From positions 124,001 to 188,000 of the forward strand of contig CANMFQ010000001.1 in NCBI GenBank assembly GCA_947497145.1: DNA of 64,000 bases, in the 5' to 3' direction. How positions within the stretch are numbered: position 1 is the stretch's first letter; each line of letters starts with the position of its first letter. Both the position numbers and the translations under genes were made by a program. The notes under the pieces were generated by a model. That model was not told the DNA's origin, did no database searches, and was given only the letters and a program-made list of their open reading frames with translations. Shown here in pieces: positions 1-64,000 of this stretch. Source of the stretch: an uncultured Flavobacteriaceae bacterium (GTDB taxonomy: Bacteria; Bacteroidota; Bacteroidia; Flavobacteriales; Flavobacteriaceae).

Positions 1-1
1 T

Positions 2-70
2 GAGATTGATGCAGATGGAAATATAATAGCTCCTAACGTTAAAACGCCTAAGCCAGAAATTAAAAATTAG
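2..70 (+). CDS. 3' end of an unidentified protein (partial)
   Basis: The window opens inside a plus-strand reading frame that ends in the tag stop codon at 68-70. Only 22 codons are visible, ending in a Pro/Lys-rich tail (TPKPEIKN), so no family can be assigned. It is followed by a long inverted repeat, and the next gene points towards it, which fits a gene end at this point. The existence of a real gene is inferred from the open frame and the terminator-like context. Confidence 0.4.
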   Translation, partial: EIDADGNIIAPNVKTPKPEIKN

Positions 71-100
71 GCTGCGCATAGATTTTTCTAATTTAAAAAA

Positions 101-173
101 AACCTGAGCTCGATGGTAAAACATTTAGCTAGTTCAAAAATTAAAAAAGTCGAAATTTAATCGAGCTCAGGTT
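101..173. terminator. Long inverted repeat between convergent genes, terminator-like
   Basis: The arms AACCTGAGCTCGAT (101-114) and ATCGAGCTCAGGTT (160-173) are perfect 14-bp reverse complements separated by 45 nt. An A-run lies just 5' of the left arm. The repeat lies between a plus-strand gene end at 70 and a minus-strand gene end at 267, so it could serve as a bidirectional terminator. The loop is much longer than in a standard intrinsic terminator, so this role is inferred. Confidence 0.5.
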
Positions 174-266
174 TATGGTACTCAATAATGCAGCAACGCT
201 ACTATTGTTGTATCACTGTTAAGGTGATAAAATGTCAATGGTTTTATGTTTTAAAACGCTAATTAG

Positions 267-686
267 TTATTTAATCGCTATTATATCTTTTTTAGTAGAT
301 TTAGGTTTAACAATAGGCTGTATGTCATTTTTAATGCGCATATATTCTTGCCAACGGTATGATTCTAGTACATCTGCCATTGCCGAAGTTTCTTTACTTG
401 AAAGCTGTTTTAATAGGGCGTATTTTTTCATAGGAGATAGACTGTTGTCTTTTTCAACGGCATTCTTTTTAACCAAAAACCGGGCAACTGTATTTTGAAA
501 TTCCAATGCTTGATTAGTTCCCATAACTAGCTTAGGTTGATATTGAGCCGTAATGTCAATGGCTTGTTGCCGTATGTTACGGTCAATCTTAAGGGCGTAA
601 AATGTTTGCGAAAAAGCAGTAAAACTGAAGAAAACGGTAGGTACAAATAGTAATACCGTTTTCATTATAAAAGATTTGGTCTTCAT
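267..686 (-). CDS. Small secreted protein of unknown function
   Basis: 139 aa. The N-terminus has a positive start followed by a hydrophobic stretch and an AFSQ cleavage-like site near residue 26, so it is probably exported. The mature part is mostly charged and predicted helical, with repeated Lys/Glu/Gln segments and a Lys-rich C-terminus. I recognise no enzyme motif. It resembles the many small exported helical proteins of Flavobacteriia, which often have no assigned role. It is transcribed alone: the gene downstream on its strand is outside the window and the upstream neighbour (pepP-like) runs the other way. The start shown gives the complete signal peptide; an internal Met at residue 8 would also leave one. 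Confidence 0.6.
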   Translation of the reverse strand: MKTKSFIMKTVLLFVPTVFFSFTAFSQTFYALKIDRNIRQQAIDITAQYQPKLVMGTNQALEFQNTVARFLVKKNAVEKDNSLSPMKKYALLKQLSSKETSAMADVLESYRWQEYMRIKNDIQPIVKPKSTKKDIIAIK

Positions 687-1058
687 AACAAAATGATATT
701 AAAATTCAATGCTAAATTATAAAAAGAAGCCTTTTTTGTCAATACTTGAAATATTAAAAAAAATCTAAAATTTTACGGGAATTAACGAATTTCTATAATT
801 TGATTTTTTTGATACCTTTCCTAGGTGTTTATGAAGTTACTATCTTAGTATCAGGGGGGAATAAATACATAGGAAAGAAGCAAATATATCGCAGGAGTGT
901 TTTCAGTCAAACACTATTCATCAAATGTTACCTTATAAATAATGATATACCGCTAGTTATTCTTAAATTTAGCCATCAATAACCGTGAAATTACATAGTA
1001 ATTATGTCAGATTAACGAAGTTATTTAAGATGGTACTAACTCAAACACAATTATAAGG
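687..1058. other. Intergenic region, divergent promoters expected
   Basis: 372 bp between two divergently transcribed genes, very AT-rich. A 60-codon open frame at 800-982 has no family resemblance and no convincing ribosome site, so I do not call it. Just upstream of the start at 1059 there is an AAGG four bases before the ATG. I could not pick out an exact TAnnTTTG box. I see no RNA gene or repeat. Confidence 0.4.
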
Positions 1059-2351
1059 ATGAAATACGAGCAAATAAGCAATCAACTTTTTATAAAAAAT
1101 CGCAAAAAATTCGTGAAACACATGAAGCCCAAAAGTATTGCGGTTTTTAATTCGAATGATGTTTATCCTATCAGTGCCGATAGTACACTGCCTTTTGAGC
1201 AGCACCGTGATATTTTTTATTTAAGTGGAGCAGATCAAGAGGAAACAATTTTGGTTTTATTTCCAGATGCCATAGATGCCAATCATAAAGAAATTTTATT
1301 TGTTCGTGAAACCAATGCTCATATTGCCGTTTGGGAAGGGGAGAAGTTAAGTAAAGAACGCGCTACCGAAGTTTCGGGGATTAAAACTGTTTATTGGCTT
1401 TCTGATTTTGATAAGATTTTCTTCGATTTGATGACTGAGGCGCACACGATATATTTTAATACCAATGAGCATTACCGTCAAGCGGTAGAAACGCAGACCC
1501 GTGAAGATCGTTTTATTCAGAAATGTAAGTTGCAGTTTCCAGCGCATCAATACGCTAAAAGTAATCCTATTTTGCAAGATATTCGAGGTGTTAAGGAACC
1601 CGAAGAAATTGCTTTGATGCAGCAAGCTTGTAATATTACCGAAAAAGGTTTTCGTAGGCTTTTGAGTTTTGTAAAACCTGGTGTTTGGGAGTATGAGATT
1701 GAAGCAGAATTATTGCATGAGTTTATACGAAATAGGTCTAAAGGCTTTGCGTATACCCCTATAATTGCTTCTGGTAATAATGCTAACGTGCTTCATTATA
1801 TTGAAAATAATCAACAATGTAAGGCAGGAGATTTAATTTTGATGGATGTTGCTGCTGAGTACGCAAACTACTCTAGTGACCTTACTAGAACAATACCTGT
1901 AAGTGGAAAATTTACACCACGGCAGAAAGAGGTTTATAATGCAGTACTTCGCGTAAAAGATGAAGCTACTAAAATGCTTGTTCCGGGTACGCTTTGGGCA
2001 GAGTATCATAAAGAGTGTGGTAAGTTAATGACATCAGAGTTGCTGGGCTTAGGACTTTTAGATAAAGCTGATGTGCAAAATGAAGATCCTAAATGGCCTG
2101 CTTATAAAAAATATTTTATGCATGGCACTAGTCATCATATTGGGTTGAATACGCATGATTATGGTGCGCTTAAAACACCAATGAAAGCAAATATGGTTTT
2201 TACTGTTGAGCCAGGTATTTATATTCCTGAGGAAAACATGGGTATTCGTTTAGAAGATGATGTGGTGATACAAGAAAGTGGAGCTCCATTTAATTTAATG
2301 AAAAATATACCGCTCGAAGCAGAAGAGATTGAAGCTTTAATGGCAAAGTAA
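1059..2351 (+). CDS. pepP: Aminopeptidase P family protein (Xaa-Pro aminopeptidase, M24B)
   Basis: 430 aa, the normal length for bacterial aminopeptidase P, which removes an N-terminal residue when proline is second. Residues 1-140 form the AMP_N domain (note the FEQHRDIFYLSG stretch). Residues 175-420 are the creatinase/pita-bread catalytic domain. All five dinuclear metal ligands are visible: D263 (LMDVAAEY), D274 (SSDLTRT), H359 (HGTSHHIGLNTHD), E384 (TVEPGIYI) and E399 (RLEDD). There is no signal peptide, so it should be cytoplasmic. An AAGG precedes the ATG by four bases. It is followed by a converging gene, so it is monocistronic. The family call is secure; the gene symbol is by homology. 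Confidence 0.93.
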   Translation: MKYEQISNQLFIKNRKKFVKHMKPKSIAVFNSNDVYPISADSTLPFEQHRDIFYLSGADQEETILVLFPDAIDANHKEILFVRETNAHIAVWEGEKLSKERATEVSGIKTVYWLSDFDKIFFDLMTEAHTIYFNTNEHYRQAVETQTREDRFIQKCKLQFPAHQYAKSNPILQDIRGVKEPEEIALMQQACNITEKGFRRLLSFVKPGVWEYEIEAELLHEFIRNRSKGFAYTPIIASGNNANVLHYIENNQQCKAGDLILMDVAAEYANYSSDLTRTIPVSGKFTPRQKEVYNAVLRVKDEATKMLVPGTLWAEYHKECGKLMTSELLGLGLLDKADVQNEDPKWPAYKKYFMHGTSHHIGLNTHDYGALKTPMKANMVFTVEPGIYIPEENMGIRLEDDVVIQESGAPFNLMKNIPLEAEEIEALMAK

Positions 2352-2507
2352 TTTAATAAGGGGTTTGAAAAAATGGAAGCATTCGTGGTTTCTCAGGTAC
2401 GCCAATATTGGTGAAACGTATTGCGAATAGTTGCGTTGTTTTTTATAATGAGTTTGTTGTTTAGCTTATAATCTTATAAAAAAAGGTAGTCGTCGAAAAA
2501 TGGGCTA

Positions 2508-2960
2508 TTAGGGCATCAGCGTGTAGTGGCCATGAATGCATAACCACTTCCCATTTTCTTTAACGAAAATACGGGTTGACTTACCTTTTGTAATGAAATG
2601 TAGGCCGTTTTTTGTGCCGTGTTCAGACCAGTAATAGACAATCCATGCGGTTTTTCCTCTAATGTTTATTATGGGGTCTATCATTTCGCTGTGGACATTT
2701 TTAGCAGCTTTTATCCATGCTCTAGCTCCTTCAACTTCTTGTAGTTTTCCTATGTTTAAAGTCGCATCATTTTCTCCAAATTGCGTATAATCATCATGAA
2801 TGTAACTTGCATATTTTTCTACATTCTTTTCCTCAACAGCTAACCACATATTGGTAAGTGTTCGACGTATTTCGGCTTTTTCAGCTTCAACATTTGTCAT
2901 ATTACAACTAAACAGTAAAAAGAGTGAAAATACAGTGAAAATAGTAATTAATGGTTTCAT
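2508..2960 (-). CDS. NTF2-like / DUF4440-type lipoprotein
   Basis: 150 aa. The N-terminus has a hydrophobic core and a lipobox ending at Cys19 (LLFSCNM), so it is predicted to be a lipoprotein. The remainder has the sequence features of the SnoaL/NTF2 fold used by DUF4440 proteins: an initial helix (AEIRRTLTNMWLAVEEKN), the YASYIHDDYTQFGE segment, and C-terminal beta strands with FVKENGKWLCIHGHYT. Such proteins often bind small ligands and many have no known enzyme activity. The start overlaps the end of the brnQ-like gene by 4 bp (ATGA type), so it is translationally coupled to the transporter. What the two share functionally is unknown. Confidence 0.75.
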   Translation of the reverse strand: MKPLITIFTVFSLFLLFSCNMTNVEAEKAEIRRTLTNMWLAVEEKNVEKYASYIHDDYTQFGENDATLNIGKLQEVEGARAWIKAAKNVHSEMIDPIINIRGKTAWIVYYWSEHGTKNGLHFITKGKSTRIFVKENGKWLCIHGHYTLMP

Positions 2961-4237
2961 TTTTCCGTTTTAAAGTTCATTAAAGTATTCATGCCTAAGA
3001 AAGTAATCAAAGCAGGTAAAACCCAGCCCATACCAAACTTACTCAGGGGAATATAGTGTTGCACGCTTTGTAATTGACTCTGCAAACCAATGCTTTCAAA
3101 AAAATCAGGAATACTAAAAATGATTGTTGTGAGTACAACAGCTTTGAAAACTTGAGGAGAGGCATATGTATCAGGTACGACGTTTAAAAGAATTAAAATT
3201 ATGGTTATAGGATAGATGAATTTAAGGGCAGGAATAGCTACAACAATAATATAGCCTACATTAAATTGCCCCATGACTACGCCTAAAGTACAACCTAAAA
3301 TGGCGGTAACTAAATATGCCTTTTGTGAGTTTTTAAAACGATGTTTTACAAAATCGGCAGTTCCTGTGACAATACCAACGGCGGTGGTGAAGCAGGCTAA
3401 GCTAACCAAAATACTCAGAAAGAGATTGGCTGTATTGCCTAAAGTTTTGGTACTAATACCGTTTAGGAGCCCTGTTCTTGAAATGGTGTTGTCAAAATCA
3501 TTGTGCATTAAAGCACCTGAAATGATGAGTCCTGCGTAAATAAGTAAGAGTCCTAAGCCAGCAATCCATCCAGCACGACGAATAAGTCCTTTTTTTTCTT
3601 CGTATGACGCTTCTTTGTTTTTTAAATTTATTGATATGATAATTACACCACCTACTACAATAGCTCCAATGGCATCAAAAGTTTGATAACCCTCAAGAAT
3701 ACCATCAGTAAAAGGACTGTTAAAAGCTACAGGTCCAAAATCAAAGTCCCAATATGAAACGGTAATACCAATGATAAGCAAGAGAATTATTATAATAGCA
3801 GGCGTCAATATTTTGCCAATAATGTTTAAAATTTTGGAGCGATTTAGAACAAACACCAATACAAGTACAAAATAAATTACACTTGTGAGTATGGGAGGGG
3901 TATCAAAAAAAGGCTGAATGGCAATTTCATGGGTAACGGATGCTGTTCGAGGTGAAGGTAGACTTATTGATATGAAATATATTAGAAAAGAATACACCAA
4001 ACTAAAGCTCGGAGATACTTTCTTGCCAAAATCAAAGATTGTTCCTTGTAGTTTAGCATGTGCCAGAATACCTAAAATGGGAATTAATACTGCCGAAACA
4101 CAAAAACCTAAGGCGACCAGCCACCATAAATGTCCTGATTGAAAACCTAATAAGGGTGGTAGAATTAAATTGCCTGCTCCAAAAAATAGTGAAAAGAGTG
4201 CGAAGGCTGTAACAAGTGTTTCTTTAGTTTTATACAT
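2957..4237 (-). CDS. brnQ: Branched-chain amino acid transport system II carrier protein (BrnQ family)
   Basis: 426 aa polytopic inner-membrane protein with about 12 hydrophobic segments. The N-terminal KETLVTAFALFSLFFGAGN with LILPPLLG and the following PILGILAHAK stretch are characteristic of the LIVCS (BrnQ) family, which imports leucine, isoleucine and valine with Na+ or H+. Length is normal for the family. The gene is the first of a two-gene unit with the overlapping lipoprotein gene downstream. A 452-bp gap lies upstream. Substrate range is inferred from the family. Confidence 0.9.
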   Translation of the reverse strand: MYKTKETLVTAFALFSLFFGAGNLILPPLLGFQSGHLWWLVALGFCVSAVLIPILGILAHAKLQGTIFDFGKKVSPSFSLVYSFLIYFISISLPSPRTASVTHEIAIQPFFDTPPILTSVIYFVLVLVFVLNRSKILNIIGKILTPAIIIILLLIIGITVSYWDFDFGPVAFNSPFTDGILEGYQTFDAIGAIVVGGVIIISINLKNKEASYEEKKGLIRRAGWIAGLGLLLIYAGLIISGALMHNDFDNTISRTGLLNGISTKTLGNTANLFLSILVSLACFTTAVGIVTGTADFVKHRFKNSQKAYLVTAILGCTLGVVMGQFNVGYIIVVAIPALKFIYPITIILILLNVVPDTYASPQVFKAVVLTTIIFSIPDFFESIGLQSQLQSVQHYIPLSKFGMGWVLPALITFLGMNTLMNFKTEK

Positions 4238-4689
4238 TCTTAATAACTTGCATAGAAAGATATGAAAATTGAATTCAACTTATCTTGAAAAATTCCATGG
4301 TTGGGAAGATATGCAGTTCTTTTAACATTGTATTTACTATATTATTGTTTTATGTAGGCAAATTTACACACTATTGTAGTACTTTTTTTAAGATTTAATG
4401 TTTTTTTAATTGAAAAGACGTGTTTATGTCTGGTTTTATTACTAGTGATCTTAACAAGTTGGGTATATATGTTCTATAACTGCTATTTTTTTAAGTTAAA
4501 AATCGTTTTTTATTAAAAGAAAATGCAGTTCGTCGAAAATAGCTTAGTAAAGAGCGAGAGTATCCAATAAAAATCTTATAAAGTGCGTTATTTTGTCTCA
4601 AGAATTAAAAAAGACATCCTATTAAAGTTACCAAATCATATAGTTTATTGCTTGTGCCTCAACAGCAAGAACTAAATAAACCTACAAAA
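4238..4689. other. Intergenic region with no recognisable feature
   Basis: About 450 bp of very AT-rich sequence between the divergent brnQ-like gene and a small zinc-ribbon gene. It contains the string AGTTCGTCGAAAA near 4528-4540, and a related string (AGTCGTCGAAAA) occurs near 2488-2499. Two loose matches are not enough to call a motif. I see no open frame with coding character, no hairpin terminator and no RNA gene. Confidence 0.35.
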
Positions 4690-4896
4690 ATGAAAAGAGT
4701 ATTTTGCAGTATTTTCGGGCATCATTTTTCTGTGTCTAAAAGAATCACATTACATATTAAAGAATATAAATGCATCCATTGTGGCAAGGAAGTTACAACG
4801 AATGAAAGTGGAAGTCTTTCAAATTTAACACCTGAATTACAAGATATTAATAAAACATTACATGCTCTTTTCAAGAAAAGACATAGAGCAGCATAA
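4690..4896 (+). CDS. Small DUF1660-like zinc-ribbon protein
   Basis: 68 aa if it starts at the ATG at 4690 (MKRVFCSIFGHHF). The frame is open 14 codons further upstream, but those residues lack the family look. The pattern is a C-x(4)-GHHF start, then KEYKCIHCGKE (C-x2-C), then a short helical tail. This resembles a group of 60-80 aa flavobacterial proteins related to the phage-associated DUF1660 family. The Cys/His set could bind one zinc ion. Function is unknown and there is no operon partner. Confidence 0.6.
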   Translation: MKRVFCSIFGHHFSVSKRITLHIKEYKCIHCGKEVTTNESGSLSNLTPELQDINKTLHALFKKRHRAA

Positions 4897-5140
4897 GCTG
4901 TACTAATTATGCTTTGGCAAGCGAATTTAAAGATGTGTATACGTTTTGAATTCAAAATTTTTCCTGAAAATTAAGAAAGCACCACTACTCTTTACTATCG
5001 TTTGCCCCACGAGGTATAGAAAGGATTGCCCTTAATTTTTGGGATTTTTTGTATTTGCTAAGGACGTTATTTTTATTTCGTAGGTGTGCGTAATTAGTTT
5101 TCTTTCATTAAAAGCGCCTAAGCCTATAATTTTGCGGTGT

Positions 5141-6199
5141 TTAACTATCCGTTTCTGTTTTAAAAGAATTCCACCCTTGTGCTGTTAATGGAATTTTTGA
5201 ATCACCCCGTGTAACCAAATTGGCGCCTTCAGAGGCATCTGTCATGAAGCCAATAATAGATAAATTAGGATTTCCTTTTATTTTTTCAAAGTCTTTTTGA
5301 TCTACCGTAAAAAGTAATTCGTAATCTTCACCACCACTTAAGGCAATCATAGTGCTGTCTATTTTAAACTCTTCACATGCCGTAATAACCGTAGGGTCTA
5401 AGGGAATTTTGTTTTCGAAAAGATTACAACCCACCTGACTTTTTTTGCAGAGATGAAGAATCTCAGATGATAGGCCATCACTAATATCAATCATTGCCGT
5501 AGGCGTAACTTCAAGTTGTTGTAACAAGTTGGCAATATCAACACGCGCTTCTGGTTTTAACTGTCGTTCTATAATGTAGGAATAGGGTTCTAAATCGGGC
5601 TGATTGTTGGGGTTTACTTTAAAAACTTCTTTTTCACGCTCAAGCACTTGCAAGCCCATGTAGGCACCGCCCAAATCTCCAGAAACAACTAATAAATCGT
5701 TTGGTTTGGCTCCGCTGCGATAGGTGATATTTTTAGTTTCTGCTTCACCTATGGCTGTAATGCTGATAAGCAAACCTTTGGTTGATGAGGTGGTGTCGCC
5801 ACCAATTAAATCAACGTTATATTTTTTACAGGCTAATGCTATTCCTTCATACAATTCTTCAAGTGCTTGCAATGGAAATCTATTGGAAGCTGCTATAGAA
5901 ACAGTAATTTGCGTAGCCGTTGCATTCATGGCGTAAACATCTGAAAGGTTGACTACTACAGCTTTATAGCCTAAATGTTTTAACGGAACATAACTCAAAT
6001 CAAAATGAACACCTTCAATAAGCAAATCGGTAGAAAGTATGGCTTTCTTCTCTTTAAAATCAAGCACAGCGGCATCATCACCAATGCCCATTACTGTGGA
6101 TTGTTGTTGCAATTGAAAATTTTTAGTTAAATGATCAATAAGGCCAAATTCGCCTAGGGTCTCAAGTGAAGTTCGTTTCGGATTTTTATCAGCTATCAT
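5141..6199 (-). CDS. thiL: Thiamine-phosphate kinase
   Basis: 352 aa. ThiL phosphorylates thiamine monophosphate to thiamine diphosphate with ATP. Seen here are the N-terminal glycine/aspartate loop (GIGDDAAVLDF), the STDLLIEGVHFD metal-binding segment, the VNLSDVYAMNATA helix, IGGDTTSS, the MIDISDGLSSEI motif and the C-terminal LSGGEDYELLF. All are hallmarks of ThiL within the PurM/HypE superfamily, and the length is typical. It is monocistronic. A TATTTTTG box ends only four bases before the ATG, so the transcript is probably leaderless. No TPP riboswitch is visible; the space upstream is too short for one. Confidence 0.95.
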   Translation of the reverse strand: MIADKNPKRTSLETLGEFGLIDHLTKNFQLQQQSTVMGIGDDAAVLDFKEKKAILSTDLLIEGVHFDLSYVPLKHLGYKAVVVNLSDVYAMNATATQITVSIAASNRFPLQALEELYEGIALACKKYNVDLIGGDTTSSTKGLLISITAIGEAETKNITYRSGAKPNDLLVVSGDLGGAYMGLQVLEREKEVFKVNPNNQPDLEPYSYIIERQLKPEARVDIANLLQQLEVTPTAMIDISDGLSSEILHLCKKSQVGCNLFENKIPLDPTVITACEEFKIDSTMIALSGGEDYELLFTVDQKDFEKIKGNPNLSIIGFMTDASEGANLVTRGDSKIPLTAQGWNSFKTETDS

Positions 6200-6203
6200 G
6201 CTG

Positions 6204-6211
6204 CAAAAATA
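6204..6211 (-). promoter_or_regulatory. -7 promoter box of thiL (TATTTTTG)
   Basis: Matches the Bacteroidota -7 consensus TAnnTTTG on the minus strand. It is followed by CAGC and then the thiL ATG at 6199, which would put the transcription start at or next to the start codon. Confidence 0.6.
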
Positions 6212-6371
6212 AGCGTAATTTTTGTACTATTATTGCTGTTAGGGAGAATGAATTTGTATTCTCTGTCCAGTTGGAAGTTTATAGCATTTAGGTTGCTATT
6301 TTTTCGTTCGCTTACACTTAAAAGCTATCATTTCTATCTCCTTCGAAAAATTTGAAGCTTACAATGCAATA

Positions 6372-6821
6372 TTATGTGATATTCAAAATAGTAATGTTTT
6401 CTCCTCTAAAAGAAACTACATCGTTTACGGCACGTCCCATGAGTAGTGTTGCCATAGGAGTTTGAGCAGAAATACAAAAAATAGTTTCGGTATTGGTTGT
6501 ATAGGCGCCAGCTGAAATAGCTATATAATAGGTGGCTTTTGTGGTAATTACCAAACTACCTAGTCCTACTATTTTAGTATTGGTTTTTAGCGGTGTTTTT
6601 GATAAAATGCTTTGTGTTCTTTCAATTTCCGCTAATTGCTGGCCTAATTTTTCGCGTTCTAGTTGTAACATGGCTCTACCTGTTTCGTGCTTGTCACCAG
6701 CACTACTTTTTGTTTCAGCGGATAATGATTCTTGAATACCTGCTATGTTTTGTTGTATTCTCGATATTCTTGTTGCTACATAAACTTGACAAAATTCATG
6801 AAGCAGCTCTTTTTTAGTCAT
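6372..6821 (-). CDS. GreA/GreB-like protein
   Basis: 149 aa. An N-terminal helical hairpin (about residues 8-75, KELLHEFCQVYVATRIS through LEREKLGQQLAEIERTQ) precedes a small beta domain with a GSLVITTKATYYIAIS strand pair and a final TPMATLLMGRAVNDVV segment. This is the plan of GreA/GreB transcript-cleavage factors, whose C-terminal domain carries SPLGxALLGKxxGD; here it reads TPMATLLMGRAVND. The coiled-coil tip acidic pair of true GreA is not obvious. Relatives in Flavobacteriia are often labelled '3-oxoacyl-ACP synthase', which the sequence does not support. The neighbour at 6840 is on the same strand 18 bp upstream, so the two may share a transcript. Confidence 0.65.
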   Translation of the reverse strand: MTKKELLHEFCQVYVATRISRIQQNIAGIQESLSAETKSSAGDKHETGRAMLQLEREKLGQQLAEIERTQSILSKTPLKTNTKIVGLGSLVITTKATYYIAISAGAYTTNTETIFCISAQTPMATLLMGRAVNDVVSFRGENITILNIT

Positions 6822-6839
6822 TTATAAAGGTATCAACAT

Positions 6840-7412
6840 TTAGTTGTTGTTAAGGTGGTAAAGATCGGCCATTTTATAGATTAAATATTGAATCATTTTA
6901 GCATTTGTGAAACCACTTTTATTCATTTTAGCAATCCTACTTTCATTTTCAGCCATAAAATATACAATATCTCCCGTAGGGTCTTCGCCTAAAAGATTCC
7001 ATGATTTGAGTCCTGCAACCATTGCCTTATGGGCGTGGTACTTTTTGGTCGCTAAAGCTAATTTCTGTTGAAAAACGGGATTGCCATCTCGATCAAAATT
7101 TTTATTTTCAAAGGTATATTGCGCTAATTGCGATTTGAGTTTTTTTTCTGCTTTTTCTGCTTCGAATAATAGTTTTGTATATGCCTTTAAAACAAGTGAT
7201 TCGTACTTTTTAACGAAACTAACAGCTTTTTTAGAACTGCTGAAATCAGTTGAAAAATTGGACTCATTTTCTACAAGCATACTGGCATAGAGTTCGTATT
7301 TTTCTTCTGAATTGTCGAGGCTGTTTTGTGCATGTAGTGAAGTGAAACTGACAATAATACATGCAATGATGTATATTTCTTTTTGTAAAGAAAAGGGGGA
7401 ATTATTTTTCAT
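6840..7412 (-). CDS. Secreted helical protein of unknown function
   Basis: 190 aa with a signal peptide (hydrophobic residues 13-26, cleavage near SLHAQ). The mature protein is Lys/Glu/Ala-rich and predicted mostly helical, with paired heptad-like stretches (KAYTKLLFEAEKAEKKLKSQLAQ). No catalytic motif is recognisable. It sits directly upstream of the GreA-like gene with an 18-bp gap. It is probably a periplasmic or cell-surface protein, but nothing in the context indicates its job. Confidence 0.55.
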   Translation of the reverse strand: MKNNSPFSLQKEIYIIACIIVSFTSLHAQNSLDNSEEKYELYASMLVENESNFSTDFSSSKKAVSFVKKYESLVLKAYTKLLFEAEKAEKKLKSQLAQYTFENKNFDRDGNPVFQQKLALATKKYHAHKAMVAGLKSWNLLGEDPTGDIVYFMAENESRIAKMNKSGFTNAKMIQYLIYKMADLYHLNNN

Positions 7413-7686
7413 AAATAGTGTTCTTTAAAAAACAAGCTGTTTTTTAGTTAAGATCAATGCTGGATGTTCTAAGTCCAGATTGTAAAAATAGCGGAAAAAT
7501 TTTTCGCTGTATTTTAGTGCTAAGAAATATAATGAAAAAAGTACGTAAAACAAACTTATCTAATGTCTGGTTAAAAATGGATGTCAATACGTTGAATTAT
7601 TGTTAACGGCAAAAGCGCAAAAAGAAGCAAATTCATTATTTCTACGTTTCTTACTAGGCACTATTTATAGCAATGCGATTGATAGA

Positions 7687-9408
7687 TTAATGTAGATCCC
7701 TGTCAACTTTTGAGCCTGATTTACCTACTAAAAAATCTAAATCGGCACCTTTGTCTGCCTGTTCTACATGCGCTATATACATTTTTACATAACCTCTGGT
7801 AGCAAGCGGTTCTGGAGGTTTCCATTGCGCTTTTCTTGCCGCAAGAATGGCATCAGGAACATCAAGATGGAGCTTTCGTTGTTCAACATCTAAATGAATC
7901 ACATCACCATTTTTTACCAATGCTAAGGTGCCACCAACAGTCGATTCGGGTGAAACATGCAAAATAACGGTTCCTGCTGCAGTACCACTCATACGACCAT
8001 CAGAAATACGAACCATATCGGTTACGCCTTTTAGCAACAACTTTTCAGGAAGGTCAACATTGCCCACCTCGGGCATGCCTGGGTATCCTTTGGGGCCAAC
8101 GCCTTTTAATACAAGTATACTATTTTCATCAATTTCTAGGTCGGGGTCGTCAATACGATTATGGTAATCTTCCATGCTTTCAAAAACAACAGCCTTGCCT
8201 TTATGATTCATTAAATGTGGGCTAGCAGCAGCGGGTTTTATAACGGCGCCGTTTTCACATAGATTGCCTTTTAAAACGGCTATACCTGCTTCTTTAATAA
8301 TGGGGTTGTCAATAGAGGTTATCACATCGTTATCATAACAGATGGCGTCTGTATAGTTTGCGGTAAGTGGTTTTCCATTTACCGTAATGGTGTCTTTATG
8401 CAATAGCTTTTCAAGTTCTTTCATAACTACCGGTAGGCCTCCTGCATAAAAAAAGTCTTCCATCAAATGTGTTCCTGATGGTTTTAGGTTGACCAATAAA
8501 GGTATTTTACTGCCAATGGTATCAAAATCATCTAATTTTAAATCAACTCCTATACGCCCAGCAATTGCGGTTAGGTGAATAATTAAATTGGTAGACCCTC
8601 CAACAGCAGCATTGGTAATAATGGCATTTTCAAATGCTTTACGTGTTAGTATTTTTGAGAGCGTAAGGTCTTCTTTTACCATGTCAACAATACGTCTGCC
8701 AGAAAGTTGGGCAAATAATTTTTTTCTAGAATCTGCTGCAGGAATTGAAGAGAATCCGGGAAGTGTAAGGCCTAAGGCTTCAACCATAGTCGCCATAGTT
8801 GAGGCTGTTCCCATGGTATTGCAGTGCCCAATACTACGTGCAACACAAACTTCAGCTTCATTAAAATCGGCATCCGAATAACCGTCTTTCTTTTGTTTCT
8901 CTTTTATCATCCAGTTCATAGAGCCAGAGCCTATTTTTTCACCGCGAAACCGACCACTTAACATGGGGCCACCAGGCACAACAATAGTCGGTAAATCAAC
9001 ACTGCAAGCTCCCATAACCGTTGATGGTGTGGTTTTGTCGCACCCCGTTAAGAGCACAATGCCGTCTAGAGGATTTCCGCGAATAGACTCTTCAGTATCC
9101 ATACTGGCTAAATTGCGAAACAACATACTCGTAGGGCGAATAATAGTTTCGCCTAATGACATGACAGGAAATTCTAATGGAAATCCTCCCGCTTCCAGAA
9201 TGCCTCTTTTTACGACTTCGGCAAAGTCACGCAGATGACCATTACAGGGTGTTAATTCTGACCATGTATTGCATATGCCTATAACGGGCTTGCCTTTAAA
9301 ATAATCGTCAGGATATCCTTGATTTCTGAGCCAAGAACGGTGTACAAAACCCATTTTGTCATTTCCGCCAAACCATTCACTGCTTCGTAAGTGTTTCTTT
9401 TTTTTCAT
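7687..9408 (-). CDS. IlvD/Edd family sugar-acid dehydratase
   Basis: 573 aa. Family members remove water from 2,3-dihydroxy acids using an Fe-S cluster and Mg2+. The cluster cysteines are visible: C55 in ELTPCNGH, the Cys of TGCDKTTPS, and the Cys of GHCNTMGTAST. The PCNGH form, the SSEWFGG start and the absence of the biosynthetic IlvD signature place it with L-arabinonate/D-xylonate/galactonate-type dehydratases rather than with the valine/isoleucine enzyme. The active-site Ser region GRMSGTAAGTVILH is present near the C-terminus. No sugar dehydrogenase or aldolase lies beside it, so its pathway partners must be elsewhere. The substrate is not determined. Confidence 0.85.
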   Translation of the reverse strand: MKKKKHLRSSEWFGGNDKMGFVHRSWLRNQGYPDDYFKGKPVIGICNTWSELTPCNGHLRDFAEVVKRGILEAGGFPLEFPVMSLGETIIRPTSMLFRNLASMDTEESIRGNPLDGIVLLTGCDKTTPSTVMGACSVDLPTIVVPGGPMLSGRFRGEKIGSGSMNWMIKEKQKKDGYSDADFNEAEVCVARSIGHCNTMGTASTMATMVEALGLTLPGFSSIPAADSRKKLFAQLSGRRIVDMVKEDLTLSKILTRKAFENAIITNAAVGGSTNLIIHLTAIAGRIGVDLKLDDFDTIGSKIPLLVNLKPSGTHLMEDFFYAGGLPVVMKELEKLLHKDTITVNGKPLTANYTDAICYDNDVITSIDNPIIKEAGIAVLKGNLCENGAVIKPAAASPHLMNHKGKAVVFESMEDYHNRIDDPDLEIDENSILVLKGVGPKGYPGMPEVGNVDLPEKLLLKGVTDMVRISDGRMSGTAAGTVILHVSPESTVGGTLALVKNGDVIHLDVEQRKLHLDVPDAILAARKAQWKPPEPLATRGYVKMYIAHVEQADKGADLDFLVGKSGSKVDRDLH

Positions 9409-9458
9409 TGTAGCATAGTATGGGTTTAAATTAAGAAAAATACGGGTATTAGATGCAG

Positions 9459-10571
9459 CTACGTTAAATTAGCTAGTTCTTTTCCTATGAGGCTTCCTAT
9501 AGCAACGCCCATTCCCCCTAAGCGAACACCACAAAAAACATGATTTGAAAGTTGTTTTACAATAGGACTTTTTCGTTCGCCTATGCCCATAATACCACTC
9601 CATCTGTGGTCAATTTCAAATGGAATATCTGGTAAAATAGTGTTTTTCAGTATGGTTTCTAATTGGTTTTGTATCAATTTGGTTTGACCAAAGGTGCTGG
9701 TTTCTTCTCCCTTGAAATCTAAATTTCTACCGCCCCCAAAAAGTATTCTTTGGTTGATGTTTCTAAAATAATAATAGCCTTCGTCTAAATGAAAAGTCCC
9801 TTTTATATGTAAATCTGCAATCGGTTTGGTGATGAGTACTTGTGCTCGTGCTGGCTTTACATTGGCTTTGATAAACTGTGAGGCAAAACCATTGGTAGCA
9901 ATCATCATTTTTTTTGTTTTAAACTCAAATAGGTTTGTTTTTATGGTAATACCTTCTGCGTGTTCTACAAAATGTTCAACAGCAACACCATTCAATATCA
10001 AGATGTTATTTGTTTGTGCCAATTGAAGGAGGCTATTCATCATCATACCGGTATCTATTTGTGCTTCAAATTGATGGGTGATATAGGTTTCTTTGATATG
10101 CTGAAAACCAAAACTATTGTTGTGAGTGTTAAAAGCAGGAGCATTAAATACTGGAAATAGCAATTCGTTTATAGTGGCTAAATTGCTTAAACACTGTTGG
10201 TATAACGGTTCTTGTTTTTTTAAAAAAAGCTCATGTCCCCCGTATTGTTTAAAACCTATGTTCGCATCACCGAGATTTTTTCTGAGAAGTTGTATGCCTT
10301 GATAGCGTTTTTGAACCAATTGCACCACCTCTTGCTCACTATGTTGCTTGAGGTCGGCGCAGATTTCAGAGATGCTACCAAAACAGGCGAAACCGGCATT
10401 TTTGGTACTTGCTCCTTGTGGAAGAATTCCTTTTTCTAAGATGATTATTTTTGCTTTCGGATATTTTTGTCGCAATATAAGTGCACAGTTAAGACCTACG
10501 ATGCCGCTTCCTACAATAGTAAAATCAATATTAGAAAGCCATGTTTTGTATTCCCAGTAACTAAGATTCAT
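9459..10571 (-). CDS. FAD-dependent oxidoreductase (DAO family)
   Basis: 370 aa from the ATG at 10571 (MNLSYWEYKTW). The frame is open five codons further, to an ATG at 10586, but the shorter start is the usual one for such proteins. A Rossmann FAD-binding motif sits at the N-terminus (IVGSGIVGLNCALILRQ with an acidic ILEKG strand). GASTKNAGFACFGS matches the DAO/glycine-oxidase group, where this segment contacts the flavin. FCGVRLGGMGVAIGS near the C-terminus closes the FAD site. Enzymes of this group oxidise amines, amino acids or 2-hydroxy acids; the substrate cannot be told. It lies between dinB and the dehydratase on the same strand. Confidence 0.82.
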   Translation of the reverse strand: MNLSYWEYKTWLSNIDFTIVGSGIVGLNCALILRQKYPKAKIIILEKGILPQGASTKNAGFACFGSISEICADLKQHSEQEVVQLVQKRYQGIQLLRKNLGDANIGFKQYGGHELFLKKQEPLYQQCLSNLATINELLFPVFNAPAFNTHNNSFGFQHIKETYITHQFEAQIDTGMMMNSLLQLAQTNNILILNGVAVEHFVEHAEGITIKTNLFEFKTKKMMIATNGFASQFIKANVKPARAQVLITKPIADLHIKGTFHLDEGYYYFRNINQRILFGGGRNLDFKGEETSTFGQTKLIQNQLETILKNTILPDIPFEIDHRWSGIMGIGERKSPIVKQLSNHVFCGVRLGGMGVAIGSLIGKELANLT

Positions 10572-10637
10572 CGTACTAAAATACAAACAAAAGCGATGCG
10601 AAGAAGCTAATGTCTAGTGCTATTGTTATGTGTTTGC

Positions 10638-11738
10638 TTAAAAATCAAACTTAAGTTGTATCGATATTTCCTTTGTTTCTTGGGGAGTCTCTTTTTTTTC
10701 GGTGTTTAGATTTGATAAGGAAATACCCAATAAACGCACAGAGTTTTGCATAGTTTCTTGATAAAGTAGCTCTTTGGCAGTTGCTAAAATTAAAGCTTTA
10801 TCAGCAATGAAATAGGGGAGTGTTTTACTTCGTGTTTGCAGGGTAAAATCACTGTATTTTATTTTTAGGGTTACAGTTTTTCCAGCAATTTCGGACTTTT
10901 TAAGACGTCGTTCTAGCTCTTGTGCAATGTGCTCTAGGCGTTCTATCATAAAAATTTCACTACTCAAATTTTCGTTAAAAGTACGTTCTGCACCCACCGA
11001 TTTTGGTATGCGATGTGGTTTTACTTCACTATGATGAATACCACGAACAACGTTGTAGTAGTGGTTGCCGGCTTTTCCAAAATTTTCATCGAGAAATGCC
11101 TGTGACTTACGCTTTAGGTCTTTGCCTGTAAATATGCCAAGCGAATACATTTTGTCAGCGGTTACCTTACCAACACCATAGAATTTTCGAATTTCTAAAG
11201 CCTCCAAAAAAGACAGCACTTCTTCGGGGTTTACGGTTTTTTGACCGTTGGGCTTATTATAGTCACTAGCTATTTTGGCGATAAATTTATTAATAGAAAT
11301 ACCTGCGGATGCCGTTAGTTGCAGCTCATTAAAAATACGTTGTCTAATTTCTTGAGCGATTAAGCTTGCAGACGGATTTCCTTTTTTATTTACTGTAACA
11401 TCTAAGTAGGCTTCATCTAAGGATAAAGGCTCAACAAGGTCTGTGTAATCGTAAAATATTTTGCGAATGCCTTGTGAAATTTCTTTGTAGCGGTCAAAAC
11501 GGGCTTGTACAAAGATAAGCTCAGGGCAATTACGTTTGGCAACGATGCTACTCATGGCACTACGAACGCCAAATTTACGTGCTTCATAGCTTGCTGCTGC
11601 AACTACGCCCCTTTGAGAGTTTCCGCCAACAGCAATGGGTTTGCCACGTAAATGAGGATTGTCAAGTTGTTCTACAGAGGCATAAAAGGCATCCATATCA
11701 ACATGAATTATCTTTCGTAAAGGAAAATCAGGTTCCAT
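10638..11738 (-). CDS. dinB: DNA polymerase IV (Y-family, translesion)
   Basis: 366 aa, a normal DinB length. It copies past damaged bases and adds nucleotides with low fidelity. The palm motifs DMDAFYASVEQ (near residue 14) and SLDEAYLD (near residue 105) hold the three catalytic acidic residues. RGVVAAASYEARKFGV is the fingers signature. HhH thumb (KFYGVGKVTADKMYSLGI) and little-finger domains follow. The C-terminus ends in SIQLKFDF, which matches a beta-clamp binding peptide (QLxLF type). A TAAATTTG box ends four bases before the ATG. I did not see a LexA-type operator, and Bacteroidota SOS boxes vary. Confidence 0.95.
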   Translation of the reverse strand: MEPDFPLRKIIHVDMDAFYASVEQLDNPHLRGKPIAVGGNSQRGVVAAASYEARKFGVRSAMSSIVAKRNCPELIFVQARFDRYKEISQGIRKIFYDYTDLVEPLSLDEAYLDVTVNKKGNPSASLIAQEIRQRIFNELQLTASAGISINKFIAKIASDYNKPNGQKTVNPEEVLSFLEALEIRKFYGVGKVTADKMYSLGIFTGKDLKRKSQAFLDENFGKAGNHYYNVVRGIHHSEVKPHRIPKSVGAERTFNENLSSEIFMIERLEHIAQELERRLKKSEIAGKTVTLKIKYSDFTLQTRSKTLPYFIADKALILATAKELLYQETMQNSVRLLGISLSNLNTEKKETPQETKEISIQLKFDF

Positions 11739-11742
11739 GCTG

Positions 11743-11750
11743 CAAATTTA
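11743..11750 (-). promoter_or_regulatory. -7 promoter box of dinB (TAAATTTG)
   Basis: Exact match to TAnnTTTG on the minus strand, followed by CAGC and the dinB ATG. The geometry is identical to that of thiL and predicts a leaderless or nearly leaderless mRNA. Confidence 0.6.
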
Positions 11751-11901
11751 TAATAACTTGCTCATGTATATTGCATACAATGGGCTATAACAATTGGTGT
11801 TTTGTATTTGCCAAATTATGGTGCTTTGTGTGCTGTACGCATAAGTTATTGCTATATTTAGCCCGTATGAATAAGGTTTGTCAAACAATAAGGTTATCTA
11901 G

Positions 11902-12369
11902 ATGATTGAAATTGAGCGGAAATTTTTAGTGTTATCAGAAGCTTTTAAAAAGGAAGCAATTACTCAAAAGAGAATTGTACAAGGATTTTTAAATACAGAC
12001 CCATTGCGTACTGTTCGTGTTAGAATAAAGGGCGAAGTGGGTTTTTTAACCATAAAAGGCAAGTCTAACAATACGGGTACTTCACGTTTTGAATGGGAAA
12101 AGCAAATTGATGTAAAAGATGCGCAAGAACTTTTAAAGTTATGTGAGTCTGGGGTGTTAGAAAAAACTCGATACGAAATACCTGTGGGGAAGCACACCTT
12201 TGAAGTTGATGAATTTTATGGTGAAAATGAGGGTTTGGTGGTAGCAGAAGTAGAGCTTGCTACTGAAAACGAGGCTTTTGAAAAGCCACTTTGGTTAGGT
12301 GATGAGGTTACTGGTGATGTGAAATACTATAATTCTCAATTGAGCAAATGCCCCTTTAAAAGTTGGTAG
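11902..12369 (+). CDS. CYTH domain protein (inorganic triphosphatase-like)
   Basis: 155 aa. It begins with IEIERKFLV, the ExExK signature of the CYTH (CyaB/thiamine triphosphatase) tunnel fold, followed by RTVRVRIKGEVGFLTIKGK, TRFEWEKQID, KTRYEIP, FEVDEFYGENEGLVVAEVEL and the C-terminal DVKYYNSQLSK. The charged residues lining the tunnel and binding Mg2+/triphosphate are all present. The length fits the short bacterial form, which mostly acts as tripolyphosphatase; adenylate cyclase activity is also known in the family. It is divergent from dinB. A near-consensus box (TATATTTA, about 11863) lies upstream. Confidence 0.88.
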   Translation: MIEIERKFLVLSEAFKKEAITQKRIVQGFLNTDPLRTVRVRIKGEVGFLTIKGKSNNTGTSRFEWEKQIDVKDAQELLKLCESGVLEKTRYEIPVGKHTFEVDEFYGENEGLVVAEVELATENEAFEKPLWLGDEVTGDVKYYNSQLSKCPFKSW

Positions 12370-12894
12370 GGTTGAACGCTAGTTTACTCGGTGTGGTCCC
12401 CGTTATAAAGGAGCTTAATCGAGATTGAGGGGTATTCATCTAGAAGGTAGACCTAAAAAAACATTTTTATTTATAGGATTAGACAATTTAAAAAGAAATA
12501 CTAGTTTTTAGAAATACCTTAAAGCTATTGAAAAGATGGGTATGGTCTCATTGGAAGGAATGCCATTGGAAAATCGCCACACTACTCACGTCAGTCTAAC
12601 TCTTTTTTAGCAAACCGAACAAGTAAACTGTATTCTGTTATACCACAAAGCACACCAATCAAGGAAACCAAAAGAGTATCATAAACTATGCTGTAAATTA
12701 CCTTTAGTAGTACGATGCGTATCCAAAGAAGAATGAAAAAAATTAGAACAAAAAGTACTGTTAAAGCTAGCTGTGGGCTCTGATTTTATTATTTTTTTAT
12801 CCCTCGCAGGATTTGGCAATGGGATTTCTGATGAACCTCTAAAATATATATGTTTATCATACTAAGTAAGGAAAGTTAAATGTGTTTGCCCTGC
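12370..12894. other. Gene-debris region at the edge of an accessory island
   Basis: 525 bp without an intact gene. On the plus strand, about 12450-12610, a frame interrupted by a single stop reads PKKTFLFIGLDN and then KYLKAIEKMGMV. It looks like the end of a decayed gene. On the minus strand, 12591-12782 is a 63-codon open frame with membrane-protein composition but no start codon. Neither is assigned to a family. Together with the recombinase wreck at 15281 they suggest past insertions and decay here. Confidence 0.4.
12591..12782 (-). pseudogene. Possible membrane-protein remnant without a start codon
   Basis: A 63-codon minus-strand frame is bounded upstream by two stop codons and has no ATG. 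Its translation has two strongly hydrophobic segments (LTVLFVLIFFILLWIRIVLL, then LLVSLIGVLCGI) and ends in FAKKELD before a tga stop. Composition like this is unlikely in random AT-rich DNA but possible. It may be the C-terminal part of a broken small membrane protein. I cannot name a family. Confidence 0.3.
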
Positions 12895-14220
12895 TCATTG
12901 AGCGGTTTTGTAGGTGTTAACTATTTTTTTTCGTTTACCTGAAGCTAATACTGGTATTTCATCCACATATTCAAAAGAAATTGTGGCATCCAATCCCAAA
13001 TTTTCAAGAAACATAGATCGTAATTGAGTTTCAAATGGAAACTTTTCATTTTCTAAGTTTAACTTGATAAGATAATTACTAGCGTCTGTCTGTATAAATT
13101 GATATTGCTTGATATATTGAAAATAATCATAAAACTGGAAATCTACTAAATAGGATGAATAGATTTTACCACTTGTAGTATAAATAACATCCATTTTTCG
13201 CCCCTCAATTCTGGTTATTGTTGGGAAATTAGTATATGAATTGTTGTTTGAAAACCATGCGACATCACCTGTGTCGTAACGAATTATTGGCATGCAATAA
13301 TTAAACAAATCTGTTACAATAATGCGTGCCATTTCATTTTCTTCTGCTGGAAAATCACTATCCATCTTTAAAAATTCAACATGATAACTGGCCCAATTAA
13401 TATGAAAATTAGTATCATCTACCATTAATTGTTGGGCTATTATTCCGAGTTCTTCATTGGAGTACCTAGACAGTACTTTGGTGCCGAAATATTTTTCAGC
13501 CGACAACTTCACATACTCACTTAAGGACTCTGAAATAGTTATGATAGAATTAACCTCAAGTTTTTCTATGTTTTTGAAACCGTATTTGTCTAAATACTTA
13601 CAAATAAGTTCCAATCCATGACTTACTATGCTGATATTAATTGAACGTTTTTCATTTGTAAGTTTGTTTAATAATTTAGAGATGTTAGTATCATTAATGT
13701 TTCCAATATTGATTTGTATCATATTTCTTAGGCGCAAAACCCATTTTGGAAGTAGTGTATAATCATTTTCTAACCAAACTTGAATATCATAAAATTTACT
13801 ACCTAATTGATAGTTGGCCTTATTTAAAAAAAATAAAGTGTCAATTGTATTTCGCTCCTTTTTACGCTTATCTTGAAGTATTGTTAAAGGAATACCCGTG
13901 GAGCCACTTGTAGATTTTTCAAAAGTAGGTTTTGATAAGTACAAGTCCGATTTAAAGGCGTTATAATTTTCTTGTATAGTTATTTTATTAATTACAGGAA
14001 AATCGATCAGTTTTGTTTTGTTCTTAAATTCTTTATAAAATTTTGTAGTCCTTGTTGCATGCGATATCAATAAAGTAATTCGTTCATCTCTTCGTTTTAT
14101 GGCCTTTAAAGATGGTGATTTTGTGTTTATTAAAAGAAGTTCATTGTAATGTTTTTTTAGTGGACTACCTTTAATAAAATCCAAACACCAAAACACTTTT
14201 TTTCTCAAAAATGGAAGCAT
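12895..14220 (-). CDS. PaaK/CapK-like adenylate-forming enzyme
   Basis: 441 aa, similar in length to phenylacetate-CoA ligase and CapK-type proteins. These activate a carboxylate with ATP as an acyl-adenylate. Motifs seen: the P-loop KSTSGSTGIP (residues 102-111), RYSNEELG (252-259) at the place of the YGxTE motif, RYDTGD (314-319), and the hinge RIEGRKMD (337-344). The final domain ends with a basic GKRKKIVNTYK containing the expected catalytic Lys region. CapK-like members usually sit in surface-polysaccharide or lipid clusters. Here the only neighbour is a SET-domain gene 178 bp upstream on the same strand. The acyl substrate is unknown. The gene appears more AT-rich than its surroundings, consistent with acquisition. 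Confidence 0.78.
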   Translation of the reverse strand: MLPFLRKKVFWCLDFIKGSPLKKHYNELLLINTKSPSLKAIKRRDERITLLISHATRTTKFYKEFKNKTKLIDFPVINKITIQENYNAFKSDLYLSKPTFEKSTSGSTGIPLTILQDKRKKERNTIDTLFFLNKANYQLGSKFYDIQVWLENDYTLLPKWVLRLRNMIQINIGNINDTNISKLLNKLTNEKRSINISIVSHGLELICKYLDKYGFKNIEKLEVNSIITISESLSEYVKLSAEKYFGTKVLSRYSNEELGIIAQQLMVDDTNFHINWASYHVEFLKMDSDFPAEENEMARIIVTDLFNYCMPIIRYDTGDVAWFSNNNSYTNFPTITRIEGRKMDVIYTTSGKIYSSYLVDFQFYDYFQYIKQYQFIQTDASNYLIKLNLENEKFPFETQLRSMFLENLGLDATISFEYVDEIPVLASGKRKKIVNTYKTAQ

Positions 14221-14398
14221 TTATAGTTATAATTTAAAAATGGAATTAATTATTTTTAGTCCAACCAAAATCGGGTTTTTATCGTACATAAAAAAGGAAT
14301 CTATATTAATGAGACCAGAAGTTAATATTAAAATGTAGGTGTCAATTGATTCTTGTATGATTTTCAGCTATGTGATTTAACCTTCAGTTCTCTTTTTT

Positions 14399-15115
14399 TC
14401 AAAGGGTTTTATGCATTTTTTCATCATAGTAATTTTCCAGAATAGAGTCCATTTTCTCTTTTCCTGTAATTATGTTATTGAGCTTATGCCATAATTCATC
14501 TGAAATTAACTCTTTTAGTGGTTGTTTGTTTGAATTAATATGTTCAAAAGCGCTTAGAATTTGGTGATCCCAAATTTCATGATATTTTAATAAGTCATCG
14601 GGATATGCAATTTTCCTTTTTGTACCCTCATCAATTCCTACGAAAGGTTGTTTGATGTTAAAGTACCCATAGTCATTTGTTAATTGTTCGCCTGGATGAA
14701 TATCTCTAACGGCAACTTCAAAATCATAGGCTGTTGTTAAACAGGTTGGATTAAAACTATGATTTATGTATCGTCCAAGATCCCAACAAAGAATATGATT
14801 TCCAATATTGCTCCTGAAAGCGTAAGTGTCAATAATATCTTGATGAATAGAATCCATAGACTCGAAATCTTTTGGGGTAAATTCCATGTCAAATTCATCT
14901 AAAACCCACGTAATTGTTCCCATAGGGATAAAATCTGTTGCAACAAGGCCAAAACCAATTTCGTTACTGATAAATTTTAATGCTGTTTTTGGGTGAATCA
15001 TATTTTTATTTAAAAAGTCGATTTTCGGCGAATATAGTATTTTTATTTTTTGATTCATTGTAGCTTGGTTATAATTAAGTAATCCGATTAGCTGTTTCGG
15101 TTGCAACTGAGTCAC
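14399..15115 (-). CDS. SET domain protein (putative protein-lysine methyltransferase)
   Basis: 238 aa for the longest frame. Other ATGs at 15058 (residue 20) and 15001 (residue 39, MIHPKTAL) are credible, and the last best fits where the domain begins. SET motifs are clear: EIGFGLVAT (residues 52-60) for cofactor binding, RYINHSFNPTC (115-125) containing the NHS triplet, and PGEQLTNDYGYF (141-152) matching the GEELTxDY motif with the catalytic Tyr. There is no pre-SET or post-SET Cys cluster. SET enzymes methylate lysines using S-adenosylmethionine; bacterial targets are mostly unknown. It is upstream of the adenylate-forming gene and downstream of a dead recombinase. Confidence 0.8.
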   Translation of the reverse strand: MTQLQPKQLIGLLNYNQATMNQKIKILYSPKIDFLNKNMIHPKTALKFISNEIGFGLVATDFIPMGTITWVLDEFDMEFTPKDFESMDSIHQDIIDTYAFRSNIGNHILCWDLGRYINHSFNPTCLTTAYDFEVAVRDIHPGEQLTNDYGYFNIKQPFVGIDEGTKRKIAYPDDLLKYHEIWDHQILSAFEHINSNKQPLKELISDELWHKLNNIITGKEKMDSILENYYDEKMHKTL

Positions 15116-15280
15116 TTTGAAAGTTTATGTAATGATACATTACTTAATTTTTCGTTTTCACTATTCCTAGTGGTTGCCCTTGCAGAAACTAAACTATATA
15201 ACAGCTGGCAATCTAACCTTTCTATTAGTTCTATTTATTTTATAATAAACTTCAGAAAGCTCATTTTCTTTAACTCCTAA

Positions 15281-15865
15281 AAAAGTAGTAATCTAATTGA
15301 AAGTGCTTGTAAACAAGTGCCGAGTTTTACAATTCTTTATCAAAAACTTAAGCGTTCTGTGAGACTTTCAGGTAAAAGCCATAGTGCATTAACCAGTTAT
15401 GCTCGTTGTCTTGCCCATTTGTCTCTGCATTTTTGAGTGCAATCTGTTTGATATAGACCAAGAGTAGGTTTAAGATTATTTACATCACTTAAAAAACCAG
15501 CATAAAATCCCTTGGGAGAGGTTTTTCAAGCATACGGTCTATGGGTTTCGTTATGGTAATAAAATTCATGTATTACCTGCACTTAGTATAAAACTTTCTT
15601 GAATAGAAAGACCAAAAAAAATATCACCTATTATTTTGAGTAAGAACGAGGTAAAGTTATTTCTTATAACATCCAGACTTCACAAAAACGGTTTGATGTT
15701 GGCTTTGCTATATGGCTATGGTCTTTGGTGTTTTGAACTTCGGAATTTTCATGTAAAGGATTTATAGTTAGACAGTTAGTAATTACATATTCGGCAAAGT
15801 CAAGACGTAAAGACTGCTATGTTTCTTTGTGTGTGCTAGCTAAAAAAATACACTTCGGTTACTAA
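15281..15865 (+). pseudogene. Degraded tyrosine recombinase (IS91/transposon-type integrase)
   Basis: No single frame is intact, but successive pieces read as one integrase. They are, in order: CKQVPSFTILYQKLKRSVRL with YARCLAHLSLHF (15299-15435), then DYLHHLKNQHK, FFKHTVYGFRYG (about 15520-15560), ISPIILSKNEVK, LALLYGYGLWCFELRNFHVK (to about 15765), and SRRKDCYVSLCV. This is the order of the SAM-like N-terminal domain, followed by the first part of the catalytic domain containing the usual active-site Arg position (GLRxxE, here GLWCFE, so the Arg is lost). Several in-frame stops and at least one frameshift are present, and the C-terminal H-R-H-Y part is gone. It is a dead remnant of a mobile-element recombinase. 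Confidence 0.8.
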
Positions 15866-15884
15866 ATTACGCAATGCCTATATC

Positions 15885-16280
15885 CTATTTCGCTAAAACG
15901 CCTTCTTTTTCAATAAGCGGAATGGTAGTGGCCGTATTTTCTGAAATACTATTTTTTTCGAAAATAAAGCGCTTTTCATAAATTTTGTTATCTGCATAGT
16001 AGGTGACAAAAAACTCATTGGTTAGGGCTAGTACGTCTTCTTGAAGTAATTCTATCTTCTCAAAAGATTTGGCTGCTACAACGCCAATGGCATGGCGCAT
16101 TATTGAAGTTTTTATATCGCCATCAAAACCTTTTGAAACGATCAACACCATATCAATTTTTGTTGTTCTATTATTGATAACATAGGTGTTCCAATCTTTC
16201 GACAGAAACTCATCATTCCATTCGTGAATAGCAGCAACATACACGTCTTTGGCAATTGGTATTTCAATATCTTTCTTCAC
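15885..16280 (-). CDS. Conserved-looking hypothetical protein
   Basis: 131 aa, no signal peptide. The sequence is a mix of beta-prone and charged segments (AKDVYVAAIHEWNDEFLSKD, KIDMVLIVSKGFD, MRHAIGVVAAKSFEKIELL). It ends in VLAK. I recognise no known domain. It lies 60 bp downstream of pheS on the same strand and could be co-transcribed with it. Good codon structure and an AAG-rich region before the ATG support it as a real gene. Function unknown. Confidence 0.6.
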   Translation of the reverse strand: MKKDIEIPIAKDVYVAAIHEWNDEFLSKDWNTYVINNRTTKIDMVLIVSKGFDGDIKTSIMRHAIGVVAAKSFEKIELLQEDVLALTNEFFVTYYADNKIYEKRFIFEKNSISENTATTIPLIEKEGVLAK

Positions 16281-16339
16281 AAGAGTAAATTATATCTTTC
16301 AGTTTGTGTACTAAGCGCTATATAATGCTTTTTACAAGC

Positions 16340-17368
16340 TTATAAGGCACCTTTAAACTGTTGTAAAAGGCGAATGTCATTTTCGCTTAGCAAACGAATA
16401 TCTGAAATTTGATGCAATAACAAGGCAATTCTATCGATACCCATTCCAAAGGCAAAACCAGAGTATTCGTTGGGGTCAATACCACAATTTGTAAGCACAT
16501 TAGGGTCTACCATGCCACAACCCATAATTTCAAGCCAACCTGTGCCTTTTGTCATTCGATAATCAGCTTCAGTTTCAAGTCCCCAATAAACATCTACTTC
16601 AGCGCTAGGCTCTGTAAATGGAAAGTACGACGGGCGTAACCGTATTTTGCTTGTCCCAAATAATTCGTTGGTAAAAAATTGTAGGGTTTGTTTTAAATCA
16701 GCAAAAGAAACATCCTTATCAATATATAAGCCTTCAACCTGATGAAAAAAGCAATGTGAACGTGCTGAAATAGCCTCATTACGATATACTCTGCCTGGTG
16801 AAATGGTTCGTATAGGCGGGGTGTTATTTTCCATATATCGCACTTGAACCGATGAGGTATGTGTACGCAAAAGCACATCAGGGTTAGTTTGTATGAAAAA
16901 GGTATCCTGCATATCACGGGCAGGGTGATATTCGGGTAAATTTAATGCGGTGAAATTGTGCCAGTCATCTTCAATTTCTGGTCCTTCTGAAACATTAAAG
17001 CCAATTCTAGAAAAAATATCTATGATTTGGTTTTTTACAATTGATATGGGATGTCTTGCACCTAATTCAAGTGGTTCGCCAGGGCGAGTAAGGTCATTGT
17101 AAGTCTCCGATTCGTTTGAATCACTCTCTAAGGTATCCTTTAATTCGTTTACCTTTTCTATAGCAAGATTCTTTAACGTATTTACTGTTTGACCAAATTC
17201 CTTTTTTTGATCTTTTGCTACGTTTTTAAATTCTGAAAAGAAATCATTTAAGAGCCCTTTTTTTCCTAAATATTTTATTCTGAAAGCTTCTGCAGCTTCT
17301 TTTGAATCTGTAGAGAATTTCTCAACCTCGGCTATATGCTCTTTTATTTTATCAATCATGGTGCTCAT
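16340..17368 (-). CDS. pheS: Phenylalanine--tRNA ligase alpha subunit
   Basis: 342 aa, normal for PheS. It charges tRNA-Phe as part of an alpha2beta2 enzyme; pheT is not in this window, so the two subunits are encoded apart, as in many Bacteroidota. The N-terminal coiled coil spans residues 1-90. Class II motifs follow: motif 1 near GARHPISIV, motif 2 at [24 protein letters not shown], and motif 3 at [29 protein letters not shown] is a PheS signature. The start MSTMIDKIK is preceded by a TAAATTTG box nine bases upstream; the second ATG three codons in is an alternative. Confidence 0.96.
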
Positions 17369-17377
17369 CTAAAGCAG

Positions 17378-17385
17378 CAAATTTA
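17378..17385 (-). promoter_or_regulatory. -7 promoter box of pheS (TAAATTTG)
   Basis: Exact TAnnTTTG match on the minus strand, nine bases before the pheS ATG, giving a very short predicted leader. Confidence 0.5.
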
Positions 17386-17441
17386 AAACTTTTATGGCAG
17401 TACCAAATCAAATTTGCTATCAAGTTTGGGCGTATACTATA

Positions 17442-17478
17442 AACCAGACCTTATTTTTTAGGTAAACAAGGTCTGGTT
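17442..17478. terminator. Inverted repeat downstream of the SulP gene's 3' side, before pheS
   Basis: AACCAGACCTT (17442-17452) and AAGGTCTGGTT (17468-17478) are perfect 11-bp arms with a 15-nt loop. It lies just after the sulP stop in the direction of transcription and upstream of the pheS promoter, so it probably ends the sulP transcript. There is no strong T-run. Confidence 0.5.
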
Positions 17479-17504
17479 AACTAGTGTCTGGTAAGATAGC
17501 CTAG

Positions 17505-19370
17505 CTAATCTTTATCTTTTACATTGGTTTTTATCCAATCGAGACACGATTCAAACGATGGGAATATATGTTCTTTAGGAATTAAATCGGGAATAATATC
17601 TACCCTTTCCATCATGTATTTTGGTTGGGGTAAGACGTCTACTAGAAGTACATTTATGTTTGATTTTCGTAAATCAATAAGTACATCTTCCAAGGCGTAT
17701 AAACCCGATTGATCCATATACTGCATCCTATCCATGCGAATAATTACGGTTGATGCTGTATCGGGAATTTGATCAGCCAACACTTGAAAATCACTAGTAG
17801 TGCCAAAAAACAATGGCCCTTTTAAGTGCTTGATAAAAACTTCTTCGCGTAAGTTTTTTGGAAAGTCCTTCTCATCAGCCCAAGCTTTTTCTTCTTCCAG
17901 TGATTGAATGTTAGAACGTTCAGCAGTGAGGTCACCCATTTTTTTCATAAACATTAATGAGGCAAAAACAAGGCCGATACCTACGGCATATACTAAATTC
18001 CATACTGAAGAGAGTACGAGAACAACCAGCATAATAATCACTTCTGAGCTTAATTTTATAGGTCCTAGGTTAACATCTTTAGGCAAGCTAGGTATGGCTT
18101 TTAAACCTTTGTAGTCCATAACGCCAATACCAACTGTTACTAAAATACCAGCAAGTACAGCAGCAGGAATTTGTGATGCTACAGGGGCAAGAGAAAGCAT
18201 AATAAGCAATAGCATAATACCGGCAACCATTCCTGATAACTTTGTTTTTCCACCAGCATTGATGTTTACTACTGTTCGTATGGTTGCACCTGCACCCGGT
18301 ATTCCACCAAAAATGGCGGCAATACTATTTCCTATACCTTGCCCAACAAGTTCTTTATTAGGTTTGTGTTTGGTTTTGGTCATATTGTCAGCAACAACAG
18401 AAGTGAGTAGCGAATCAATAGCACCCAAAAGGGCCAAGGTTAAAGCTGTAAAAATATAGGGAGAAATAGAACTGAGTTCAAATTGAGTGAATATATCTAA
18501 ATGGGGTATGGGTAGCCCGCTAGGTATTTCTTCAATAGGCCGATAGTCTAAACCAAAGCCGTAAGCAACGCCTGAAACAACGATTAAGGCAACCAAGGTG
18601 CTTGGAATAACGGTGGTTATTTTTTTAAAACCATATATTATAATGATGGTAGATAGTGCCAAAATTAATTCAAGCCAATTGATATTTTGCAAAGCTCTTG
18701 GTAAAATTTTGAGGGTGCCAATAACACCTGAAGATTCTTTTTTTGCTAGTGTTCTAGCTTCTTTGAGCGTTTCTTCGGGAGTGATATTTTTGGCACGTTT
18801 TATCGTCTCTTCAAAATCTTCTAAAACCAAAATACCTTCTCCTGCTTCTTCTTTAAGGATATTATCAAGAATAATCTCTTCTGCTTTGGGTTTGAATTTT
18901 TCTACGTAATCGGTGTCTTCTTTAGGGTAATAGCCTACAGCGGGTAATATTTGCGTAACCAAAATGATAACGCCAATAGCTGTCATAAAGCCCGAGACTA
19001 CGGGGTACGGAATGTATCTGATGTACTTTCCTATTCCCATAAGCCCTAAACCTATTTGCATAAGTCCTGCTAAGAAGAAAATGATTAAAATAGCAGGGAG
19101 TGCTTTTTCTATGCTTCCGTCGTGAATAGCTACAATACCGGCTATTACAACCATGCTTACTGCTGTCATTGGCGCCGTTGGCCCTGAAATTTGAGTAGAT
19201 GTGCCACCAAAAAGAGCGGCAAAAAAGCTAATAAAAATTGCTCCATACAGTCCAGCACTTGGTCCAAGCCCTGAACTAACCCCAAATGCAAGGGCTAAGG
19301 GTAGGGCTACGATACCTGCGGTAATTCCTCCGAAGAGATCACCTCTAACGTTTGAAAATAAATGTTTCAT
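17505..19370 (-). CDS. SulP family inorganic anion transporter (probable bicarbonate transporter)
   Basis: 621 aa. The N-terminal two-thirds is a polytopic SulP/SLC26 domain. It starts with DLFGGITAGIVALPLALAFG and contains GPTAPMT and the GAGATIRTVVNINAGG stretch. A cytoplasmic insertion rich in Glu/Lys occupies roughly residues 150-225. The C-terminal STAS domain (about 515-615) contains VIIRMDRMQYMDQSGLYALEDV. SulP proteins carry sulfate, bicarbonate or dicarboxylates. The carbonic anhydrase gene 109 bp upstream on the same strand points to bicarbonate (BicA-like) uptake. The substrate is inferred from context. Confidence 0.88.
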   Translation of the reverse strand: MKHLFSNVRGDLFGGITAGIVALPLALAFGVSSGLGPSAGLYGAIFISFFAALFGGTSTQISGPTAPMTAVSMVVIAGIVAIHDGSIEKALPAILIIFFLAGLMQIGLGLMGIGKYIRYIPYPVVSGFMTAIGVIILVTQILPAVGYYPKEDTDYVEKFKPKAEEIILDNILKEEAGEGILVLEDFEETIKRAKNITPEETLKEARTLAKKESSGVIGTLKILPRALQNINWLELILALSTIIIIYGFKKITTVIPSTLVALIVVSGVAYGFGLDYRPIEEIPSGLPIPHLDIFTQFELSSISPYIFTALTLALLGAIDSLLTSVVADNMTKTKHKPNKELVGQGIGNSIAAIFGGIPGAGATIRTVVNINAGGKTKLSGMVAGIMLLLIMLSLAPVASQIPAAVLAGILVTVGIGVMDYKGLKAIPSLPKDVNLGPIKLSSEVIIMLVVLVLSSVWNLVYAVGIGLVFASLMFMKKMGDLTAERSNIQSLEEEKAWADEKDFPKNLREEVFIKHLKGPLFFGTTSDFQVLADQIPDTASTVIIRMDRMQYMDQSGLYALEDVLIDLRKSNINVLLVDVLPQPKYMMERVDIIPDLIPKEHIFPSFESCLDWIKTNVKDKD

Positions 19371-19479
19371 AATAAGTAATCAATAAATTAAGATGTTGAT
19401 TTATGCTCTTGCCATTTAAAATTGATGTCTACAACAATTATGGTGCTATGGCAGAAGATCAATCGGTGTGTTTTATGAT

Positions 19480-20106
19480 TTAATCAAGATGATAAATTTC
19501 CATAATATTTTTAAGATATCCTTCAAAATCAATTTTTAGATCGATGAGTTTTCCTGTATGAACATCAAAAACCCAACCGTGTACTTTTATGCCTCTTTCA
19601 CGATAAGCTTTTTGTACCGCTGCAGTTTTTATAAGGTTTACACATTGCTCTTTAACATTAAGTTCTACCAAACGATCGTATTTTTTATCTTCATCTTCTA
19701 TGGCATTAAGCTCATCTCTGTGTATGCGGTAGACATCTCTGATGTTGCGTAGCCAAGGGTTTAAAATGCCTAAATCTGCTGATTGCATAGCTGCTTTTAC
19801 ACCACCACAAGCATAATGCCCACAAACTACAATGTGATTTACTTTTAGGTGATCGACGGCGTAATTCACCACAGACATTACATTGAGGTCGATGCTGATT
19901 ACCATATTGGCAATATTACGATGAACAAAAACTTCACCTGGGCCAAGACCCATAAGGTCTTCTGCTGTTACTCTACTATCTGAGCAACCTATATATAATA
20001 ACTCTGGGTTTTGCCCTTTGCCTAATTGCTCAAAATAGTCATCGCCTGCTTCAAGTTTTTTGGTGATCCATGTTTTGTTGTTTTCAAATACTCTATCTAG
20101 TTCCAT
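19480..20106 (-). CDS. can: Beta-class carbonic anhydrase
   Basis: 208 aa, normal for the bacterial beta class. It interconverts CO2 and bicarbonate. The zinc ligands are visible: C41 with D43 and R45 in GCSDSRVTAED, and H97 and C100 in VCGHYACGG. HRNIANMV is also typical. There is no signal peptide, so it is cytoplasmic. The SulP gene follows on the same strand, forming the familiar SulP plus carbonic anhydrase pair, which would trap imported inorganic carbon for carboxylases. Both are probably transcribed from upstream of 20106. Confidence 0.95.
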   Translation of the reverse strand: MELDRVFENNKTWITKKLEAGDDYFEQLGKGQNPELLYIGCSDSRVTAEDLMGLGPGEVFVHRNIANMVISIDLNVMSVVNYAVDHLKVNHIVVCGHYACGGVKAAMQSADLGILNPWLRNIRDVYRIHRDELNAIEDEDKKYDRLVELNVKEQCVNLIKTAAVQKAYRERGIKVHGWVFDVHTGKLIDLKIDFEGYLKNIMEIYHLD

Positions 20107-20372
20107 GTGTTTTGTTTTAACTTATGTGTAATGTGCTAATGAAATATATTGATTTTTATTTCAAATTTTTTGTGTTATTTATGTAGTGCAGTTTTCAGTA
20201 CCTACCTGTATTTGATATATTATTGAATAAAACTATTTACGCTTTAGCCGTATTGTAACAGTCTAAATCATCTTAGGTATAAAGTTAGTTTAAATAATAA
20301 AAGAGGCTGAAAAAATAGTGCTGAAAAAATAGTCTTACCGTAATTTAGGTACAGATTAAAAAGGCTATTTGT

Positions 20373-20669
20373 TTAGCTAACGTACTTTGGAGGGGGAAGA
20401 AAAATAGCTAATGAGCTATGATAATCGATAGCAATATAGGTACTAGGGATTTCCTTTTTTTCTATGGCTTGTATGGCAACAAGGTTCGAATTTAAAACTA
20501 AAAGGAAATCGTTTTCAGAAGTTTCTTTCTTGTCTTCTTCCTTTTCTTCTTCGTTAAAGTCAATAGTTACATCAGTTTTTTTATCAGTATTGAGCAATGT
20601 AATAGCTGCCGGCGCCAAAACAGCCGTTGCTAATAACAAGGATAATACAACTAAAAAAAATGACCTCAT
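20373..20669 (-). CDS. Small membrane or secreted protein of unknown function
   Basis: 98 aa. A hydrophobic N-terminal segment (residues 3-26) acts as signal or anchor. It is followed by a strongly acidic, Lys/Glu-rich linker (NEEEKEEDKKETSEND), and a C-terminal part ending in LPPPKYVS. No motif is known to me. An exact -7 box (TATCTTTG) lies 19 bases upstream of the ATG, supporting an expressed gene. It is just beyond batE but separately transcribed. Confidence 0.55.
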   Translation of the reverse strand: MRSFFLVVLSLLLATAVLAPAAITLLNTDKKTDVTIDFNEEEKEEDKKETSENDFLLVLNSNLVAIQAIEKKEIPSTYIAIDYHSSLAIFLPPPKYVS

Positions 20670-20688
20670 GCCAAAACTGTGATTTGTA

Positions 20689-20696
20689 CAAAGATA
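20689..20696 (-). promoter_or_regulatory. -7 promoter box (TATCTTTG) of the small gene at 20373-20669
   Basis: Exact TAnnTTTG on the minus strand, 19 bases before the start codon. It lies in the short gap after batE. Confidence 0.5.
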
Positions 20697-20729
20697 GACT
20701 TCTCAGTGGTATTTGTTGTTGATGTAGTT

Positions 20730-21488
20730 CTAGAAATCTTTTAATAATTTTATATTTTCAGAGGGAGTCCATCCAGTTTGACCGTCTGTAATTTTTATTT
20801 TATTCCAATCATTTAATTCTTCAAGCACTTGAACTTTTGTGCCTTCGTGTAACTGAAAAACATTTTGACTTCTTTCATTGGGTTCTGCTTTTACAGTAGC
20901 AACACTTGAAAAAATAATAGCTGGTTGGTCAGCTTTAAAGGCTCTATATTGTGCGAAACCAAAAAATATGGCGGTAATGGATATCAAAAGAGCAATGATA
21001 CTGGTGATAAACGCTATTCTTTTTTGAGTAGCATATTTTAAAAAGTAAAATAAAATATAAAGCAGCACAAAAAGTATCATGAATACAACGGCTACATATC
21101 CCCATTGATCAAATGACATAAAGCCAATAATGTCTTTATATATTTTTGAAAGTCCGGTTTCTGGCAAAACCTCAATAGCATCTAAGGTCATGTTTTGCGC
21201 ATAGGCAAGATTGTTTTTTATTTCAGGATCATTAGGCTTTAGTAATAGTGCTTTTTCGTAGTAATAAATGCTTGGGGCAATTTGGTTTAATTTGTAATAC
21301 GAATTTCCTAAATTAAAGTACAATTCAGCAGAATGTTGCCCATTTTCGATAATATTTAAATAGCTTTCTATGGCTTTCTCGTAATTACCTTTGTTATAAG
21401 CTTCCGTGGCTTTGTTGAACAAAGCTTCGCTTTGGCTCCATGCGATACAGCTTAAAAATAGAAATAATATGGTGAGTTTTTTTTTCAC
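20730..21488 (-). CDS. batE: BatE: TPR and SH3-like membrane protein
   Basis: 252 aa. Signal peptide, then TPR repeats (about residues 20-110, for example EAYNKGNYEKAIESYLNII and AELYFNLGNSYYKLNQIAPS), two membrane segments near 130-190, and a C-terminal bacterial SH3 domain (VATVKAEPNERSQNVFQLHEGTKVQVLEEL ... GWTPSENIKLL, given as two parts of the same domain). This is the BatE layout: the last gene of the Bacteroidota aerotolerance operon. It probably acts as a scaffold in the periplasm and inner membrane. It lies 19 bp after batD. Confidence 0.88.
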   Translation of the reverse strand: MKKKLTILFLFLSCIAWSQSEALFNKATEAYNKGNYEKAIESYLNIIENGQHSAELYFNLGNSYYKLNQIAPSIYYYEKALLLKPNDPEIKNNLAYAQNMTLDAIEVLPETGLSKIYKDIIGFMSFDQWGYVAVVFMILFVLLYILFYFLKYATQKRIAFITSIIALLISITAIFFGFAQYRAFKADQPAIIFSSVATVKAEPNERSQNVFQLHEGTKVQVLEELNDWNKIKITDGQTGWTPSENIKLLKDF

Positions 21489-21507
21489 GTCTTGTTTTTA
21501 TTCTTTA

Positions 21508-23295
21508 TCACAATTGTTTATCTAAATACGAAATTACCGAACTAGCTTTCTCGTAATCTTGTTGCATTTGAACATCAGAAAACGGACTGTAGCGTGCCAT
21601 TTCACAATTTTTAAGAAGTGCAATAAATCCTTCTATAGTGTCGCTTTCGACCGCTTTTTCGGTTAATAAGCTGCTAATTTTGTCTTTGCTAAATTCTGAG
21701 GTTTCAATTTTCAGTTTTGCTTTTAAATAGTTGTGCAAGCCTTTTTCTAAGGCAATATAAAAGGCTTCTTTATTACCTGAAGCTTTTTTTGCTGCTGATA
21801 AGTATTTGCGCGCCAGTTTGTTTGCTCTTTTAATTTTGTTGCCAGCTACATCACTAGCAATAGCATCTCTTTTCTTGCCAAATAAAATGGCTATGGGAAT
21901 TAAGAGCAGTGGTAGTAATAACCATAAGTAAAAACTCGTAGATCCTATAAAATAGTGTGATCCAATAGGAATTAGATTGGGTTTTAGTTTTATAAAATTA
22001 AATTTATCACCCATGGCTACTACGGTTTGCTTGTTGTTAGCACCTACACTTGTATTGGCACTTGTAGCGTCTGTTGGGCCTTGAAGTACATTGATTACGA
22101 TTTCTTTTGAAGAGAGTGTATGGTATTTTCCTGTTTTAGGATTAAAGTAACTAAAAGGTATGCTCGGTATGGGGTATTTTCCTTTAAATGACGGGACAAT
22201 CGTATAATTGTTACTTACTTTACCTTGCATGCCTGAAAGGGTAGTGCGGACTTTTTCATCAAACTCAGGCTCATATACCTCAAGAGCACTTGGCAAACTT
22301 GGTTTTGGCAGTTCAAAGAGTTTTAAATTGCCTTTACCACTTACTTCGACCTTGGCTTGTAAAGACTCGGAAGCATTCAAACTTGTTTTGCTTGTAGTTA
22401 CTGAAAAATTGAAATCACCAACAGCACCACCAAAATCTGCTGGTTTACCTTCAATTGGCAAAGGTTTTACCTTAATTGTTCGTTTTCCTGCTGAAACGGT
22501 TTTGTTTGTTTGAGAGTAAATACGTCCTCCAAAGAAATCACGTTTGTTGGTAGCTACATCTACAGTGACCTCTAGTGATAGGGGTTCAATTTCTAATTTC
22601 CCCGATTTTTGAGGATACAGAACTACCCGTTTTAACACAACATAGCGATAAGGTTTTCCTTGGTAAGTGCCATTATTTGCGTTTCTTATAGTTAGCGGAA
22701 TATCTTGACTCCAAAAATTATTGTATTTAGGGTTGTCTAATGGGCGATAATTTGAAATACCAATAGAAGAGGTGAAATAGAGTTTGTAAACTACGCTAAT
22801 AGCCTCGTTTAAATACGGATTGGTATTTGAAACTTCGGCAACCAAATGAAGGCTCTCATCAGCGACATCATCAACCGTTTTGGGGCCGTTAGGGCGGTCA
22901 ACGGCTGCGGTAACTTCAATTTCTTTTTCAAGAGATTTATACTTTTTACCATCAATAATGATTGAAGCTTGCCTTATTTTTAGTTTTCCTCTTTTGGTAG
23001 GCGCTAAGGTGTAGGAATAGGTTTTGGAATAACTGCGCACGCCATTTATCCACGAATTGCTAATAGATTGTGAGGGGCCCATGAGCACTCTAAAACCTTC
23101 AAAATTAGGAGGGGTAAAATTATCGCCATCTTTGTTCATGGTGAAGTCTACCCGTAAGCGCTCATTGATGCCTAGTTTTGATTTGCTTACCAGCATCTCA
23201 AAAGTCACCGCATCATCTTGCGCTTTTGCGAAAAGAGCAAAAAGCAGCACCGGAATGAGTATGATATATTTTTTAAGCATCATTTTAGCTACCAA
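21508..23295 (-). CDS. batD: BatD family protein (oxygen tolerance)
   Basis: 595 aa. Signal peptide, a large periplasmic beta-sandwich region (about 25-440) with repeated immunoglobulin-like strands, one membrane segment near residues 447-470 (YLWLLLPLLLIPIAILFG), and a cytoplasmic helical tail containing LARKYLSAAKKA. This matches the BatD (oxygen tolerance) family. The start codon overlaps the end of batC by 7 bp, showing tight coupling. A conserved partner role with the VWA proteins BatA/BatB is inferred from operon structure; the biochemical activity of the system is not established. Confidence 0.88.
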   Translation of the reverse strand: MVAKMMLKKYIILIPVLLFALFAKAQDDAVTFEMLVSKSKLGINERLRVDFTMNKDGDNFTPPNFEGFRVLMGPSQSISNSWINGVRSYSKTYSYTLAPTKRGKLKIRQASIIIDGKKYKSLEKEIEVTAAVDRPNGPKTVDDVADESLHLVAEVSNTNPYLNEAISVVYKLYFTSSIGISNYRPLDNPKYNNFWSQDIPLTIRNANNGTYQGKPYRYVVLKRVVLYPQKSGKLEIEPLSLEVTVDVATNKRDFFGGRIYSQTNKTVSAGKRTIKVKPLPIEGKPADFGGAVGDFNFSVTTSKTSLNASESLQAKVEVSGKGNLKLFELPKPSLPSALEVYEPEFDEKVRTTLSGMQGKVSNNYTIVPSFKGKYPIPSIPFSYFNPKTGKYHTLSSKEIVINVLQGPTDATSANTSVGANNKQTVVAMGDKFNFIKLKPNLIPIGSHYFIGSTSFYLWLLLPLLLIPIAILFGKKRDAIASDVAGNKIKRANKLARKYLSAAKKASGNKEAFYIALEKGLHNYLKAKLKIETSEFSKDKISSLLTEKAVESDTIEGFIALLKNCEMARYSPFSDVQMQQDYEKASSVISYLDKQL

Positions 23296-24146
23296 TCTTT
23301 TTCGTTTTTGACTTTTGCACCTTTTACCTTTTGTGCGTCAATTTTTTCTTGAACTTTTTTCTCTTCATTTTGCATTGCCTTTAACAGGTTTTGAATCTGT
23401 TGTTTTGACAATTGATTAGGTCTAGGCTGTTGTTGTTTCTGATCGCCTTCTTCAGGTTTTTTCTGTTCTTCTTTTTTCTCATCGCCATCACCTTCTTTGT
23501 TGTCTTCTTTCTCTTCGTCTCCTTTATCTCCTTCGTCTCCTTGGTCTTTTTTATCTTGATCTTTGTCTTTGTCTTTTTCGCCGTCGTCCCCGTCTTTTTT
23601 ATCCTTGTCTTTGTTCTCGTCTTTTTTATCCTTGTTGTCTTTGTTGTCTTTGTTCTCGTCGTTTTTATCGTTTTTTTGCTCGTCTTGTTGTTTTTTCAAC
23701 ATTTCTTTGGCAAGAGCTAGATTGTAACGAGTTTCTTCATCGGTAGGGTCGTTGCGTAGGGCTTCTTTATAACTCTCTACGGCTTTTTCATATTCTTTAC
23801 GTTTCATAAACACATTGCCCATATTGTGAAATGCCTTGTGTTTACTGGCTTTGTCTTTGGCTAATTCTCCTGCTTGCTTAAAACGACTAAAAGCTTCGCC
23901 GTAGGTCTCTTTTTGGTAATACGAGTTTCCTAAATTAAAAGGAGCTACTGCATTTTCATCACTCTTTGCTATTGCCTTACGGTAGTTTACCTCTGCTTCT
24001 ACAAACTTATCTTCAGATAGCGCTTTATTGGCGTTCCAAGTAAGGTTTGTTGATTCGCGCAGTGCTTTTGTTTTTTCTTTGTCGTCTTCTTGAGCAAAAG
24101 AGAAGCATGCAATCAATAAAACAAAAATTAGTACTATTCTGTTCAT
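23289..24146 (-). CDS. batC: BatC: TPR protein with long charged low-complexity tail
   Basis: 285 aa. Signal peptide (residues 1-18). TPR repeats cover about 30-150 (AVAPFNLGNSYYQKETYGEA, HNMGNVFMKRKEYEKAVESY). They are followed by roughly 80 residues made almost only of Asp, Lys, Glu, Asn and Gly, and then a Gln/Pro-rich and helical end (QQPRPNQLSKQQIQNLLKAM). The TPR-plus-acidic-tail plan is that of BatC. The coding DNA of the tail consists of short repeats and is prone to slippage. The start overlaps batB by 4 bp. Confidence 0.88.
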   Translation of the reverse strand: MNRIVLIFVLLIACFSFAQEDDKEKTKALRESTNLTWNANKALSEDKFVEAEVNYRKAIAKSDENAVAPFNLGNSYYQKETYGEAFSRFKQAGELAKDKASKHKAFHNMGNVFMKRKEYEKAVESYKEALRNDPTDEETRYNLALAKEMLKKQQDEQKNDKNDENKDNKDNKDKKDENKDKDKKDGDDGEKDKDKDQDKKDQGDEGDKGDEEKEDNKEGDGDEKKEEQKKPEEGDQKQQQPRPNQLSKQQIQNLLKAMQNEEKKVQEKIDAQKVKGAKVKNEKDW

Positions 24147-25195
24147 AGTGTTTCGCTTCTTTTTTCGTTAAACAAATTCAGCTTTCGCAACCACTGTGTT
24201 TTTCTATCCAAAACAAAAAGATCTAAAAACAAGAATAAAAAACCTGCACCTAAAAACCATTGAAATTGGTCTTTGTATTCAGCAAACTGTTTGGCTTCAA
24301 ATTCTGTTTTATCCATTTGTGCTAACTGTTCTTTAATATAGTTTACAGCTTCCTCAGTCTTAGACCCGTCAATATAGGCTCCATTACCGTCTTCAGCTAT
24401 TTCTCGCAATACGGTTTCATTTAGTTTTGTGATTACTACTTCGCCTTGTGCATCTTTTTTAAGACGTTCTAAAACCCCTTTTCTTTTTATAGGGATAGGT
24501 GCGCCTTTGGCTTTACCTACCCCAACGGTAAATATTTTAATACCTGCATCTGTAGCATCTTCTACAACGTTTAAAGTGGCATCTTCTGAATGATCTTCAC
24601 CATCTGATATAATAACAAGCACACGGTTGGTCTGCTCTTCATCATCATAATATGTAGTTGCTAATTGTATTGCCTGATCAATAGCGGTACCTTGAGATGT
24701 CAACATGTCAGTATTCATGCTTTGCAAGAACATTTTGGCTGCGCCATAGTCAGTTGTTATGGGTAGTTGTGGAAAAGCCTGTCCGGCATAAGCAATGATG
24801 CCAATACGATCGCTTCCTAGCTGATTGATGATTTCTGATACCAGTCTTTTTGCTTTTTCAAGTCTGTTGGGGGCAATATCTTCGGCCAACATACTTTTTG
24901 ATACATCTACAGCAAAAACGATATCTACCCCTTCGCGTTTGACGGTTTCTAATTTGGTGCCAATCTTAGGGTTTACAAGGGCTAGCGTAAGAAATGCAAG
25001 CCCTAAAAGGAATAATATAAGTTTTAAGCTCGATTTAAATTCAGACCTGTCAGGCGTTAAACGTTTTAATAAAGGAAGCTTTGCGAATTTCTTTTGTGTT
25101 CTTTTTTTCCAAATTTGAAGTAGTATAAACAACACAACCATTACCGGAATAATGGCTAACAAATAGAAATATATTTTTTCTTCGAATTGAATCAT
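24143..25195 (-). CDS. batB: BatB: membrane-anchored von Willebrand factor A protein
   Basis: 350 aa. Two N-terminal membrane segments (about 8-28 and 58-75), a VWA domain (about 88-290) and a C-terminal membrane segment near 315-335. The metal-binding MIDAS motif is DVSKSM (DxSxS), with the supporting Thr in SQGTAIDQA and the Asp of ISDGEDH. This is the BatB type of VWA protein, exposed to the periplasm. It follows batA with a 3-bp gap and overlaps batC. Confidence 0.9.
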   Translation of the reverse strand: MIQFEEKIYFYLLAIIPVMVVLFILLQIWKKRTQKKFAKLPLLKRLTPDRSEFKSSLKLILFLLGLAFLTLALVNPKIGTKLETVKREGVDIVFAVDVSKSMLAEDIAPNRLEKAKRLVSEIINQLGSDRIGIIAYAGQAFPQLPITTDYGAAKMFLQSMNTDMLTSQGTAIDQAIQLATTYYDDEEQTNRVLVIISDGEDHSEDATLNVVEDATDAGIKIFTVGVGKAKGAPIPIKRKGVLERLKKDAQGEVVITKLNETVLREIAEDGNGAYIDGSKTEEAVNYIKEQLAQMDKTEFEAKQFAEYKDQFQWFLGAGFLFLFLDLFVLDRKTQWLRKLNLFNEKRSETL

Positions 25196-25198
25196 AGT

Positions 25199-26197
25199 TT
25201 ATATAAAGCTTCGAAATAAGGTGTTTCTTAATAACCACTCTAGTAAAAGCAAAATTCCTGCCAGTAAAACCCATGGTCTAAATTTTTCTTCGTACTGTGT
25301 GTATTTAAATTCTTCTATTTCTGTTTTTTCAAGTTTGTTAATTTCGTCATAGATTTCTTCCAACTTTTCATTATTGGTTGCTCTAAAATATTTTCCACCC
25401 GTAGCCTTGGCAATGTCTTTTAAAAGGGTTTCTTCAATTTCTACTTGGCGCATTCCGTATCGAAAAGATCCATCAGGATTATAGGCGATGGGGGTTAAGG
25501 CGTTACCATTAGTTCCTAATCCGATGGTGTATGTTTTTATATCGTATTCTAAGGCTAGGTCGGCAGCGGTTTGGGGTTCAATAAAGCCCGAATTGTTCAC
25601 CCCATCTGTTAGTAAAATGATGATTTTACTTATGGCTTTGCTTTCTTTCAACCTGTTTACCGAGGTGGCTAACCCCATGCCGATAGCTGTACCATCATTG
25701 AGCTGGCCGTAGGTAATTTCTTTTAAGGCATTTAATACAATAGATTTGTCACTAGTAATGGGTGTTTTTGTATAAGCTTCACCTGCATACGCTACCAAAC
25801 CAATGCGATCATTGGGTCTTTTTTTAATGAAATCTGCCGCTACTTTTTTCAGGGCTGATAATCGATTAGGCTTTAAATCGCGCGCCAACATACTTGATGA
25901 TACATCAATAGCCATTACAATATCAATTCCTTTGGTTGTTTTGGTTTTTGTAGAAACCTCTTTGGTTTGCGGACGTGCGAGTGCGGTAATAATAGCTGCC
26001 AAAGCTAGTAGTCGTAAAACAAAGAGTAGGGGTTTTAGTTTGGGGAGAAATCCATCCGAAGAAAACCCTTTTATACTTGATATTCTTAGTGAAGCTGTTT
26101 GCTCTTTTCGTTTAAAAAAGTACCAAAGCACAGCCAGTGGAAGCAGTAATAGCAGCCAAAAGAAATCTGGATTCGCAAATTGCACATTTTCAAACAT
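25199..26197 (-). CDS. batA: BatA: membrane-anchored von Willebrand factor A protein
   Basis: 332 aa. Starts with FENVQFANPDFFWLLLLLPL, the typical BatA N-terminus with an aromatic-rich first membrane segment. A second segment follows near residue 60 and a third at the C-terminus. The VWA domain has DVSSSM for the MIDAS site, LNDGTAIGMG and LTDGVNNSG. It is a paralogue of BatB next door. The gene shares one base with the preceding 556-aa gene, so translation is coupled. Confidence 0.9.
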   Translation of the reverse strand: MFENVQFANPDFFWLLLLLPLAVLWYFFKRKEQTASLRISSIKGFSSDGFLPKLKPLLFVLRLLALAAIITALARPQTKEVSTKTKTTKGIDIVMAIDVSSSMLARDLKPNRLSALKKVAADFIKKRPNDRIGLVAYAGEAYTKTPITSDKSIVLNALKEITYGQLNDGTAIGMGLATSVNRLKESKAISKIIILLTDGVNNSGFIEPQTAADLALEYDIKTYTIGLGTNGNALTPIAYNPDGSFRYGMRQVEIEETLLKDIAKATGGKYFRATNNEKLEEIYDEINKLEKTEIEEFKYTQYEEKFRPWVLLAGILLLLEWLLRNTLFRSFI

Positions 26198-27867
26198 TAT
26201 ACGTCTGTTTTTACTTCAAGGGTGGTTAATATTCGTTCTACTATTTGCTCAGCATACGGGTCGTTTTCTAACCAAGTTAACATGACTTGAATTTGAAATC
26301 CTTTTCCACCAAAAAGTACAATAGTGTATTTTCCTCTGATGAGTTCTTCTGATTCGGGTACTTTAAATTTTCCGCTGCCATACACCTTTACGCCTTTAGC
26401 ACCCGAAATGGTAGTAAACTCTTCTTGTTTGGTGATGATATCTTTGGCGCCTTTACTTTCTAATTGTTTGATGAAACTATCAACAGCTTGTTCGTACTCA
26501 GGTTCTGCTTCTGGGTTGGCTAAGGTAGCTGTAGTAGTACCTATGGTAAGCAAACCTTTGCTATTTCTGTATTGAAAAATTTGCAACTCTTTTATTTTAG
26601 CTTGCATTTCTGGCGGAATTTTTACTTCTTCCCGTACAAGTACTTCTGGTGTTTCTAGGTTTACGCCAGGAAATCCGTAGGTGCTAGCTACCCATTCGCC
26701 TTCAAGTAATTTTTTTGTGGGATGCCCACTTACCGTATCCCAAACAGTTTTTGGACCATAATATACAAGCGTAAACGCTATAATACAAGCAAATACTCCT
26801 GCTACAATACCAGCTGCCAATCTGTATTTATTGCGTAGCTGTTTTCGTTTTTGTTCTTCTTGATATTCTGCCTGAGCCATTAATTCTTCTTCAGTAGGTT
26901 CGGGCAAGGCTTCATGAGTTTTAACTACAATTTGCTCAATTGATTTGCGGTCTTGTTCTGCAACGCTGGTTTGCGGTTTTGATTTAGCAAATTTGACCAA
27001 ATCGGCGGTTTGCAAGATGCGTTTGAATTGTGATATGGTGTCTTTGTCTAGTTCTAGCTCCCCAGCATCGGTCATCAATTCTAACTTTTCAATCAGCTGC
27101 TCTGTCGTACTTTCTAAGGCTGATACATGTACATCTTCTTCCAAGTAAGAGCGTACAATATCTGTAAGTTCAGAATAATATTTTTTGTATTCGTCTTGAA
27201 TTAGGTATTTTGAATTGTCTAGTTTTTTAAGCTCAAGTAAGGCTCTGTCATAAGGGGGTAATAGCGCTACTTTTTCTTCTTCGGTTAAGGGTTTTTTTCT
27301 AAAAATGAAGAAGTAGAGTAGTGCGCCTAAAATGAGTAGGCCGAGCAGAATGCCTAGGGCTATTTTCCACCAATTAGAAGCACTTTTTTTAACCACAATT
27401 AGTGGCTTGATATCGTACATTTTTTGGTTGATGGTGTCTACAGGAATATTAGCTACGCGTATTTGCAATGAATCTGTAAAGAAACCATTGCCATTAATAT
27501 CGATGCGTTGTGCGGGTAGTTTGTACGCACCTGAATCAAATTGTGTGAGTGCATATGATTTTTCAAGGGTAATTCTGTCATTTTTCCGGGTTGTGTCGGT
27601 AGCGAAAGCTTCAACAGTTTCTAGCGGAGAAAAGGTTTGTCCTTCAGGAAAAATTACTTGGGCGGTTGTATCTACATCTACTTTTACTGTCCAAATTATT
27701 TGTTCGCCGATCTTGATAAAAGTAGTGTCGACTTCTGAACTTATTTTTGGTGCTACTTGCGCATATCCAAAAAATGAAAAGCATAATAATAAGCATAGCA
27801 GTATTGCTTTATCAATCTTTGGGATAAAACTCGTAGCTCTTAGTTTGTAATTTTTCACTCTCATCAA
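26197..27867 (-). CDS. Large two-membrane-segment protein of the Bat operon
   Basis: 556 aa. Signal peptide (about 15-36), then a BatD-like beta domain (VDTTFIKIGEQIIWTVKV and following), a membrane segment near residues 165-188 (WKIALGILLGLLILGALL), and a cytoplasmic helical region containing PPYDRALLELKKL. A second membrane segment lies near 350-370, followed by a C-terminal alpha/beta domain of about 185 residues. The first half resembles the small membrane proteins (DUF4381-like) found between DUF58 and batA in other operons. The last domain is not one I recognise. It overlaps the DUF58 gene by 4 bp. It probably assembles with BatA/BatB. Confidence 0.7.
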   Translation of the reverse strand: MMRVKNYKLRATSFIPKIDKAILLCLLLCFSFFGYAQVAPKISSEVDTTFIKIGEQIIWTVKVDVDTTAQVIFPEGQTFSPLETVEAFATDTTRKNDRITLEKSYALTQFDSGAYKLPAQRIDINGNGFFTDSLQIRVANIPVDTINQKMYDIKPLIVVKKSASNWWKIALGILLGLLILGALLYFFIFRKKPLTEEEKVALLPPYDRALLELKKLDNSKYLIQDEYKKYYSELTDIVRSYLEEDVHVSALESTTEQLIEKLELMTDAGELELDKDTISQFKRILQTADLVKFAKSKPQTSVAEQDRKSIEQIVVKTHEALPEPTEEELMAQAEYQEEQKRKQLRNKYRLAAGIVAGVFACIIAFTLVYYGPKTVWDTVSGHPTKKLLEGEWVASTYGFPGVNLETPEVLVREEVKIPPEMQAKIKELQIFQYRNSKGLLTIGTTTATLANPEAEPEYEQAVDSFIKQLESKGAKDIITKQEEFTTISGAKGVKVYGSGKFKVPESEELIRGKYTIVLFGGKGFQIQVMLTWLENDPYAEQIVERILTTLEVKTDV

Positions 27868-28730
27868 CCTCTGCGCTTAAAATAACCCAATAATTTTTTT
27901 ACATAGCTTTCGTCTACTCTACAATCTAAAACACCGCAACCTGATTTGGTAAAGGTATCTTTGAAATAATTAACACGTTCACGATAGTAGTTTGAATAGG
28001 CTTTACGAACACTTTTTGATTGGGTGTTTATCAATTTAATAGCACCCGTTTCGGCATCTTGCATTTGCACCATTCCTAAGTTAGGTATTGCTTCTTCGCG
28101 CTCGTCATATACGCGTATGCCTGTTACATCATGTTTGTTTCCAATGATTTTCATGGTGCGTTCATAATCATCAGCCATAAAATCAGAAAGGACAAAAACA
28201 ATGGCTTTTTTCTTCATTACATTGGTGAGATACTTTAAAGCTCCGGCAACATCTGTTTTATTGCTTTTTGGCTTAAATTCTAGTAGCTCTCGTATAATGC
28301 GAAGTACATGGCTTTTTCCCTTTTTAGGAGGTATGAAAAGCTCTACTTCATCAGAGAAAAGTATTAAGCCAGCTTTGTCGTTATTTTGTAATGCAGAAAA
28401 AGCTAAAGTTGCCGATATTTCGGTGATAATTTCTTTTTTAAATTGGGTGTTGGTGCCAAAGAGTTCTGAGCCACTAACATCAACCATCAACATCATGGTA
28501 AGTTCTCTTTCTTCTTCAAATACCTTTACGTATGGCTCGTTATAGCGAGCGGTAACATTCCAATCTATACTTCTTACATCGTCACCAAATTGATACTGTC
28601 GCACCTCACTAAAGGTCATGCCTCTACCTTTAAAAGTGGAGTGGTATTCTCCACCAAAAATGTGATCAGAAAGACGCCGTGTCTTTATCTCAATTTTACG
28701 AACTTTTTTAAGTAACTCTTTGGTATCCAT
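27864..28730 (-). CDS. DUF58 domain protein
   Basis: 288 aa from the ATG at 28730 (MDTKELLKKVRKIEIKT). The frame is open 19 codons further, but those encode an unrelated hydrophobic stretch, so the shorter start is chosen. The DUF58 signature GDDVRSIDWNVTARYNEPYVKVFEEERE is present in pieces near residues 45-75. A degenerate VWA-like fold follows (MLMVDVSGSELFG carrying a DxSGS MIDAS). DUF58 proteins are regularly encoded next to MoxR ATPases and Bat proteins. The precise activity is unknown. The gap to moxR is about 109 bp. Confidence 0.9.
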   Translation of the reverse strand: MDTKELLKKVRKIEIKTRRLSDHIFGGEYHSTFKGRGMTFSEVRQYQFGDDVRSIDWNVTARYNEPYVKVFEEERELTMMLMVDVSGSELFGTNTQFKKEIITEISATLAFSALQNNDKAGLILFSDEVELFIPPKKGKSHVLRIIRELLEFKPKSNKTDVAGALKYLTNVMKKKAIVFVLSDFMADDYERTMKIIGNKHDVTGIRVYDEREEAIPNLGMVQMQDAETGAIKLINTQSKSVRKAYSNYYRERVNYFKDTFTKSGCGVLDCRVDESYVKKLLGYFKRRG

Positions 28731-28839
28731 CTTTAATTTAGTAAACAGTATTAGGCAAACGTCAATGAGATAAAGCGCAATTAGCAATACAATTTAAGTT
28801 AATTGCTATACCAATTTTTTGCTTTTACTACCAATCAGT

Positions 28840-29841
28840 TTAAGGCACTTCAATCTCGTTTACAATCTTATTGATGATTTCTTCTGAAGTAATATTTTCA
28901 GCTTCTGCTTCATACGTAATACCTATTCTGTGACGTAATACATCATGTACAACTGCGCGCACATCTTCGGGCACAACATAGCCTCTTCTTTTAATAAAAG
29001 CATAGCATTTTGCAGCAGTACCTAAATTTATACTACCACGTGGTGAAGCACCAAAACTAATTAAGGGCTTAAGGTTTTCTAAATTGTATTTTTCAGGATA
29101 ACGTGTAGCAAAAACAATATCGAGGATGTATTTTTCTATTTTTTCATCCATATAAACCTCTCTAACCGCTTGTTGAGCGCTTAATATTTGCTTTAGGCTA
29201 ACCACTGGTTTTACCTCGTCGTAAGCTCCCAGTAAATTTTGACGCATGATTAACTGCTCTTCGTTCATTTTTGGGTAGTCAATTACCGTTTTTAGCATAA
29301 AACGGTCAACCTGTGCTTCTGGTAGTGGGTAAGTTCCTTCTTGCTCTACTGGGTTTTGTGTAGCCATTACCAAAAATGGTTTCTCCAAAACAAAGGTTTC
29401 ATCACCAATAGTTACTTGCTTTTCTTGCATGGCCTCTAAAAGAGCCGATTGTACTTTGGCAGGAGCTCTGTTTATCTCATCGGCTAAAACGAAATTAGCG
29501 AAAATGGGTCCTTTTTTAATAGAGAAGTCATTCACCTTCATATTATAAATCATAGTACCTACAACATCAGCAGGTAAAAGATCGGGGGTGAACTGAATTC
29601 TACTAAATTCTCCTTTTACTGCTTTAGCAAGGGTGTTTATCGCTAAGGTTTTTGCTAAACCCGGAACACCTTCAAGTAGAATATGTCCACGTCCTAAAAG
29701 GCCAATCAATAATCTTTCAATCATGTGTTTTTGGCCAACGATTACCTTGTTCATCTCCAAGATCAAAAGATCGATAAAAGCACTTTCTTGAGCTATTTTC
29801 TCATTTACAGCACTAATGTCTACTGTGGTATTTTCTTCCAT
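28840..29841 (-). CDS. MoxR family AAA+ ATPase
   Basis: 333 aa. Walker A GVPGLAKT, Walker B VLADEINRAP, and sensor motif MATQNPVEQEGTYPLPEAQ are all visible, and FGASPRGSINL is the MoxR C-terminal signature. MoxR ATPases act as chaperones that mature VWA-domain partners. Here the partners are the DUF58 and BatA/BatB proteins downstream. It is the first gene of the operon. The upstream gap of 550 bp must hold the operon promoter. Confidence 0.95.
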   Translation of the reverse strand: MEENTTVDISAVNEKIAQESAFIDLLILEMNKVIVGQKHMIERLLIGLLGRGHILLEGVPGLAKTLAINTLAKAVKGEFSRIQFTPDLLPADVVGTMIYNMKVNDFSIKKGPIFANFVLADEINRAPAKVQSALLEAMQEKQVTIGDETFVLEKPFLVMATQNPVEQEGTYPLPEAQVDRFMLKTVIDYPKMNEEQLIMRQNLLGAYDEVKPVVSLKQILSAQQAVREVYMDEKIEKYILDIVFATRYPEKYNLENLKPLISFGASPRGSINLGTAAKCYAFIKRRGYVVPEDVRAVVHDVLRHRIGITYEAEAENITSEEIINKIVNEIEVP

Positions 29842-30391
29842 ATACGAGTATAATATTTTGGTATTGATCTATTAAAATTCAATTGGTCGTGCAAATTGAA
29901 AATTTATTCACTTAGTCGCTGTTAACAATTGGTTAAAAGTTGTTATAAAATCTCCTTTTTGTGACGCTTTTAAGGGATTTTCTTCATTTAAAGCATAAAA
30001 TTAACAATCCATTTCACGATTGCTTTTTTTTGACAAATTTTGAAGACACTTTTTTGTTTTTAGCTTTCGAAAGGTATGGAAAAATTAGGAAGCGATATAA
30101 AAATAGAACTATGGTGGGTAAACTTTTGTCTGTGTATAGGTGGTTTTGTAGTCAAAAATTATTTACTGCTTAGTGACTGTCTCTGGCCATATGTCACTAA
30201 ATAAGAGTCGCTTTCGTTTGCTAATTAGTTAAAAGTGGTTATGGTATACTACGTAGTTATTCATCTTGTTTTATATATTTTAAAACGGCGGTGTTGCACA
30301 TGAAAATGATATTTTATTTTATAATTTCACCGTGCGTTAAAAAGTAGCGTGATAGTTTAAAGAAATAAAATATTCAACTAACAAATTTTAT
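29842..30391. other. Divergent intergenic region with an inverted repeat and a loose direct repeat
   Basis: 550 bp between moxR (minus) and the aldo/keto reductase gene (plus). TTAGTGAC (30170-30177) and GTCACTAA (30193-30200) form an 8-bp inverted repeat. GTTAAAAGTTGTTAT (29932-29946) recurs as GTTAAAAGTGGTTAT (30228-30242), both near an AGTCGCT string, which suggests an old local duplication. An open frame at 29961-30173 has no coding character. No RNA gene was recognised. Confidence 0.4.
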
Positions 30392-31267
30392 ATGGAAGCT
30401 AAGCGTGCTTACTCAAAAGTAATTGCAGGAACGATGACTTGGGGTAGTTGGGGAAAAAAATTGACAACCACTGAAATGATTGATTTGATGCAGTTTTGCA
30501 GGTCTTTGGGTATTACCACCTTTGATCATGCTGATATTTATGGGGGTTATGCCAACGAAGCAGCTTTTGGTAATGCGTTAAAAGAAAGTAATATTGACAG
30601 AACCGCAATACAGTTGATTAGTAAATGTGGTATTCAAATGGTGGATGCTTCACGTAACAATGTGGTGAAGCATTACAATTATGATAAGGCATACATCATT
30701 TGGTCTGCCGAGCAATCACTAAAAAATTTGAAGACTGATTATCTCGATCTTTTTTTATTACACCGCCCCAGCCCTTTAATGCACCCAGCAGTTATATCGG
30801 AAGCAGTTTCTGAGTTGTTGAAAGCGGGGAAGATTAAAAATTTTGGTGTCTCAAACTTTACGCCCTCACAGATTTCTTTATTAGAAACCGCTGTTTCAGT
30901 TAGCGGTAATCAAGTAGAATTTTCTTTAACGGCTAATGATGTGATGTATGATGGCACTTTAGATGAAAGCTTAGCAAATAATAGAATGCTCATGTCATGG
31001 AGTCCGCTGGGGATTTATTTTAAGGAGAAGAATGAACAGACGGCGCGTATTGGTGCCACAATGAAACCGATGATGGCGAAGTATAATGCCACAGCCGATC
31101 AGTTGTTACTAGCATGGCTTTTTAAACATCCTGCTGGGGTTTATCCTGTGGTGGGCACTACAGTAAAAGAACGTTTAAAGGCTTCTGTGGAAGCCTTAGA
31201 AATAAATATGGATTTGGAAGATTGGTTTCTGTTATTAGAAGCTAGCAAAGGTCATGAAGTTCCCTAA
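30392..31267 (+). CDS. Aldo/keto reductase (YdhF-like)
   Basis: 291 aa, NADPH-dependent carbonyl reductase fold. The catalytic tetrad is visible: D45 and Y50 (FDHADIYGGY), K78 (LISKCGI) and H124 (LFLLHRPSPL). NFGVSNFTPSQISLLE and the C-terminal PVVGTTVKERLKASVEAL are typical of the AKR11/YdhF group, and the length fits. Substrate unknown. It is upstream of an SDR gene on the same strand with an 83-bp gap, so the two may form one unit. Confidence 0.9.
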   Translation: MEAKRAYSKVIAGTMTWGSWGKKLTTTEMIDLMQFCRSLGITTFDHADIYGGYANEAAFGNALKESNIDRTAIQLISKCGIQMVDASRNNVVKHYNYDKAYIIWSAEQSLKNLKTDYLDLFLLHRPSPLMHPAVISEAVSELLKAGKIKNFGVSNFTPSQISLLETAVSVSGNQVEFSLTANDVMYDGTLDESLANNRMLMSWSPLGIYFKEKNEQTARIGATMKPMMAKYNATADQLLLAWLFKHPAGVYPVVGTTVKERLKASVEALEINMDLEDWFLLLEASKGHEVP

Positions 31268-31350
31268 GGTTTTGCGTTATGGTAAAACTTCGTAATTTCA
31301 GGGCAAATAAATTTTTAATGTCTAATATTGGGTATAAATAGTAAACGTAT

Positions 31351-32106
31351 ATGAGTAAAATAGCATTGATAACTGGCGCAACAAGCGGTATTGGTAAGGC
31401 AACAGCCCAATTATTTGCCCAAAAGGGCATACATGTAGTTTTATGTGGAAGGCGGCAAGATCGCTTAGATGAACTTGAAGCAGCACTGAAAACACAAACA
31501 AATGTGCATACATTGAATTTTGATGTACGCGATAAAGAAGCCGTTTTTAATGCCATTGCTAGTTTGCCTGATGCTTTTGCATCTATTGATATTTTGGTAA
31601 ACAATGCAGGAAATGCCCATGGTTTGGATACGATAGATCAGGGTAGTATTGATGATTGGGATGCTATGATTGATATTAATGTCAAGGGGCTTTTATATGT
31701 TTCAAAGGCGGTGATTCCAAAAATGGTAGAAAAAAAATCTGGGCATGTTATTAATATTGGTTCTACTGCGGGTAAAGAAGTGTATCCAAAGGGGAACGTA
31801 TATTGTGCGAGCAAGCATGCGGTAGATGCTATTAACCAGGGTATGCGGATTGACCTCAATAAACACGGGATACGAGTAGGTGCTATTAACCCGGGTCTTG
31901 TTGAAACCGAGTTTAGTAAGGTGCGTTTTAAAGGCAATAGTGAACAAGCTAAAACGGTGTATAAGGGGTACCAAGCTTTAAAGGCTCAAGATATTGCTGA
32001 TATTATTTGTTTTGTAGTAACACGCCCATACCATGTAAATATTGCCGATTTGGTAGTGATGCCTACAGCACAAGCTTCTTCGACGATCATTAATAAGTCA
32101 GAATGA
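31351..32106 (+). CDS. Short-chain dehydrogenase/reductase (YdfG-like)
   Basis: 251 aa classical SDR. NAD(P) binding motif GATSGIGKATA (residues 9-19), RRQDR after beta2 pointing to NADP, NNAG (84-87), catalytic S138, Y151 and K155 (YCASK). The group containing YdfG acts on serine, 3-hydroxy acids and related alcohols, but the substrate here is not known. The stop overlaps the start of the next gene by 4 bp (ATGA), so the two are translationally coupled. Confidence 0.9.
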   Translation: MSKIALITGATSGIGKATAQLFAQKGIHVVLCGRRQDRLDELEAALKTQTNVHTLNFDVRDKEAVFNAIASLPDAFASIDILVNNAGNAHGLDTIDQGSIDDWDAMIDINVKGLLYVSKAVIPKMVEKKSGHVINIGSTAGKEVYPKGNVYCASKHAVDAINQGMRIDLNKHGIRVGAINPGLVETEFSKVRFKGNSEQAKTVYKGYQALKAQDIADIICFVVTRPYHVNIADLVVMPTAQASSTIINKSE

Positions 32107-33239
32107 TTAATAAACGTTTGCTGGTTAAGAATCTTTTAGCGCATAACGATGAAAATAGTTTTTATGACAAAAAACGTTTTATCGCTATTGGGCAAAAAGA
32201 AGGAAAAGCTAAATTTCTGAAACATGTGTGCGCACTGGCAAATAGTAACCCCAAAAATAATTCTTTCATTGTAATAGGTGTTGAAGATGAGGATAACAAA
32301 ATAGTTGGCGTTGATTTTTTTGATGATAGTAAAATACAGAATTTAGTCAATGCTTATTTAGATAATCCACCTGCAATATCCTATGAGAACATTCCTTTTC
32401 CCGATCTTCCTGAGGGTAAGGTGGTGGGCTTGGTTACCATACGTTCAAATGGGAAAGTTTGTGCGCTCCGCAAAAATATTTGGAAGTATTACGGTGGGAT
32501 GGTTTTTTTTAGAGAAGGTAGTATAAGTATGCCTAAAGCATATGGTATTGAATTGAAAGATAATAATGCTGATGCCGTTGCCAATATTGAATTACATGCT
32601 CGAAATAATATAGAACTAACACTTGACGGTGTTATTGATTTTATCAATAACCGACACAAAGATTTAGAGAGCAATTATAAGGTTTTTAAAGAGCAATTTG
32701 TGGTTTGCTGGGCAGGCACACAAAAAAAGGTAAAAGAGAAAACGTATTTCTCAAGGGTAGATATTGAGTTGATTAATGAGCAGGTTAAATTATTTTATTC
32801 TGCCCTAGATGAGGTTACTATTTCGTATGATGAACACTCATTTACCACAATTGAATATGTACAATTGGGCTTGGGCGCTAAGCAGCAATATTTTCCGTTG
32901 GAGAAAGTTGTAATCACTTTTTTTGATAACGGCACTTATCAAATACAGAGCGATTTAATGTTTAAACCTCCTCAATATGACAAAAAAACACTTTGCCATC
33001 TTTTAAATGCAAACCGCGCTTTATTGCAAAAAATTGAACAAAAGATAAGTTTAAAGGCTTCAGAAAAAGCAGATTTAAAACAGCTGCCCGACACCTATTT
33101 GATATGTTATTTAAACGGTTTTGAAGAAGCAAAGGAGTACATGGAAAATGCAAGAGGGTTGCTAAAGAAAAGCTACCCCAAGATATATAAAAGTTTAAAG
33201 CAGGCACTGCGCATACTAAGAAAAGTGAGGTATAACTAG
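32103..33239 (+). CDS. AlbA_2 (Schlafen-like) domain protein
   Basis: 378 aa. The N-terminal region (about 15-150) has the AlbA_2 pattern of the Schlafen AlbA family: FLKHVCALANSNPKNNSFIVIGVEDEDNKIVGVD, then VGLVTI and an FREGSISMP motif. These domains bind nucleic acid or NTP and are often labelled 'ATP-binding protein'. The rest, about 220 residues, is not recognised but has a regular alpha/beta and Lys-rich helical layout. It is coupled to the SDR gene by a 4-bp overlap. Whether it is a regulator of that gene or an independent enzyme is unknown. Confidence 0.72.
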   Translation: MINKRLLVKNLLAHNDENSFYDKKRFIAIGQKEGKAKFLKHVCALANSNPKNNSFIVIGVEDEDNKIVGVDFFDDSKIQNLVNAYLDNPPAISYENIPFPDLPEGKVVGLVTIRSNGKVCALRKNIWKYYGGMVFFREGSISMPKAYGIELKDNNADAVANIELHARNNIELTLDGVIDFINNRHKDLESNYKVFKEQFVVCWAGTQKKVKEKTYFSRVDIELINEQVKLFYSALDEVTISYDEHSFTTIEYVQLGLGAKQQYFPLEKVVITFFDNGTYQIQSDLMFKPPQYDKKTLCHLLNANRALLQKIEQKISLKASEKADLKQLPDTYLICYLNGFEEAKEYMENARGLLKKSYPKIYKSLKQALRILRKVRYN

Positions 33240-33345
33240 TGTCTGGTCAGAAATGCTCAAAAAGTAAATTAGCTTCTTTTTGCGCCTTTTCTATCAAAAA
33301 TAATTCAAATTGTAAAAATTTGTCTATTGCTGACTAAACGCTAAT

Positions 33346-34290
33346 TCAATTAAAAACCATATCCCGAGTAGGTAGGGCAGGTATAGCGCCAAAATTTGTT
33401 GTCGTAATGGCACCAGCTTTATTGGCATTTTTTACCATTTCTATCAAGAGCGTTACGTTTTCTAATATTTCAAACGGGCTTTGTAGGCTTGCAATTTGCT
33501 GTAATAAACAACCAATAAATGCATCGCCAGCTCCAGTTGTATCTACTGGGCTTACTTTGATGCTAGGTACTGTTTTTTTAATTTTAGGAGTGCTTACCAA
33601 TGTGCCTTCGCCACCCAATGTTATCATAATAATTTGCGCCCCTACTTCATGTAAAACATCACAGGCTGCATTTGTATCTTTTTTGCCAGATAGTAATTGG
33701 GCTTCTTCTAAACTAAATTTACATAAATGCGATTTTTCAATAAAAGGCATGCATTTTTTTATGAAAACATCAGCTTCATCTCTCCAAAGATCTATTCTAT
33801 AATTTGGGTCAAAACTTAAGAAAGTACCCGATGTTAAAGCATCAAAAAAGTACCGTCCGTAGGCTTTTTCCAAGTCACCGCCCAATAGGGCTGTTGCAGC
33901 CCCTAAATGCAGAATGTTGTTTTTGAAGTTTTTTCGCACCGAAGAATCGTAGCTCAGTTTTTTGTCTGCTCCACGAGTAAATACAAAATCACGTTCGCCT
34001 TCTTCGTCAATAGAAACAAAGGCTAAAGTGGTAAACGTTTTTGATCGCTGTGCTAAGGAAATATCTACTTGATTCTCTTTTAAGATGTTTAATAAAAAAT
34101 TTCCAAAAGGGTCATTGCCAACGCAACCAATAAATTTACTTTTTCCTCCTAGTTTGGCAATAGCACAAGCAACATTTGCTGGTGCTCCACCAGCTTTTTT
34201 TGTAAACAGATGCGCTTTTGAAAGGTCTTTTCCTTGCTTTTCGGCTACGAAATCAATTAAGACTTCGCCAATACAATACACACTTCTCAT
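33346..34290 (-). CDS. PfkB family sugar kinase (fructokinase-like)
   Basis: 314 aa, typical of ribokinase/PfkB enzymes. KKAGGAPANVACAIAKLGG (residues 32-50) is the N-terminal PfkB signature, and DTTGAGDAFIGCLL holds the C-terminal signature with the catalytic Asp of GAGD. The bulk of the sequence (CIGEVLIDFVAE, GCVGNDPFG) is close to bacterial fructokinases. It is monocistronic on the minus strand and not in a sugar locus. The specificity for fructose is inferred from the sequence group. Confidence 0.88.
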   Translation of the reverse strand: MRSVYCIGEVLIDFVAEKQGKDLSKAHLFTKKAGGAPANVACAIAKLGGKSKFIGCVGNDPFGNFLLNILKENQVDISLAQRSKTFTTLAFVSIDEEGERDFVFTRGADKKLSYDSSVRKNFKNNILHLGAATALLGGDLEKAYGRYFFDALTSGTFLSFDPNYRIDLWRDEADVFIKKCMPFIEKSHLCKFSLEEAQLLSGKKDTNAACDVLHEVGAQIIMITLGGEGTLVSTPKIKKTVPSIKVSPVDTTGAGDAFIGCLLQQIASLQSPFEILENVTLLIEMVKNANKAGAITTTNFGAIPALPTRDMVFN

Positions 34291-34531
34291 TATTTAATAA
34301 TGGTTTTATGCCTGCAAGATAAGGTGTTTGTTTTTAAGTTTGGTATTCATTTTTTTTCTTTAGTTAAAAAATAAGCTGAGTATTTTCATGCGACGAGTTA
34401 AAATAAAATACGTTTACCCCACTATAATCAAAAAACCAATTGTAATGACCTTAGTGGTTTAAGTGCACTACTTTTTTTGTGGTGATTTAAGAAATTGGTA
34501 TCTTTTCCCAAACAAATTAAATAGAAATACA

Positions 34532-35668
34532 ATGGGCTTATTTGATGAAATAAAAAAGAAACTCAGTCATGAATTTATTGATATTGTTGAGTGGTTAGAC
34601 CAAACCAATGATACTATTGTTCATCGTTTTGAGCGCTATCAAAATGAGATTAAAAACAATGCAAAACTAATTGTACGCGAAGGGCAGGTAGCGGTTTTTA
34701 TTAATGAGGGTCAGTTAGCCGACGTGTTTAAACCAGGTACCTATGATTTAAATACCCAAAACCTACCTATTTTAACCACCCTAAAAGGATGGAAGTATGG
34801 TTTTAACAGTCCGTTCAAGGCAGAGGTGTATTTTGTAAATACAAGACTGTTTACCGATGAAAAATGGGGAACTAAAAACCCATTTATGTTGAGTGATGAG
34901 CGATTTGGTTTGGTAGAAATAAGGGCGTTTGGTACGTATAGTTTTAGAATAAACGATCCGGGTAAGTTTGTAGTTGACGTAGTGGGTACTGATGGCAATT
35001 TTACAAATTATGAGGTAAATGAGCACCTTAAAAGTTTAATTGTTACGCGTTTTACTGATACTGTGGGGGAAGCTAATCTTCCTGTAGAGTTGTATGCTGC
35101 AAATACCTCTGAATTATCAGAAACCTGTCAAGAAGTAATGCAACCCGAATTTGGTAGGGTGGGTATTGAATTAGAGCGGTTTTATATAGAGAACGTGTCG
35201 ATGCCTGAAGAACTGAAAAAGGAAATTTTTGAGTACAGTAGGTTAGATAAACTTGATATGACCAAGCTAGCTCAGTTTAAAGCTGCAAAAGCAATGGAAG
35301 CTGCTGCAAAAAATGAAGGAGGAACTGCTGGTGCTGGTATGGGTATGGGTATGGGTTTTGTTTTGGCGCAACAAATGGGAAATATGATGAATCCTCAAGC
35401 ATCGCAACAAGCATTTGGCGCACCACAGCCACAAGCTGTAACACCACCTCCAATGCCTGTGCAAACCATGTATTATTATGCTAGTAATGGGCAGCAAATG
35501 GGGCCAGTTTCTATTGATAAGTTGAAAGAGCTTTTTGCAAGTAGAACGGTGAATAGAGATTCTTTGGTATGGAAACAAGGCATGGAAAATTGGACAGCAT
35601 TAAAAGAAGTGCCTGAGTTAAAATCATTTTTAGGAGGTAATACCCCCCCGCCATTACCTACTGCATAA
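34532..35668 (+). CDS. SPFH domain protein with C-terminal GYF_2 domain (YdjI-like)
   Basis: 378 aa from the ATG at 34532 (MGLFDEIKKKL). The frame is open 23 codons upstream, but that stretch does not look like coding sequence. Residues 1-260 are the SPFH/'virion core protein'-like region (FIDIVEWLDQTNDTIVHRF, LIVREGQVAVFINEGQLAD, YRFxxxDP-type FRINDPGKFVVDV). A Gly/Met/Gln/Pro linker follows. The C-terminal 60 residues form a GYF_2 domain (YYYASNGQQMGPVSIDKLKE). Most bacterial relatives, such as YdjI of Bacillus subtilis, carry a zinc ribbon instead. The next gene supplies zinc ribbons separately. It is likely peripheral to the membrane and tied to envelope stress. Confidence 0.8.
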   Translation: MGLFDEIKKKLSHEFIDIVEWLDQTNDTIVHRFERYQNEIKNNAKLIVREGQVAVFINEGQLADVFKPGTYDLNTQNLPILTTLKGWKYGFNSPFKAEVYFVNTRLFTDEKWGTKNPFMLSDERFGLVEIRAFGTYSFRINDPGKFVVDVVGTDGNFTNYEVNEHLKSLIVTRFTDTVGEANLPVELYAANTSELSETCQEVMQPEFGRVGIELERFYIENVSMPEELKKEIFEYSRLDKLDMTKLAQFKAAKAMEAAAKNEGGTAGAGMGMGMGFVLAQQMGNMMNPQASQQAFGAPQPQAVTPPPMPVQTMYYYASNGQQMGPVSIDKLKELFASRTVNRDSLVWKQGMENWTALKEVPELKSFLGGNTPPPLPTA

Positions 35669-35694
35669 ATTAGAATCAGTTTTATACTAATTGA

Positions 35695-36783
35695 ATGCAA
35701 GAAGAACAAACGATACATTCAGAGCACAAAAAAGATTGCGCCAACTGTGGAGCAGAACTTAAATTCAAGCCGGGTTCGCATCAGCTAAAATGTGAATATT
35801 GCGGGTATGAGGAGTTTATAGAACAAGCAAAAAGTAGTTTTGAAGAGCTTGAGCTAGCGCATTATTTAAAAGTTGTTGGTGAAAATGCATATACCAACAC
35901 TATCGACCTGCTAAACTGTAAACATTGTGGAGCAAATCAGCATGTAGAAGAAAATTATAAATCTTTAAGCTGCGTTTACTGCGGAGAGCCCCTTATTAAG
36001 GAAGATGTAGAAAAGGAAGGATGGATTTTACCTGGTGCCTTAGTGCCTTTTCAATTGGATTCGAAAAAGGCTAAAGGGATTTTTAAAAACTGGGTCAAGA
36101 ACTTATGGTTTGCTCCTAATAAATTGCAAAGGGCTGCCCTAGATGCTGAAGGCTTGCACGGACTTTATGTTCCCTATTGGACTTTTGATGCCAATTTGTT
36201 TGCTGTGTATAGTGGGCAACGAGGAGATTATTATTATGAAACCCAAAGGATAAGAACAAAGAACGGGGTGCAAAATAGACAGGTGCGAAAAACCCGCTGG
36301 TCTCATGCTTCGGGTTCAGTAAAAGGTTTTGTTGATGATATTCTTATTAATGCCTCACAGAAAAAACGAAGAGATATTCCTGCTGATATTGCTTTTTGGA
36401 ATACAAAAGAACTGGTGCCTTTTAATTCGAAATACCTTTCGGGCTTTGTTACAGAAAAGTATACGGTATCATTAAAAGAAGGACACCATCAGTCATTTCA
36501 AGAGGCGAAGCGTATTGCGCATAATTGGATTAGGAGAGATATTGGCGGTGATACCCAGCGTATCAATCATGCCGATATTAAACTTACTGATGAAACATTT
36601 AAGCATATTTTATTGCCTGTTTACATCAGTTCATATCGTTTTAATGGTAAAGAATATAACTTTTATATTAATGGGCAGACAGGGGTGTTAAGTGGTTCAA
36701 GGCCCTATTCTTTTTGGAAAATTTTCTTTTTAGTCATTTTTATTCTTGCTGTCATAGCTGTAATTGCGATTTTTGCACAATGA
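35695..36783 (+). CDS. Double zinc-ribbon membrane protein (YdjG-like)
   Basis: 362 aa. Two C-x2-C...C-x2-C zinc ribbons are seen: C15, C18, C33, C36 and C75, C78, C93, C96. A beta-rich middle domain follows (VPYWTFDANLFAVYSGQRG and related strands), and then a single C-terminal membrane segment at about residues 340-360 (FFLVIFILAVIAVIAIFA), so it is a tail-anchored protein with a cytoplasmic body. It fits the family often mislabelled 'primosomal protein N-like'. In B. subtilis a related protein (YdjG) is encoded with the SPFH protein YdjI and PspA. It lies 26 bp downstream of the SPFH gene and overlaps the next start. Confidence 0.78.
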   Translation: MQEEQTIHSEHKKDCANCGAELKFKPGSHQLKCEYCGYEEFIEQAKSSFEELELAHYLKVVGENAYTNTIDLLNCKHCGANQHVEENYKSLSCVYCGEPLIKEDVEKEGWILPGALVPFQLDSKKAKGIFKNWVKNLWFAPNKLQRAALDAEGLHGLYVPYWTFDANLFAVYSGQRGDYYYETQRIRTKNGVQNRQVRKTRWSHASGSVKGFVDDILINASQKKRRDIPADIAFWNTKELVPFNSKYLSGFVTEKYTVSLKEGHHQSFQEAKRIAHNWIRRDIGGDTQRINHADIKLTDETFKHILLPVYISSYRFNGKEYNFYINGQTGVLSGSRPYSFWKIFFLVIFILAVIAVIAIFAQ

Positions 36784-37517
36784 TTTCAAAAAGAACACTG
36801 GTTATAGGCGATATACATTCTGGAGTAAAGGCACTTGAACAATTGCTTAAAAGAGCAAAAGTAACCACCGAAGATAAACTCATTTTTTTAGGAGATTATG
36901 TTGATGGATGGAGCACGTCGGTAGAAACTATTGATTTTCTTTTGGAGCTTAAAAAAACAAATTCATGTATTTTTATTCGTGGTAATCATGATGAATTATG
37001 TTATGAATGGCTTACGGGAGCAGCTGATAATCCTACTTGGTTTAAACATGGAGGTAAAGCTACAATGGCATCGTATGCTAAAGCTGATAATTTGAAAATA
37101 GAAACGCATAAGCGTTTTTATGAAAGTCTCAAAAATTATCATTTAGATGAAGAAAATAGACTTTTTTTACACGCAGGTTTTACCAATTTAAAGGGGATTG
37201 CGTTTGAGTATTTTGAAAAAACTTTTTATTGGGACAGAACCCTTTGGGAGCTTGCTCAAGTGGTACATCCAAAAATGCAAGAAAGCGATGCCTTTTACCC
37301 CAGTAGATTAAAACATTATAAAGAGATTTATATAGGGCATACTCCCATCTCTAAATTAGTGGAGAATGTTGAACCTAAGAAGGCAAAAAATGTTTGGAAT
37401 TTAGATACAGGTGCAGCATTTAAAGGGCCGCTTTCTATTTTAGATATTGATACGAAAGAATTTTGGCAAAGTGACCCTGTTTATACTCTTTACAAGGGAG
37501 AAACAGGTAGAAATTAA
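36780..37517 (+). CDS. Metallophosphatase (calcineurin-like)
   Basis: 245 aa from ATG 36780, which overlaps the stop codon of the previous gene (ATGA). A longer start at 36714 lies inside that gene and is rejected. Motifs: GDIHSG (residues 10-15), GDYVDGW, GNHDEL, GGKATMAS and GHTPIS, all in order, as in bacterial Ser/Thr phosphatase and bis(5'-nucleosyl)-tetraphosphatase-type enzymes. Dinuclear metal binding is expected. The coupling to the SPFH/zinc-ribbon pair suggests a dephosphorylation or nucleotide-hydrolysis step in the same process, but that is inference. Confidence 0.88.
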   Translation: MISKRTLVIGDIHSGVKALEQLLKRAKVTTEDKLIFLGDYVDGWSTSVETIDFLLELKKTNSCIFIRGNHDELCYEWLTGAADNPTWFKHGGKATMASYAKADNLKIETHKRFYESLKNYHLDEENRLFLHAGFTNLKGIAFEYFEKTFYWDRTLWELAQVVHPKMQESDAFYPSRLKHYKEIYIGHTPISKLVENVEPKKAKNVWNLDTGAAFKGPLSILDIDTKEFWQSDPVYTLYKGETGRN

Positions 37518-37574
37518 GGCTGTAATTTAATAGCAAACCATTTATTTTTACGAACTTTACAAAAAAAAAGAATT

Positions 37575-38570
37575 ATGGTTGAAAAGAATATACGTTTAGA
37601 GGTCATGCAAGCGATAGAACATAAGGTAGAAGGTTTTATGGATTCTTTTCTTATACCTATCGAGGACATATGGCAACCGACAGATTTTTTACCCGATCCG
37701 CAAAGTGACAACTTTTTAGATGCTATTGAAACATTACGAGGAGAGTCTAAAGAATTGGGTTATGATTTTTGGGTAACTATGGTGGCTGATACAATTACTG
37801 AAGAAGCATTGCCAACCTATGAGTCTTGGCTCATGGATGTTGAAGGTGTTAATCAACATGACGGAAAGCCTAATGGGTGGTCGAAATGGGTGCGAGCTTG
37901 GACCGGGGAAGAAAATAGGCATGGTGATGTGCTTAATAAGTACTTATACCTATCGGGGCGTGTAAATATGAGAGAAGTTGAAATTACGACGCAGCATTTG
38001 ATTTCTGATGGGTTTGATATCGGAACAGATAGAGATCCGTATAAGAATTTTGTATATACGTCTTTTCAAGAATTAGCTACCAATATCTCACACAAAAGAG
38101 TGGGGCAAATGGCAAAGAAAAAAGGAAATGCACTGCTTGGAAAAATGTGTACAATTATAGCGGGTGACGAAATGCGCCATCATTTGGCTTATCGTGAGTT
38201 TGTGAAAACAATTTTTGGAGAAGACCCGTCGGGTATGATGTTGGCATTTACCGATATGATGAAGAAAAAAATTGTTATGCCTGCACATTTTTTACGTGAA
38301 TCAGGTGGAAATATAGGGGAAGCTTTTGAGAATTTTTCAAACTGTGCACAGCGTTTAGGGGTGTACACAGCTCAAGATTATATTGATATTCTTAAAAAGT
38401 TAAATGCCTATTGGGAAATAGATAGCATTAGAGGACTTTCTGAAGAAGCAGAAAAAGCCAGAGATTATCTTATGAAACTGCCAGACAGATTGGTGCGTAT
38501 TTCTGAGCGTATGCAGTTTCCTGAAGATCAATATCGCTTTAAGTGGGTGGAAGCAAATGGCATGATTTAA
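37575..38570 (+). CDS. Acyl-ACP desaturase (soluble di-iron)
   Basis: 331 aa. Both di-iron motifs are present: EENRHG (112-117) and DEMRHHLAYREF (198-209), with E166 in SFQELAT. These are the EExxH / DExRH set of plant-type stearoyl-ACP desaturases. It introduces a cis double bond into acyl-ACP and needs ferredoxin and O2. There is no membrane segment, unlike the membrane-bound DesA type. It follows the metallophosphatase with a 57-bp gap. It ends before a strong hairpin terminator at 38705. It is probably monocistronic. Confidence 0.93.
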   Translation: MVEKNIRLEVMQAIEHKVEGFMDSFLIPIEDIWQPTDFLPDPQSDNFLDAIETLRGESKELGYDFWVTMVADTITEEALPTYESWLMDVEGVNQHDGKPNGWSKWVRAWTGEENRHGDVLNKYLYLSGRVNMREVEITTQHLISDGFDIGTDRDPYKNFVYTSFQELATNISHKRVGQMAKKKGNALLGKMCTIIAGDEMRHHLAYREFVKTIFGEDPSGMMLAFTDMMKKKIVMPAHFLRESGGNIGEAFENFSNCAQRLGVYTAQDYIDILKKLNAYWEIDSIRGLSEEAEKARDYLMKLPDRLVRISERMQFPEDQYRFKWVEANGMI

Positions 38571-38704
38571 TTGCAGGGCGATAGCCAAGAAGTTTTACTT
38601 CCTGTGGCTGTGGCTGGCTATGAAATGAAAGCTATTTTTAGCACATACCTCACGCGCTTTGATTGAGGTTGTTGATTTTATAATTTATAAAAGTGTAAAA
38701 CAAT

Positions 38705-38730
38705 AAAAATCCGCTCTTGAGCGGATTTTT
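38705..38730. terminator. Intrinsic terminator after the desaturase gene (bidirectional)
   Basis: AAAAATCCGCTC and GAGCGGATTTTT form a 12-bp inverted repeat with a tight loop, with an A-run on one side and a T-run on the other. It sits between convergent genes and can terminate both. A second stem-and-loop candidate, ATAGCCA (38581-38587) with TGGCTAT (38615-38621), lies closer to the desaturase stop. Confidence 0.85.
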
Positions 38731-38777
38731 ATTGCTAGACTAGTTTTAAATCGGAAGTGAATCCAATGAATTTCTCA

Positions 38778-39329
38778 TCATAATTTACCATGATCGTGTT
38801 CGTCTTGCCATTTTAAAAGTGCTTTCCACTTATTTTCATAACACATTTTTGCTTGCATTGGCCAAGAAGCAGGGTCATGAACCTTATAACGAGGACCGCC
38901 ACCATCAAGAATCTCTTGACATTTAGCCACTGGGGTTTCTGAGAGTTTTTTCCATGTTGTAATACCACTCTCTTTAAACATGCTCTCAATTTTCGGTCCA
39001 ATGCCTTCTACTATTTTTAAATCGTCTTTTTTAACGGTCTTGCCAAAAACTGCTTTTGCGGCAGCTGCGTCAAAAGGAATTTCTTTTTCCGTTTCGGGTA
39101 TAATTGCCGCTGCGGTCGCTGCTACTGCTGCTGTAGATGCGACAGCCAATTTTCCGTTACAGGCATCAAGATCAGCCTTTAATTTAGCATTTTTATTTTT
39201 CCACTCGTTAAGTTCTGCTGTATTGTCAATGGTTGTTTTTGAACCTCTTCCGATAAGGTAGCCCAAGATGCCACAAATTATTCCTGTTAAAGCAGGAATT
39301 AACCAGCACCAAATATTTGAAAAATCCAT
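38778..39329 (-). CDS. Membrane-anchored helix-hairpin-helix protein
   Basis: 183 aa. An N-terminal membrane segment (residues 7-26) is followed by a coiled coil (ELNEWKNKNAKLKADLDAC), an Ala-rich linker and a helix-hairpin-helix domain (DLKIVEGIGPKIESMFKESGITTWKKLSET). HhH domains bind DNA without sequence specificity, and this architecture is often annotated as 'flap endonuclease-like'. No nuclease residues are visible. It lies 25 bp after the double-OmpA gene on the same strand. It could tether DNA or another partner to the cell envelope. Confidence 0.72.
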   Translation of the reverse strand: MDFSNIWCWLIPALTGIICGILGYLIGRGSKTTIDNTAELNEWKNKNAKLKADLDACNGKLAVASTAAVAATAAAIIPETEKEIPFDAAAAKAVFGKTVKKDDLKIVEGIGPKIESMFKESGITTWKKLSETPVAKCQEILDGGGPRYKVHDPASWPMQAKMCYENKWKALLKWQDEHDHGKL

Positions 39330-39354
39330 AATTTTTAGTTTTTTATTTAATAGT

Positions 39355-40269
39355 TTAGTTCAATGTTACTACAGTTCTCCTATTTTTATTTCTGCCAGCT
39401 TCAGTAGCATTACTTGCAATAGGTTGTGTTTGCCCTTTTGAAGCTGTGTTTATTCGCGAAGCTGCAATACCATTTTTGACAAAGAAATTTTTGGCAAAAT
39501 CAGCTCTTTCTTGACCTAGTCTATAGTTTATAGCTTTGTTTCCGGTATTGTCTGCATGGCCTACAATATTTACCTGTGCCGTTGGTACCTTGTCAAGATA
39601 TCTTGAGATGTCTGCAATTTTTTGTCGTTGTTCGGCATTAAGACGTATACTCGTTTTAGCATTGTCAAAATAAAGTACTAACGGATTTGCTTTTATTTTG
39701 TTATACAATGTAGTAAGCTCATCAGCTTCAGTATCAGTCTTTTCTGTAATGCTGTAAGCTACAGGGCCTAAGTATATATTGTCTTTAGCAATCATTTCAT
39801 TATTCAATTTGCCTATAGTATTTATTTGTACCGACGGAATACCGTTAGCCACAAAATGGTTTTTAATAGCATTTGCACGCGCTACGCCTAAATTGGGATA
39901 AGCTGTGTCATTGGTTTCATCGGCAGTATAATACCCAACAATTGCAATGCTCTTATTTGGGTTCGCATTTAAGAACGATTTTAAACTGTCAAGAGCTCCT
40001 GTCACTTTTTCAGACAACGGCATTAAAATAGTTGAAGCGGAGGCGTCAAAATTATAGTTGTCGTTTATATTAATTGCAAACGAGCCACTATTAACCGCAA
40101 ATGGGTATGCTGTTGCTTTGGGGGTTGTAGTTACGGGTGCTATTACCTTTTCTTTTGTTGGGGCTACTTTCGCTGGTAGGCGACATGCGCTGCAACAAGT
40201 CATGTAGAAGTAAGTTCCTACAATAATAGTAATGAGCATGAGTAACAAATAAAATGTTGTTTTTCTCAT
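39355..40269 (-). CDS. OmpA-family protein with two OmpA domains
   Basis: 304 aa. An N-terminal hydrophobic segment (residues 5-22, followed by TCCSACR) could be an anchor or signal. Two OmpA-like peptidoglycan-binding domains follow: a degenerate one at about 60-150 (IAIVGYYTADETNDTAYPNLGVARAN) and a canonical one at about 185-304 (VNIVGHADNTGNKAINYRLGQERAD and NRRTVVTLN). The canonical copy has the NxxLxxxRA helix and R residues that bind diaminopimelate; the first has drifted. It probably fixes something to the cell wall, perhaps the HhH protein encoded next. Confidence 0.8.
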   Translation of the reverse strand: MRKTTFYLLLMLITIIVGTYFYMTCCSACRLPAKVAPTKEKVIAPVTTTPKATAYPFAVNSGSFAININDNYNFDASASTILMPLSEKVTGALDSLKSFLNANPNKSIAIVGYYTADETNDTAYPNLGVARANAIKNHFVANGIPSVQINTIGKLNNEMIAKDNIYLGPVAYSITEKTDTEADELTTLYNKIKANPLVLYFDNAKTSIRLNAEQRQKIADISRYLDKVPTAQVNIVGHADNTGNKAINYRLGQERADFAKNFFVKNGIAASRINTASKGQTQPIASNATEAGRNKNRRTVVTLN

Positions 40270-40772
40270 GGTTAATGTTTGTTTAGTGTTTATATGCTAC
40301 AATGTATTAAAAAAATATTGAAATGAGTTAAATTAAATATTAGTTATCAGGATGTTATGGTGTTTTTTGAATTGATGTGTTTAGTTCGTTTGAGCGTTTA
40401 TTATACCATTTATACAATAATAATTACCACTGGTACATTAATAAGAATATTCTGAAAACAACAAATTACATTTGATCAACTAAAGGACAAAATCATAGGT
40501 TTTATTAAAATGAGATTCATTTTGTTTTAATAGATAAGCGAAGGGAGTAGTAGCTAAGAATGCGAACTGTTATTATATGCTTGTCATTTAATAGCCTGAA
40601 ATTTTTGCTTTAGAAATTAAAAATAAATACGTGCATTTAGAATAACACTAAACATTGATATTAATATATAGCACTTAACACGTGCTTTTGAGTTAGTTTG
40701 ATAAATCTCGCTGTTATAACAATATTATCTATCGGGGGAACAGATAAGGTTGGAGTAATGGCGGGTTTTTTG
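40270..40772. other. Intergenic region, nothing recognised
   Basis: 503 bp of AT-rich sequence between the OmpA gene and the histidine kinase gene, both on the minus strand. I find no open frame of coding character, no strong hairpin, no repeat and no RNA gene. It should hold the promoter of the OmpA gene and the 3' end of the kinase transcript. Confidence 0.35.
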
Positions 40773-42434
40773 TTAAATTAATACACTGCTATGCTCATAC
40801 TGAGGTACTACTTTTTCTAACACAGTTTGAACTTTTCTGAGCTTGAATTGTAAGCTAAAGGCAGTTCCTGAGCTTGAAGAAGAATATTCATATTCCGCTT
40901 CGAGTTGTCGGCACATCTTTTTTATAATATCGTAACCAAGTCCTGTTGATTCTTTTAGATTTTTACTGACAGGGAGTCCAACTCCATTATCAGATATCAC
41001 TATATTAAGTAATCTTTTCTCCGTAAATCGTGCTAAAATATAAAGCATATTTGAGCTGTCATTTGTAGAAAATGCGTGTTTTAGTGCGTTAACTACAATT
41101 TCAGAGGTTATAATTGCAAGAGGTACAGCTGTGTCAAGATCAATATATATTTTTGGGCAGTCAATGGTGTAATTTACATTGGGTGATAAACACTTGTGAC
41201 TTTTTATAAGATTTTCAAGATACCCATATAAATCAACAGCATTAAGACCTTCATGTTCATATATTTTTTGATGAATTAGGGCTATAGCTTTGATACGGTT
41301 TTGGCTACTTGATAACGCGTATATTGCTTCTTCATCATGTAGTTTGCGTTTTTGAAGATTAATTAAGCTAGAGGTTATTTGTAAATTATTCATTACTCTA
41401 TGATGAATTTCTTTTAAAAGATTTTCTTTCTGTTTGTTTGATACTTCAAGTTCTTTTGTGCGCTGAAGTACTTTTAGTTCAAGGTCTAAGCTGTGGTCAA
41501 TGCGTCCTTTTAGGTTGAAAATGAATAAGGTAGTGGCTATTAAGCCTAGAAATAGCACAAAATACGACTCTACAGTATGTGGAAATTTTGCATAGGCAGG
41601 TTTAGGATAAAAGCTAATGTTCCACACTCTATTTGCTGCTTTAATTTTACTGTTTTTTTTAGGTTGGGTATCACCAAAATAGTTGCCATAGAGTAGCGCT
41701 TTGTTGGCCATTTGGTCGGTGACGGTAATATCTAGAATTTCCATCTCACTGGTAAGAATGTTTTGTAAAAATTGGTCCATTCGATAAACTGCGGCAACAA
41801 CGCCTTTTACATCTTTATCATTAGGCTCCATAACAGTTTTTAAGGCTAAAAAGCCTGGGGTGTTGTTATCATTAGCAAGTAAGATTGGGGCTGTTAATAC
41901 CATTTCTCTTGTCGATGTAGCTTCTTTGATGGCTGATCTTCGATTTTTTTCTGAATACAAATCATAGCCTAGTACCCAATCTCGTTCTTGAGGGTTTATT
42001 ACTGATATGGGGTAGTATAACTCTTTTTTACGCGCCTTAATGAGCGTATTAGATTCGTCAAGTTCTGTAATTTGATCAGGAATATTTTCAATGCTATCTG
42101 GGGCATTTTTTTTTCGTTCAAATTCAAATATACTTGGCGCCCATTCCAGTGCTTTTATGCCATATAGATCATCTTTAAAAGGATTGGTGAAGCGTTGAAA
42201 AACTTCTGATGATATTTCTTCCGTATTTTCAAAAAAGAATGACATCGATTCAATAACTAAGTGGGCTTTATGTAGCTCTTCCACGATTTTTAATTCTGAT
42301 TTGGCCATCGCATTGTCAACGATTATGTTGTTTCTTTGAACTTTTTTATCGTTAATCAGGTAAAATAAAAAAAGGGAAACAGCTATTCCAATTAAGGCAA
42401 TAGCATTGAATTTTACAACGGAATAGGTTTTCAT
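40773..42434 (-). CDS. CHASE-domain sensor histidine kinase (HisKA_2)
   Basis: 553 aa. One membrane segment at residues 8-26, a periplasmic CHASE ligand-binding domain (about 40-270, with GIKALEWAP and RRSAIKEATSTREMVLTAPI), a second segment near 285-305, a coiled coil (LKVLQRTKELEVSNKQKENL), then HisKA_2 with the phospho-accepting His in KEIHHRVMNNLQI and an HATPase domain (EIVVNALKHAF, ISDNGVGLP, STGLGYDIIKK). No receiver domain is fused and no response regulator gene lies nearby, so it is an orphan. CHASE domains sense small extracellular molecules; the ligand is unknown. Confidence 0.9.
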   Translation of the reverse strand: MKTYSVVKFNAIALIGIAVSLFLFYLINDKKVQRNNIIVDNAMAKSELKIVEELHKAHLVIESMSFFFENTEEISSEVFQRFTNPFKDDLYGIKALEWAPSIFEFERKKNAPDSIENIPDQITELDESNTLIKARKKELYYPISVINPQERDWVLGYDLYSEKNRRSAIKEATSTREMVLTAPILLANDNNTPGFLALKTVMEPNDKDVKGVVAAVYRMDQFLQNILTSEMEILDITVTDQMANKALLYGNYFGDTQPKKNSKIKAANRVWNISFYPKPAYAKFPHTVESYFVLFLGLIATTLFIFNLKGRIDHSLDLELKVLQRTKELEVSNKQKENLLKEIHHRVMNNLQITSSLINLQKRKLHDEEAIYALSSSQNRIKAIALIHQKIYEHEGLNAVDLYGYLENLIKSHKCLSPNVNYTIDCPKIYIDLDTAVPLAIITSEIVVNALKHAFSTNDSSNMLYILARFTEKRLLNIVISDNGVGLPVSKNLKESTGLGYDIIKKMCRQLEAEYEYSSSSSGTAFSLQFKLRKVQTVLEKVVPQYEHSSVLI

Positions 42435-42816
42435 GCCGATAAGTTATTAGTGGTACATAATTGCCTTAATATTGTACTTAAATAGTAGTATAGTAGTTAA
42501 AAATGAACCGTTTAAGTCGTAAATATACTATTTTTTTTGAAAGAAAAATACTACAAATTGAAAATATTTATGTTTTAGATATTTTTTACTAGACGCTATT
42601 TAGGGTAGTTAGATGAAATTACGCAATGTGATGTTGTAAGGAGACTTATACGAAGGATAGAAGAAAATGTTTGTGCGAAGCGATGTTTAGGCTAGCAAGT
42701 AAAGTTGGTTTGAATAAAAAAACCACGATCATTATCGTGGTTTTTTTAGTTCATTTAAACTGAAACTAGCTGTATTACACTAATTGTCAGCTGTAAATAT
42801 TTATGCAAGTTGCTTT
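42435..42816. other. Intergenic region between kinase and ALDH genes
   Basis: 382 bp. It contains the strong terminator at 42716-42747 for the aldehyde dehydrogenase gene and otherwise AT-rich DNA that must include the kinase promoter. No open frame or repeat of note. Confidence 0.4.
42716..42747. terminator. Intrinsic terminator of the ALDH gene
   Basis: AAAAAAACCACGAT, a CATT loop, then ATCGTGGTTTTTTT form a 14-bp hairpin with A- and T-runs on both sides. It is a textbook bidirectional terminator 70 bp past the ALDH stop. Confidence 0.9.
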
Positions 42817-44370
42817 TTAAAGGTCAAACTTTATACCTTGCGCTAAGGGTAATTCAGTAGTATAATTTATGGTGTTTGTTTGTCTACGCATATAAACTTT
42901 CCAAGCATCAGAGCCTGATTCTCGGCCACCACCAGTTTCCTTTTCGCCACCAAAAGCACCACCAATCTCTGCTCCTGAAGTACCAATGTTTACATTTGCA
43001 ATACCACAATCAGAGCCTGTCACAGATAAAAATGTTTCTGCATCACGTAAATTATTAGTCATAATAGCAGAGGATAAGCCTTGAGCAACACCATTTTGAA
43101 TTGCAATAGCATTTTCTACGGTACCCGTATATTTTATAAGATATAAAACTGGGGCAAAAGTCTCGTGTTGTACAATTTCAAAATCGTTTTTAGCTTCTGC
43201 TATAGCTGGTTTCACGTAGCAGCCACTTTCATAACCTTCTCCGGTAAGAACACCACCCTCGACAATAATATGACCTCCTTCATTAACCACTTTTTTTAGA
43301 GCAGCTTCATACATTTTTACAGCATCAACGTCAATAAGAGGCCCCACATGATTGTTTTCATCCAATGGGTTGCCTATTCGTAATTGTTTGTACGCTGCAA
43401 CTACTGAATCTTTTACAGTATCATAAACATCTTCATGAATGATTAAACGACGTGTAGAGGTGCACCGTTGTCCTGCAGTACCAACAGCGCCAAAAACAGC
43501 ACCGATAACGGTCATTTTAATATCGGCATCAGGTGTTACAATGATAGCGTTGTTTCCGCCTAACTCTAAAAGTGATTTCCCTAAGCGTCCAGCTACTTCT
43601 TTGGCGACGGTTTTCCCCATTCGAGTAGAACCTGTAGCTGATATTAAGGGGATTTGAACATCTTTAGTCATCATTTCACCTACTTTATAATCGCCATTGA
43701 TAAGATTGCAAATACCTTCTGGTAATCCGTTGGCTTTAAAAACTTCAGCGGCTATGTTTTGACATGCTATACCACACATGGGGGTTTTTTCGCTAGGTTT
43801 CCAAACGCATACATCACCACATACCCATGCCAATGCTGTATTCCAAGCCCATACCGCAACAGGAAAATTAAAAGCTGATATAATGCCAACAACACCAAGC
43901 GAATGGTACTGCTCGTACATTCTATGTCCAGGTCTTTCTGAATGCATAGTTAGGCCGTGTAATTGCCTTGAAAGTCCTACGGCAAAATCGCAGATATCAA
44001 TCATTTCTTGAACTTCTCCTAAGCCTTCTTGATATGATTTTCCCATTTCATATGAAACAAGCTTGCCTAGTGCTTCCTTTTTTTCTCTGAGTTTTTCACC
44101 AAACTGCCGTACTATTTCACCTCTTAAAGGTGCTGGCTTTTTTCTCCATGTTAAAAAAGCCTTAGTAGCAGCCTGCATTACCTTGTTGTAATCTTCTTTA
44201 GACGTAGTTTTTACCTTTCCAATTAAAGCTCCGTCTACGGGAGAATAGGAGGCGATAATTTCGCCTGATGAAAAATTGGTACTACCTGTAGAAGTACCTT
44301 CATTGATTTCTTTTACCCCCAAAATTTTCAGGGCTTCATCAATACCAAATGCAGTAGCGGTTTGTGACAT
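42817..44370 (-). CDS. Aldehyde dehydrogenase, ALDH7 (aminoadipate semialdehyde) type
   Basis: 517 aa. NAD-dependent oxidation of an aldehyde to the acid. Catalytic Cys303 (TAGQRCTSTRRL) and Glu269 (LLELGGNNAI) are present, with the N-terminal FNFPVAVWAWN and WKPSEKTP substrate and cofactor strands. The extended N-terminus and HSLGVVGIISAFNFP are closest to ALDH7 (piperideine-6-carboxylate / aminoadipate semialdehyde dehydrogenase, AmaB), so lysine breakdown is possible. The gene upstream makes 3-hydroxyanthranilate dioxygenase, which suggests a related kynurenine-side role instead. It has its own terminator. The upstream gap of 248 bp holds an inverted repeat. Confidence 0.88.
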   Translation of the reverse strand: MSQTATAFGIDEALKILGVKEINEGTSTGSTNFSSGEIIASYSPVDGALIGKVKTTSKEDYNKVMQAATKAFLTWRKKPAPLRGEIVRQFGEKLREKKEALGKLVSYEMGKSYQEGLGEVQEMIDICDFAVGLSRQLHGLTMHSERPGHRMYEQYHSLGVVGIISAFNFPVAVWAWNTALAWVCGDVCVWKPSEKTPMCGIACQNIAAEVFKANGLPEGICNLINGDYKVGEMMTKDVQIPLISATGSTRMGKTVAKEVAGRLGKSLLELGGNNAIIVTPDADIKMTVIGAVFGAVGTAGQRCTSTRRLIIHEDVYDTVKDSVVAAYKQLRIGNPLDENNHVGPLIDVDAVKMYEAALKKVVNEGGHIIVEGGVLTGEGYESGCYVKPAIAEAKNDFEIVQHETFAPVLYLIKYTGTVENAIAIQNGVAQGLSSAIMTNNLRDAETFLSVTGSDCGIANVNIGTSGAEIGGAFGGEKETGGGRESGSDAWKVYMRRQTNTINYTTELPLAQGIKFDL

Positions 44371-44399
44371 TTTATAACTTTTTTATAGTAAATTGTTAG

Positions 44400-44423
44400 A
44401 TATTTTGTAAATCTACAAAATAT
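44400..44423. promoter_or_regulatory. Inverted repeat in the ALDH promoter region
   Basis: ATATTTTGTA, AATC, TACAAAATAT: a perfect 10-bp inverted repeat 30 bp upstream of the ALDH start codon. It could be an operator or a 5' leader hairpin. No regulator is known. Confidence 0.4.
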
Positions 44424-44618
44424 ATGTGGACGTAAATTTATTACATGATATTAGATTTTTATAACTAGATAGGTTTTGTAATTACCTGACCAATGTATTA
44501 TCACTTTTTCATAAGGTTTAAAACGGGGTGAAAAAGTAAATGCTCGTCTTGTGTTATGAAATACACTGTTTTTTGGGTGTTACCCAACAATTTGATTTAG
44601 TTGAGAGCGAATTAAGGT

Positions 44619-45158
44619 TTAATCTTCAGTTACAAATCTTTTGTCAATGGGCATGATCGTTCCGCAATTTTTACAAGAACGTAGTTTTTCTGAATTATAA
44701 AAATGATTAAAATGCCCTAAAAAATCTTTTTCAATATCGTTTAGAACAAAATAGGTTTCATGTAATTTATGGTTGCAATTATCGCAAAACCATAATAAAC
44801 CATCATTAACATTCATGTCAGAACGTTTTCGTTCAATTACCAATCCAATACTTCCTTCATGACGTACGGGCGAATGAGGTACTTTGGCAGGGTGTAGGTA
44901 CATATCTCCAGGGCCTAATTTTAAGGTTTTCTTTTCACCATTTTCTTGAATATGTACTTCAATCTGTCCTTCTAATTGATAGAAAAGTTCCTCGGTTTCA
45001 TTGTAGTGATAATCTTTTCTAGCGTTTGGCCCTGCAACAATCATAACGATATAGTCACCCGCTTCTTTGTAAAGGTTTTTGTTGCCAACAGGCGGTTTTA
45101 AAGTATCACGATTTTCTGCTATCCATTTGTTGAGATTGAAAGGAGGTGCTATTGACAT
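44619..45158 (-). CDS. nbaC: 3-hydroxyanthranilate 3,4-dioxygenase
   Basis: 179 aa. It opens the ring of 3-hydroxyanthranilate to aminocarboxymuconate semialdehyde, which closes to quinolinate or is broken down. The iron ligands are H51, E57 (DYHYNETEE) and H95 (AKVPHSPVRH). The bacterial-type C-terminal rubredoxin-like zinc site is C125, C128 (FCDNC) and C162, C165 (CKNC). Cupin fold, normal length. In Flavobacteriia it belongs to the tryptophan-kynurenine pathway; the other genes are not in this window. An ALDH gene lies downstream on the same strand. Confidence 0.94.
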   Translation of the reverse strand: MSIAPPFNLNKWIAENRDTLKPPVGNKNLYKEAGDYIVMIVAGPNARKDYHYNETEELFYQLEGQIEVHIQENGEKKTLKLGPGDMYLHPAKVPHSPVRHEGSIGLVIERKRSDMNVNDGLLWFCDNCNHKLHETYFVLNDIEKDFLGHFNHFYNSEKLRSCKNCGTIMPIDKRFVTED

Positions 45159-45326
45159 ACTATAAAATTTGTTGTTATGGTTTTCCTATCGTTTATGCGC
45201 AAAGTAAAATTTAGAATTGCGCATTTTTCACTCTTGTAGTAAAACCATATGTAGTTTTACCCAAATGTATAAAAAGAAAAGGATTACAGTTCAAAAAATG
45301 CTATCAAAAAAGGGTAGGAAGTATGA

Positions 45327-45803
45327 TTATCTAAAAAATATCTGGGTGAAATAAAACTTGCCTGTATCATTTATTTTTATGCTTACCGCAGTATGTGTAA
45401 AATCTCCTTCCATAGTTTTTTTATGACTGGTGCTATTTAGCCATCCTTGGAAAGCCTGATTTGCATTGATGTAGTCTTTAGCTACATTTTCGGCAATGAA
45501 CTTGGCGCTAGCTTGATCTGATATTTTAGACGCTCTTGAGCTAAAATTGTCATGATTGATGGAGCCAGAAGAAATCATATATTCATTATGCTCATTGGCA
45601 TATTCATACGCGATTGCGCTAAATTCTAAAGCAGCTAGTCCTAAGTTGATACGATGATTGTTTACAATAGTAAATAACTCCTGTTCTATTTCTATTGCGT
45701 TTTGGGTCTCGGTAGTATTCGTAGTTTCTATAGATTCTTTGCTACAAGAGACTAAAGTACATACAAATACAATAAGAGCAATATAGTGCGTTCTCATTTT
45801 CAT
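45327..45803 (-). CDS. CAP/SCP domain lipoprotein
   Basis: 158 aa from ATG 45803 (MKMRTHYIALIVFVCTLVSCS). A longer frame to 45839 adds an unlikely stretch, and a second ATG at 45797 is nearly as good. A lipobox ends at the Cys of LVSCSK, so it is predicted to be a lipoprotein. The CAP domain (YkwD type) shows ELFTIVNNHRINLGLAALEFS, YANEHNEYMISSGSINHDNFSSR, IAENVA and HKKTMEGDFTHTAVSI, in the usual order. Its His/Glu cleft is conserved. Such proteins are secreted; their activities are mostly unknown. Confidence 0.82.
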   Translation of the reverse strand: MKMRTHYIALIVFVCTLVSCSKESIETTNTTETQNAIEIEQELFTIVNNHRINLGLAALEFSAIAYEYANEHNEYMISSGSINHDNFSSRASKISDQASAKFIAENVAKDYINANQAFQGWLNSTSHKKTMEGDFTHTAVSIKINDTGKFYFTQIFFR

Positions 45804-45839
45804 ACAAATTTTATTTGTAAGTAGGTGCGTTCTAAGCAA

Positions 45840-46434
45840 CTGGAGTAGGAAGAGAAGAAATGGGAGTTCTCGTTTTAGGCTAGATTTTGGGAAATTAGCT
45901 GGTGTAATGTTACAAAAATTATGGCTCTTGGTTTTTGATAAGCCTTTTTTTTCGTTGAGTTGTAGACTTTTAAAGAACAGCTGTTAGTTATGTCTATTTT
46001 TCATTATAATAAATCATCCAATAGAGCGTTGCCCTCTTCTGTATCTTTAGTTATCTTAAGCATGTGCTCAGATTTTTCCTTTTCAAAAAGAAAAAACGTA
46101 CATAGTTAGAAAGACCACAAAACTAATTCAAATTATAAAAGGTTACCTTGATGTTGTTTAGATGCTAACGACACAAATCAGTGTTGATAGGTGGGTAATA
46201 TTAATAATCGCTATTCTATTTTAGAAAAATAGTTCTTATCTTTCAATCACACATAGAACTCGCCTTGACTTTTTTATTAGTAACCGAGAATTATGGTTTT
46301 TGTACCATAATGATGTCATTTTTTGTGATATGGTCATAGCTACGTAGCCTCGAAAAGAATAAAATTAAGATGTAAAATGCATAATTTGCAGGTAAAATAA
46401 AAAGTCAAGATAAGTTCATATTCCTATTGTAATC
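45840..46434. other. Intergenic region with a possible coding remnant
   Basis: 595 bp between a minus-strand lipoprotein gene and a plus-strand sulfatase gene. On the minus strand, about 46004-46105, a frame without upstream gene reads FEKEKSEHMLKIT, then KDTEEGNALLDDLL and a stop. It has the composition of a real C-terminus, so it may be gene debris. Beyond that I see only AT-rich DNA, no RNA gene, and no clear -7 box for the sulfatase. Confidence 0.35.
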
Positions 46435-48108
46435 ATGAAAACCTCTCAGTCCAAATTTTTAAAAACCTTGTTCGTTAACTATGTATTGGTTGTTAGTTCA
46501 ATATTTACTTTTTCTAGCGTTTTGACGGCGCAAGAAAGTAAAAAACGAACTAATATTTTGGTAATTATGTTTGATGATGCAGGGTTAGATATGAGCGCTT
46601 ACGGTAGTACTTTTGTCAATACACCAGGGTTTGATGCTATAGCAAAAGAAGGTTTACTATTTAACAGGGCGTATACGCCTAACGCAAAATGTGCCCCTTC
46701 AAGAGCAGCAGTGATTACAGGTCGTAATTCATGGCAGCTAGATGCAGCTGCCAATCATGTGATTTATTTTCCTTCAAAATTCAAGACCTATCAAGAAGTC
46801 CTTTTAGAAAACGGGTATACTACTGGGCATACGGGTAAGGGTTACGGGCCAGCTTTGACCTTGACAGCTAGTGGTGCTCAAAGGCAGGTGATGGGGCCTG
46901 CTTATAATGAGAAGCAATTAACCCCGGCTACGACAGGAATAGGGACGAACGATTATAGTGCTAATTTTGAGCATTTTTTAGATCAAGCTCCTACTGACAA
47001 GCCCTGGAGTTTTTGGCTAGGTACTATTGAACCACATAGAGGTTATGAGTATGGTAGCGGTGCTCGTTTAGCGGGTAAAACCACTGATATGATTACAAAT
47101 TTTCCACCCTATTGGCCAGATAACGAAACTACCAGAAATGATTTGCTAGATTATGCTTATGAAATTGAAGATACAGATAAGCACATTGTAAAGGTGTTGA
47201 ATACCTTAAAAGAGCGTAAACTTTTGGAGAATACCTTAATTGTGGTTACCTCTGATCACGGTATGCCTTTTCCTAGGGTAAAGGGCAATCAATATGAAAA
47301 TGCTAATCATGTGCCCATGGCAATGTTGTGGAAAGGGAAATCAAAATCAAAAGTTGTTGATGACTACATTAGTTTTATCGATTTGGCACCTACTTTTTTG
47401 GATGCCGCAGGTATTGATTGGCAATCTTCAGGAATGCATCCTGCTACAGGAAAGAGCTTGCTACATGTTATTACTTCAGAAAAAACAGGTGTTATTGAAC
47501 CTGAACGTAATTTTGTTTTAGTAGGAAAAGAACGCCATGATACAGGTAGACCTAATGATGTAGGATATCCCATTCGTGGAATTTATAAAGACAGTATGTT
47601 GTATTTAAGAAATTACGAACCCGATAGATGGCCGTCGGGAAATCCAGAAACGGGTTATTTAAATACAGATGGAAGTCCTACCAAAACGGAAATTCTTAAT
47701 AGCAGAAGAATGGGGGTAGATAAACGACTTTGGAAGTTGAATTTTGGTAAGCGTCCAACAGAGGAATTTTATAATATAAAAACCGATCCCTTTTGTATGC
47801 ATAATTTGGCAAATGATATGTCTGTAAGTACTTTGAAAATGCAATTACAAACCGAAATGACAAACAAGTTGGTACAACAAAACGATTTACGTATGCAGGG
47901 TTTTGGGCATTTGTATGAAGCGCATCCTTTTACCCGAAATATTGACTTTTATGGACGCTACATGGCAGGTGAAAAAACCACTGCTGGCTGGGTTAATGAT
48001 AGTGATTTTGAACCGAATTTTGTTGACGGTGATGGCAATGATTTGGAAAAGGTGAAACTAGGTGAAATGAAAAACAATACCCTACCTAATAAACCTATAA
48101 AAGATTAG
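46435..48108 (+). CDS. Sulfatase (formylglycine-dependent, heparan-sulfamidase-like)
   Basis: 557 aa, signal peptide at about residues 5-32 with cleavage near LTAQES, so exported. Sulfatase signature CAPSRAAVITGR begins at C86, the residue converted to formylglycine by a maturation enzyme (not in the window). Metal ligands D47 and D48 (MFDDAG) and the SDHG near residue 260 are present. The group resembles S1_8-type sulfatases acting on sulfated glycans. It shows the marine-polysaccharide lifestyle of the organism. It sits just upstream, on the other strand, of the sugar locus, but no shared regulator motif was found at its promoter. Confidence 0.92.
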   Translation: MKTSQSKFLKTLFVNYVLVVSSIFTFSSVLTAQESKKRTNILVIMFDDAGLDMSAYGSTFVNTPGFDAIAKEGLLFNRAYTPNAKCAPSRAAVITGRNSWQLDAAANHVIYFPSKFKTYQEVLLENGYTTGHTGKGYGPALTLTASGAQRQVMGPAYNEKQLTPATTGIGTNDYSANFEHFLDQAPTDKPWSFWLGTIEPHRGYEYGSGARLAGKTTDMITNFPPYWPDNETTRNDLLDYAYEIEDTDKHIVKVLNTLKERKLLENTLIVVTSDHGMPFPRVKGNQYENANHVPMAMLWKGKSKSKVVDDYISFIDLAPTFLDAAGIDWQSSGMHPATGKSLLHVITSEKTGVIEPERNFVLVGKERHDTGRPNDVGYPIRGIYKDSMLYLRNYEPDRWPSGNPETGYLNTDGSPTKTEILNSRRMGVDKRLWKLNFGKRPTEEFYNIKTDPFCMHNLANDMSVSTLKMQLQTEMTNKLVQQNDLRMQGFGHLYEAHPFTRNIDFYGRYMAGEKTTAGWVNDSDFEPNFVDGDGNDLEKVKLGEMKNNTLPNKPIKD

Positions 48109-48220
48109 GTATTCAATGTCTTTTTGACTGCAAAAAAAAGGTAAAAGCTATTTAGGTTTCTTGTGTTAATAGCGCAAAAGGGGTATTGGAAATGAATGTG
48201 GTACAGTTTAGGTATGAGTC

Positions 48221-48880
48221 TTATATTATAGGGTTTCTATCCAAATCGCTATAAGGATAAATTCCTTTTTCTTTCAATAATTTAAATAATGCATCACTTC
48301 CGTTTTGTCTTGCGTAGTCCATTTCGCTTCTGAAAATCTGCATGCATAGTAATAAGTGATGTTCTCTTTGTCCTATTTTAAATTTTTTACCATCGGGTTC
48401 ATACACATCCAATACCAAACAGGTGTTTTCTTCATTTTCATTGGGTATCTCAATGGTTTCTTTAGGGTTAAGTACGGCCTGTGATGAATACATGCCAATT
48501 GCAGTTAGAAATCCGCATGCTTTTCGCTCTATGCGATTAAAAGGTGTCGGCGTATCTTTATTCTCGTTAAAGTCATATTTGGTAAAAGCAACTAATTCAT
48601 AGGTGCCGAGACGATTGTTTTTTGGTCCATTTCCATCGGGATCTAATAATTCCATCGTTGCAAACCCGGTGCCTTTTATATGATTTGTAAAATAATACAT
48701 GTCTACTGCACCTCCAATAGAAAATGGTATAATTGCATGTCCTACAAGATGATGCATTTTTCCAAGGACATTTTCAAGTCCTTTGGATTTTAATTCATAA
48801 TCTTCATTGCATTCTTCGTCTGTGAATTCTTTTTCAATTGGTGCTTCTTTTTTTCCAAATAGTTTTTTTAAGAATCCCAT
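48221..48880 (-). CDS. Suppressor-of-fused (SUFU) domain protein
   Basis: 219 aa. It starts with a basic, membrane-tending helix (MGFLKKLFGKKE) and then has the SUFU fold: GHAIIPFSIGGAVDMYYF, GTGFATMELL, YELVAFTKYDF, REHHLLLCMQIFRSEMDYAR, and LKEKGIYPYSDLDR. The fold is known in animals as a regulator; bacterial copies are often of unknown role and some belong to toxin or immunity systems. No toxin gene is seen next to it. It lies about 37 bp downstream of the ThuA-type gene and might be co-transcribed. Confidence 0.78.
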   Translation of the reverse strand: MGFLKKLFGKKEAPIEKEFTDEECNEDYELKSKGLENVLGKMHHLVGHAIIPFSIGGAVDMYYFTNHIKGTGFATMELLDPDGNGPKNNRLGTYELVAFTKYDFNENKDTPTPFNRIERKACGFLTAIGMYSSQAVLNPKETIEIPNENEENTCLVLDVYEPDGKKFKIGQREHHLLLCMQIFRSEMDYARQNGSDALFKLLKEKGIYPYSDLDRNPII

Positions 48881-48917
48881 AGTCTGAATTTTATAGCTTA
48901 CCGTCGTTGACCATTGT

Positions 48918-50036
48918 TTACTGTAAACTTTCTATTTTTAATTGTTTTTCAATCCAATATGCATCTTTCTTAAATCCAAAAGCTGAAGGGGTATAATCAC
49001 CAACCAAACTAACGTCGGCTTTTGCAGGTATGGGTAATTCCATAGCCCAAAAAATACCATTTACTAGTAACCTACGTACACCTTCATTAAGCATATCGGT
49101 AGCGGCGCCTATAGTACTTGCAAAGGCTTTTCCTGTTTTGTTACTGCCAGGCAACGTATAGCTTTTTGTCCAAGCAATGGGCATTAAAATATCATTTACT
49201 TTATCGCCATTATGGTTTTCTGTGGCTATTTCGTTATCAGTGGGTTTCATTCCAAAGAAGATGTCATTTTCATCATATTCGCCTTTTCTATTGATGACTT
49301 GCCCTAAAATAATAGGCTTGCTATCTCCTGGTAATGGTAAACGAACACCGTAAACATCAGTTGGTCCCCAAATATCAGTGTCACTTAAACCGTTTACAAT
49401 TTCAGCGTTGTCGGCACCTTTTGCTATAACGCCTCGTGTACTTTGGTGTTTATGATGACCGTGATGATTCACCCAATTTTCACCGAGTACTAGACGTCCA
49501 AATCCATCAATCCATTCGGTTTTGTCACCTTTGTAATAATTTCCGTAATGCGCAAAAGTAGAAGTGCTGTCTTTGCTAAAATTAAAGGCATGAGTAGCTG
49601 TACGGATGCCTAAAACAGGCTTTCCTGCTTTTAAATAGTTATCAATATGTTGCATTTGATTGTCGGGTAATGCTCTAAATCGGGTAAAAATAACCATCAT
49701 ATCGGCCGTTTTAAGGGCAGACAAGCCAGGGATGTTTCTAACATAATTACCATTTACAATACCAGGTTTTTCAGGGTCTTGAGCAAAGAGTACAGTACAC
49801 TTAAAACCATGTCTTTTTGATAAGATTTTGGCCAATTGCGGCAGCGCTTCTTCAGAACGATACTCTTCATCGCCTGAGATTAACACAACATGCTTGGCAT
49901 CGGACTTATTCCCTTCAAAAACAAGCCATTCTTTTGGTGTTTCAATTTTAGCTTCAGTTGCCATTGCAGGGGGAGCTTTCTTTTCTTTGCAAGAAAAAAT
50001 GGATAAACAAATAATTGAAAAAAGAATTTTTCTCAT
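48918..50036 (-). CDS. ThuA domain lipoprotein
   Basis: 372 aa. A lipobox ends at Cys16 (LSIFSCKEKK), so it is a predicted lipoprotein. The body is the ThuA/glutamine-amidotransferase-like fold: HVVLISGDEEYRSEEALPQLAKIL, YVRNIPGLSAL, DMMVIFTRFRALPD, PVLGIRTATHAF and the nucleophile-elbow-like region. ThuA proteins are frequent in sugar-oxidation loci, including 3-keto-sugar pathways, and some relatives act on trehalose. It is separated from the upstream sugar isomerase gene by a heptamer repeat. It likely belongs with the sugar locus, though not tied to it by a shared operator. Confidence 0.82.
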   Translation of the reverse strand: MRKILFSIICLSIFSCKEKKAPPAMATEAKIETPKEWLVFEGNKSDAKHVVLISGDEEYRSEEALPQLAKILSKRHGFKCTVLFAQDPEKPGIVNGNYVRNIPGLSALKTADMMVIFTRFRALPDNQMQHIDNYLKAGKPVLGIRTATHAFNFSKDSTSTFAHYGNYYKGDKTEWIDGFGRLVLGENWVNHHGHHKHQSTRGVIAKGADNAEIVNGLSDTDIWGPTDVYGVRLPLPGDSKPIILGQVINRKGEYDENDIFFGMKPTDNEIATENHNGDKVNDILMPIAWTKSYTLPGSNKTGKAFASTIGAATDMLNEGVRRLLVNGIFWAMELPIPAKADVSLVGDYTPSAFGFKKDAYWIEKQLKIESLQ

Positions 50037-50118
50037 GGTTTAGGTTGTTTTGGTATAGTGATTTTTTAATATAAAAGTGTACCATGACAGTACTGTAAGT
50101 CAGTTAAAAAAAATATTT

Positions 50119-50160
50119 TACTCAATACTCAATACTCAATACTCAATACTCAATACTCAA
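50119..50160. repeat. Six tandem copies of TACTCAA (heptamer repeat)
   Basis: Six exact copies of TACTCAA fill 50119-50160 without interruption. They cover the stop codon of the sugar isomerase gene (50157-50159) and extend towards the start of the ThuA gene, 83 bp away. A 7-bp unit is not a multiple of three. Inside the isomerase, the repeat touches only the end, so variation in copy number would alter the spacing to the ThuA gene and the last codons or stop. Confidence 0.95.
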
Positions 50161-50996
50161 AGCCCCATGCCATCTTTAATGAATGTCAGTCCTTTGGTAT
50201 AGACTTCTTCTTCGGGCGAATAGTCGCGCCAAACATTAATAGCATTGGCAAATTCGGGTATAATAGTGCTAAATGCTTCAATGGTTAGCCAGCCGTCATA
50301 GTTGATTTCTTTTAAAGTGCTAAAAACATCATCCCAAAGTACCTGACCACTTCCTGGTGTGCCACGGTCGTTTTCACTAATATGTACATGTTTCAAGCAA
50401 GGTGCAATGGTTTGCAAGGCTTTTGCTTGACTTTTTTCTTCAATATTGCTATGGTGTGTGTCATACATAGCACCAAGGTTGGGATGGTCAACAGCTGTTA
50501 CCAACGTTTTTAAATCAGCCATGGTATTGTATAAATAGCACTCAAATCTATTTAAAGCTTCTGGGCAAAGCATAATGTTTGCTTGTGCGGCATATTCCGC
50601 TGCTTTTCGCAGTGTGTCAGCGCTTCGTTTTCGCTCGTCTTGAGTAGGTGGTTGTCTTGTGAAATAGGCAAAACTTGAATGTATAGGGCCACAAATAGTT
50701 TCGGCTCCCAGCGCTTCAGCGTTGTCAATTGCCCATTTTAAACGGTCTAACCCTGCTTGTCTCGTAGCGGCATCTGCACTTGAAATGTTTTCCTCAGGTG
50801 AAAGTCCTGTAACGGCAGTGACACCTACACCAAGACTAGAAAAGTGATTGCCTAACTTAGTATAGTGAGTAACATCGCCATCACCCATATACAATTCAAT
50901 ACCATCGTACCCCGTTTCTTTTAGCTTATCTACAATATGGTAATGTTCCTCTGTAACGTGGTTTGTCCAGAGAAGCATGTTCATTCCTATTTTCAT
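50157..50996 (-). CDS. Sugar phosphate isomerase/epimerase (TIM barrel, hydroxypyruvate-isomerase-like)
   Basis: 279 aa, an AP_endonuc_2/xylose-isomerase-like TIM barrel. Metal ligands lie at the barrel ends: E in CPEALNRFE, D and H in MYDTHHSNIEE, H in KHVHISENDRGTPGSG, and E in WLTIEAFS. The length and pattern are those of hydroxypyruvate or D-tagatose/psicose 3-epimerase-type enzymes. It lies 17 bp downstream of the MFS permease gene, so it forms a two-gene operon with it. The stop codon is inside the TACTCAA repeat. Confidence 0.88.
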   Translation of the reverse strand: MKIGMNMLLWTNHVTEEHYHIVDKLKETGYDGIELYMGDGDVTHYTKLGNHFSSLGVGVTAVTGLSPEENISSADAATRQAGLDRLKWAIDNAEALGAETICGPIHSSFAYFTRQPPTQDERKRSADTLRKAAEYAAQANIMLCPEALNRFECYLYNTMADLKTLVTAVDHPNLGAMYDTHHSNIEEKSQAKALQTIAPCLKHVHISENDRGTPGSGQVLWDDVFSTLKEINYDGWLTIEAFSTIIPEFANAINVWRDYSPEEEVYTKGLTFIKDGMGL

Positions 50997-51013
50997 GAAT
51001 TTAACTTTTTTTA

Positions 51014-52249
51014 TTAGGCGGTTGCAGCTTCTGTTTTACGTTTTTTTACCCAAAACCAAAGAAAGGTAAATAAGACAATAAGTATCGCTGGAAAAGTGAC
51101 CATTGTGCCCAATGTTGCTTGTCCTGCTACAAGGTCTAATTCATCTCCAGTAAGTCCTTGTGAAGCAGCAGCAGCTTTGTCTGAATCAATCCAGCCACCA
51201 ATTATAGGCTGAAAAATTGAAGAAGAAAACATACCCATAGCACCAATGATAGACATACCTAGCGCACCACTTTTTGGAATTTTATCAGCAACAAAACCAA
51301 TCATATTTGGCCAGAAATAGGCAACTCCTAAAGCGAAAAATATGGCAGCTACATAAGCCATTCCTCCTGTTTGCGTGCTAAAAAGATAAACCCCTAAAGT
51401 AGCTAGTACAGCAGAGCCTAAAAGCACTCCAGTTTGGTCAAATTGTTTTACAACACTTCCGCCAAAGAAGCGTGCTACAGCCATTAAACCAGTCACGAGC
51501 GCTAAAATAATCATGGGTTCTGCACCACTCTTGGCTAAAATTAAACCTACCCATTGTTGGGGGCCAAATTCAGATATGGCCGTTAGTGCCATACAGGCTA
51601 ACATAAACAGGAATAAGGGAGAAAGCATTGCTTTGAAGTTGCCCCCAAGTGTTGCTGCTTCTTTGATTTTTGCTTTAGGCCAAGCTTGTCCAAAAAATAA
51701 ATAAGCGTAGATAAGCGTTGGTATCATAATCATCCAAATCTGTGTTTGCCAACTAAGTTCGCTTTTGGTCATGAATTCTGACAGAAGGGCTCCGATAACA
51801 ATTCCTCCTGGGAACCACATATGAAAACGATTTAGCATGGTGCTCATTCTTGTACCTTCATACGCATCGGCAATCATTGGGTTACAAGCTGCTTCAGTAC
51901 ATCCGTTTCCTAATCCAATAAGGAGGGTAGATATTAGTAAGCCAGTATAGCTGCCTGCGTATATGGTTAATATTATACCAAGGGCATGTGATAAAAATGC
52001 AAATTGCATGATTGCTTTTCCGCCTACTTTGTGATAAATTAAACCACCTACTATCATGGATAGTGGAAAACCTAAAAACCACATGGAGTTGATAAAACCT
52101 AATTGTTCTCCTGATAAACTGAGTTCTTCTCCTAGCTGTGGCAAGATCCCTGCTCTTATACTAAAGGAGAGTGCGGTAGTAATTAAAGCAAAACAACTAC
52201 CATAAAAAAGTCTGTTAGCATTCGTCGTCGCTGCTGTGTTTGTTTCCAT
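51014..52249 (-). CDS. MFS transporter of the sugar locus
   Basis: 411 aa with about 12 membrane segments. The first segment is followed by LPQLGEELSLSGEQLGFINSMW, and MFS loop motifs such as GGLIYHKVGGKA are present. It resembles sugar/fucose permease-type carriers of Bacteroidota rather than drug exporters. As first gene of the operon with the isomerase, it is the likely importer for the locus. A copy of the AGGACA..TGTCA motif lies 149 bp upstream of its start. Confidence 0.85.
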   Translation of the reverse strand: METNTAATTNANRLFYGSCFALITTALSFSIRAGILPQLGEELSLSGEQLGFINSMWFLGFPLSMIVGGLIYHKVGGKAIMQFAFLSHALGIILTIYAGSYTGLLISTLLIGLGNGCTEAACNPMIADAYEGTRMSTMLNRFHMWFPGGIVIGALLSEFMTKSELSWQTQIWMIMIPTLIYAYLFFGQAWPKAKIKEAATLGGNFKAMLSPLFLFMLACMALTAISEFGPQQWVGLILAKSGAEPMIILALVTGLMAVARFFGGSVVKQFDQTGVLLGSAVLATLGVYLFSTQTGGMAYVAAIFFALGVAYFWPNMIGFVADKIPKSGALGMSIIGAMGMFSSSIFQPIIGGWIDSDKAAAASQGLTGDELDLVAGQATLGTMVTFPAILIVLFTFLWFWVKKRKTEAATA

Positions 52250-52398
52250 AAGAAATTGAAGTTTAGAAGGGTTTGGTTTATTTTAATTTTTTTTAATAAA
52301 AAATAGTTAGTTTCAAGGTGAATCAAATACTTGATATATCTGAATTGATAAAAATACAGTTTTCAATAAAAATATTATAGCTGAATTTTGTTAAATGA

Positions 52399-52415
52399 TG
52401 ACACTATTTTGTCCT
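52399..52415 (-). promoter_or_regulatory. Putative AraC-regulator operator, permease side
   Basis: Minus-strand sequence AGGACAAAATAGTGTCA. It agrees with the site at 53412-53428 at 16 of 17 positions, including an inverted core GACA-N6-TGTC. It is placed upstream of the permease/isomerase operon. Confidence 0.6.
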
Positions 52416-52495
52416 TACTTGGTCAATGGAGCGCTTTTTTTAACAAAATACAGTTATTGGACTGTATTTGTCTGTTAATTTTTTATGTTGTCCTA

Positions 52496-53377
52496 TTATA
52501 CGTCTGTTTGAATTTTTAAGAAAAGTTTGCGGTATTCAAGTGGACTCATATTAGCGATGGTTTTAAATTGTTTGTTAAAATTAGAGAGGGTATTAAAGCC
52601 ACATTCGTAACTGATTTGTGAAATATTAAAATTGTCTTCAAGAAGCAATTTTCGAGCATGACCAATACGAATCTCGTTAACAAATCTTGAAAAAGTCTTG
52701 TTTGCTCTAGGCTTAAAGTAACGACAAAAAGATGTAGTGGTCATATTCAACATTGTGGCAATTTCGTCTAAAGCAATCTTAGTTTTAAAATTAGACATGA
52801 CATATTCATGTACCATACTCATTTTTGCAGCATCACCTCCTTTGAAAACATTGTTATAACCAGGACTCGATAGTAAGTTGTATTCGCTACTATTGGCCAT
52901 AATGTCAATAATTTCCAATAATTTTATAATCCGTTTAAACCCTTTTTCTTTGCCAATACTTAATAATAGTATGTTTATTTTTTGCTGTGTTTCCCCGTAA
53001 AATTCCATGCCTCGCGCAGCGTGTTTTACCAGTTTGTTGATGCCGTAAAACTCTTCCTTTTCTAATAGCGATCTACTCAAAAGTTCATTGTCGAAATAAA
53101 TAACTAATGCCCTAGTGGTAAGGGTGCTGTTTTTTTTAAAATAAGCATCATCACTACGCCATAAATGAGGCAGATTAGGCCCCGTAAATATCAAATCACC
53201 TTCTTCAAATGGTGCTACGTGGTCACCTACAAAGCGGGTGCCTTTGCCTTCTACAATTAGCGAAATTTGAAATTCTGGATGAAAATGCCAATTGGGGTTG
53301 AAATAGGGGCTATATAAATCTTTAAAGACAAAAGTTTCTTTAGGAGTAAGCGTTTTTTCTATATTAGGGACACTCAT
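52496..53377 (-). CDS. AraC-family regulator with cupin sensor domain
   Basis: 293 aa. N-terminal cupin-like arabinose-binding domain (about 15-110, with NWHFHPEFQISLIVEGKGTRFVGDH and FEEGDLIFTGPNLPHLWR), a middle helical linker, and a C-terminal pair of helix-turn-helix motifs (about 195-290: IALDEIATMLNMTTTSFCRYFK, NISQISYECGFNTLSNFNKQFK). It should bind a sugar-derived ligand and activate or repress the two flanking operons. Its own promoter region holds one copy of the proposed operator, so self-regulation is likely. Confidence 0.92.
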   Translation of the reverse strand: MSVPNIEKTLTPKETFVFKDLYSPYFNPNWHFHPEFQISLIVEGKGTRFVGDHVAPFEEGDLIFTGPNLPHLWRSDDAYFKKNSTLTTRALVIYFDNELLSRSLLEKEEFYGINKLVKHAARGMEFYGETQQKINILLLSIGKEKGFKRIIKLLEIIDIMANSSEYNLLSSPGYNNVFKGGDAAKMSMVHEYVMSNFKTKIALDEIATMLNMTTTSFCRYFKPRANKTFSRFVNEIRIGHARKLLLEDNFNISQISYECGFNTLSNFNKQFKTIANMSPLEYRKLFLKIQTDV

Positions 53378-53411
53378 AAATTTTCCTTTAAAGCTCAGTT
53401 TTTACCAATAT

Positions 53412-53428
53412 AGGACAAAAAAGTGTCA
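53412..53428 (+). promoter_or_regulatory. Putative AraC-regulator operator, catabolic operon side
   Basis: AGGACAAAAAAGTGTCA, which differs from the copy at 52399-52415 only at position 10. It sits 42 bp upstream of the TAATTTTG box of the plus-strand operon and next to a near -7 box (TATATTGG, 53405-53412, minus) of the AraC gene, so it could both activate the operon and repress its own gene. Confidence 0.6.
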
Positions 53429-53470
53429 ATTTTTAATAAAATATAGGAAATATTGTATTGATATGTACTT

Positions 53471-53478
53471 TAATTTTG
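53471..53478 (+). promoter_or_regulatory. -7 promoter box (TAATTTTG) of the plus-strand sugar operon
   Basis: Exact TAnnTTTG match 78 bp before the first gene start and downstream of the proposed operator. A good -33 TTG at correct spacing is not clear, as expected of an activator-dependent promoter. Confidence 0.5.
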
Positions 53479-53556
53479 TAAGGCTATAGAAATCAACTTA
53501 TCTTGTAGCTGACCAATTTTTCTTCAGAAGTAGCTAACTTTTAAATATAATAGGCA

Positions 53557-54606
53557 ATGCAAAAAAACAATTATCCAAAATTACACAACGCCTCATGGCC
53601 TGGTGTTGTTGGGAAAGGTCCCGATTCTGAACCGCCAATTGATATCGACACTATGATCGATCTTACCGCAAATGCGGAGGTTGATGGTGTGAAATTTGAT
53701 GGTTTCGACCTGTTCGTAGCCGATCCGCATTTAGCTATTGACGCCTCCGATGACGGTATTAAAATTATGGCTGATAAGGCACGTGCTAAAAATTTAGAAA
53801 TAGGTAGTTTAGTGGCGCCTATTTGGGCAGGAACAGGCGGCGGATCTGCTATGGGAAGTAGTACCGAGAGAAAGCAGTTTGTTGATCAGGTGCGTAAGGC
53901 TTGTATCATTGGTAAAAAACTTAGGGATATTGGCGTTCGTCCCAATGGAATTATTAGAATAGATTCTTCGGTAGATCCAGAAAGTTGGGCTGCAGATGAG
54001 GTGGGTAACACCAAGTTAATAGCTCAAACTTTTCGTGAAGCGTGTGATGTGGCTGCTGATTACGGCGAGTCTTTAGCTGCTGAAGGCGAAATATGCTGGG
54101 GTGGTATGCATGGCTGGAAAACCATGTTGAATACTTTAGAAGCTGTTGATAGACCTAATATCGGCTTTCAAGCTGATATGGCTCATACTTTACTATATCT
54201 CTTGGGGTACAACAAAGAAGACGAGCGTATTTTACCCGCTGATTTTCAATGGGATGATCGTGATACGTTAACTGAGGGACTCAAAACCTTAACGGCTGCC
54301 TTGCGTCCGTGGACGATTGATTTTCATGTGGCACAAAATGATGGAACTGTTTTTGGCGCAGGTTCACATGACAAAACAGGGAGGCACTGCCAAGCTGCAG
54401 ATCCTAATGGAAAATTAGATATTCCAGTTGATGCAGGACACTGGTTGCGTGATGAAAATGGAATTTTGACCAAAAAATTTAAGCATATCTGCTGGGATGG
54501 GTGTATGTTTCCTAATGAGGTGATGATGCAACCAAAAACATGGAATGATATTCTAGGGGCTATGATTAAAGTACGTGATTTACACGGCTGGTATGAAGCT
54601 GAGTAA
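53557..54606 (+). CDS. Sugar phosphate isomerase/epimerase (TIM barrel)
   Basis: 349 aa, larger than the 279-aa paralogue across the AraC gene. TIM barrel of the xylose-isomerase-like superfamily. Metal ligands: E in [17 protein letters not shown] and H in [13 protein letters not shown] in [20 protein letters not shown] Gly/Ser loop ([11 protein letters not shown]) and the C-terminal [14 protein letters not shown] are distinctive of a clade seen in sugar-oxidation loci with Gfo/Idh enzymes. It is the first gene of a six-gene operon. Substrate unknown. Confidence 0.85.
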
Positions 54607-54703
54607 AATGAGTTTGTACAGCTTTGCAAAAGAGTAGGTTTGGGCTGTTCTGTACAGCATCCGCCAAAAAAATAAAAACCAAATAATTTGATTATTTACA
54701 CAA

Positions 54704-55858
54704 ATGAGTAGTAAAAAACAACTAAGAATAGGTCTTGTAGGTTATGGTTTTATGGGAAGAACCCATTCTAACGCCTATAAAAGAGTTGGCGATTTTTTTC
54801 CAGAATTGGAATATCAACCCGTATTAAAAGCGGTGTGCGCCAGAAATAAAGAAAGAGTAACCGCATTTGCTAAGCAATGGGGCTATGAATCTGTAGAAAC
54901 TGATTGGAGAGCACTTGTTGCACGTGATGATATCGACGCTATTGATATTTGTACGCCAAATAATATGCATGCCGAAATTGCTATTGCAGCCGCCGAGGCG
55001 GGTAAAATGGTGCTTTGTGAAAAGCCATTAGCAAGAACCGTAGCAGAAGCACAACCTATGGTAGATGCTATTGAAAAAGCTAAAGTGCCTAATACCGTAT
55101 ATTACAACTACCGCAGAATACCAGCGGTTACCTTGGCAAAACAGCTTATTGATGCCGGTAAATTGGGTAAAATATTTCATTATCGGGCAAACTTTTTACA
55201 AGATTGGACGATAAGCCCTGAATTACCACAAGGAGGAGAAGGTCTTTGGCGGTTAGATAACGCCGCAGCAGGGTCGGGGGTGACAGGTGATCTTTTGGCG
55301 CATTGTATTGATACGGCTATGTGGCTCAACGGAGGTATTAAAGATGTTTCTGCAATGACAGAAACTTTTATTAAAGAACGAGTGCACTCGGGTACTGGTG
55401 AGGTGCAAAAAGTGGGTATTGATGATGCGTGTATTTTTCATTGCCATTTTGATAATGGTTCATTAGGTCTTTTTGAGTCTACCCGTTATGCCAGAGGACA
55501 CAAAGCATTGTATACTTTTGAAATTAATGGAGAGCATGCCTCTATTAAATGGAATTTACACGATTTGTCACGTTTAGAATATTTTGACCACAGAGATGAA
55601 TCGATGGAAAGAGGATGGCGTTCTATTCATATTACTGATGGTGATCATCCGTATATGGACAAATGGTGGGTGCCTGGTTTATCAATAGGATATGAGCATA
55701 GTTTTGTACACCAAATTGCTGATTTCTTAAAAAGCCTACAAGAAGGTACACCTTGTTCTCCTACGTTTAAAGAAGCGCAAGAAACTCAAAAAGTTTGTGA
55801 AGCTGTCTTGGAGTCTGCCAAAACAAAAAGCTGGAAAGATACCGGTGTAGTATGGTAA
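54704..55858 (+). CDS. Gfo/Idh/MocA oxidoreductase 1
   Basis: 384 aa, NAD(P)-dependent dehydrogenase of the glucose-fructose oxidoreductase family. Rossmann motif [20 protein letters not shown] (start), catalytic [11 protein letters not shown] and [10 protein letters not shown] typical of the group; [20 protein letters not shown] holds the active-site region with the catalytic His. These enzymes oxidise or reduce ring positions C1-C3 of sugars and cyclitols. It is the second gene of the operon, 97 bp after the isomerase gene. Confidence 0.9.
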
Positions 55859-55937
55859 TATGGGATGCCAGTATTTTAAAGAAATGATTTCTTTATTAAC
55901 ACAAACCCTCTTACCGAATAGTGATTAAAATATAAAA

Positions 55938-57050
55938 ATGAGTGAAACAATAAAGGGCTTTTGCCTGCACGGGAAAGAAAAAATTTATCCCAATTCTGGG
56001 GTTTCAGTTACCAGTAATACATCGGTAGTTACTATGGAATTGCCAGCATTAAAAGAAGGTGAAATTCTAGCAAAAACCTTATACACGGGTATTTGTGGTT
56101 CTGATAATAGTGCGGCAATCGGAAAGGCTAATTTTGATTGGGTGCAACGCCCAAGAATTATTGGGCATGAGTTTAGTGCCGAAGTGTTAGAACTAGGACC
56201 GGGAGATCATGGAGATTTAAAAGTTGGCGATTTATTTGCACCCTTGGCAATGTTGGGTTGTCGTGATGAAGAATGTCCCGCTTGTAGTGTGGCAAAATGG
56301 AATCTTTGTGCTTCAAAAGAAATTATAGGTTTTCATAGAAATGGTGGTTTTGGTCAACGTGTTGTGCTAGAATCTGATCGGGTTGTTCCGCTTATGAAGG
56401 GCTTGACACCTCAGCAAGGGGCTTTGGTTGAACCGTTATCTATAATTACCAATGCATTGTATAATAAATGCAGTATTAAACCCGGTGATGATGTAGTGGT
56501 GACAGGCTGTGGTATTATTGGTTTAATGTCTGCCGAAGTTGCTCGCGCTGCGGGAGCTAGAGTGGCAGTTACAGGTCTTGCTCATGATCGTGATATACGC
56601 TTAAAAAAGGCCGAGGAAAGAGGCTTTATAACGCTGGAGGTTTCTCCGGATAATACATTGGCCTCTCAATTACAAAATGGAATTGCAGATGCCAATGGCA
56701 TTCCTTTTGGAACCAACGGAAAGGTAGATTTATTAATTGAATGCTCTGGCGTACCACAGGTATTAACCGAGGCAATTTCCGTTGTGCGGCCAGAAGGAGA
56801 TATTTGTGTTATTGCAACCTATGGTGCCGAGGTGCCTATAAATGCTACCCATTTAACACGTACATCTTTAAATATGCGAGGTTCTATGGGGTCTTGTCGT
56901 GATGATTATATGGCGGCTATGAAATTGATGGTTACTGGGGTATTTCCATCAGAGCATTACACCGATTTTTATGATTTTGAAAATATCACCCAAGCCTTTG
57001 AAGATTCTATAAAGGCAAAAAACATGAAAGCGGTAGTGAAAATGAATTGA
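55938..57050 (+). CDS. Zinc-dependent alcohol dehydrogenase (MDR family)
   Basis: 370 aa. Catalytic zinc ligands C53, H77 and E165 (GICGSD, GHEFS, LVEPLSI). The structural zinc site is C108, C113, C116, C124 (C-x4-C-x2-C-x7-C), slightly different from the common C-x2-C-x2-C-x7-C. NAD binding motif VVTGCGIIGLMSAEVARAAGA near 186. Similar enzymes oxidise sorbitol, threonine or other polyols, and sugars at C1 or C3. It is the third gene of the operon. Confidence 0.9.
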   Translation: MSETIKGFCLHGKEKIYPNSGVSVTSNTSVVTMELPALKEGEILAKTLYTGICGSDNSAAIGKANFDWVQRPRIIGHEFSAEVLELGPGDHGDLKVGDLFAPLAMLGCRDEECPACSVAKWNLCASKEIIGFHRNGGFGQRVVLESDRVVPLMKGLTPQQGALVEPLSIITNALYNKCSIKPGDDVVVTGCGIIGLMSAEVARAAGARVAVTGLAHDRDIRLKKAEERGFITLEVSPDNTLASQLQNGIADANGIPFGTNGKVDLLIECSGVPQVLTEAISVVRPEGDICVIATYGAEVPINATHLTRTSLNMRGSMGSCRDDYMAAMKLMVTGVFPSEHYTDFYDFENITQAFEDSIKAKNMKAVVKMN

Positions 57051-57101
57051 GTGCTTTAAAACAGCAAAATGCAACACTAATAGATTTAGGATCAAAAAAA
57101 T

Positions 57102-58121
57102 ATGCATAAAATATTTATTACAGGAGGTACCGGCTGCATTGGTTCGGTAACCATTTATAAATTATTACAATCTGCGGAGGTTAAAAAAATTGTAGTAGCC
57201 ACAAGATCTAATAATGTAGCACCCCTAAAATTATGGCTTGGTGAAGATCTTGACCCTCGTTTGGAGTTTGTAACACTTGATGTTTCTAATTACAGTGAGA
57301 TTAATAGGGTGCTTCAAGAAGTGAATCCAACACATATCATTCATTTAGGGGCCTATCAAAGTCCCGATTGTTCAAGAGATCATATGGGCGGTATGGAAAT
57401 TAATGCAGGGGGCACTATGGCCTTGTTTGATGCTGCAGAAAAATTAGCCAACCTTCAGCGTTTTGTTTTTGCTAGTTCAGCGGCTGTATATGGCATGCGA
57501 AGCATGTATCCGCAAGATAGTATCAACGAAGATGTGCTATTAGCTCCACCCAATCATTATGGTATATGGAAACTGGCCGGAGAGCATCTAGCGCGATTGT
57601 TTTATGATAACACCAAGGTGCCAACCGTATGTCTTAGAATTAACACTACCTACGGAAAAGGGAGAGATAAAGGAAAAACATCGGCACCTACCAATGCCTT
57701 AAAAGCAATTGCCATGGGTGCAGTTCAAGGGAAATTAATGCCTTTTGAAATGCCATATCAAGGGCGTGAAAATTATCATTTTGTAGAAGATGTGGGAGCG
57801 CATTTTGCAGCCTGTGCATTACAAGCATATGATGGTTTTGGAGCATTTAATATTCAAGGAGAAACTATTCCTATACCCTCGTTTTTAGAGCTTATTAAAA
57901 AAGAGGCTGAGGCATTGGGTATGGGAGATTATGTGTCACTTTCTATCGTAGAAAATGCGCCACCAAACCTTTTTGTTTGTGATTTAGATCATACTAAAAT
58001 AGCAACTACTTTTAACGGCTTACCGTTGACCAAAATTTCGGATGGTGTTCGTCAATCATTACTAGAATTTAAAAAAATGGCAGAAAAAGGAACATTAGAA
58101 TACTCTAAACCGGCCTCATGA
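57102..58121 (+). CDS. NAD-dependent epimerase/dehydratase
   Basis: 339 aa extended SDR. NAD motif ITGGTGCIGS at the start, SAAVYG for the catalytic Ser, and the active pair Y153/K157 in NHYGIWK. Length fits UDP-sugar epimerases and also sugar-1-dehydrogenases. The ending LEYSKPAS is unlike nucleotide-sugar enzymes. Its stop overlaps the next start by 4 bp. In this catabolic operon a role as a sugar or lactone dehydrogenase is more likely than nucleotide-sugar synthesis; that is inference. Confidence 0.87.
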   Translation: MHKIFITGGTGCIGSVTIYKLLQSAEVKKIVVATRSNNVAPLKLWLGEDLDPRLEFVTLDVSNYSEINRVLQEVNPTHIIHLGAYQSPDCSRDHMGGMEINAGGTMALFDAAEKLANLQRFVFASSAAVYGMRSMYPQDSINEDVLLAPPNHYGIWKLAGEHLARLFYDNTKVPTVCLRINTTYGKGRDKGKTSAPTNALKAIAMGAVQGKLMPFEMPYQGRENYHFVEDVGAHFAACALQAYDGFGAFNIQGETIPIPSFLELIKKEAEALGMGDYVSLSIVENAPPNLFVCDLDHTKIATTFNGLPLTKISDGVRQSLLEFKKMAEKGTLEYSKPAS

Positions 58122-59089
58122 AAACACTAGGAATTGCATTTATTGGTGCTGGCGATATCGCAAACTTGCATGCCGAAGCTATTAATGAATTGCCAGGGGC
58201 AGACTTAATTGGTCTTTGGAATCGCACAGCCGAAAAGGGAGTTGCTAAAGCAAAAGAATACGGTTGTGCTGTGTATGCATCGATTGATGAATTACTTAAT
58301 GACCCAAAAGTAGATGCTGTTTTCATACTTACCAATATGGAAACCCATTGTGAATATACATTAAAAGCTGCTGCTGCGGGGAAACATATTTTGGTTGAAA
58401 AACCAGCGGCCTCCAATATTGCTGAATTGGAGCGTATGCATGAAGCCGTAAAAAAAGCAGGAGTGCAATGTATGCCAGTACATAATTATATTTATGAGCC
58501 CAGTATCGAACGTGCTAAAGCGATGATTGAAACGGGTAAATTGGGTGCTATTGTGCAGTTTTATATGCTTTACAATATTCACCATGCTGATGAGATAAGG
58601 GCGCGTTACCCGGGCGTAATTCGTCAGATATTAACGCACCACAGTTATACCATGTTGTATTTGGCGGGAGAACCAAAAACGGTGTCTTGTATGATGAACA
58701 CTGTTGATGATACCATTGCACCACAAGAAAATGTAGCCATGGCAACCATTCAAATGCAAAACGGAACCCTCAGTCATTTGTGTGCTAGTTTTGCCAATGA
58801 TGATCATGCCGGCGACCCATGGACGTGTATGATTAAGGTGATTGGCACCAAAGGAAGTACACGGTATAGCTATCGCGATTTTGTTATTAACGATCGTAAT
58901 GGTGCGCATTCACAAACCTATCAATGTTATCCAGAATCCATCAAAAATACCGCTGTGCATTTTATAAATCGTGTAGTGCGTTTGGGTGAGGCGCCGCTTT
59001 CTAGTTTAGAAGATGCCATTAGTTGCCAGCAAATTATTGAAGCCTGTGAATTATCAGTTAAAGAAGGTATTCACGTAAAATTGAAGTAA
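58118..59089 (+). CDS. Gfo/Idh/MocA oxidoreductase 2
   Basis: 323 aa. Rossmann motif IAFIGAGDIANLHAEAI and the EKPAASNIAELE active-site strand. A family paralogue of the 54704 gene but diverged and shorter. GVIRQILTHHSYTMLYLAGEPKT contains the His-His pair typical of a subgroup. It is translationally coupled to the epimerase gene. Having two Gfo/Idh enzymes in one operon suggests sequential oxidation and reduction at one ring position, as in 3-keto-sugar cycles. Confidence 0.89.
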   Translation: MKTLGIAFIGAGDIANLHAEAINELPGADLIGLWNRTAEKGVAKAKEYGCAVYASIDELLNDPKVDAVFILTNMETHCEYTLKAAAAGKHILVEKPAASNIAELERMHEAVKKAGVQCMPVHNYIYEPSIERAKAMIETGKLGAIVQFYMLYNIHHADEIRARYPGVIRQILTHHSYTMLYLAGEPKTVSCMMNTVDDTIAPQENVAMATIQMQNGTLSHLCASFANDDHAGDPWTCMIKVIGTKGSTRYSYRDFVINDRNGAHSQTYQCYPESIKNTAVHFINRVVRLGEAPLSSLEDAISCQQIIEACELSVKEGIHVKLK

Positions 59090-59126
59090 AGAAGAGTTCA
59101 ATAAATAGTCTTATAAAAACGAAAGA

Positions 59127-62100
59127 ATGAGAATCAAAAGAAAATTAGTCCAGTTGTGTTTGTTGCTTGGTGTTTTACTAATCGTAACAAGTTGTACGCA
59201 AAAAGATAAGAAGGGGTTAGCGTTCCAAAAGGATGCTCATATCGTTTTAATAGGAAATAATTTGCCTTCGCGTATGTTAAACTTTGGTCATTTTGAAACT
59301 GAAATGCATTTGCGTTATCCAGATAGCACTTTGTTTATTAGAAATATGGGTGATGGAGGAAACACACCGGGCTTTAGACCACATTCTTCGCGGAATTCTC
59401 CTTGGGCTTTTCCAGGAGCAGAAAAATTTCAAACCGAACTTGCAAATAAATCAGGAAGCATAGGGCATTTTCCAACAGAAGATGAATGGCTGACTGATTT
59501 AAAGGCAGATGTGGTGCTAGCCTTTTTTGGGTATAGCGAATCTTTTGAAGGAGCGGCAGGTGTAGAAAATTATAAGGCAGAGTTACATGCATTCATTGAG
59601 CATACAAAACGTCAGAAGTACAATGGTAAAAGTGCCCCTAAACTGGCATTAGTATCTCCCATAGCTTTTGAAGATTTGTCAGCAAAAATGGATTTGCCTG
59701 ATGGGAAAAAGGAAAATCGAAATTTGGCGCTCTATACCAAAGCAATGAAAGAGGTTGCTGCAAAGGATAGTGTGCTATTTGTTGATGCTTTTGACGCTAC
59801 TTCAAAATGGTATGCATCAGAAACAGATGATTTAACCGCTGATGGATTTCAATTGAATGATTTGGGGTATCAGAAATTTGCAAGCTTTTTAGCAGATCAA
59901 GTTTTTGGGGAAGCCGAACAAAAGGCAGTAGCTCATAAGAAGGGTATTCATGAAGCAGTTATGGAGAAAAATTGGTTTTGGCATAATGATTTTAAAATTC
60001 CAAACGGAGTACATGCTTATGGAAGACGTTATGATCCATTTGGGCCAGCCAATTATCCTTTTGAGATAGAAAAAATTCGCCAAATGACTGCCAATCGCGA
60101 TCAGGCAATTTGGGAGGCAGCCCACGGAAAAACAATGGATTTGGCTGCTGCCGATGCGAAAACAAGAAAACTACCTCCTGTAGAAACGAACTACAACAAG
60201 GGGCAAGGAGATGCTGAAGAAGGATATTTGAACGGGCAAGATGCATTGAATAGATTTAAAGTAGCCAAAGGATATAAAATTGAATTATTTGCCTCAGAAC
60301 AAGAGTTTCCTGATTTGGCAAACCCAGTGCAAATGTCTTTTGATAATAAAGGAAGACTTTGGGTGGGGGTAATGCCTACCTATCCGCATTACAAGCCCGG
60401 AGATAGTAAGCCTAATGATAAGTTGATTATTCTTGAAGATACTGATAATGATGGCAAAGCAGATAAGCAAACCACTTTTGTTGATGATTTACATTTAACC
60501 ATTGGTTTTGAATTTGCGCCTGAAGGCGTATATGTGTCTCAAGGTACCAATTTGGTATTGCTAAAAGATACTGATGGTGACGATAAAGTTGATGAAAGGG
60601 AAATTATTTTAAGTGGTTTTGATGACCATGATACCCACCATACAGCTGGGGCGTATGTGGCAGATCCTTCTGGTGCTATTTATATGGGTGAAGGCGTGTT
60701 TTTACATACCAATGTTGAAACTGCTTATGGTACTGTACGTGCTACCAATGGTGGTTTTTATAGGTATAGCCCACAACGGCATCATTTAGAACGAACAGCG
60801 CAATTGCCAATACCTAATCCTTGGGGAATTGCTTTTGATGATTGGGGACAGCCATTTTTTGCGCATACCTCTGGGCCTGATATGACTTGGATGACTCCAG
60901 GAACCATTAAACCGAGATACGGACAAGCATCTCCATTACCTCAAAACCTTATTGAAGATAAACATCGTGTAAGGCCTACCTCTGGTTTAGAGTTTATTTC
61001 AAGCCGTCACTTTCCTGATGAGGTGCAAGGTGATATCATAATTAATAATACCATTGGTTTTTTGGGTACCAAGCAACACACTATTGTTGATGACCCAGAA
61101 AGTTCAGGCTACAATAGCCGACACCGTTTAGATTTAATCACTTCAAGTGATACTAAATTTCGTCCTGTTGATATGGAGTTTGCGCCAGACGGATCTTTGT
61201 ATTTGGTAGATTGGCAGAATGTATTAGTGGGGCATATGCAACATAATGCTCGTGATCCTTTACGTGATCATGCGCATGGTAGAATATATAGAATTACCTA
61301 TCCATCTCGGCCTTTAGTGAAACCTGCAAAAATTGTTGACGCTTCTATTGATGAGCTATTAGAAAATTTAAAGCTACCAGAATATCGTACTCGATATCGT
61401 ACAAAAAGAGAATTGCGTGCAAGAGATACAGAAGAAGTTTTGGCGAAAATTAAAGATTGGACTGCTGCACTTGATAAAAATGACGCACAATATGAACACC
61501 ATCTGTTGGAAGCCCTTTGGGTGACTTGGGGATTGAATGAAATAGATGAAGGTTTATTAAAACAACTATTAAATGCTAAAGACTTTAGAGCACGAGCAGC
61601 TGCAGTAAAGGTATTGCGCTATACCGGACATCAAATTTCGACACAGGCAGATTTACTAATGGTAGCAGCCAAAGATGAAAATGCACGAGTACGTTTAGAA
61701 GCTTTTGTAGCAGCTTCATGGTTAGATAAAGAAGTAGGCTTGCCTATTATAGAAGCAGCAGGCAAAATGCCTCTAGACAAATGGATGCAAAAACCTTATG
61801 AAGCGGCTATTGCCCATATTAATGATGTGAATGTTGGTCAAGATCCAGAAACCAAAGGCACGAAAACAGCTTTAAAAGGTGCTGAAAAAGCCCTTTTTGT
61901 AAAAGGCGAAGAGATCTATAACAGAGAAGGCTTCTGCGTTACTTGCCACCAGCCAGATGGTAAAGGCTTAAATGCATCGCAATTTCCGCCTTTGGCAAAA
62001 TCACCATGGGTAACGGGTAATGAAGAACGCCTAATTAAAATAACACTTAACGGTCTTATGGGGCCTCTTACTTTAAATGGGCATACCTATCCTGGTCAAG

Positions 62101-62297
62101 TGCCTATGACGCCGTACGGAGGTATGTTGAAAGATGAAGAAATAGCCTCGGTTTTAACCTTCGTTAGAAATACTTTTGGTAATAAGGCATCGGCGATTTC
62201 TCCTGAAATGGTCAAAAAGGTACGTGAAGAAACTAAAGATAAGAAGGGCTTTTATACACCAGCAGAATTGCTGAAAGCACATCCTATGGAAAAATAA
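59127..62297 (+). CDS. Large lipoprotein with SGNH-like, propeller and cytochrome c domains (PVC-type)
   Basis: 1056 aa. A lipobox ends at Cys23 (LIVTSCTQK). Residues about 30-285 are SGNH/GDSL-hydrolase-like, but the Ser position reads IGNNLPSRM and the C-terminal block reads DGFQLNDLGY with Q in place of the usual His, so the active site looks lost. A beta-propeller dehydrogenase-like domain follows at about 380-760 (VAKGYKIELFASEQEFPD, GIAFDDWGQPFF), then a HEAT-like helical part, and a class I cytochrome c at 915-1040 with CVTCH (937-941) and an axial Met in VPMTPYG. The set is well known in Planctomycetes ('PVC-type heme-binding protein'). It likely passes sugar-derived electrons to a periplasmic chain. 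Confidence 0.85.
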   Translation: MRIKRKLVQLCLLLGVLLIVTSCTQKDKKGLAFQKDAHIVLIGNNLPSRMLNFGHFETEMHLRYPDSTLFIRNMGDGGNTPGFRPHSSRNSPWAFPGAEKFQTELANKSGSIGHFPTEDEWLTDLKADVVLAFFGYSESFEGAAGVENYKAELHAFIEHTKRQKYNGKSAPKLALVSPIAFEDLSAKMDLPDGKKENRNLALYTKAMKEVAAKDSVLFVDAFDATSKWYASETDDLTADGFQLNDLGYQKFASFLADQVFGEAEQKAVAHKKGIHEAVMEKNWFWHNDFKIPNGVHAYGRRYDPFGPANYPFEIEKIRQMTANRDQAIWEAAHGKTMDLAAADAKTRKLPPVETNYNKGQGDAEEGYLNGQDALNRFKVAKGYKIELFASEQEFPDLANPVQMSFDNKGRLWVGVMPTYPHYKPGDSKPNDKLIILEDTDNDGKADKQTTFVDDLHLTIGFEFAPEGVYVSQGTNLVLLKDTDGDDKVDEREIILSGFDDHDTHHTAGAYVADPSGAIYMGEGVFLHTNVETAYGTVRATNGGFYRYSPQRHHLERTAQLPIPNPWGIAFDDWGQPFFAHTSGPDMTWMTPGTIKPRYGQASPLPQNLIEDKHRVRPTSGLEFISSRHFPDEVQGDIIINNTIGFLGTKQHTIVDDPESSGYNSRHRLDLITSSDTKFRPVDMEFAPDGSLYLVDWQNVLVGHMQHNARDPLRDHAHGRIYRITYPSRPLVKPAKIVDASIDELLENLKLPEYRTRYRTKRELRARDTEEVLAKIKDWTAALDKNDAQYEHHLLEALWVTWGLNEIDEGLLKQLLNAKDFRARAAAVKVLRYTGHQISTQADLLMVAAKDENARVRLEAFVAASWLDKEVGLPIIEAAGKMPLDKWMQKPYEAAIAHINDVNVGQDPETKGTKTALKGAEKALFVKGEEIYNREGFCVTCHQPDGKGLNASQFPPLAKSPWVTGNEERLIKITLNGLMGPLTLNGHTYPGQVPMTPYGGMLKDEEIASVLTFVRNTFGNKASAISPEMVKKVREETKDKKGFYTPAELLKAHPMEK

Positions 62298-62347
62298 TTT
62301 AATCCGCTTTTCGCATTTGAACTTAGTGATAATCAGGATTTAAAGTA

Positions 62348-62376
62348 GTACCGCATCAATAGCATTGATGCGGTAC
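62348..62376. terminator. Hairpin between convergent genes
   Basis: GTACCGCATCAAT, AGC, ATTGATGCGGTAC: a perfect 13-bp stem with a 3-nt loop. No strong T-run follows. It ends the plus-strand sugar operon and may protect both transcripts. Confidence 0.7.
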
Positions 62377-62483
62377 GTATTTAATTCATGTTTGAAAAGC
62401 GTTTTATGAAGCTTATCTTGTCGTGCTTTTAAGTAGGATCACGAAGTTCTATTGCATAATGCAAGTGTATAGATGCTTTTTTA

Positions 62484-62819
62484 TTAAGCATTAAAGTCAA
62501 ATATCTTCTCCATGAGTAACCATTTTTCTCCTGGTTTTGCAATAGGTAATGCTTGTTGGTAATCCCACATTAAATCTTCCCAATCTTGAACTCTTGAATT
62601 TTCGGTATCCATTTGCGCCTTTTTCTCAAAAGAGAAATCATCATTAACCTCCATAATCATAAAAAGGCGGTTTGAGATTCTATAAATTTCCATGTGTACA
62701 ATTCCAGAATCCCTAAGGCTATCAAGAATTTCGGGCCACACATCGCTATGGTATTTTTCGTAGGCAGCTATAAGTGCTGGATCATCTTTTAAATCTAAGG
62801 CTAAGCAGTGTCTTTTCAT
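62484..62819 (-). CDS. L-rhamnose mutarotase-type protein (RhaM family)
   Basis: 111 aa. The signature YEKYHSDVWPEIL carries the catalytic His and Trp of RhaM, which speeds the anomer exchange of L-rhamnose; L-fucose is a substrate of some relatives. HMEIYRISNRLFMIMEV and VQDWEDLMW are also conserved, and MKRHC is the normal start. It lies 27 bp after the DUF1501 gene and faces the sugar operon. It suggests that the locus handles a 6-deoxy sugar, but the family is not strict. Confidence 0.85.
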   Translation of the reverse strand: MKRHCLALDLKDDPALIAAYEKYHSDVWPEILDSLRDSGIVHMEIYRISNRLFMIMEVNDDFSFEKKAQMDTENSRVQDWEDLMWDYQQALPIAKPGEKWLLMEKIFDFNA

Positions 62820-62846
62820 TTGTTTGTTATTTATGTTTATTCAAAT

Positions 62847-64000
62847 TTAACTTAAAATATCTTTTACTATGTTACCATGAACATCGGTTAGGCGATAACG
62901 TCTCCCTTGATGTTTGAAGGTAAATTGCTCATGGTCTATGCCCATTAAATGCATTAAGGTAGCTTGAAAATCATGTACATGTACGTTTCCTTCAACAGGG
63001 TTAAATCCAAAATCATCAGATGCACCATGGGTATAGCCTGGTTTTATGCCGGCACCAGCCATCCATAAGGTAAAAACATAAGGATGATGATCTCTACCCC
63101 AATTACGAACATCTTTAATATTGCCTTGTAAAAAGGGAGTGCGACCAAACTCTCCGCCCCAAATCACCAAAGTGTCTTCAAGCATACCACGTTGTTTTAA
63201 ATCTTTGATAAGGGCAGCACTAGCTTGATCGGTATCTTTACATTGAATTTTTAATTGATAATTGAGATTGTTATGTTGATCCCAACCTGCATGCATACAT
63301 TGAATAAAGCGAACATCACGTTCAGCTAATCTACGTGCCATAAGACAGTTGTAGGCAAAGCTACCCTTACGGTGCACGTCGGCTCCATACATTTCTAAGA
63401 TATGTGCAGGTTCGTCTGAAAAATCGGTGAGTTCGGGTACACTCATTTGCATTTTATAGGCCATTTCATATTGTGAGATACGAGTGTTTATTTCTGGGTC
63501 TCCATAGTGAGCATGGTTTATTTCGTTTAAAGCCTGCATATCGTCTAAAATTTTTCTACGCATTTCACGACTTACTCCTTCAGGGTTTTTTAAATACAAT
63601 ACAGGGTCACCACCACCTCGAAATTTTACGCCTTGGAATTTGGTGGGAAGAAAGCCGCTTCCCCAGTAGTAATCGTAAAAAATTTGTCCGCAGCTAGCTT
63701 CCTTATCCCGTGAGGTCATGGCAACAAAATCGGGAAGGTTTTTGGCGGTTGTTCCTAACCCGTATGTTAACCATGAGCCTATGCTGGGTCTGCCGGGTTG
63801 CTCAGAGCCTGTTAAAAAGAAGGTTATCGCTGGTGCATGGTTTACAGATTCGGTATACATTGATTTTATAAAACAAAGGTCATCAGCAATTTTAGCCGTA
63901 TGTGGCATAAGATCAGAAACCCAAGCGCCACTTTTTCCATGTTGGGCGAAGTTCCCAATCCCTGCAATTACGGGTCGTACCGCTTGCTCACCCGTCATTG
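62847..64000 (-). CDS. DUF1501 protein, N-terminus beyond the window
   Basis: At least 384 codons; the frame is still open at the window end, and an internal Met occurs at 63998. The family usually has about 480 residues with a Tat signal, so about 100 N-terminal residues are missing. The visible part has the alkaline-phosphatase-like DUF1501 pattern: SVNHAPAITFFLTGSEQPGRPSIGSW, GGDPVLYL, GGEFGRTPF and GRDHHPYVFTLWMAGAGI. DUF1501 proteins often sit beside DUF1553 or cytochrome proteins; the cytochrome lipoprotein is across the hairpin. Its enzyme activity is not established. Confidence 0.85.
   Translation of the reverse strand, partial: MTGEQAVRPVIAGIGNFAQHGKSGAWVSDLMPHTAKIADDLCFIKSMYTESVNHAPAITFFLTGSEQPGRPSIGSWLTYGLGTTAKNLPDFVAMTSRDKEASCGQIFYDYYWGSGFLPTKFQGVKFRGGGDPVLYLKNPEGVSREMRRKILDDMQALNEINHAHYGDPEINTRISQYEMAYKMQMSVPELTDFSDEPAHILEMYGADVHRKGSFAYNCLMARRLAERDVRFIQCMHAGWDQHNNLNYQLKIQCKDTDQASAALIKDLKQRGMLEDTLVIWGGEFGRTPFLQGNIKDVRNWGRDHHPYVFTLWMAGAGIKPGYTHGASDDFGFNPVEGNVHVHDFQATLMHLMGIDHEQFTFKHQGRRYRLTDVHGNIVKDILS

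What the first reader, a model, noticed from the sequence alone, without database searches (positions are those of the whole stretch)
50157..62819. Possible undescribed oxidative sugar pathway
An AraC regulator sits between an importer/isomerase operon and an operon of a second isomerase, two Gfo/Idh enzymes, a zinc alcohol dehydrogenase, an NAD epimerase/dehydrogenase and a cytochrome lipoprotein. A RhaM-type mutarotase faces it, and a sulfatase and a ThuA protein are near. No kinase, aldolase or known full pathway (fucose, rhamnose, inositol, keto-trehalose) is present. A route with ring oxidation at C1 or C3, isomerisation and re-reduction of a deoxy- or methyl-sugar from sulfated algal glycans would use all of these.
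Basis: partly seen in the sequence, partly recalled or inferred. Interest (0 to 1): 0.65.

Follow-up and report, generated by a model that had tools for sequence, protein, structure and literature searches.

The report
Marine keto-sugar catabolic gene cluster
A conserved set of about nine sugar-modifying genes, kept together in a minority of Flavobacteriaceae genomes, looks like a variant of known routes that oxidise a sugar ring, rearrange it and reduce it again; which sugar it uses is unknown.

Summary
The locus ThuA-EpiA-MFS-(AraC) // TIM2-Gfo1-ADH-SDR-Gfo2-PVC is more than chance: in a sample of one bacterial family SDR occurs in 17 of 249 genomes (own included), and in the 16 others it lies in this locus (one cut by a contig end; MFS in 14, RhaM in 10, AraC in 5). 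It has two parts: TIM2 with Gfo1 (74 of 80 TIM2 loci), elsewhere often beside a DUF1080 3-keto-disaccharide hydrolase family (46 of 80), and an ADH-SDR-Gfo2 triad seen only in the marine type. Gfo1 resembles levoglucosan 3-dehydrogenase (346 bits, cut-off 650), EpiA resembles ketose 3-epimerases and YcjR, TIM2 fits no named enzyme. Best reading: oxidation, elimination/hydration or epimerisation, re-reduction, of the Lgd/YcjQRS kind; all chemistry inferred, substrate unknown. 'Deoxy- or methyl-sugar from sulfated glycans' has little support: the sulfatase is kept in 1 of 17 relatives where it could be seen, and RhaM is below its equivalog cut-off.

The parts
48918..50036 (-). ThuA-domain protein with lipoprotein-like N-terminus (by eye), 120 bp downstream of EpiA
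   Evidence: PF06283 34.2 bits vs 33.4 cut-off; in 15 of 16 sampled loci
50157..50996 (-). EpiA: PF01261 TIM barrel, ketose 3-epimerase-like
   Evidence: NCBIfam D-psicose 3-epimerase 177 bits, below the 300 cut-off; profile vs PDB: tagatose 3-epimerase 170 bits, YcjR 93 bits; E146, D179, H182, H205, R211, E240 align with the same residues of E. coli YcjR; 15 of 16 loci
51014..52249 (-). MFS importer
   Evidence: PF07690 97 bits; 14 of 16 loci
52496..53377 (-). AraC-type regulator with cupin-like ligand domain
   Evidence: PF12833, PF02311; 5 of 16 loci
53557..54606 (+). TIM2: highly conserved TIM-barrel protein that accompanies Gfo1; ketosugar eliminase/hydratase/isomerase by inference
   Evidence: PF01261 40 bits, no NCBIfam family at E<=0.001; best 80 of at least 587 relatives fetched; alignment A1 77% mean column identity; AlphaFold2 pLDDT 83.6; IolE, tagatose epimerases and AtHYD all within 1.0 of the best Z 23.4
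54704..55858 (+). Gfo1: levoglucosan-dehydrogenase-like Gfo/Idh/MocA protein
   Evidence: LevoglcsnDh 346 bits vs 650 cut-off; PDB 4h3v, 6a3f; K107, D196, H200 conserved; present in 74 of 80 TIM2 loci
55938..57050 (+). Zn-dependent medium-chain dehydrogenase (ADH)
   Evidence: PF08240, PF00107; best NCBIfam IolM 147 bits vs 450 cut-off; 16 of 16 loci
57102..58121 (+). extended SDR (NAD epimerase/dehydratase family)
   Evidence: PF01370 116 bits; best NCBIfam D-erythronate dehydrogenase 76 bits vs 325; 17 of 249 family genomes and 2 of 296 phylum genomes, own included
58118..59089 (+). Gfo2: second Gfo/Idh/MocA protein; Gln at the position of the usual catalytic Asp
   Evidence: PF01408 101 bits; K95, Q170, H174; 16 of 16 loci
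59127..62297 (+). PVC-type lipoprotein (lipobox by eye): SGNH-like, DUF7133, HEAT and cytochrome c domains; possible periplasmic dehydrogenase
   Evidence: PF23500 229 bits, PF00034, PF13646; PF13472 31.8 bits just under its 32.9 cut-off; TIGR02604 228 bits vs 122; 16 of 16 loci
62484..62819 (-). RhaM-family mutarotase, facing the operon
   Evidence: PF05336 112 bits; TIGR02625 35 bits vs 99.6; 10 of 16 loci
62847..63998 (-). DUF1501-type protein (part; gene continues past the window in L002), followed by a DUF1549/DUF1553 protein with PSCyt1; probably not part of the conserved locus
   Evidence: DUF1553 by Pfam; DUF1501 named by recall, not scanned; no hit in the 19 marine-type loci at E<=1e-10 and >50% coverage, L023 ending before it

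Best explanation
The locus encodes a keto-sugar funnel. MFS imports a sugar or glycoside. Gfo1 oxidises a ring hydroxyl, most likely C3, with NAD(P)+. TIM2, its usual companion, does metal-dependent chemistry on the ketosugar (elimination, hydration or isomerisation). EpiA epimerises a ketosugar or ketose. One or more of ADH, SDR and Gfo2 re-reduce or re-position the carbonyl so that an ordinary hexose leaves for central metabolism. ThuA and the PVC cytochrome lipoprotein act outside the inner membrane; the latter may pre-oxidise the substrate and feed electrons to respiration. SHOWN: gene content, order, conservation, families, conserved residues and predicted TIM2 fold. INFERRED: every reaction, the order of steps, the location of enzymes, the C3 position. 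UNKNOWN: substrate.
For: Gfo1 matches levoglucosan dehydrogenase over residues 5-379 (346 bits; 6a3f) with the Lys-Asp-His set kept. In the levoglucosan route LgdA makes the 3-keto sugar and is followed by two sugar phosphate isomerase-type proteins and a second Gfo/Idh (PMC7676230), the same classes as here. Gfo1 is present in 74 of 80 TIM2 loci, in most directly after TIM2. In Maribacter arcticus (L083) both TIM2 and Gfo1 fall outside the marine clade while ADH, SDR, Gfo2, EpiA and PVC are 77-86% identical to the window's, as if the two were exchanged together. A DUF1080 3-keto-disaccharide hydrolase family lies in 46 of 80 TIM2 loci (clusters; one representative scanned), and the window's own genome holds 17 DUF1080 domain matches. 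EpiA carries the residue set of YcjR. The TIM2 model has the fold of ketose epimerases, IolE and the 3-keto-glucal hydratase AtHYD. TIM2, Gfo1, ADH, SDR, Gfo2 and EpiA start without a visible signal peptide; ThuA and PVC start like lipoproteins (by eye).
Against: No enzyme reaches the curated cut-off of a 3-keto-pathway family. DUF1080 is not in any of the 16 marine loci (one query) nor clustered in the 19. EpiA is closer to free-ketose epimerases than to YcjR, and its profile search at E<=0.01 did not list the Agrobacterium eliminase 8bvk. TIM2 fold matches do not separate hydratases, dehydratases, epimerases and xylose isomerase. Gfo2 has Gln for the usual catalytic Asp. YcjQ gave no hit to ADH at 1e-3. 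For Gfo1 the separate place of L083 is not forced by well-supported branches. No growth, expression or metabolite data.
Confidence: 0.55

Rival explanations
1. Cyclitol route: Gfo1/Gfo2 act as inositol dehydrogenases, ADH as an inosose dehydrogenase (IolM-like), TIM2 as an inosose dehydratase or isomerase and EpiA as a 5-keto-L-gluconate-type epimerase (IolO-like), as in Thermotoga (pathway recalled).
For: ADH best NCBIfam hit is IolM (147 bits), EpiA hits IolO (132 bits), both Gfo proteins hit IolG (119, 123 bits); TIM2 fold close to IolE 3cny (Z 23.1); a TIM-barrel family with weak IolE likeness (c13; its member in L063 59.5 bits vs 290 cut-off) also occurs in the marine-type relative L083.
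Against: All scores are far below the curated cut-offs 450, 300, 355; no kinase in the locus (IolN was not looked for); Gfo1 scores 346 bits with levoglucosan dehydrogenase against 119 with IolG; many relatives carry a DUF1080 family.
Confidence: 0.13
2. Non-phosphorylative oxidation of a deoxy-hexose (L-fucose or L-rhamnose type): dehydrogenase to lactone, lactonase, then dehydratase and further oxidation; the RhaM-type mutarotase supplies the anomer.
For: RhaM-type gene in 10 of 16 loci; GH95 catalytic domain in 2 of 60 flank proteins, which I take to be the two frames beside TIM2 in L083; no FucI in the genome (the same query finds it in 4 of 99 Bacteroidota); 8 MR_MLE_C matches in the genome; Amidohydro_2 in 3 of 60 flank proteins (one named).
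Against: No dehydratase or lactonase family among the ten scanned locus proteins; Amidohydro_2, GH95 and sulfatase are not regular neighbours; RhaM below the TIGR02625 cut-off; the RhaA search has no control.
Confidence: 0.15
3. Polyol or ketose route: ADH oxidises an algal polyol to a ketose, EpiA epimerises the ketose at C3 and the reductases return it; TIM2-Gfo1 serve a second substrate.
For: EpiA profile is best with tagatose 3-epimerases (170 bits); ADH is related to threonine, butanediol, xylitol and sorbitol dehydrogenases.
Against: Leaves the regular TIM2-Gfo1 pair, SDR and Gfo2 without a role in the same locus; no ketose kinase in the locus.
Confidence: 0.1
4. True levoglucosan (anhydrosugar) utilisation locus.
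For: Gfo1 match to LGDH over nearly its whole length with the catalytic set kept; two TIM barrels and two Gfo proteins as in lgdA-B1-B2-C (PMC7676230).
Against: 346 bits vs the 650-bit equivalog cut-off; Gfo proteins 39-44% identical to Gfo1 sit in differing gene sets in the 4 plasmid loci read.
Confidence: 0.05

Closest known systems
Levoglucosan pathway LgdA-LgdB1-LgdB2-LgdC (Bacillus smithii; PMC7676230, abstract and first part of Results read)
   Same: Gfo/Idh dehydrogenase of the LGDH branch, two sugar phosphate isomerase-type TIM barrels, a second Gfo/Idh, regulator and importer in one locus
   Different: Gfo1 far below the LGDH cut-off; extra Zn-ADH, SDR, ThuA, PVC cytochrome lipoprotein; MFS instead of ABC importer
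E. coli ycjQRS, D-guloside to D-glucoside (annotation; passages of PMC11543891; original papers recalled, not held)
   Same: dehydrogenase, PF01261-type epimerase and Gfo/Idh working on 3-keto-glycosides; EpiA residues match YcjR
   Different: YcjQ does not hit ADH; EpiA closer to ketose 3-epimerases; no phosphorylases; additional enzymes
Agrobacterium GlycDH / AtOGE / AtHYD / Gfo glycoside cleavage (PMC10628242, passages read)
   Same: oxidise, eliminate, hydrate, reduce logic; TIM2 model aligns with AtHYD 8ro4 (Z 22.4, 275 residues, 3.5 A)
   Different: no GlycDH among the locus proteins; TIM2 and EpiA profile searches listed neither 8bvk nor 8ro4
3-keto-disaccharide pathway with LacABC/BT2157 and DUF1080 (PMC9007349, passages read)
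   Same: a DUF1080 family in 46 of 80 TIM2 loci; 17 DUF1080 matches in the own genome
   Different: no DUF1080 in the marine locus
Thermotoga inositol route IolG/IolM/IolO (recalled; NCBIfam names)
   Same: same superfamilies
   Different: all below cut-offs

Membership tests
Levoglucosan pathway (LgdABC) | LgdA equivalog, NF052479 >= 650 bits | tested here: not met
   346.4 bits
Levoglucosan pathway (LgdABC) | Lys-Asp-His catalytic set of the Gfo/Idh dehydrogenase | tested here: met
   K107, D196, H200 conserved in the Gfo1 family and aligned with the same letters in 6a3f
Levoglucosan pathway (LgdABC) | LgdB1 eliminase and LgdB2 hydratase orthologues | not tested
   LgdB sequences not in hand
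3-keto-glucal hydratase (AtHYD type) | TIM2 belongs to the hydratase fold family rather than to other TIM barrels | tested here: inconclusive
   8ro4 Z 22.4 lies within 1.0 of the best row, among IolE and ketose epimerases
ycjQRS pathway | YcjR-type residue set in the epimerase (metal ligands named by recall) | tested here: met
   E146, D179, H205, E240, H182, R211 align one to one; by recall the set is shared with ketose 3-epimerases
ycjQRS pathway | YcjQ orthologue | tested here: not met
   no BLAST hit of YcjQ to ADH at E 1e-3
3-keto-disaccharide pathway | DUF1080 hydrolase in the locus | tested here: not met
   absent from the ten window proteins and from 16 of 16 marine loci; family in 46 of 80 TIM2 loci
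Inositol (Iol) pathway | IolG, IolM, IolO equivalog cut-offs | tested here: not met
   119 and 123 of 355, 147 of 450, 132 of 300 bits
L-fucose isomerase pathway | FucI in the genome | tested here: not met
   no match; the same query rings in 4 of 99 Bacteroidota at 63-67% identity
L-rhamnose isomerase pathway | RhaA in the genome | tested here: inconclusive
   no match, no positive control
L-rhamnose mutarotase RhaM | TIGR02625 >= 99.6 bits | tested here: not met
   35 bits; Pfam rhaM family 112 bits
Any oxidation / rearrangement / re-reduction pathway | enzymes act on 3-keto sugars | not testable with these tools
   needs purified enzymes

The most novel reading that the evidence does not exclude
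A nine-gene marine pathway, not seen described in the listings searched here, in which TIM2 founds a new enzyme family (ketosugar lyase, hydratase or isomerase) coupled to Gfo1, and the ADH-SDR-Gfo2 triad stands in for the DUF1080/DUF4432/404-aa step of other Bacteroidota, with a cytochrome-linked PVC protein doing the first oxidation outside the inner membrane.
Probability: 0.35. Interest if true: 0.62.

Novelty: new variant of a known kind. Interest (0 to 1): 0.42.

Why it matters
Where TIM2 occurs (8 of 198 sampled Bacteroidota; at least 587 relatives in the genome collection) Gfo1 is nearly always with it (74 of 80), yet TIM2 matches no NCBIfam family and no solved structure by sequence better than E 0.02. 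Finding its reaction would annotate many loci at once, would test whether PVC-type cytochrome proteins and ThuA proteins are partners of 3-keto-sugar routes, and would show how marine bacteria can bypass ordinary glycosidases.

Tried and rejected
TIM2 vs PDB by sequence: only weak matches (best E 0.021), no family assigned. TIM2 in plasmids by tblastn: no match. Fold search of TIM2: many TIM-barrel families lie together, so no reaction is claimed from fold; AtOGE 8bvk is not among the 50 rows shown, which is not evidence. PVC structure: mean pLDDT 62.9, residues 495-667 under 50, so not searched. Region upstream of TIM2: no shared motif seen by eye in 13 sequences. Gfo1 plasmid neighbourhoods: annotated ThuA or sugar phosphate isomerase/TIM-barrel proteins near the Gfo gene in 4 of 4 loci read (of 1736 records with a match), which hints at a broad pairing but gives no substrate. 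Maribacter laminarin paper PMC11345257 (passages): one 'sugar phosphate isomerase/epimerase' is upregulated in one strain but could not be tied to this locus. Sulfated-glycan substrate: set aside as unsupported (sulfatase orthologue in 1 of 17 loci with enough flank; PF00884 in 2 of 60 flank proteins). Papers not held: the Nature 2024 alternative glycan pathway, looked up by a recalled DOI, and the YcjR structure paper.

Rows dropped and limits: L018 and L023 were left out of the sulfatase count because their contigs end too near. A1 and the TIM2 model hold the window protein and 37 of the 80 fetched loci; A4 holds the window PVC and 20 of 29 listed; A5 the window EpiA and 21 of 41. 60 of 88 flanking open frames of the 19 marine-type loci went into the family scan, whose tally does not name the members. 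In one search the best 80 of 587 relatives were kept, so counts over 80 lean to close relatives. Counts need E<=1e-10 and over 50% coverage and include weak homologues (EpiA and Gfo2 from 27-31%, ThuA from 31%, PVC from 23% identity). Clusters c2, c3 and c4 were named from one scanned member each; c6 was named by eye. Part of the output was cut.
Full report
1. Observation. The plus-strand operon TIM2-Gfo1-ADH-SDR-Gfo2-PVC has gaps of 97, 79, 51, -4 and 37 bp; on the other strand EpiA and MFS are 17 bp apart and ThuA follows EpiA by 120 bp (coordinates). The RhaM-type gene lies 27 bp after a DUF1501-type gene that, with a DUF1553 gene, runs past the window end.

2. Is the locus real? A scan of one genome per species with TIM2 kept 80 of 587 relatives. 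With the limits given under Tried and rejected, Gfo1 is in 74 of 80, EpiA in 45, ThuA in 31, PVC in 30, ADH in 19 and SDR in 19 (the 21 Gfo2 hits include homologues of 31% and 52% in L050 and L051). The 19 loci with ADH and SDR (L008-L024, L068, L083) come mostly from Flavobacteriaceae such as Arenibacter, Maribacter, Eudoraea and Kriegella, with one Splendidivirga (titles); I call them marine from recall of these genera. Drawing genomes by SDR instead, it was found in 2 of 296 Bacteroidota genomes (E<=1e-60) and in 17 of 249 genomes of the same family (E<=1e-50), own genome included in both. ADH and Gfo2 flank it in all 16 others. Stretches of up to 20 kb around these 16 show ADH, SDR, Gfo2, Gfo1 and PVC in 16 of 16, TIM2, EpiA and ThuA in 15 of 16 (L119 is cut by its contig), MFS in 14, RhaM in 10, AraC in 5. 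At these thresholds SDR was not seen outside the locus. Four of the 16 are the same contigs as, so the two counts are not independent.

3. Two modules. Outside the marine type, TIM2-Gfo1 is accompanied by families whose scanned members are DUF1080 3-keto-disaccharide hydrolase (46 of 80), DUF4432 (47 of 80) and a 404-aa protein without Pfam or NCBIfam match (51 of 80), and by a large CxxCH lipoprotein family judged PVC-like by eye (33 of 80). One relative (L049) holds the clusters named DUF1080, DUF4432, TIM2, Gfo1, ThuA, PVC and EpiA together, with DUF1501-like (25%) and a further family beside them. Trees put the marine TIM2 and Gfo1 proteins together except those of Maribacter arcticus L083, both of which fall outside (for TIM2 well-supported branches force two changes, for Gfo1 they do not). 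L083 keeps ADH, SDR, Gfo2, EpiA and PVC at 77-86% identity. I read this as an exchange of TIM2-Gfo1 as one functional unit; it is inference.

4. Enzymes. Gfo1: LevoglcsnDh 346 bits against 650, PDB 4h3v and 6a3f, Lys107-Asp196-His200 kept. Gfo2: Lys95, Gln170, His174, so one of the three differs. EpiA: six residues coincide with YcjR, but its profile is closest to tagatose/allulose 3-epimerases (170 bits) and less to YcjR (93 bits). TIM2: invariant E178, D207, H210, H257, D314 could be the metal site, by analogy only; predicted fold at pLDDT 83.6; VIA-align Z 23.4 to 2zds, 23.1 to IolE 3cny, 22.4 to AtHYD 8ro4, too close to choose. ADH and SDR match several families, all below cut-off. PVC: TIGR02604 above cut-off, cytochrome c and DUF7133; my structure model was too weak to use.

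5. Mechanism. The levoglucosan route oxidises C3, eliminates, hydrates and re-reduces with two Gfo/Idh proteins and two isomerase-type barrels (PMC7676230, abstract and first part of Results). Homologues of that set are widespread and vary in their PF01261 members (PMC10066097, abstract and Discussion). The Agrobacterium route has the same logic with another dehydrogenase (PMC10628242, passages), and E. coli ycjQRS is annotated as guloside 3-dehydrogenase, 3-dehydro-guloside 4-epimerase and glucoside 3-dehydrogenase. The present locus has the same enzyme classes and no kinase or aldolase, as expected if the product is a hexose. Steps, order and substrate are inferred.

6. Substrate. The own genome holds 17 DUF1080 domain matches, two of them in one frame, which suits an organism living on 3-keto-glycosides. 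FucI is absent (control) and RhaA gave no match (no control). The genome has 8 MR_MLE_C matches, so acid-sugar dehydratases may exist elsewhere. The sulfatase is not part of the conserved set (1 of 17). GH95 was found in 2 of 60 flank proteins, taken to be those of L083. I therefore leave the substrate open.

7. Literature. The listings (capped in 32 and 47) showed no title or start of abstract that describes this gene set; this covers only the held open-access library.

8. Verdict. Real, conserved, moderately interesting; a new variant of a known kind of pathway, with an unassigned enzyme family (TIM2) as its most novel part.

Noticed in passing
window 20730-29841, minus strand: Aerotolerance-type cluster: MoxR AAA ATPase, DUF58, two BatA/vWA proteins, TPR, BatD, TPR-SH3; the 556-aa frame 26197-27867 has no Pfam match.
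   Followed up: partly
window 42817-45158, minus strand: 3-hydroxyanthranilate dioxygenase family gene beside an aldehyde dehydrogenase, perhaps a kynurenine route.
   Followed up: no
window 48221-48880: SUFU-domain protein between the sulfatase and ThuA genes.
   Followed up: no
L002 5044-10669 (just past the window): CBM9_2 protein, GSDH-type dehydrogenase with cytochrome c, and three genes that look like a TRAP transporter (named by reading only).
   Followed up: partly
own genome G000, for example C8:118729-120412, C5:219020-220588, C4:239443-243816: 17 DUF1080 domain matches, several close together.
   Followed up: no
L073:8709-9920 and its cluster (51 of 80 loci): 404-aa protein just before TIM2 in many non-marine relatives, without Pfam or NCBIfam match.
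   Followed up: partly
L010, L011, L013, L109, L111, L118: A second ThuA gene (36-40% identical) lies between AraC and TIM2 (L010 member scanned).
   Followed up: no
L083:4195-5484 and 5447-6571, minus strand: The GH95-like sequence beside the Maribacter arcticus locus is read as two overlapping frames, so the gene may be frameshifted in that record.
   Followed up: no
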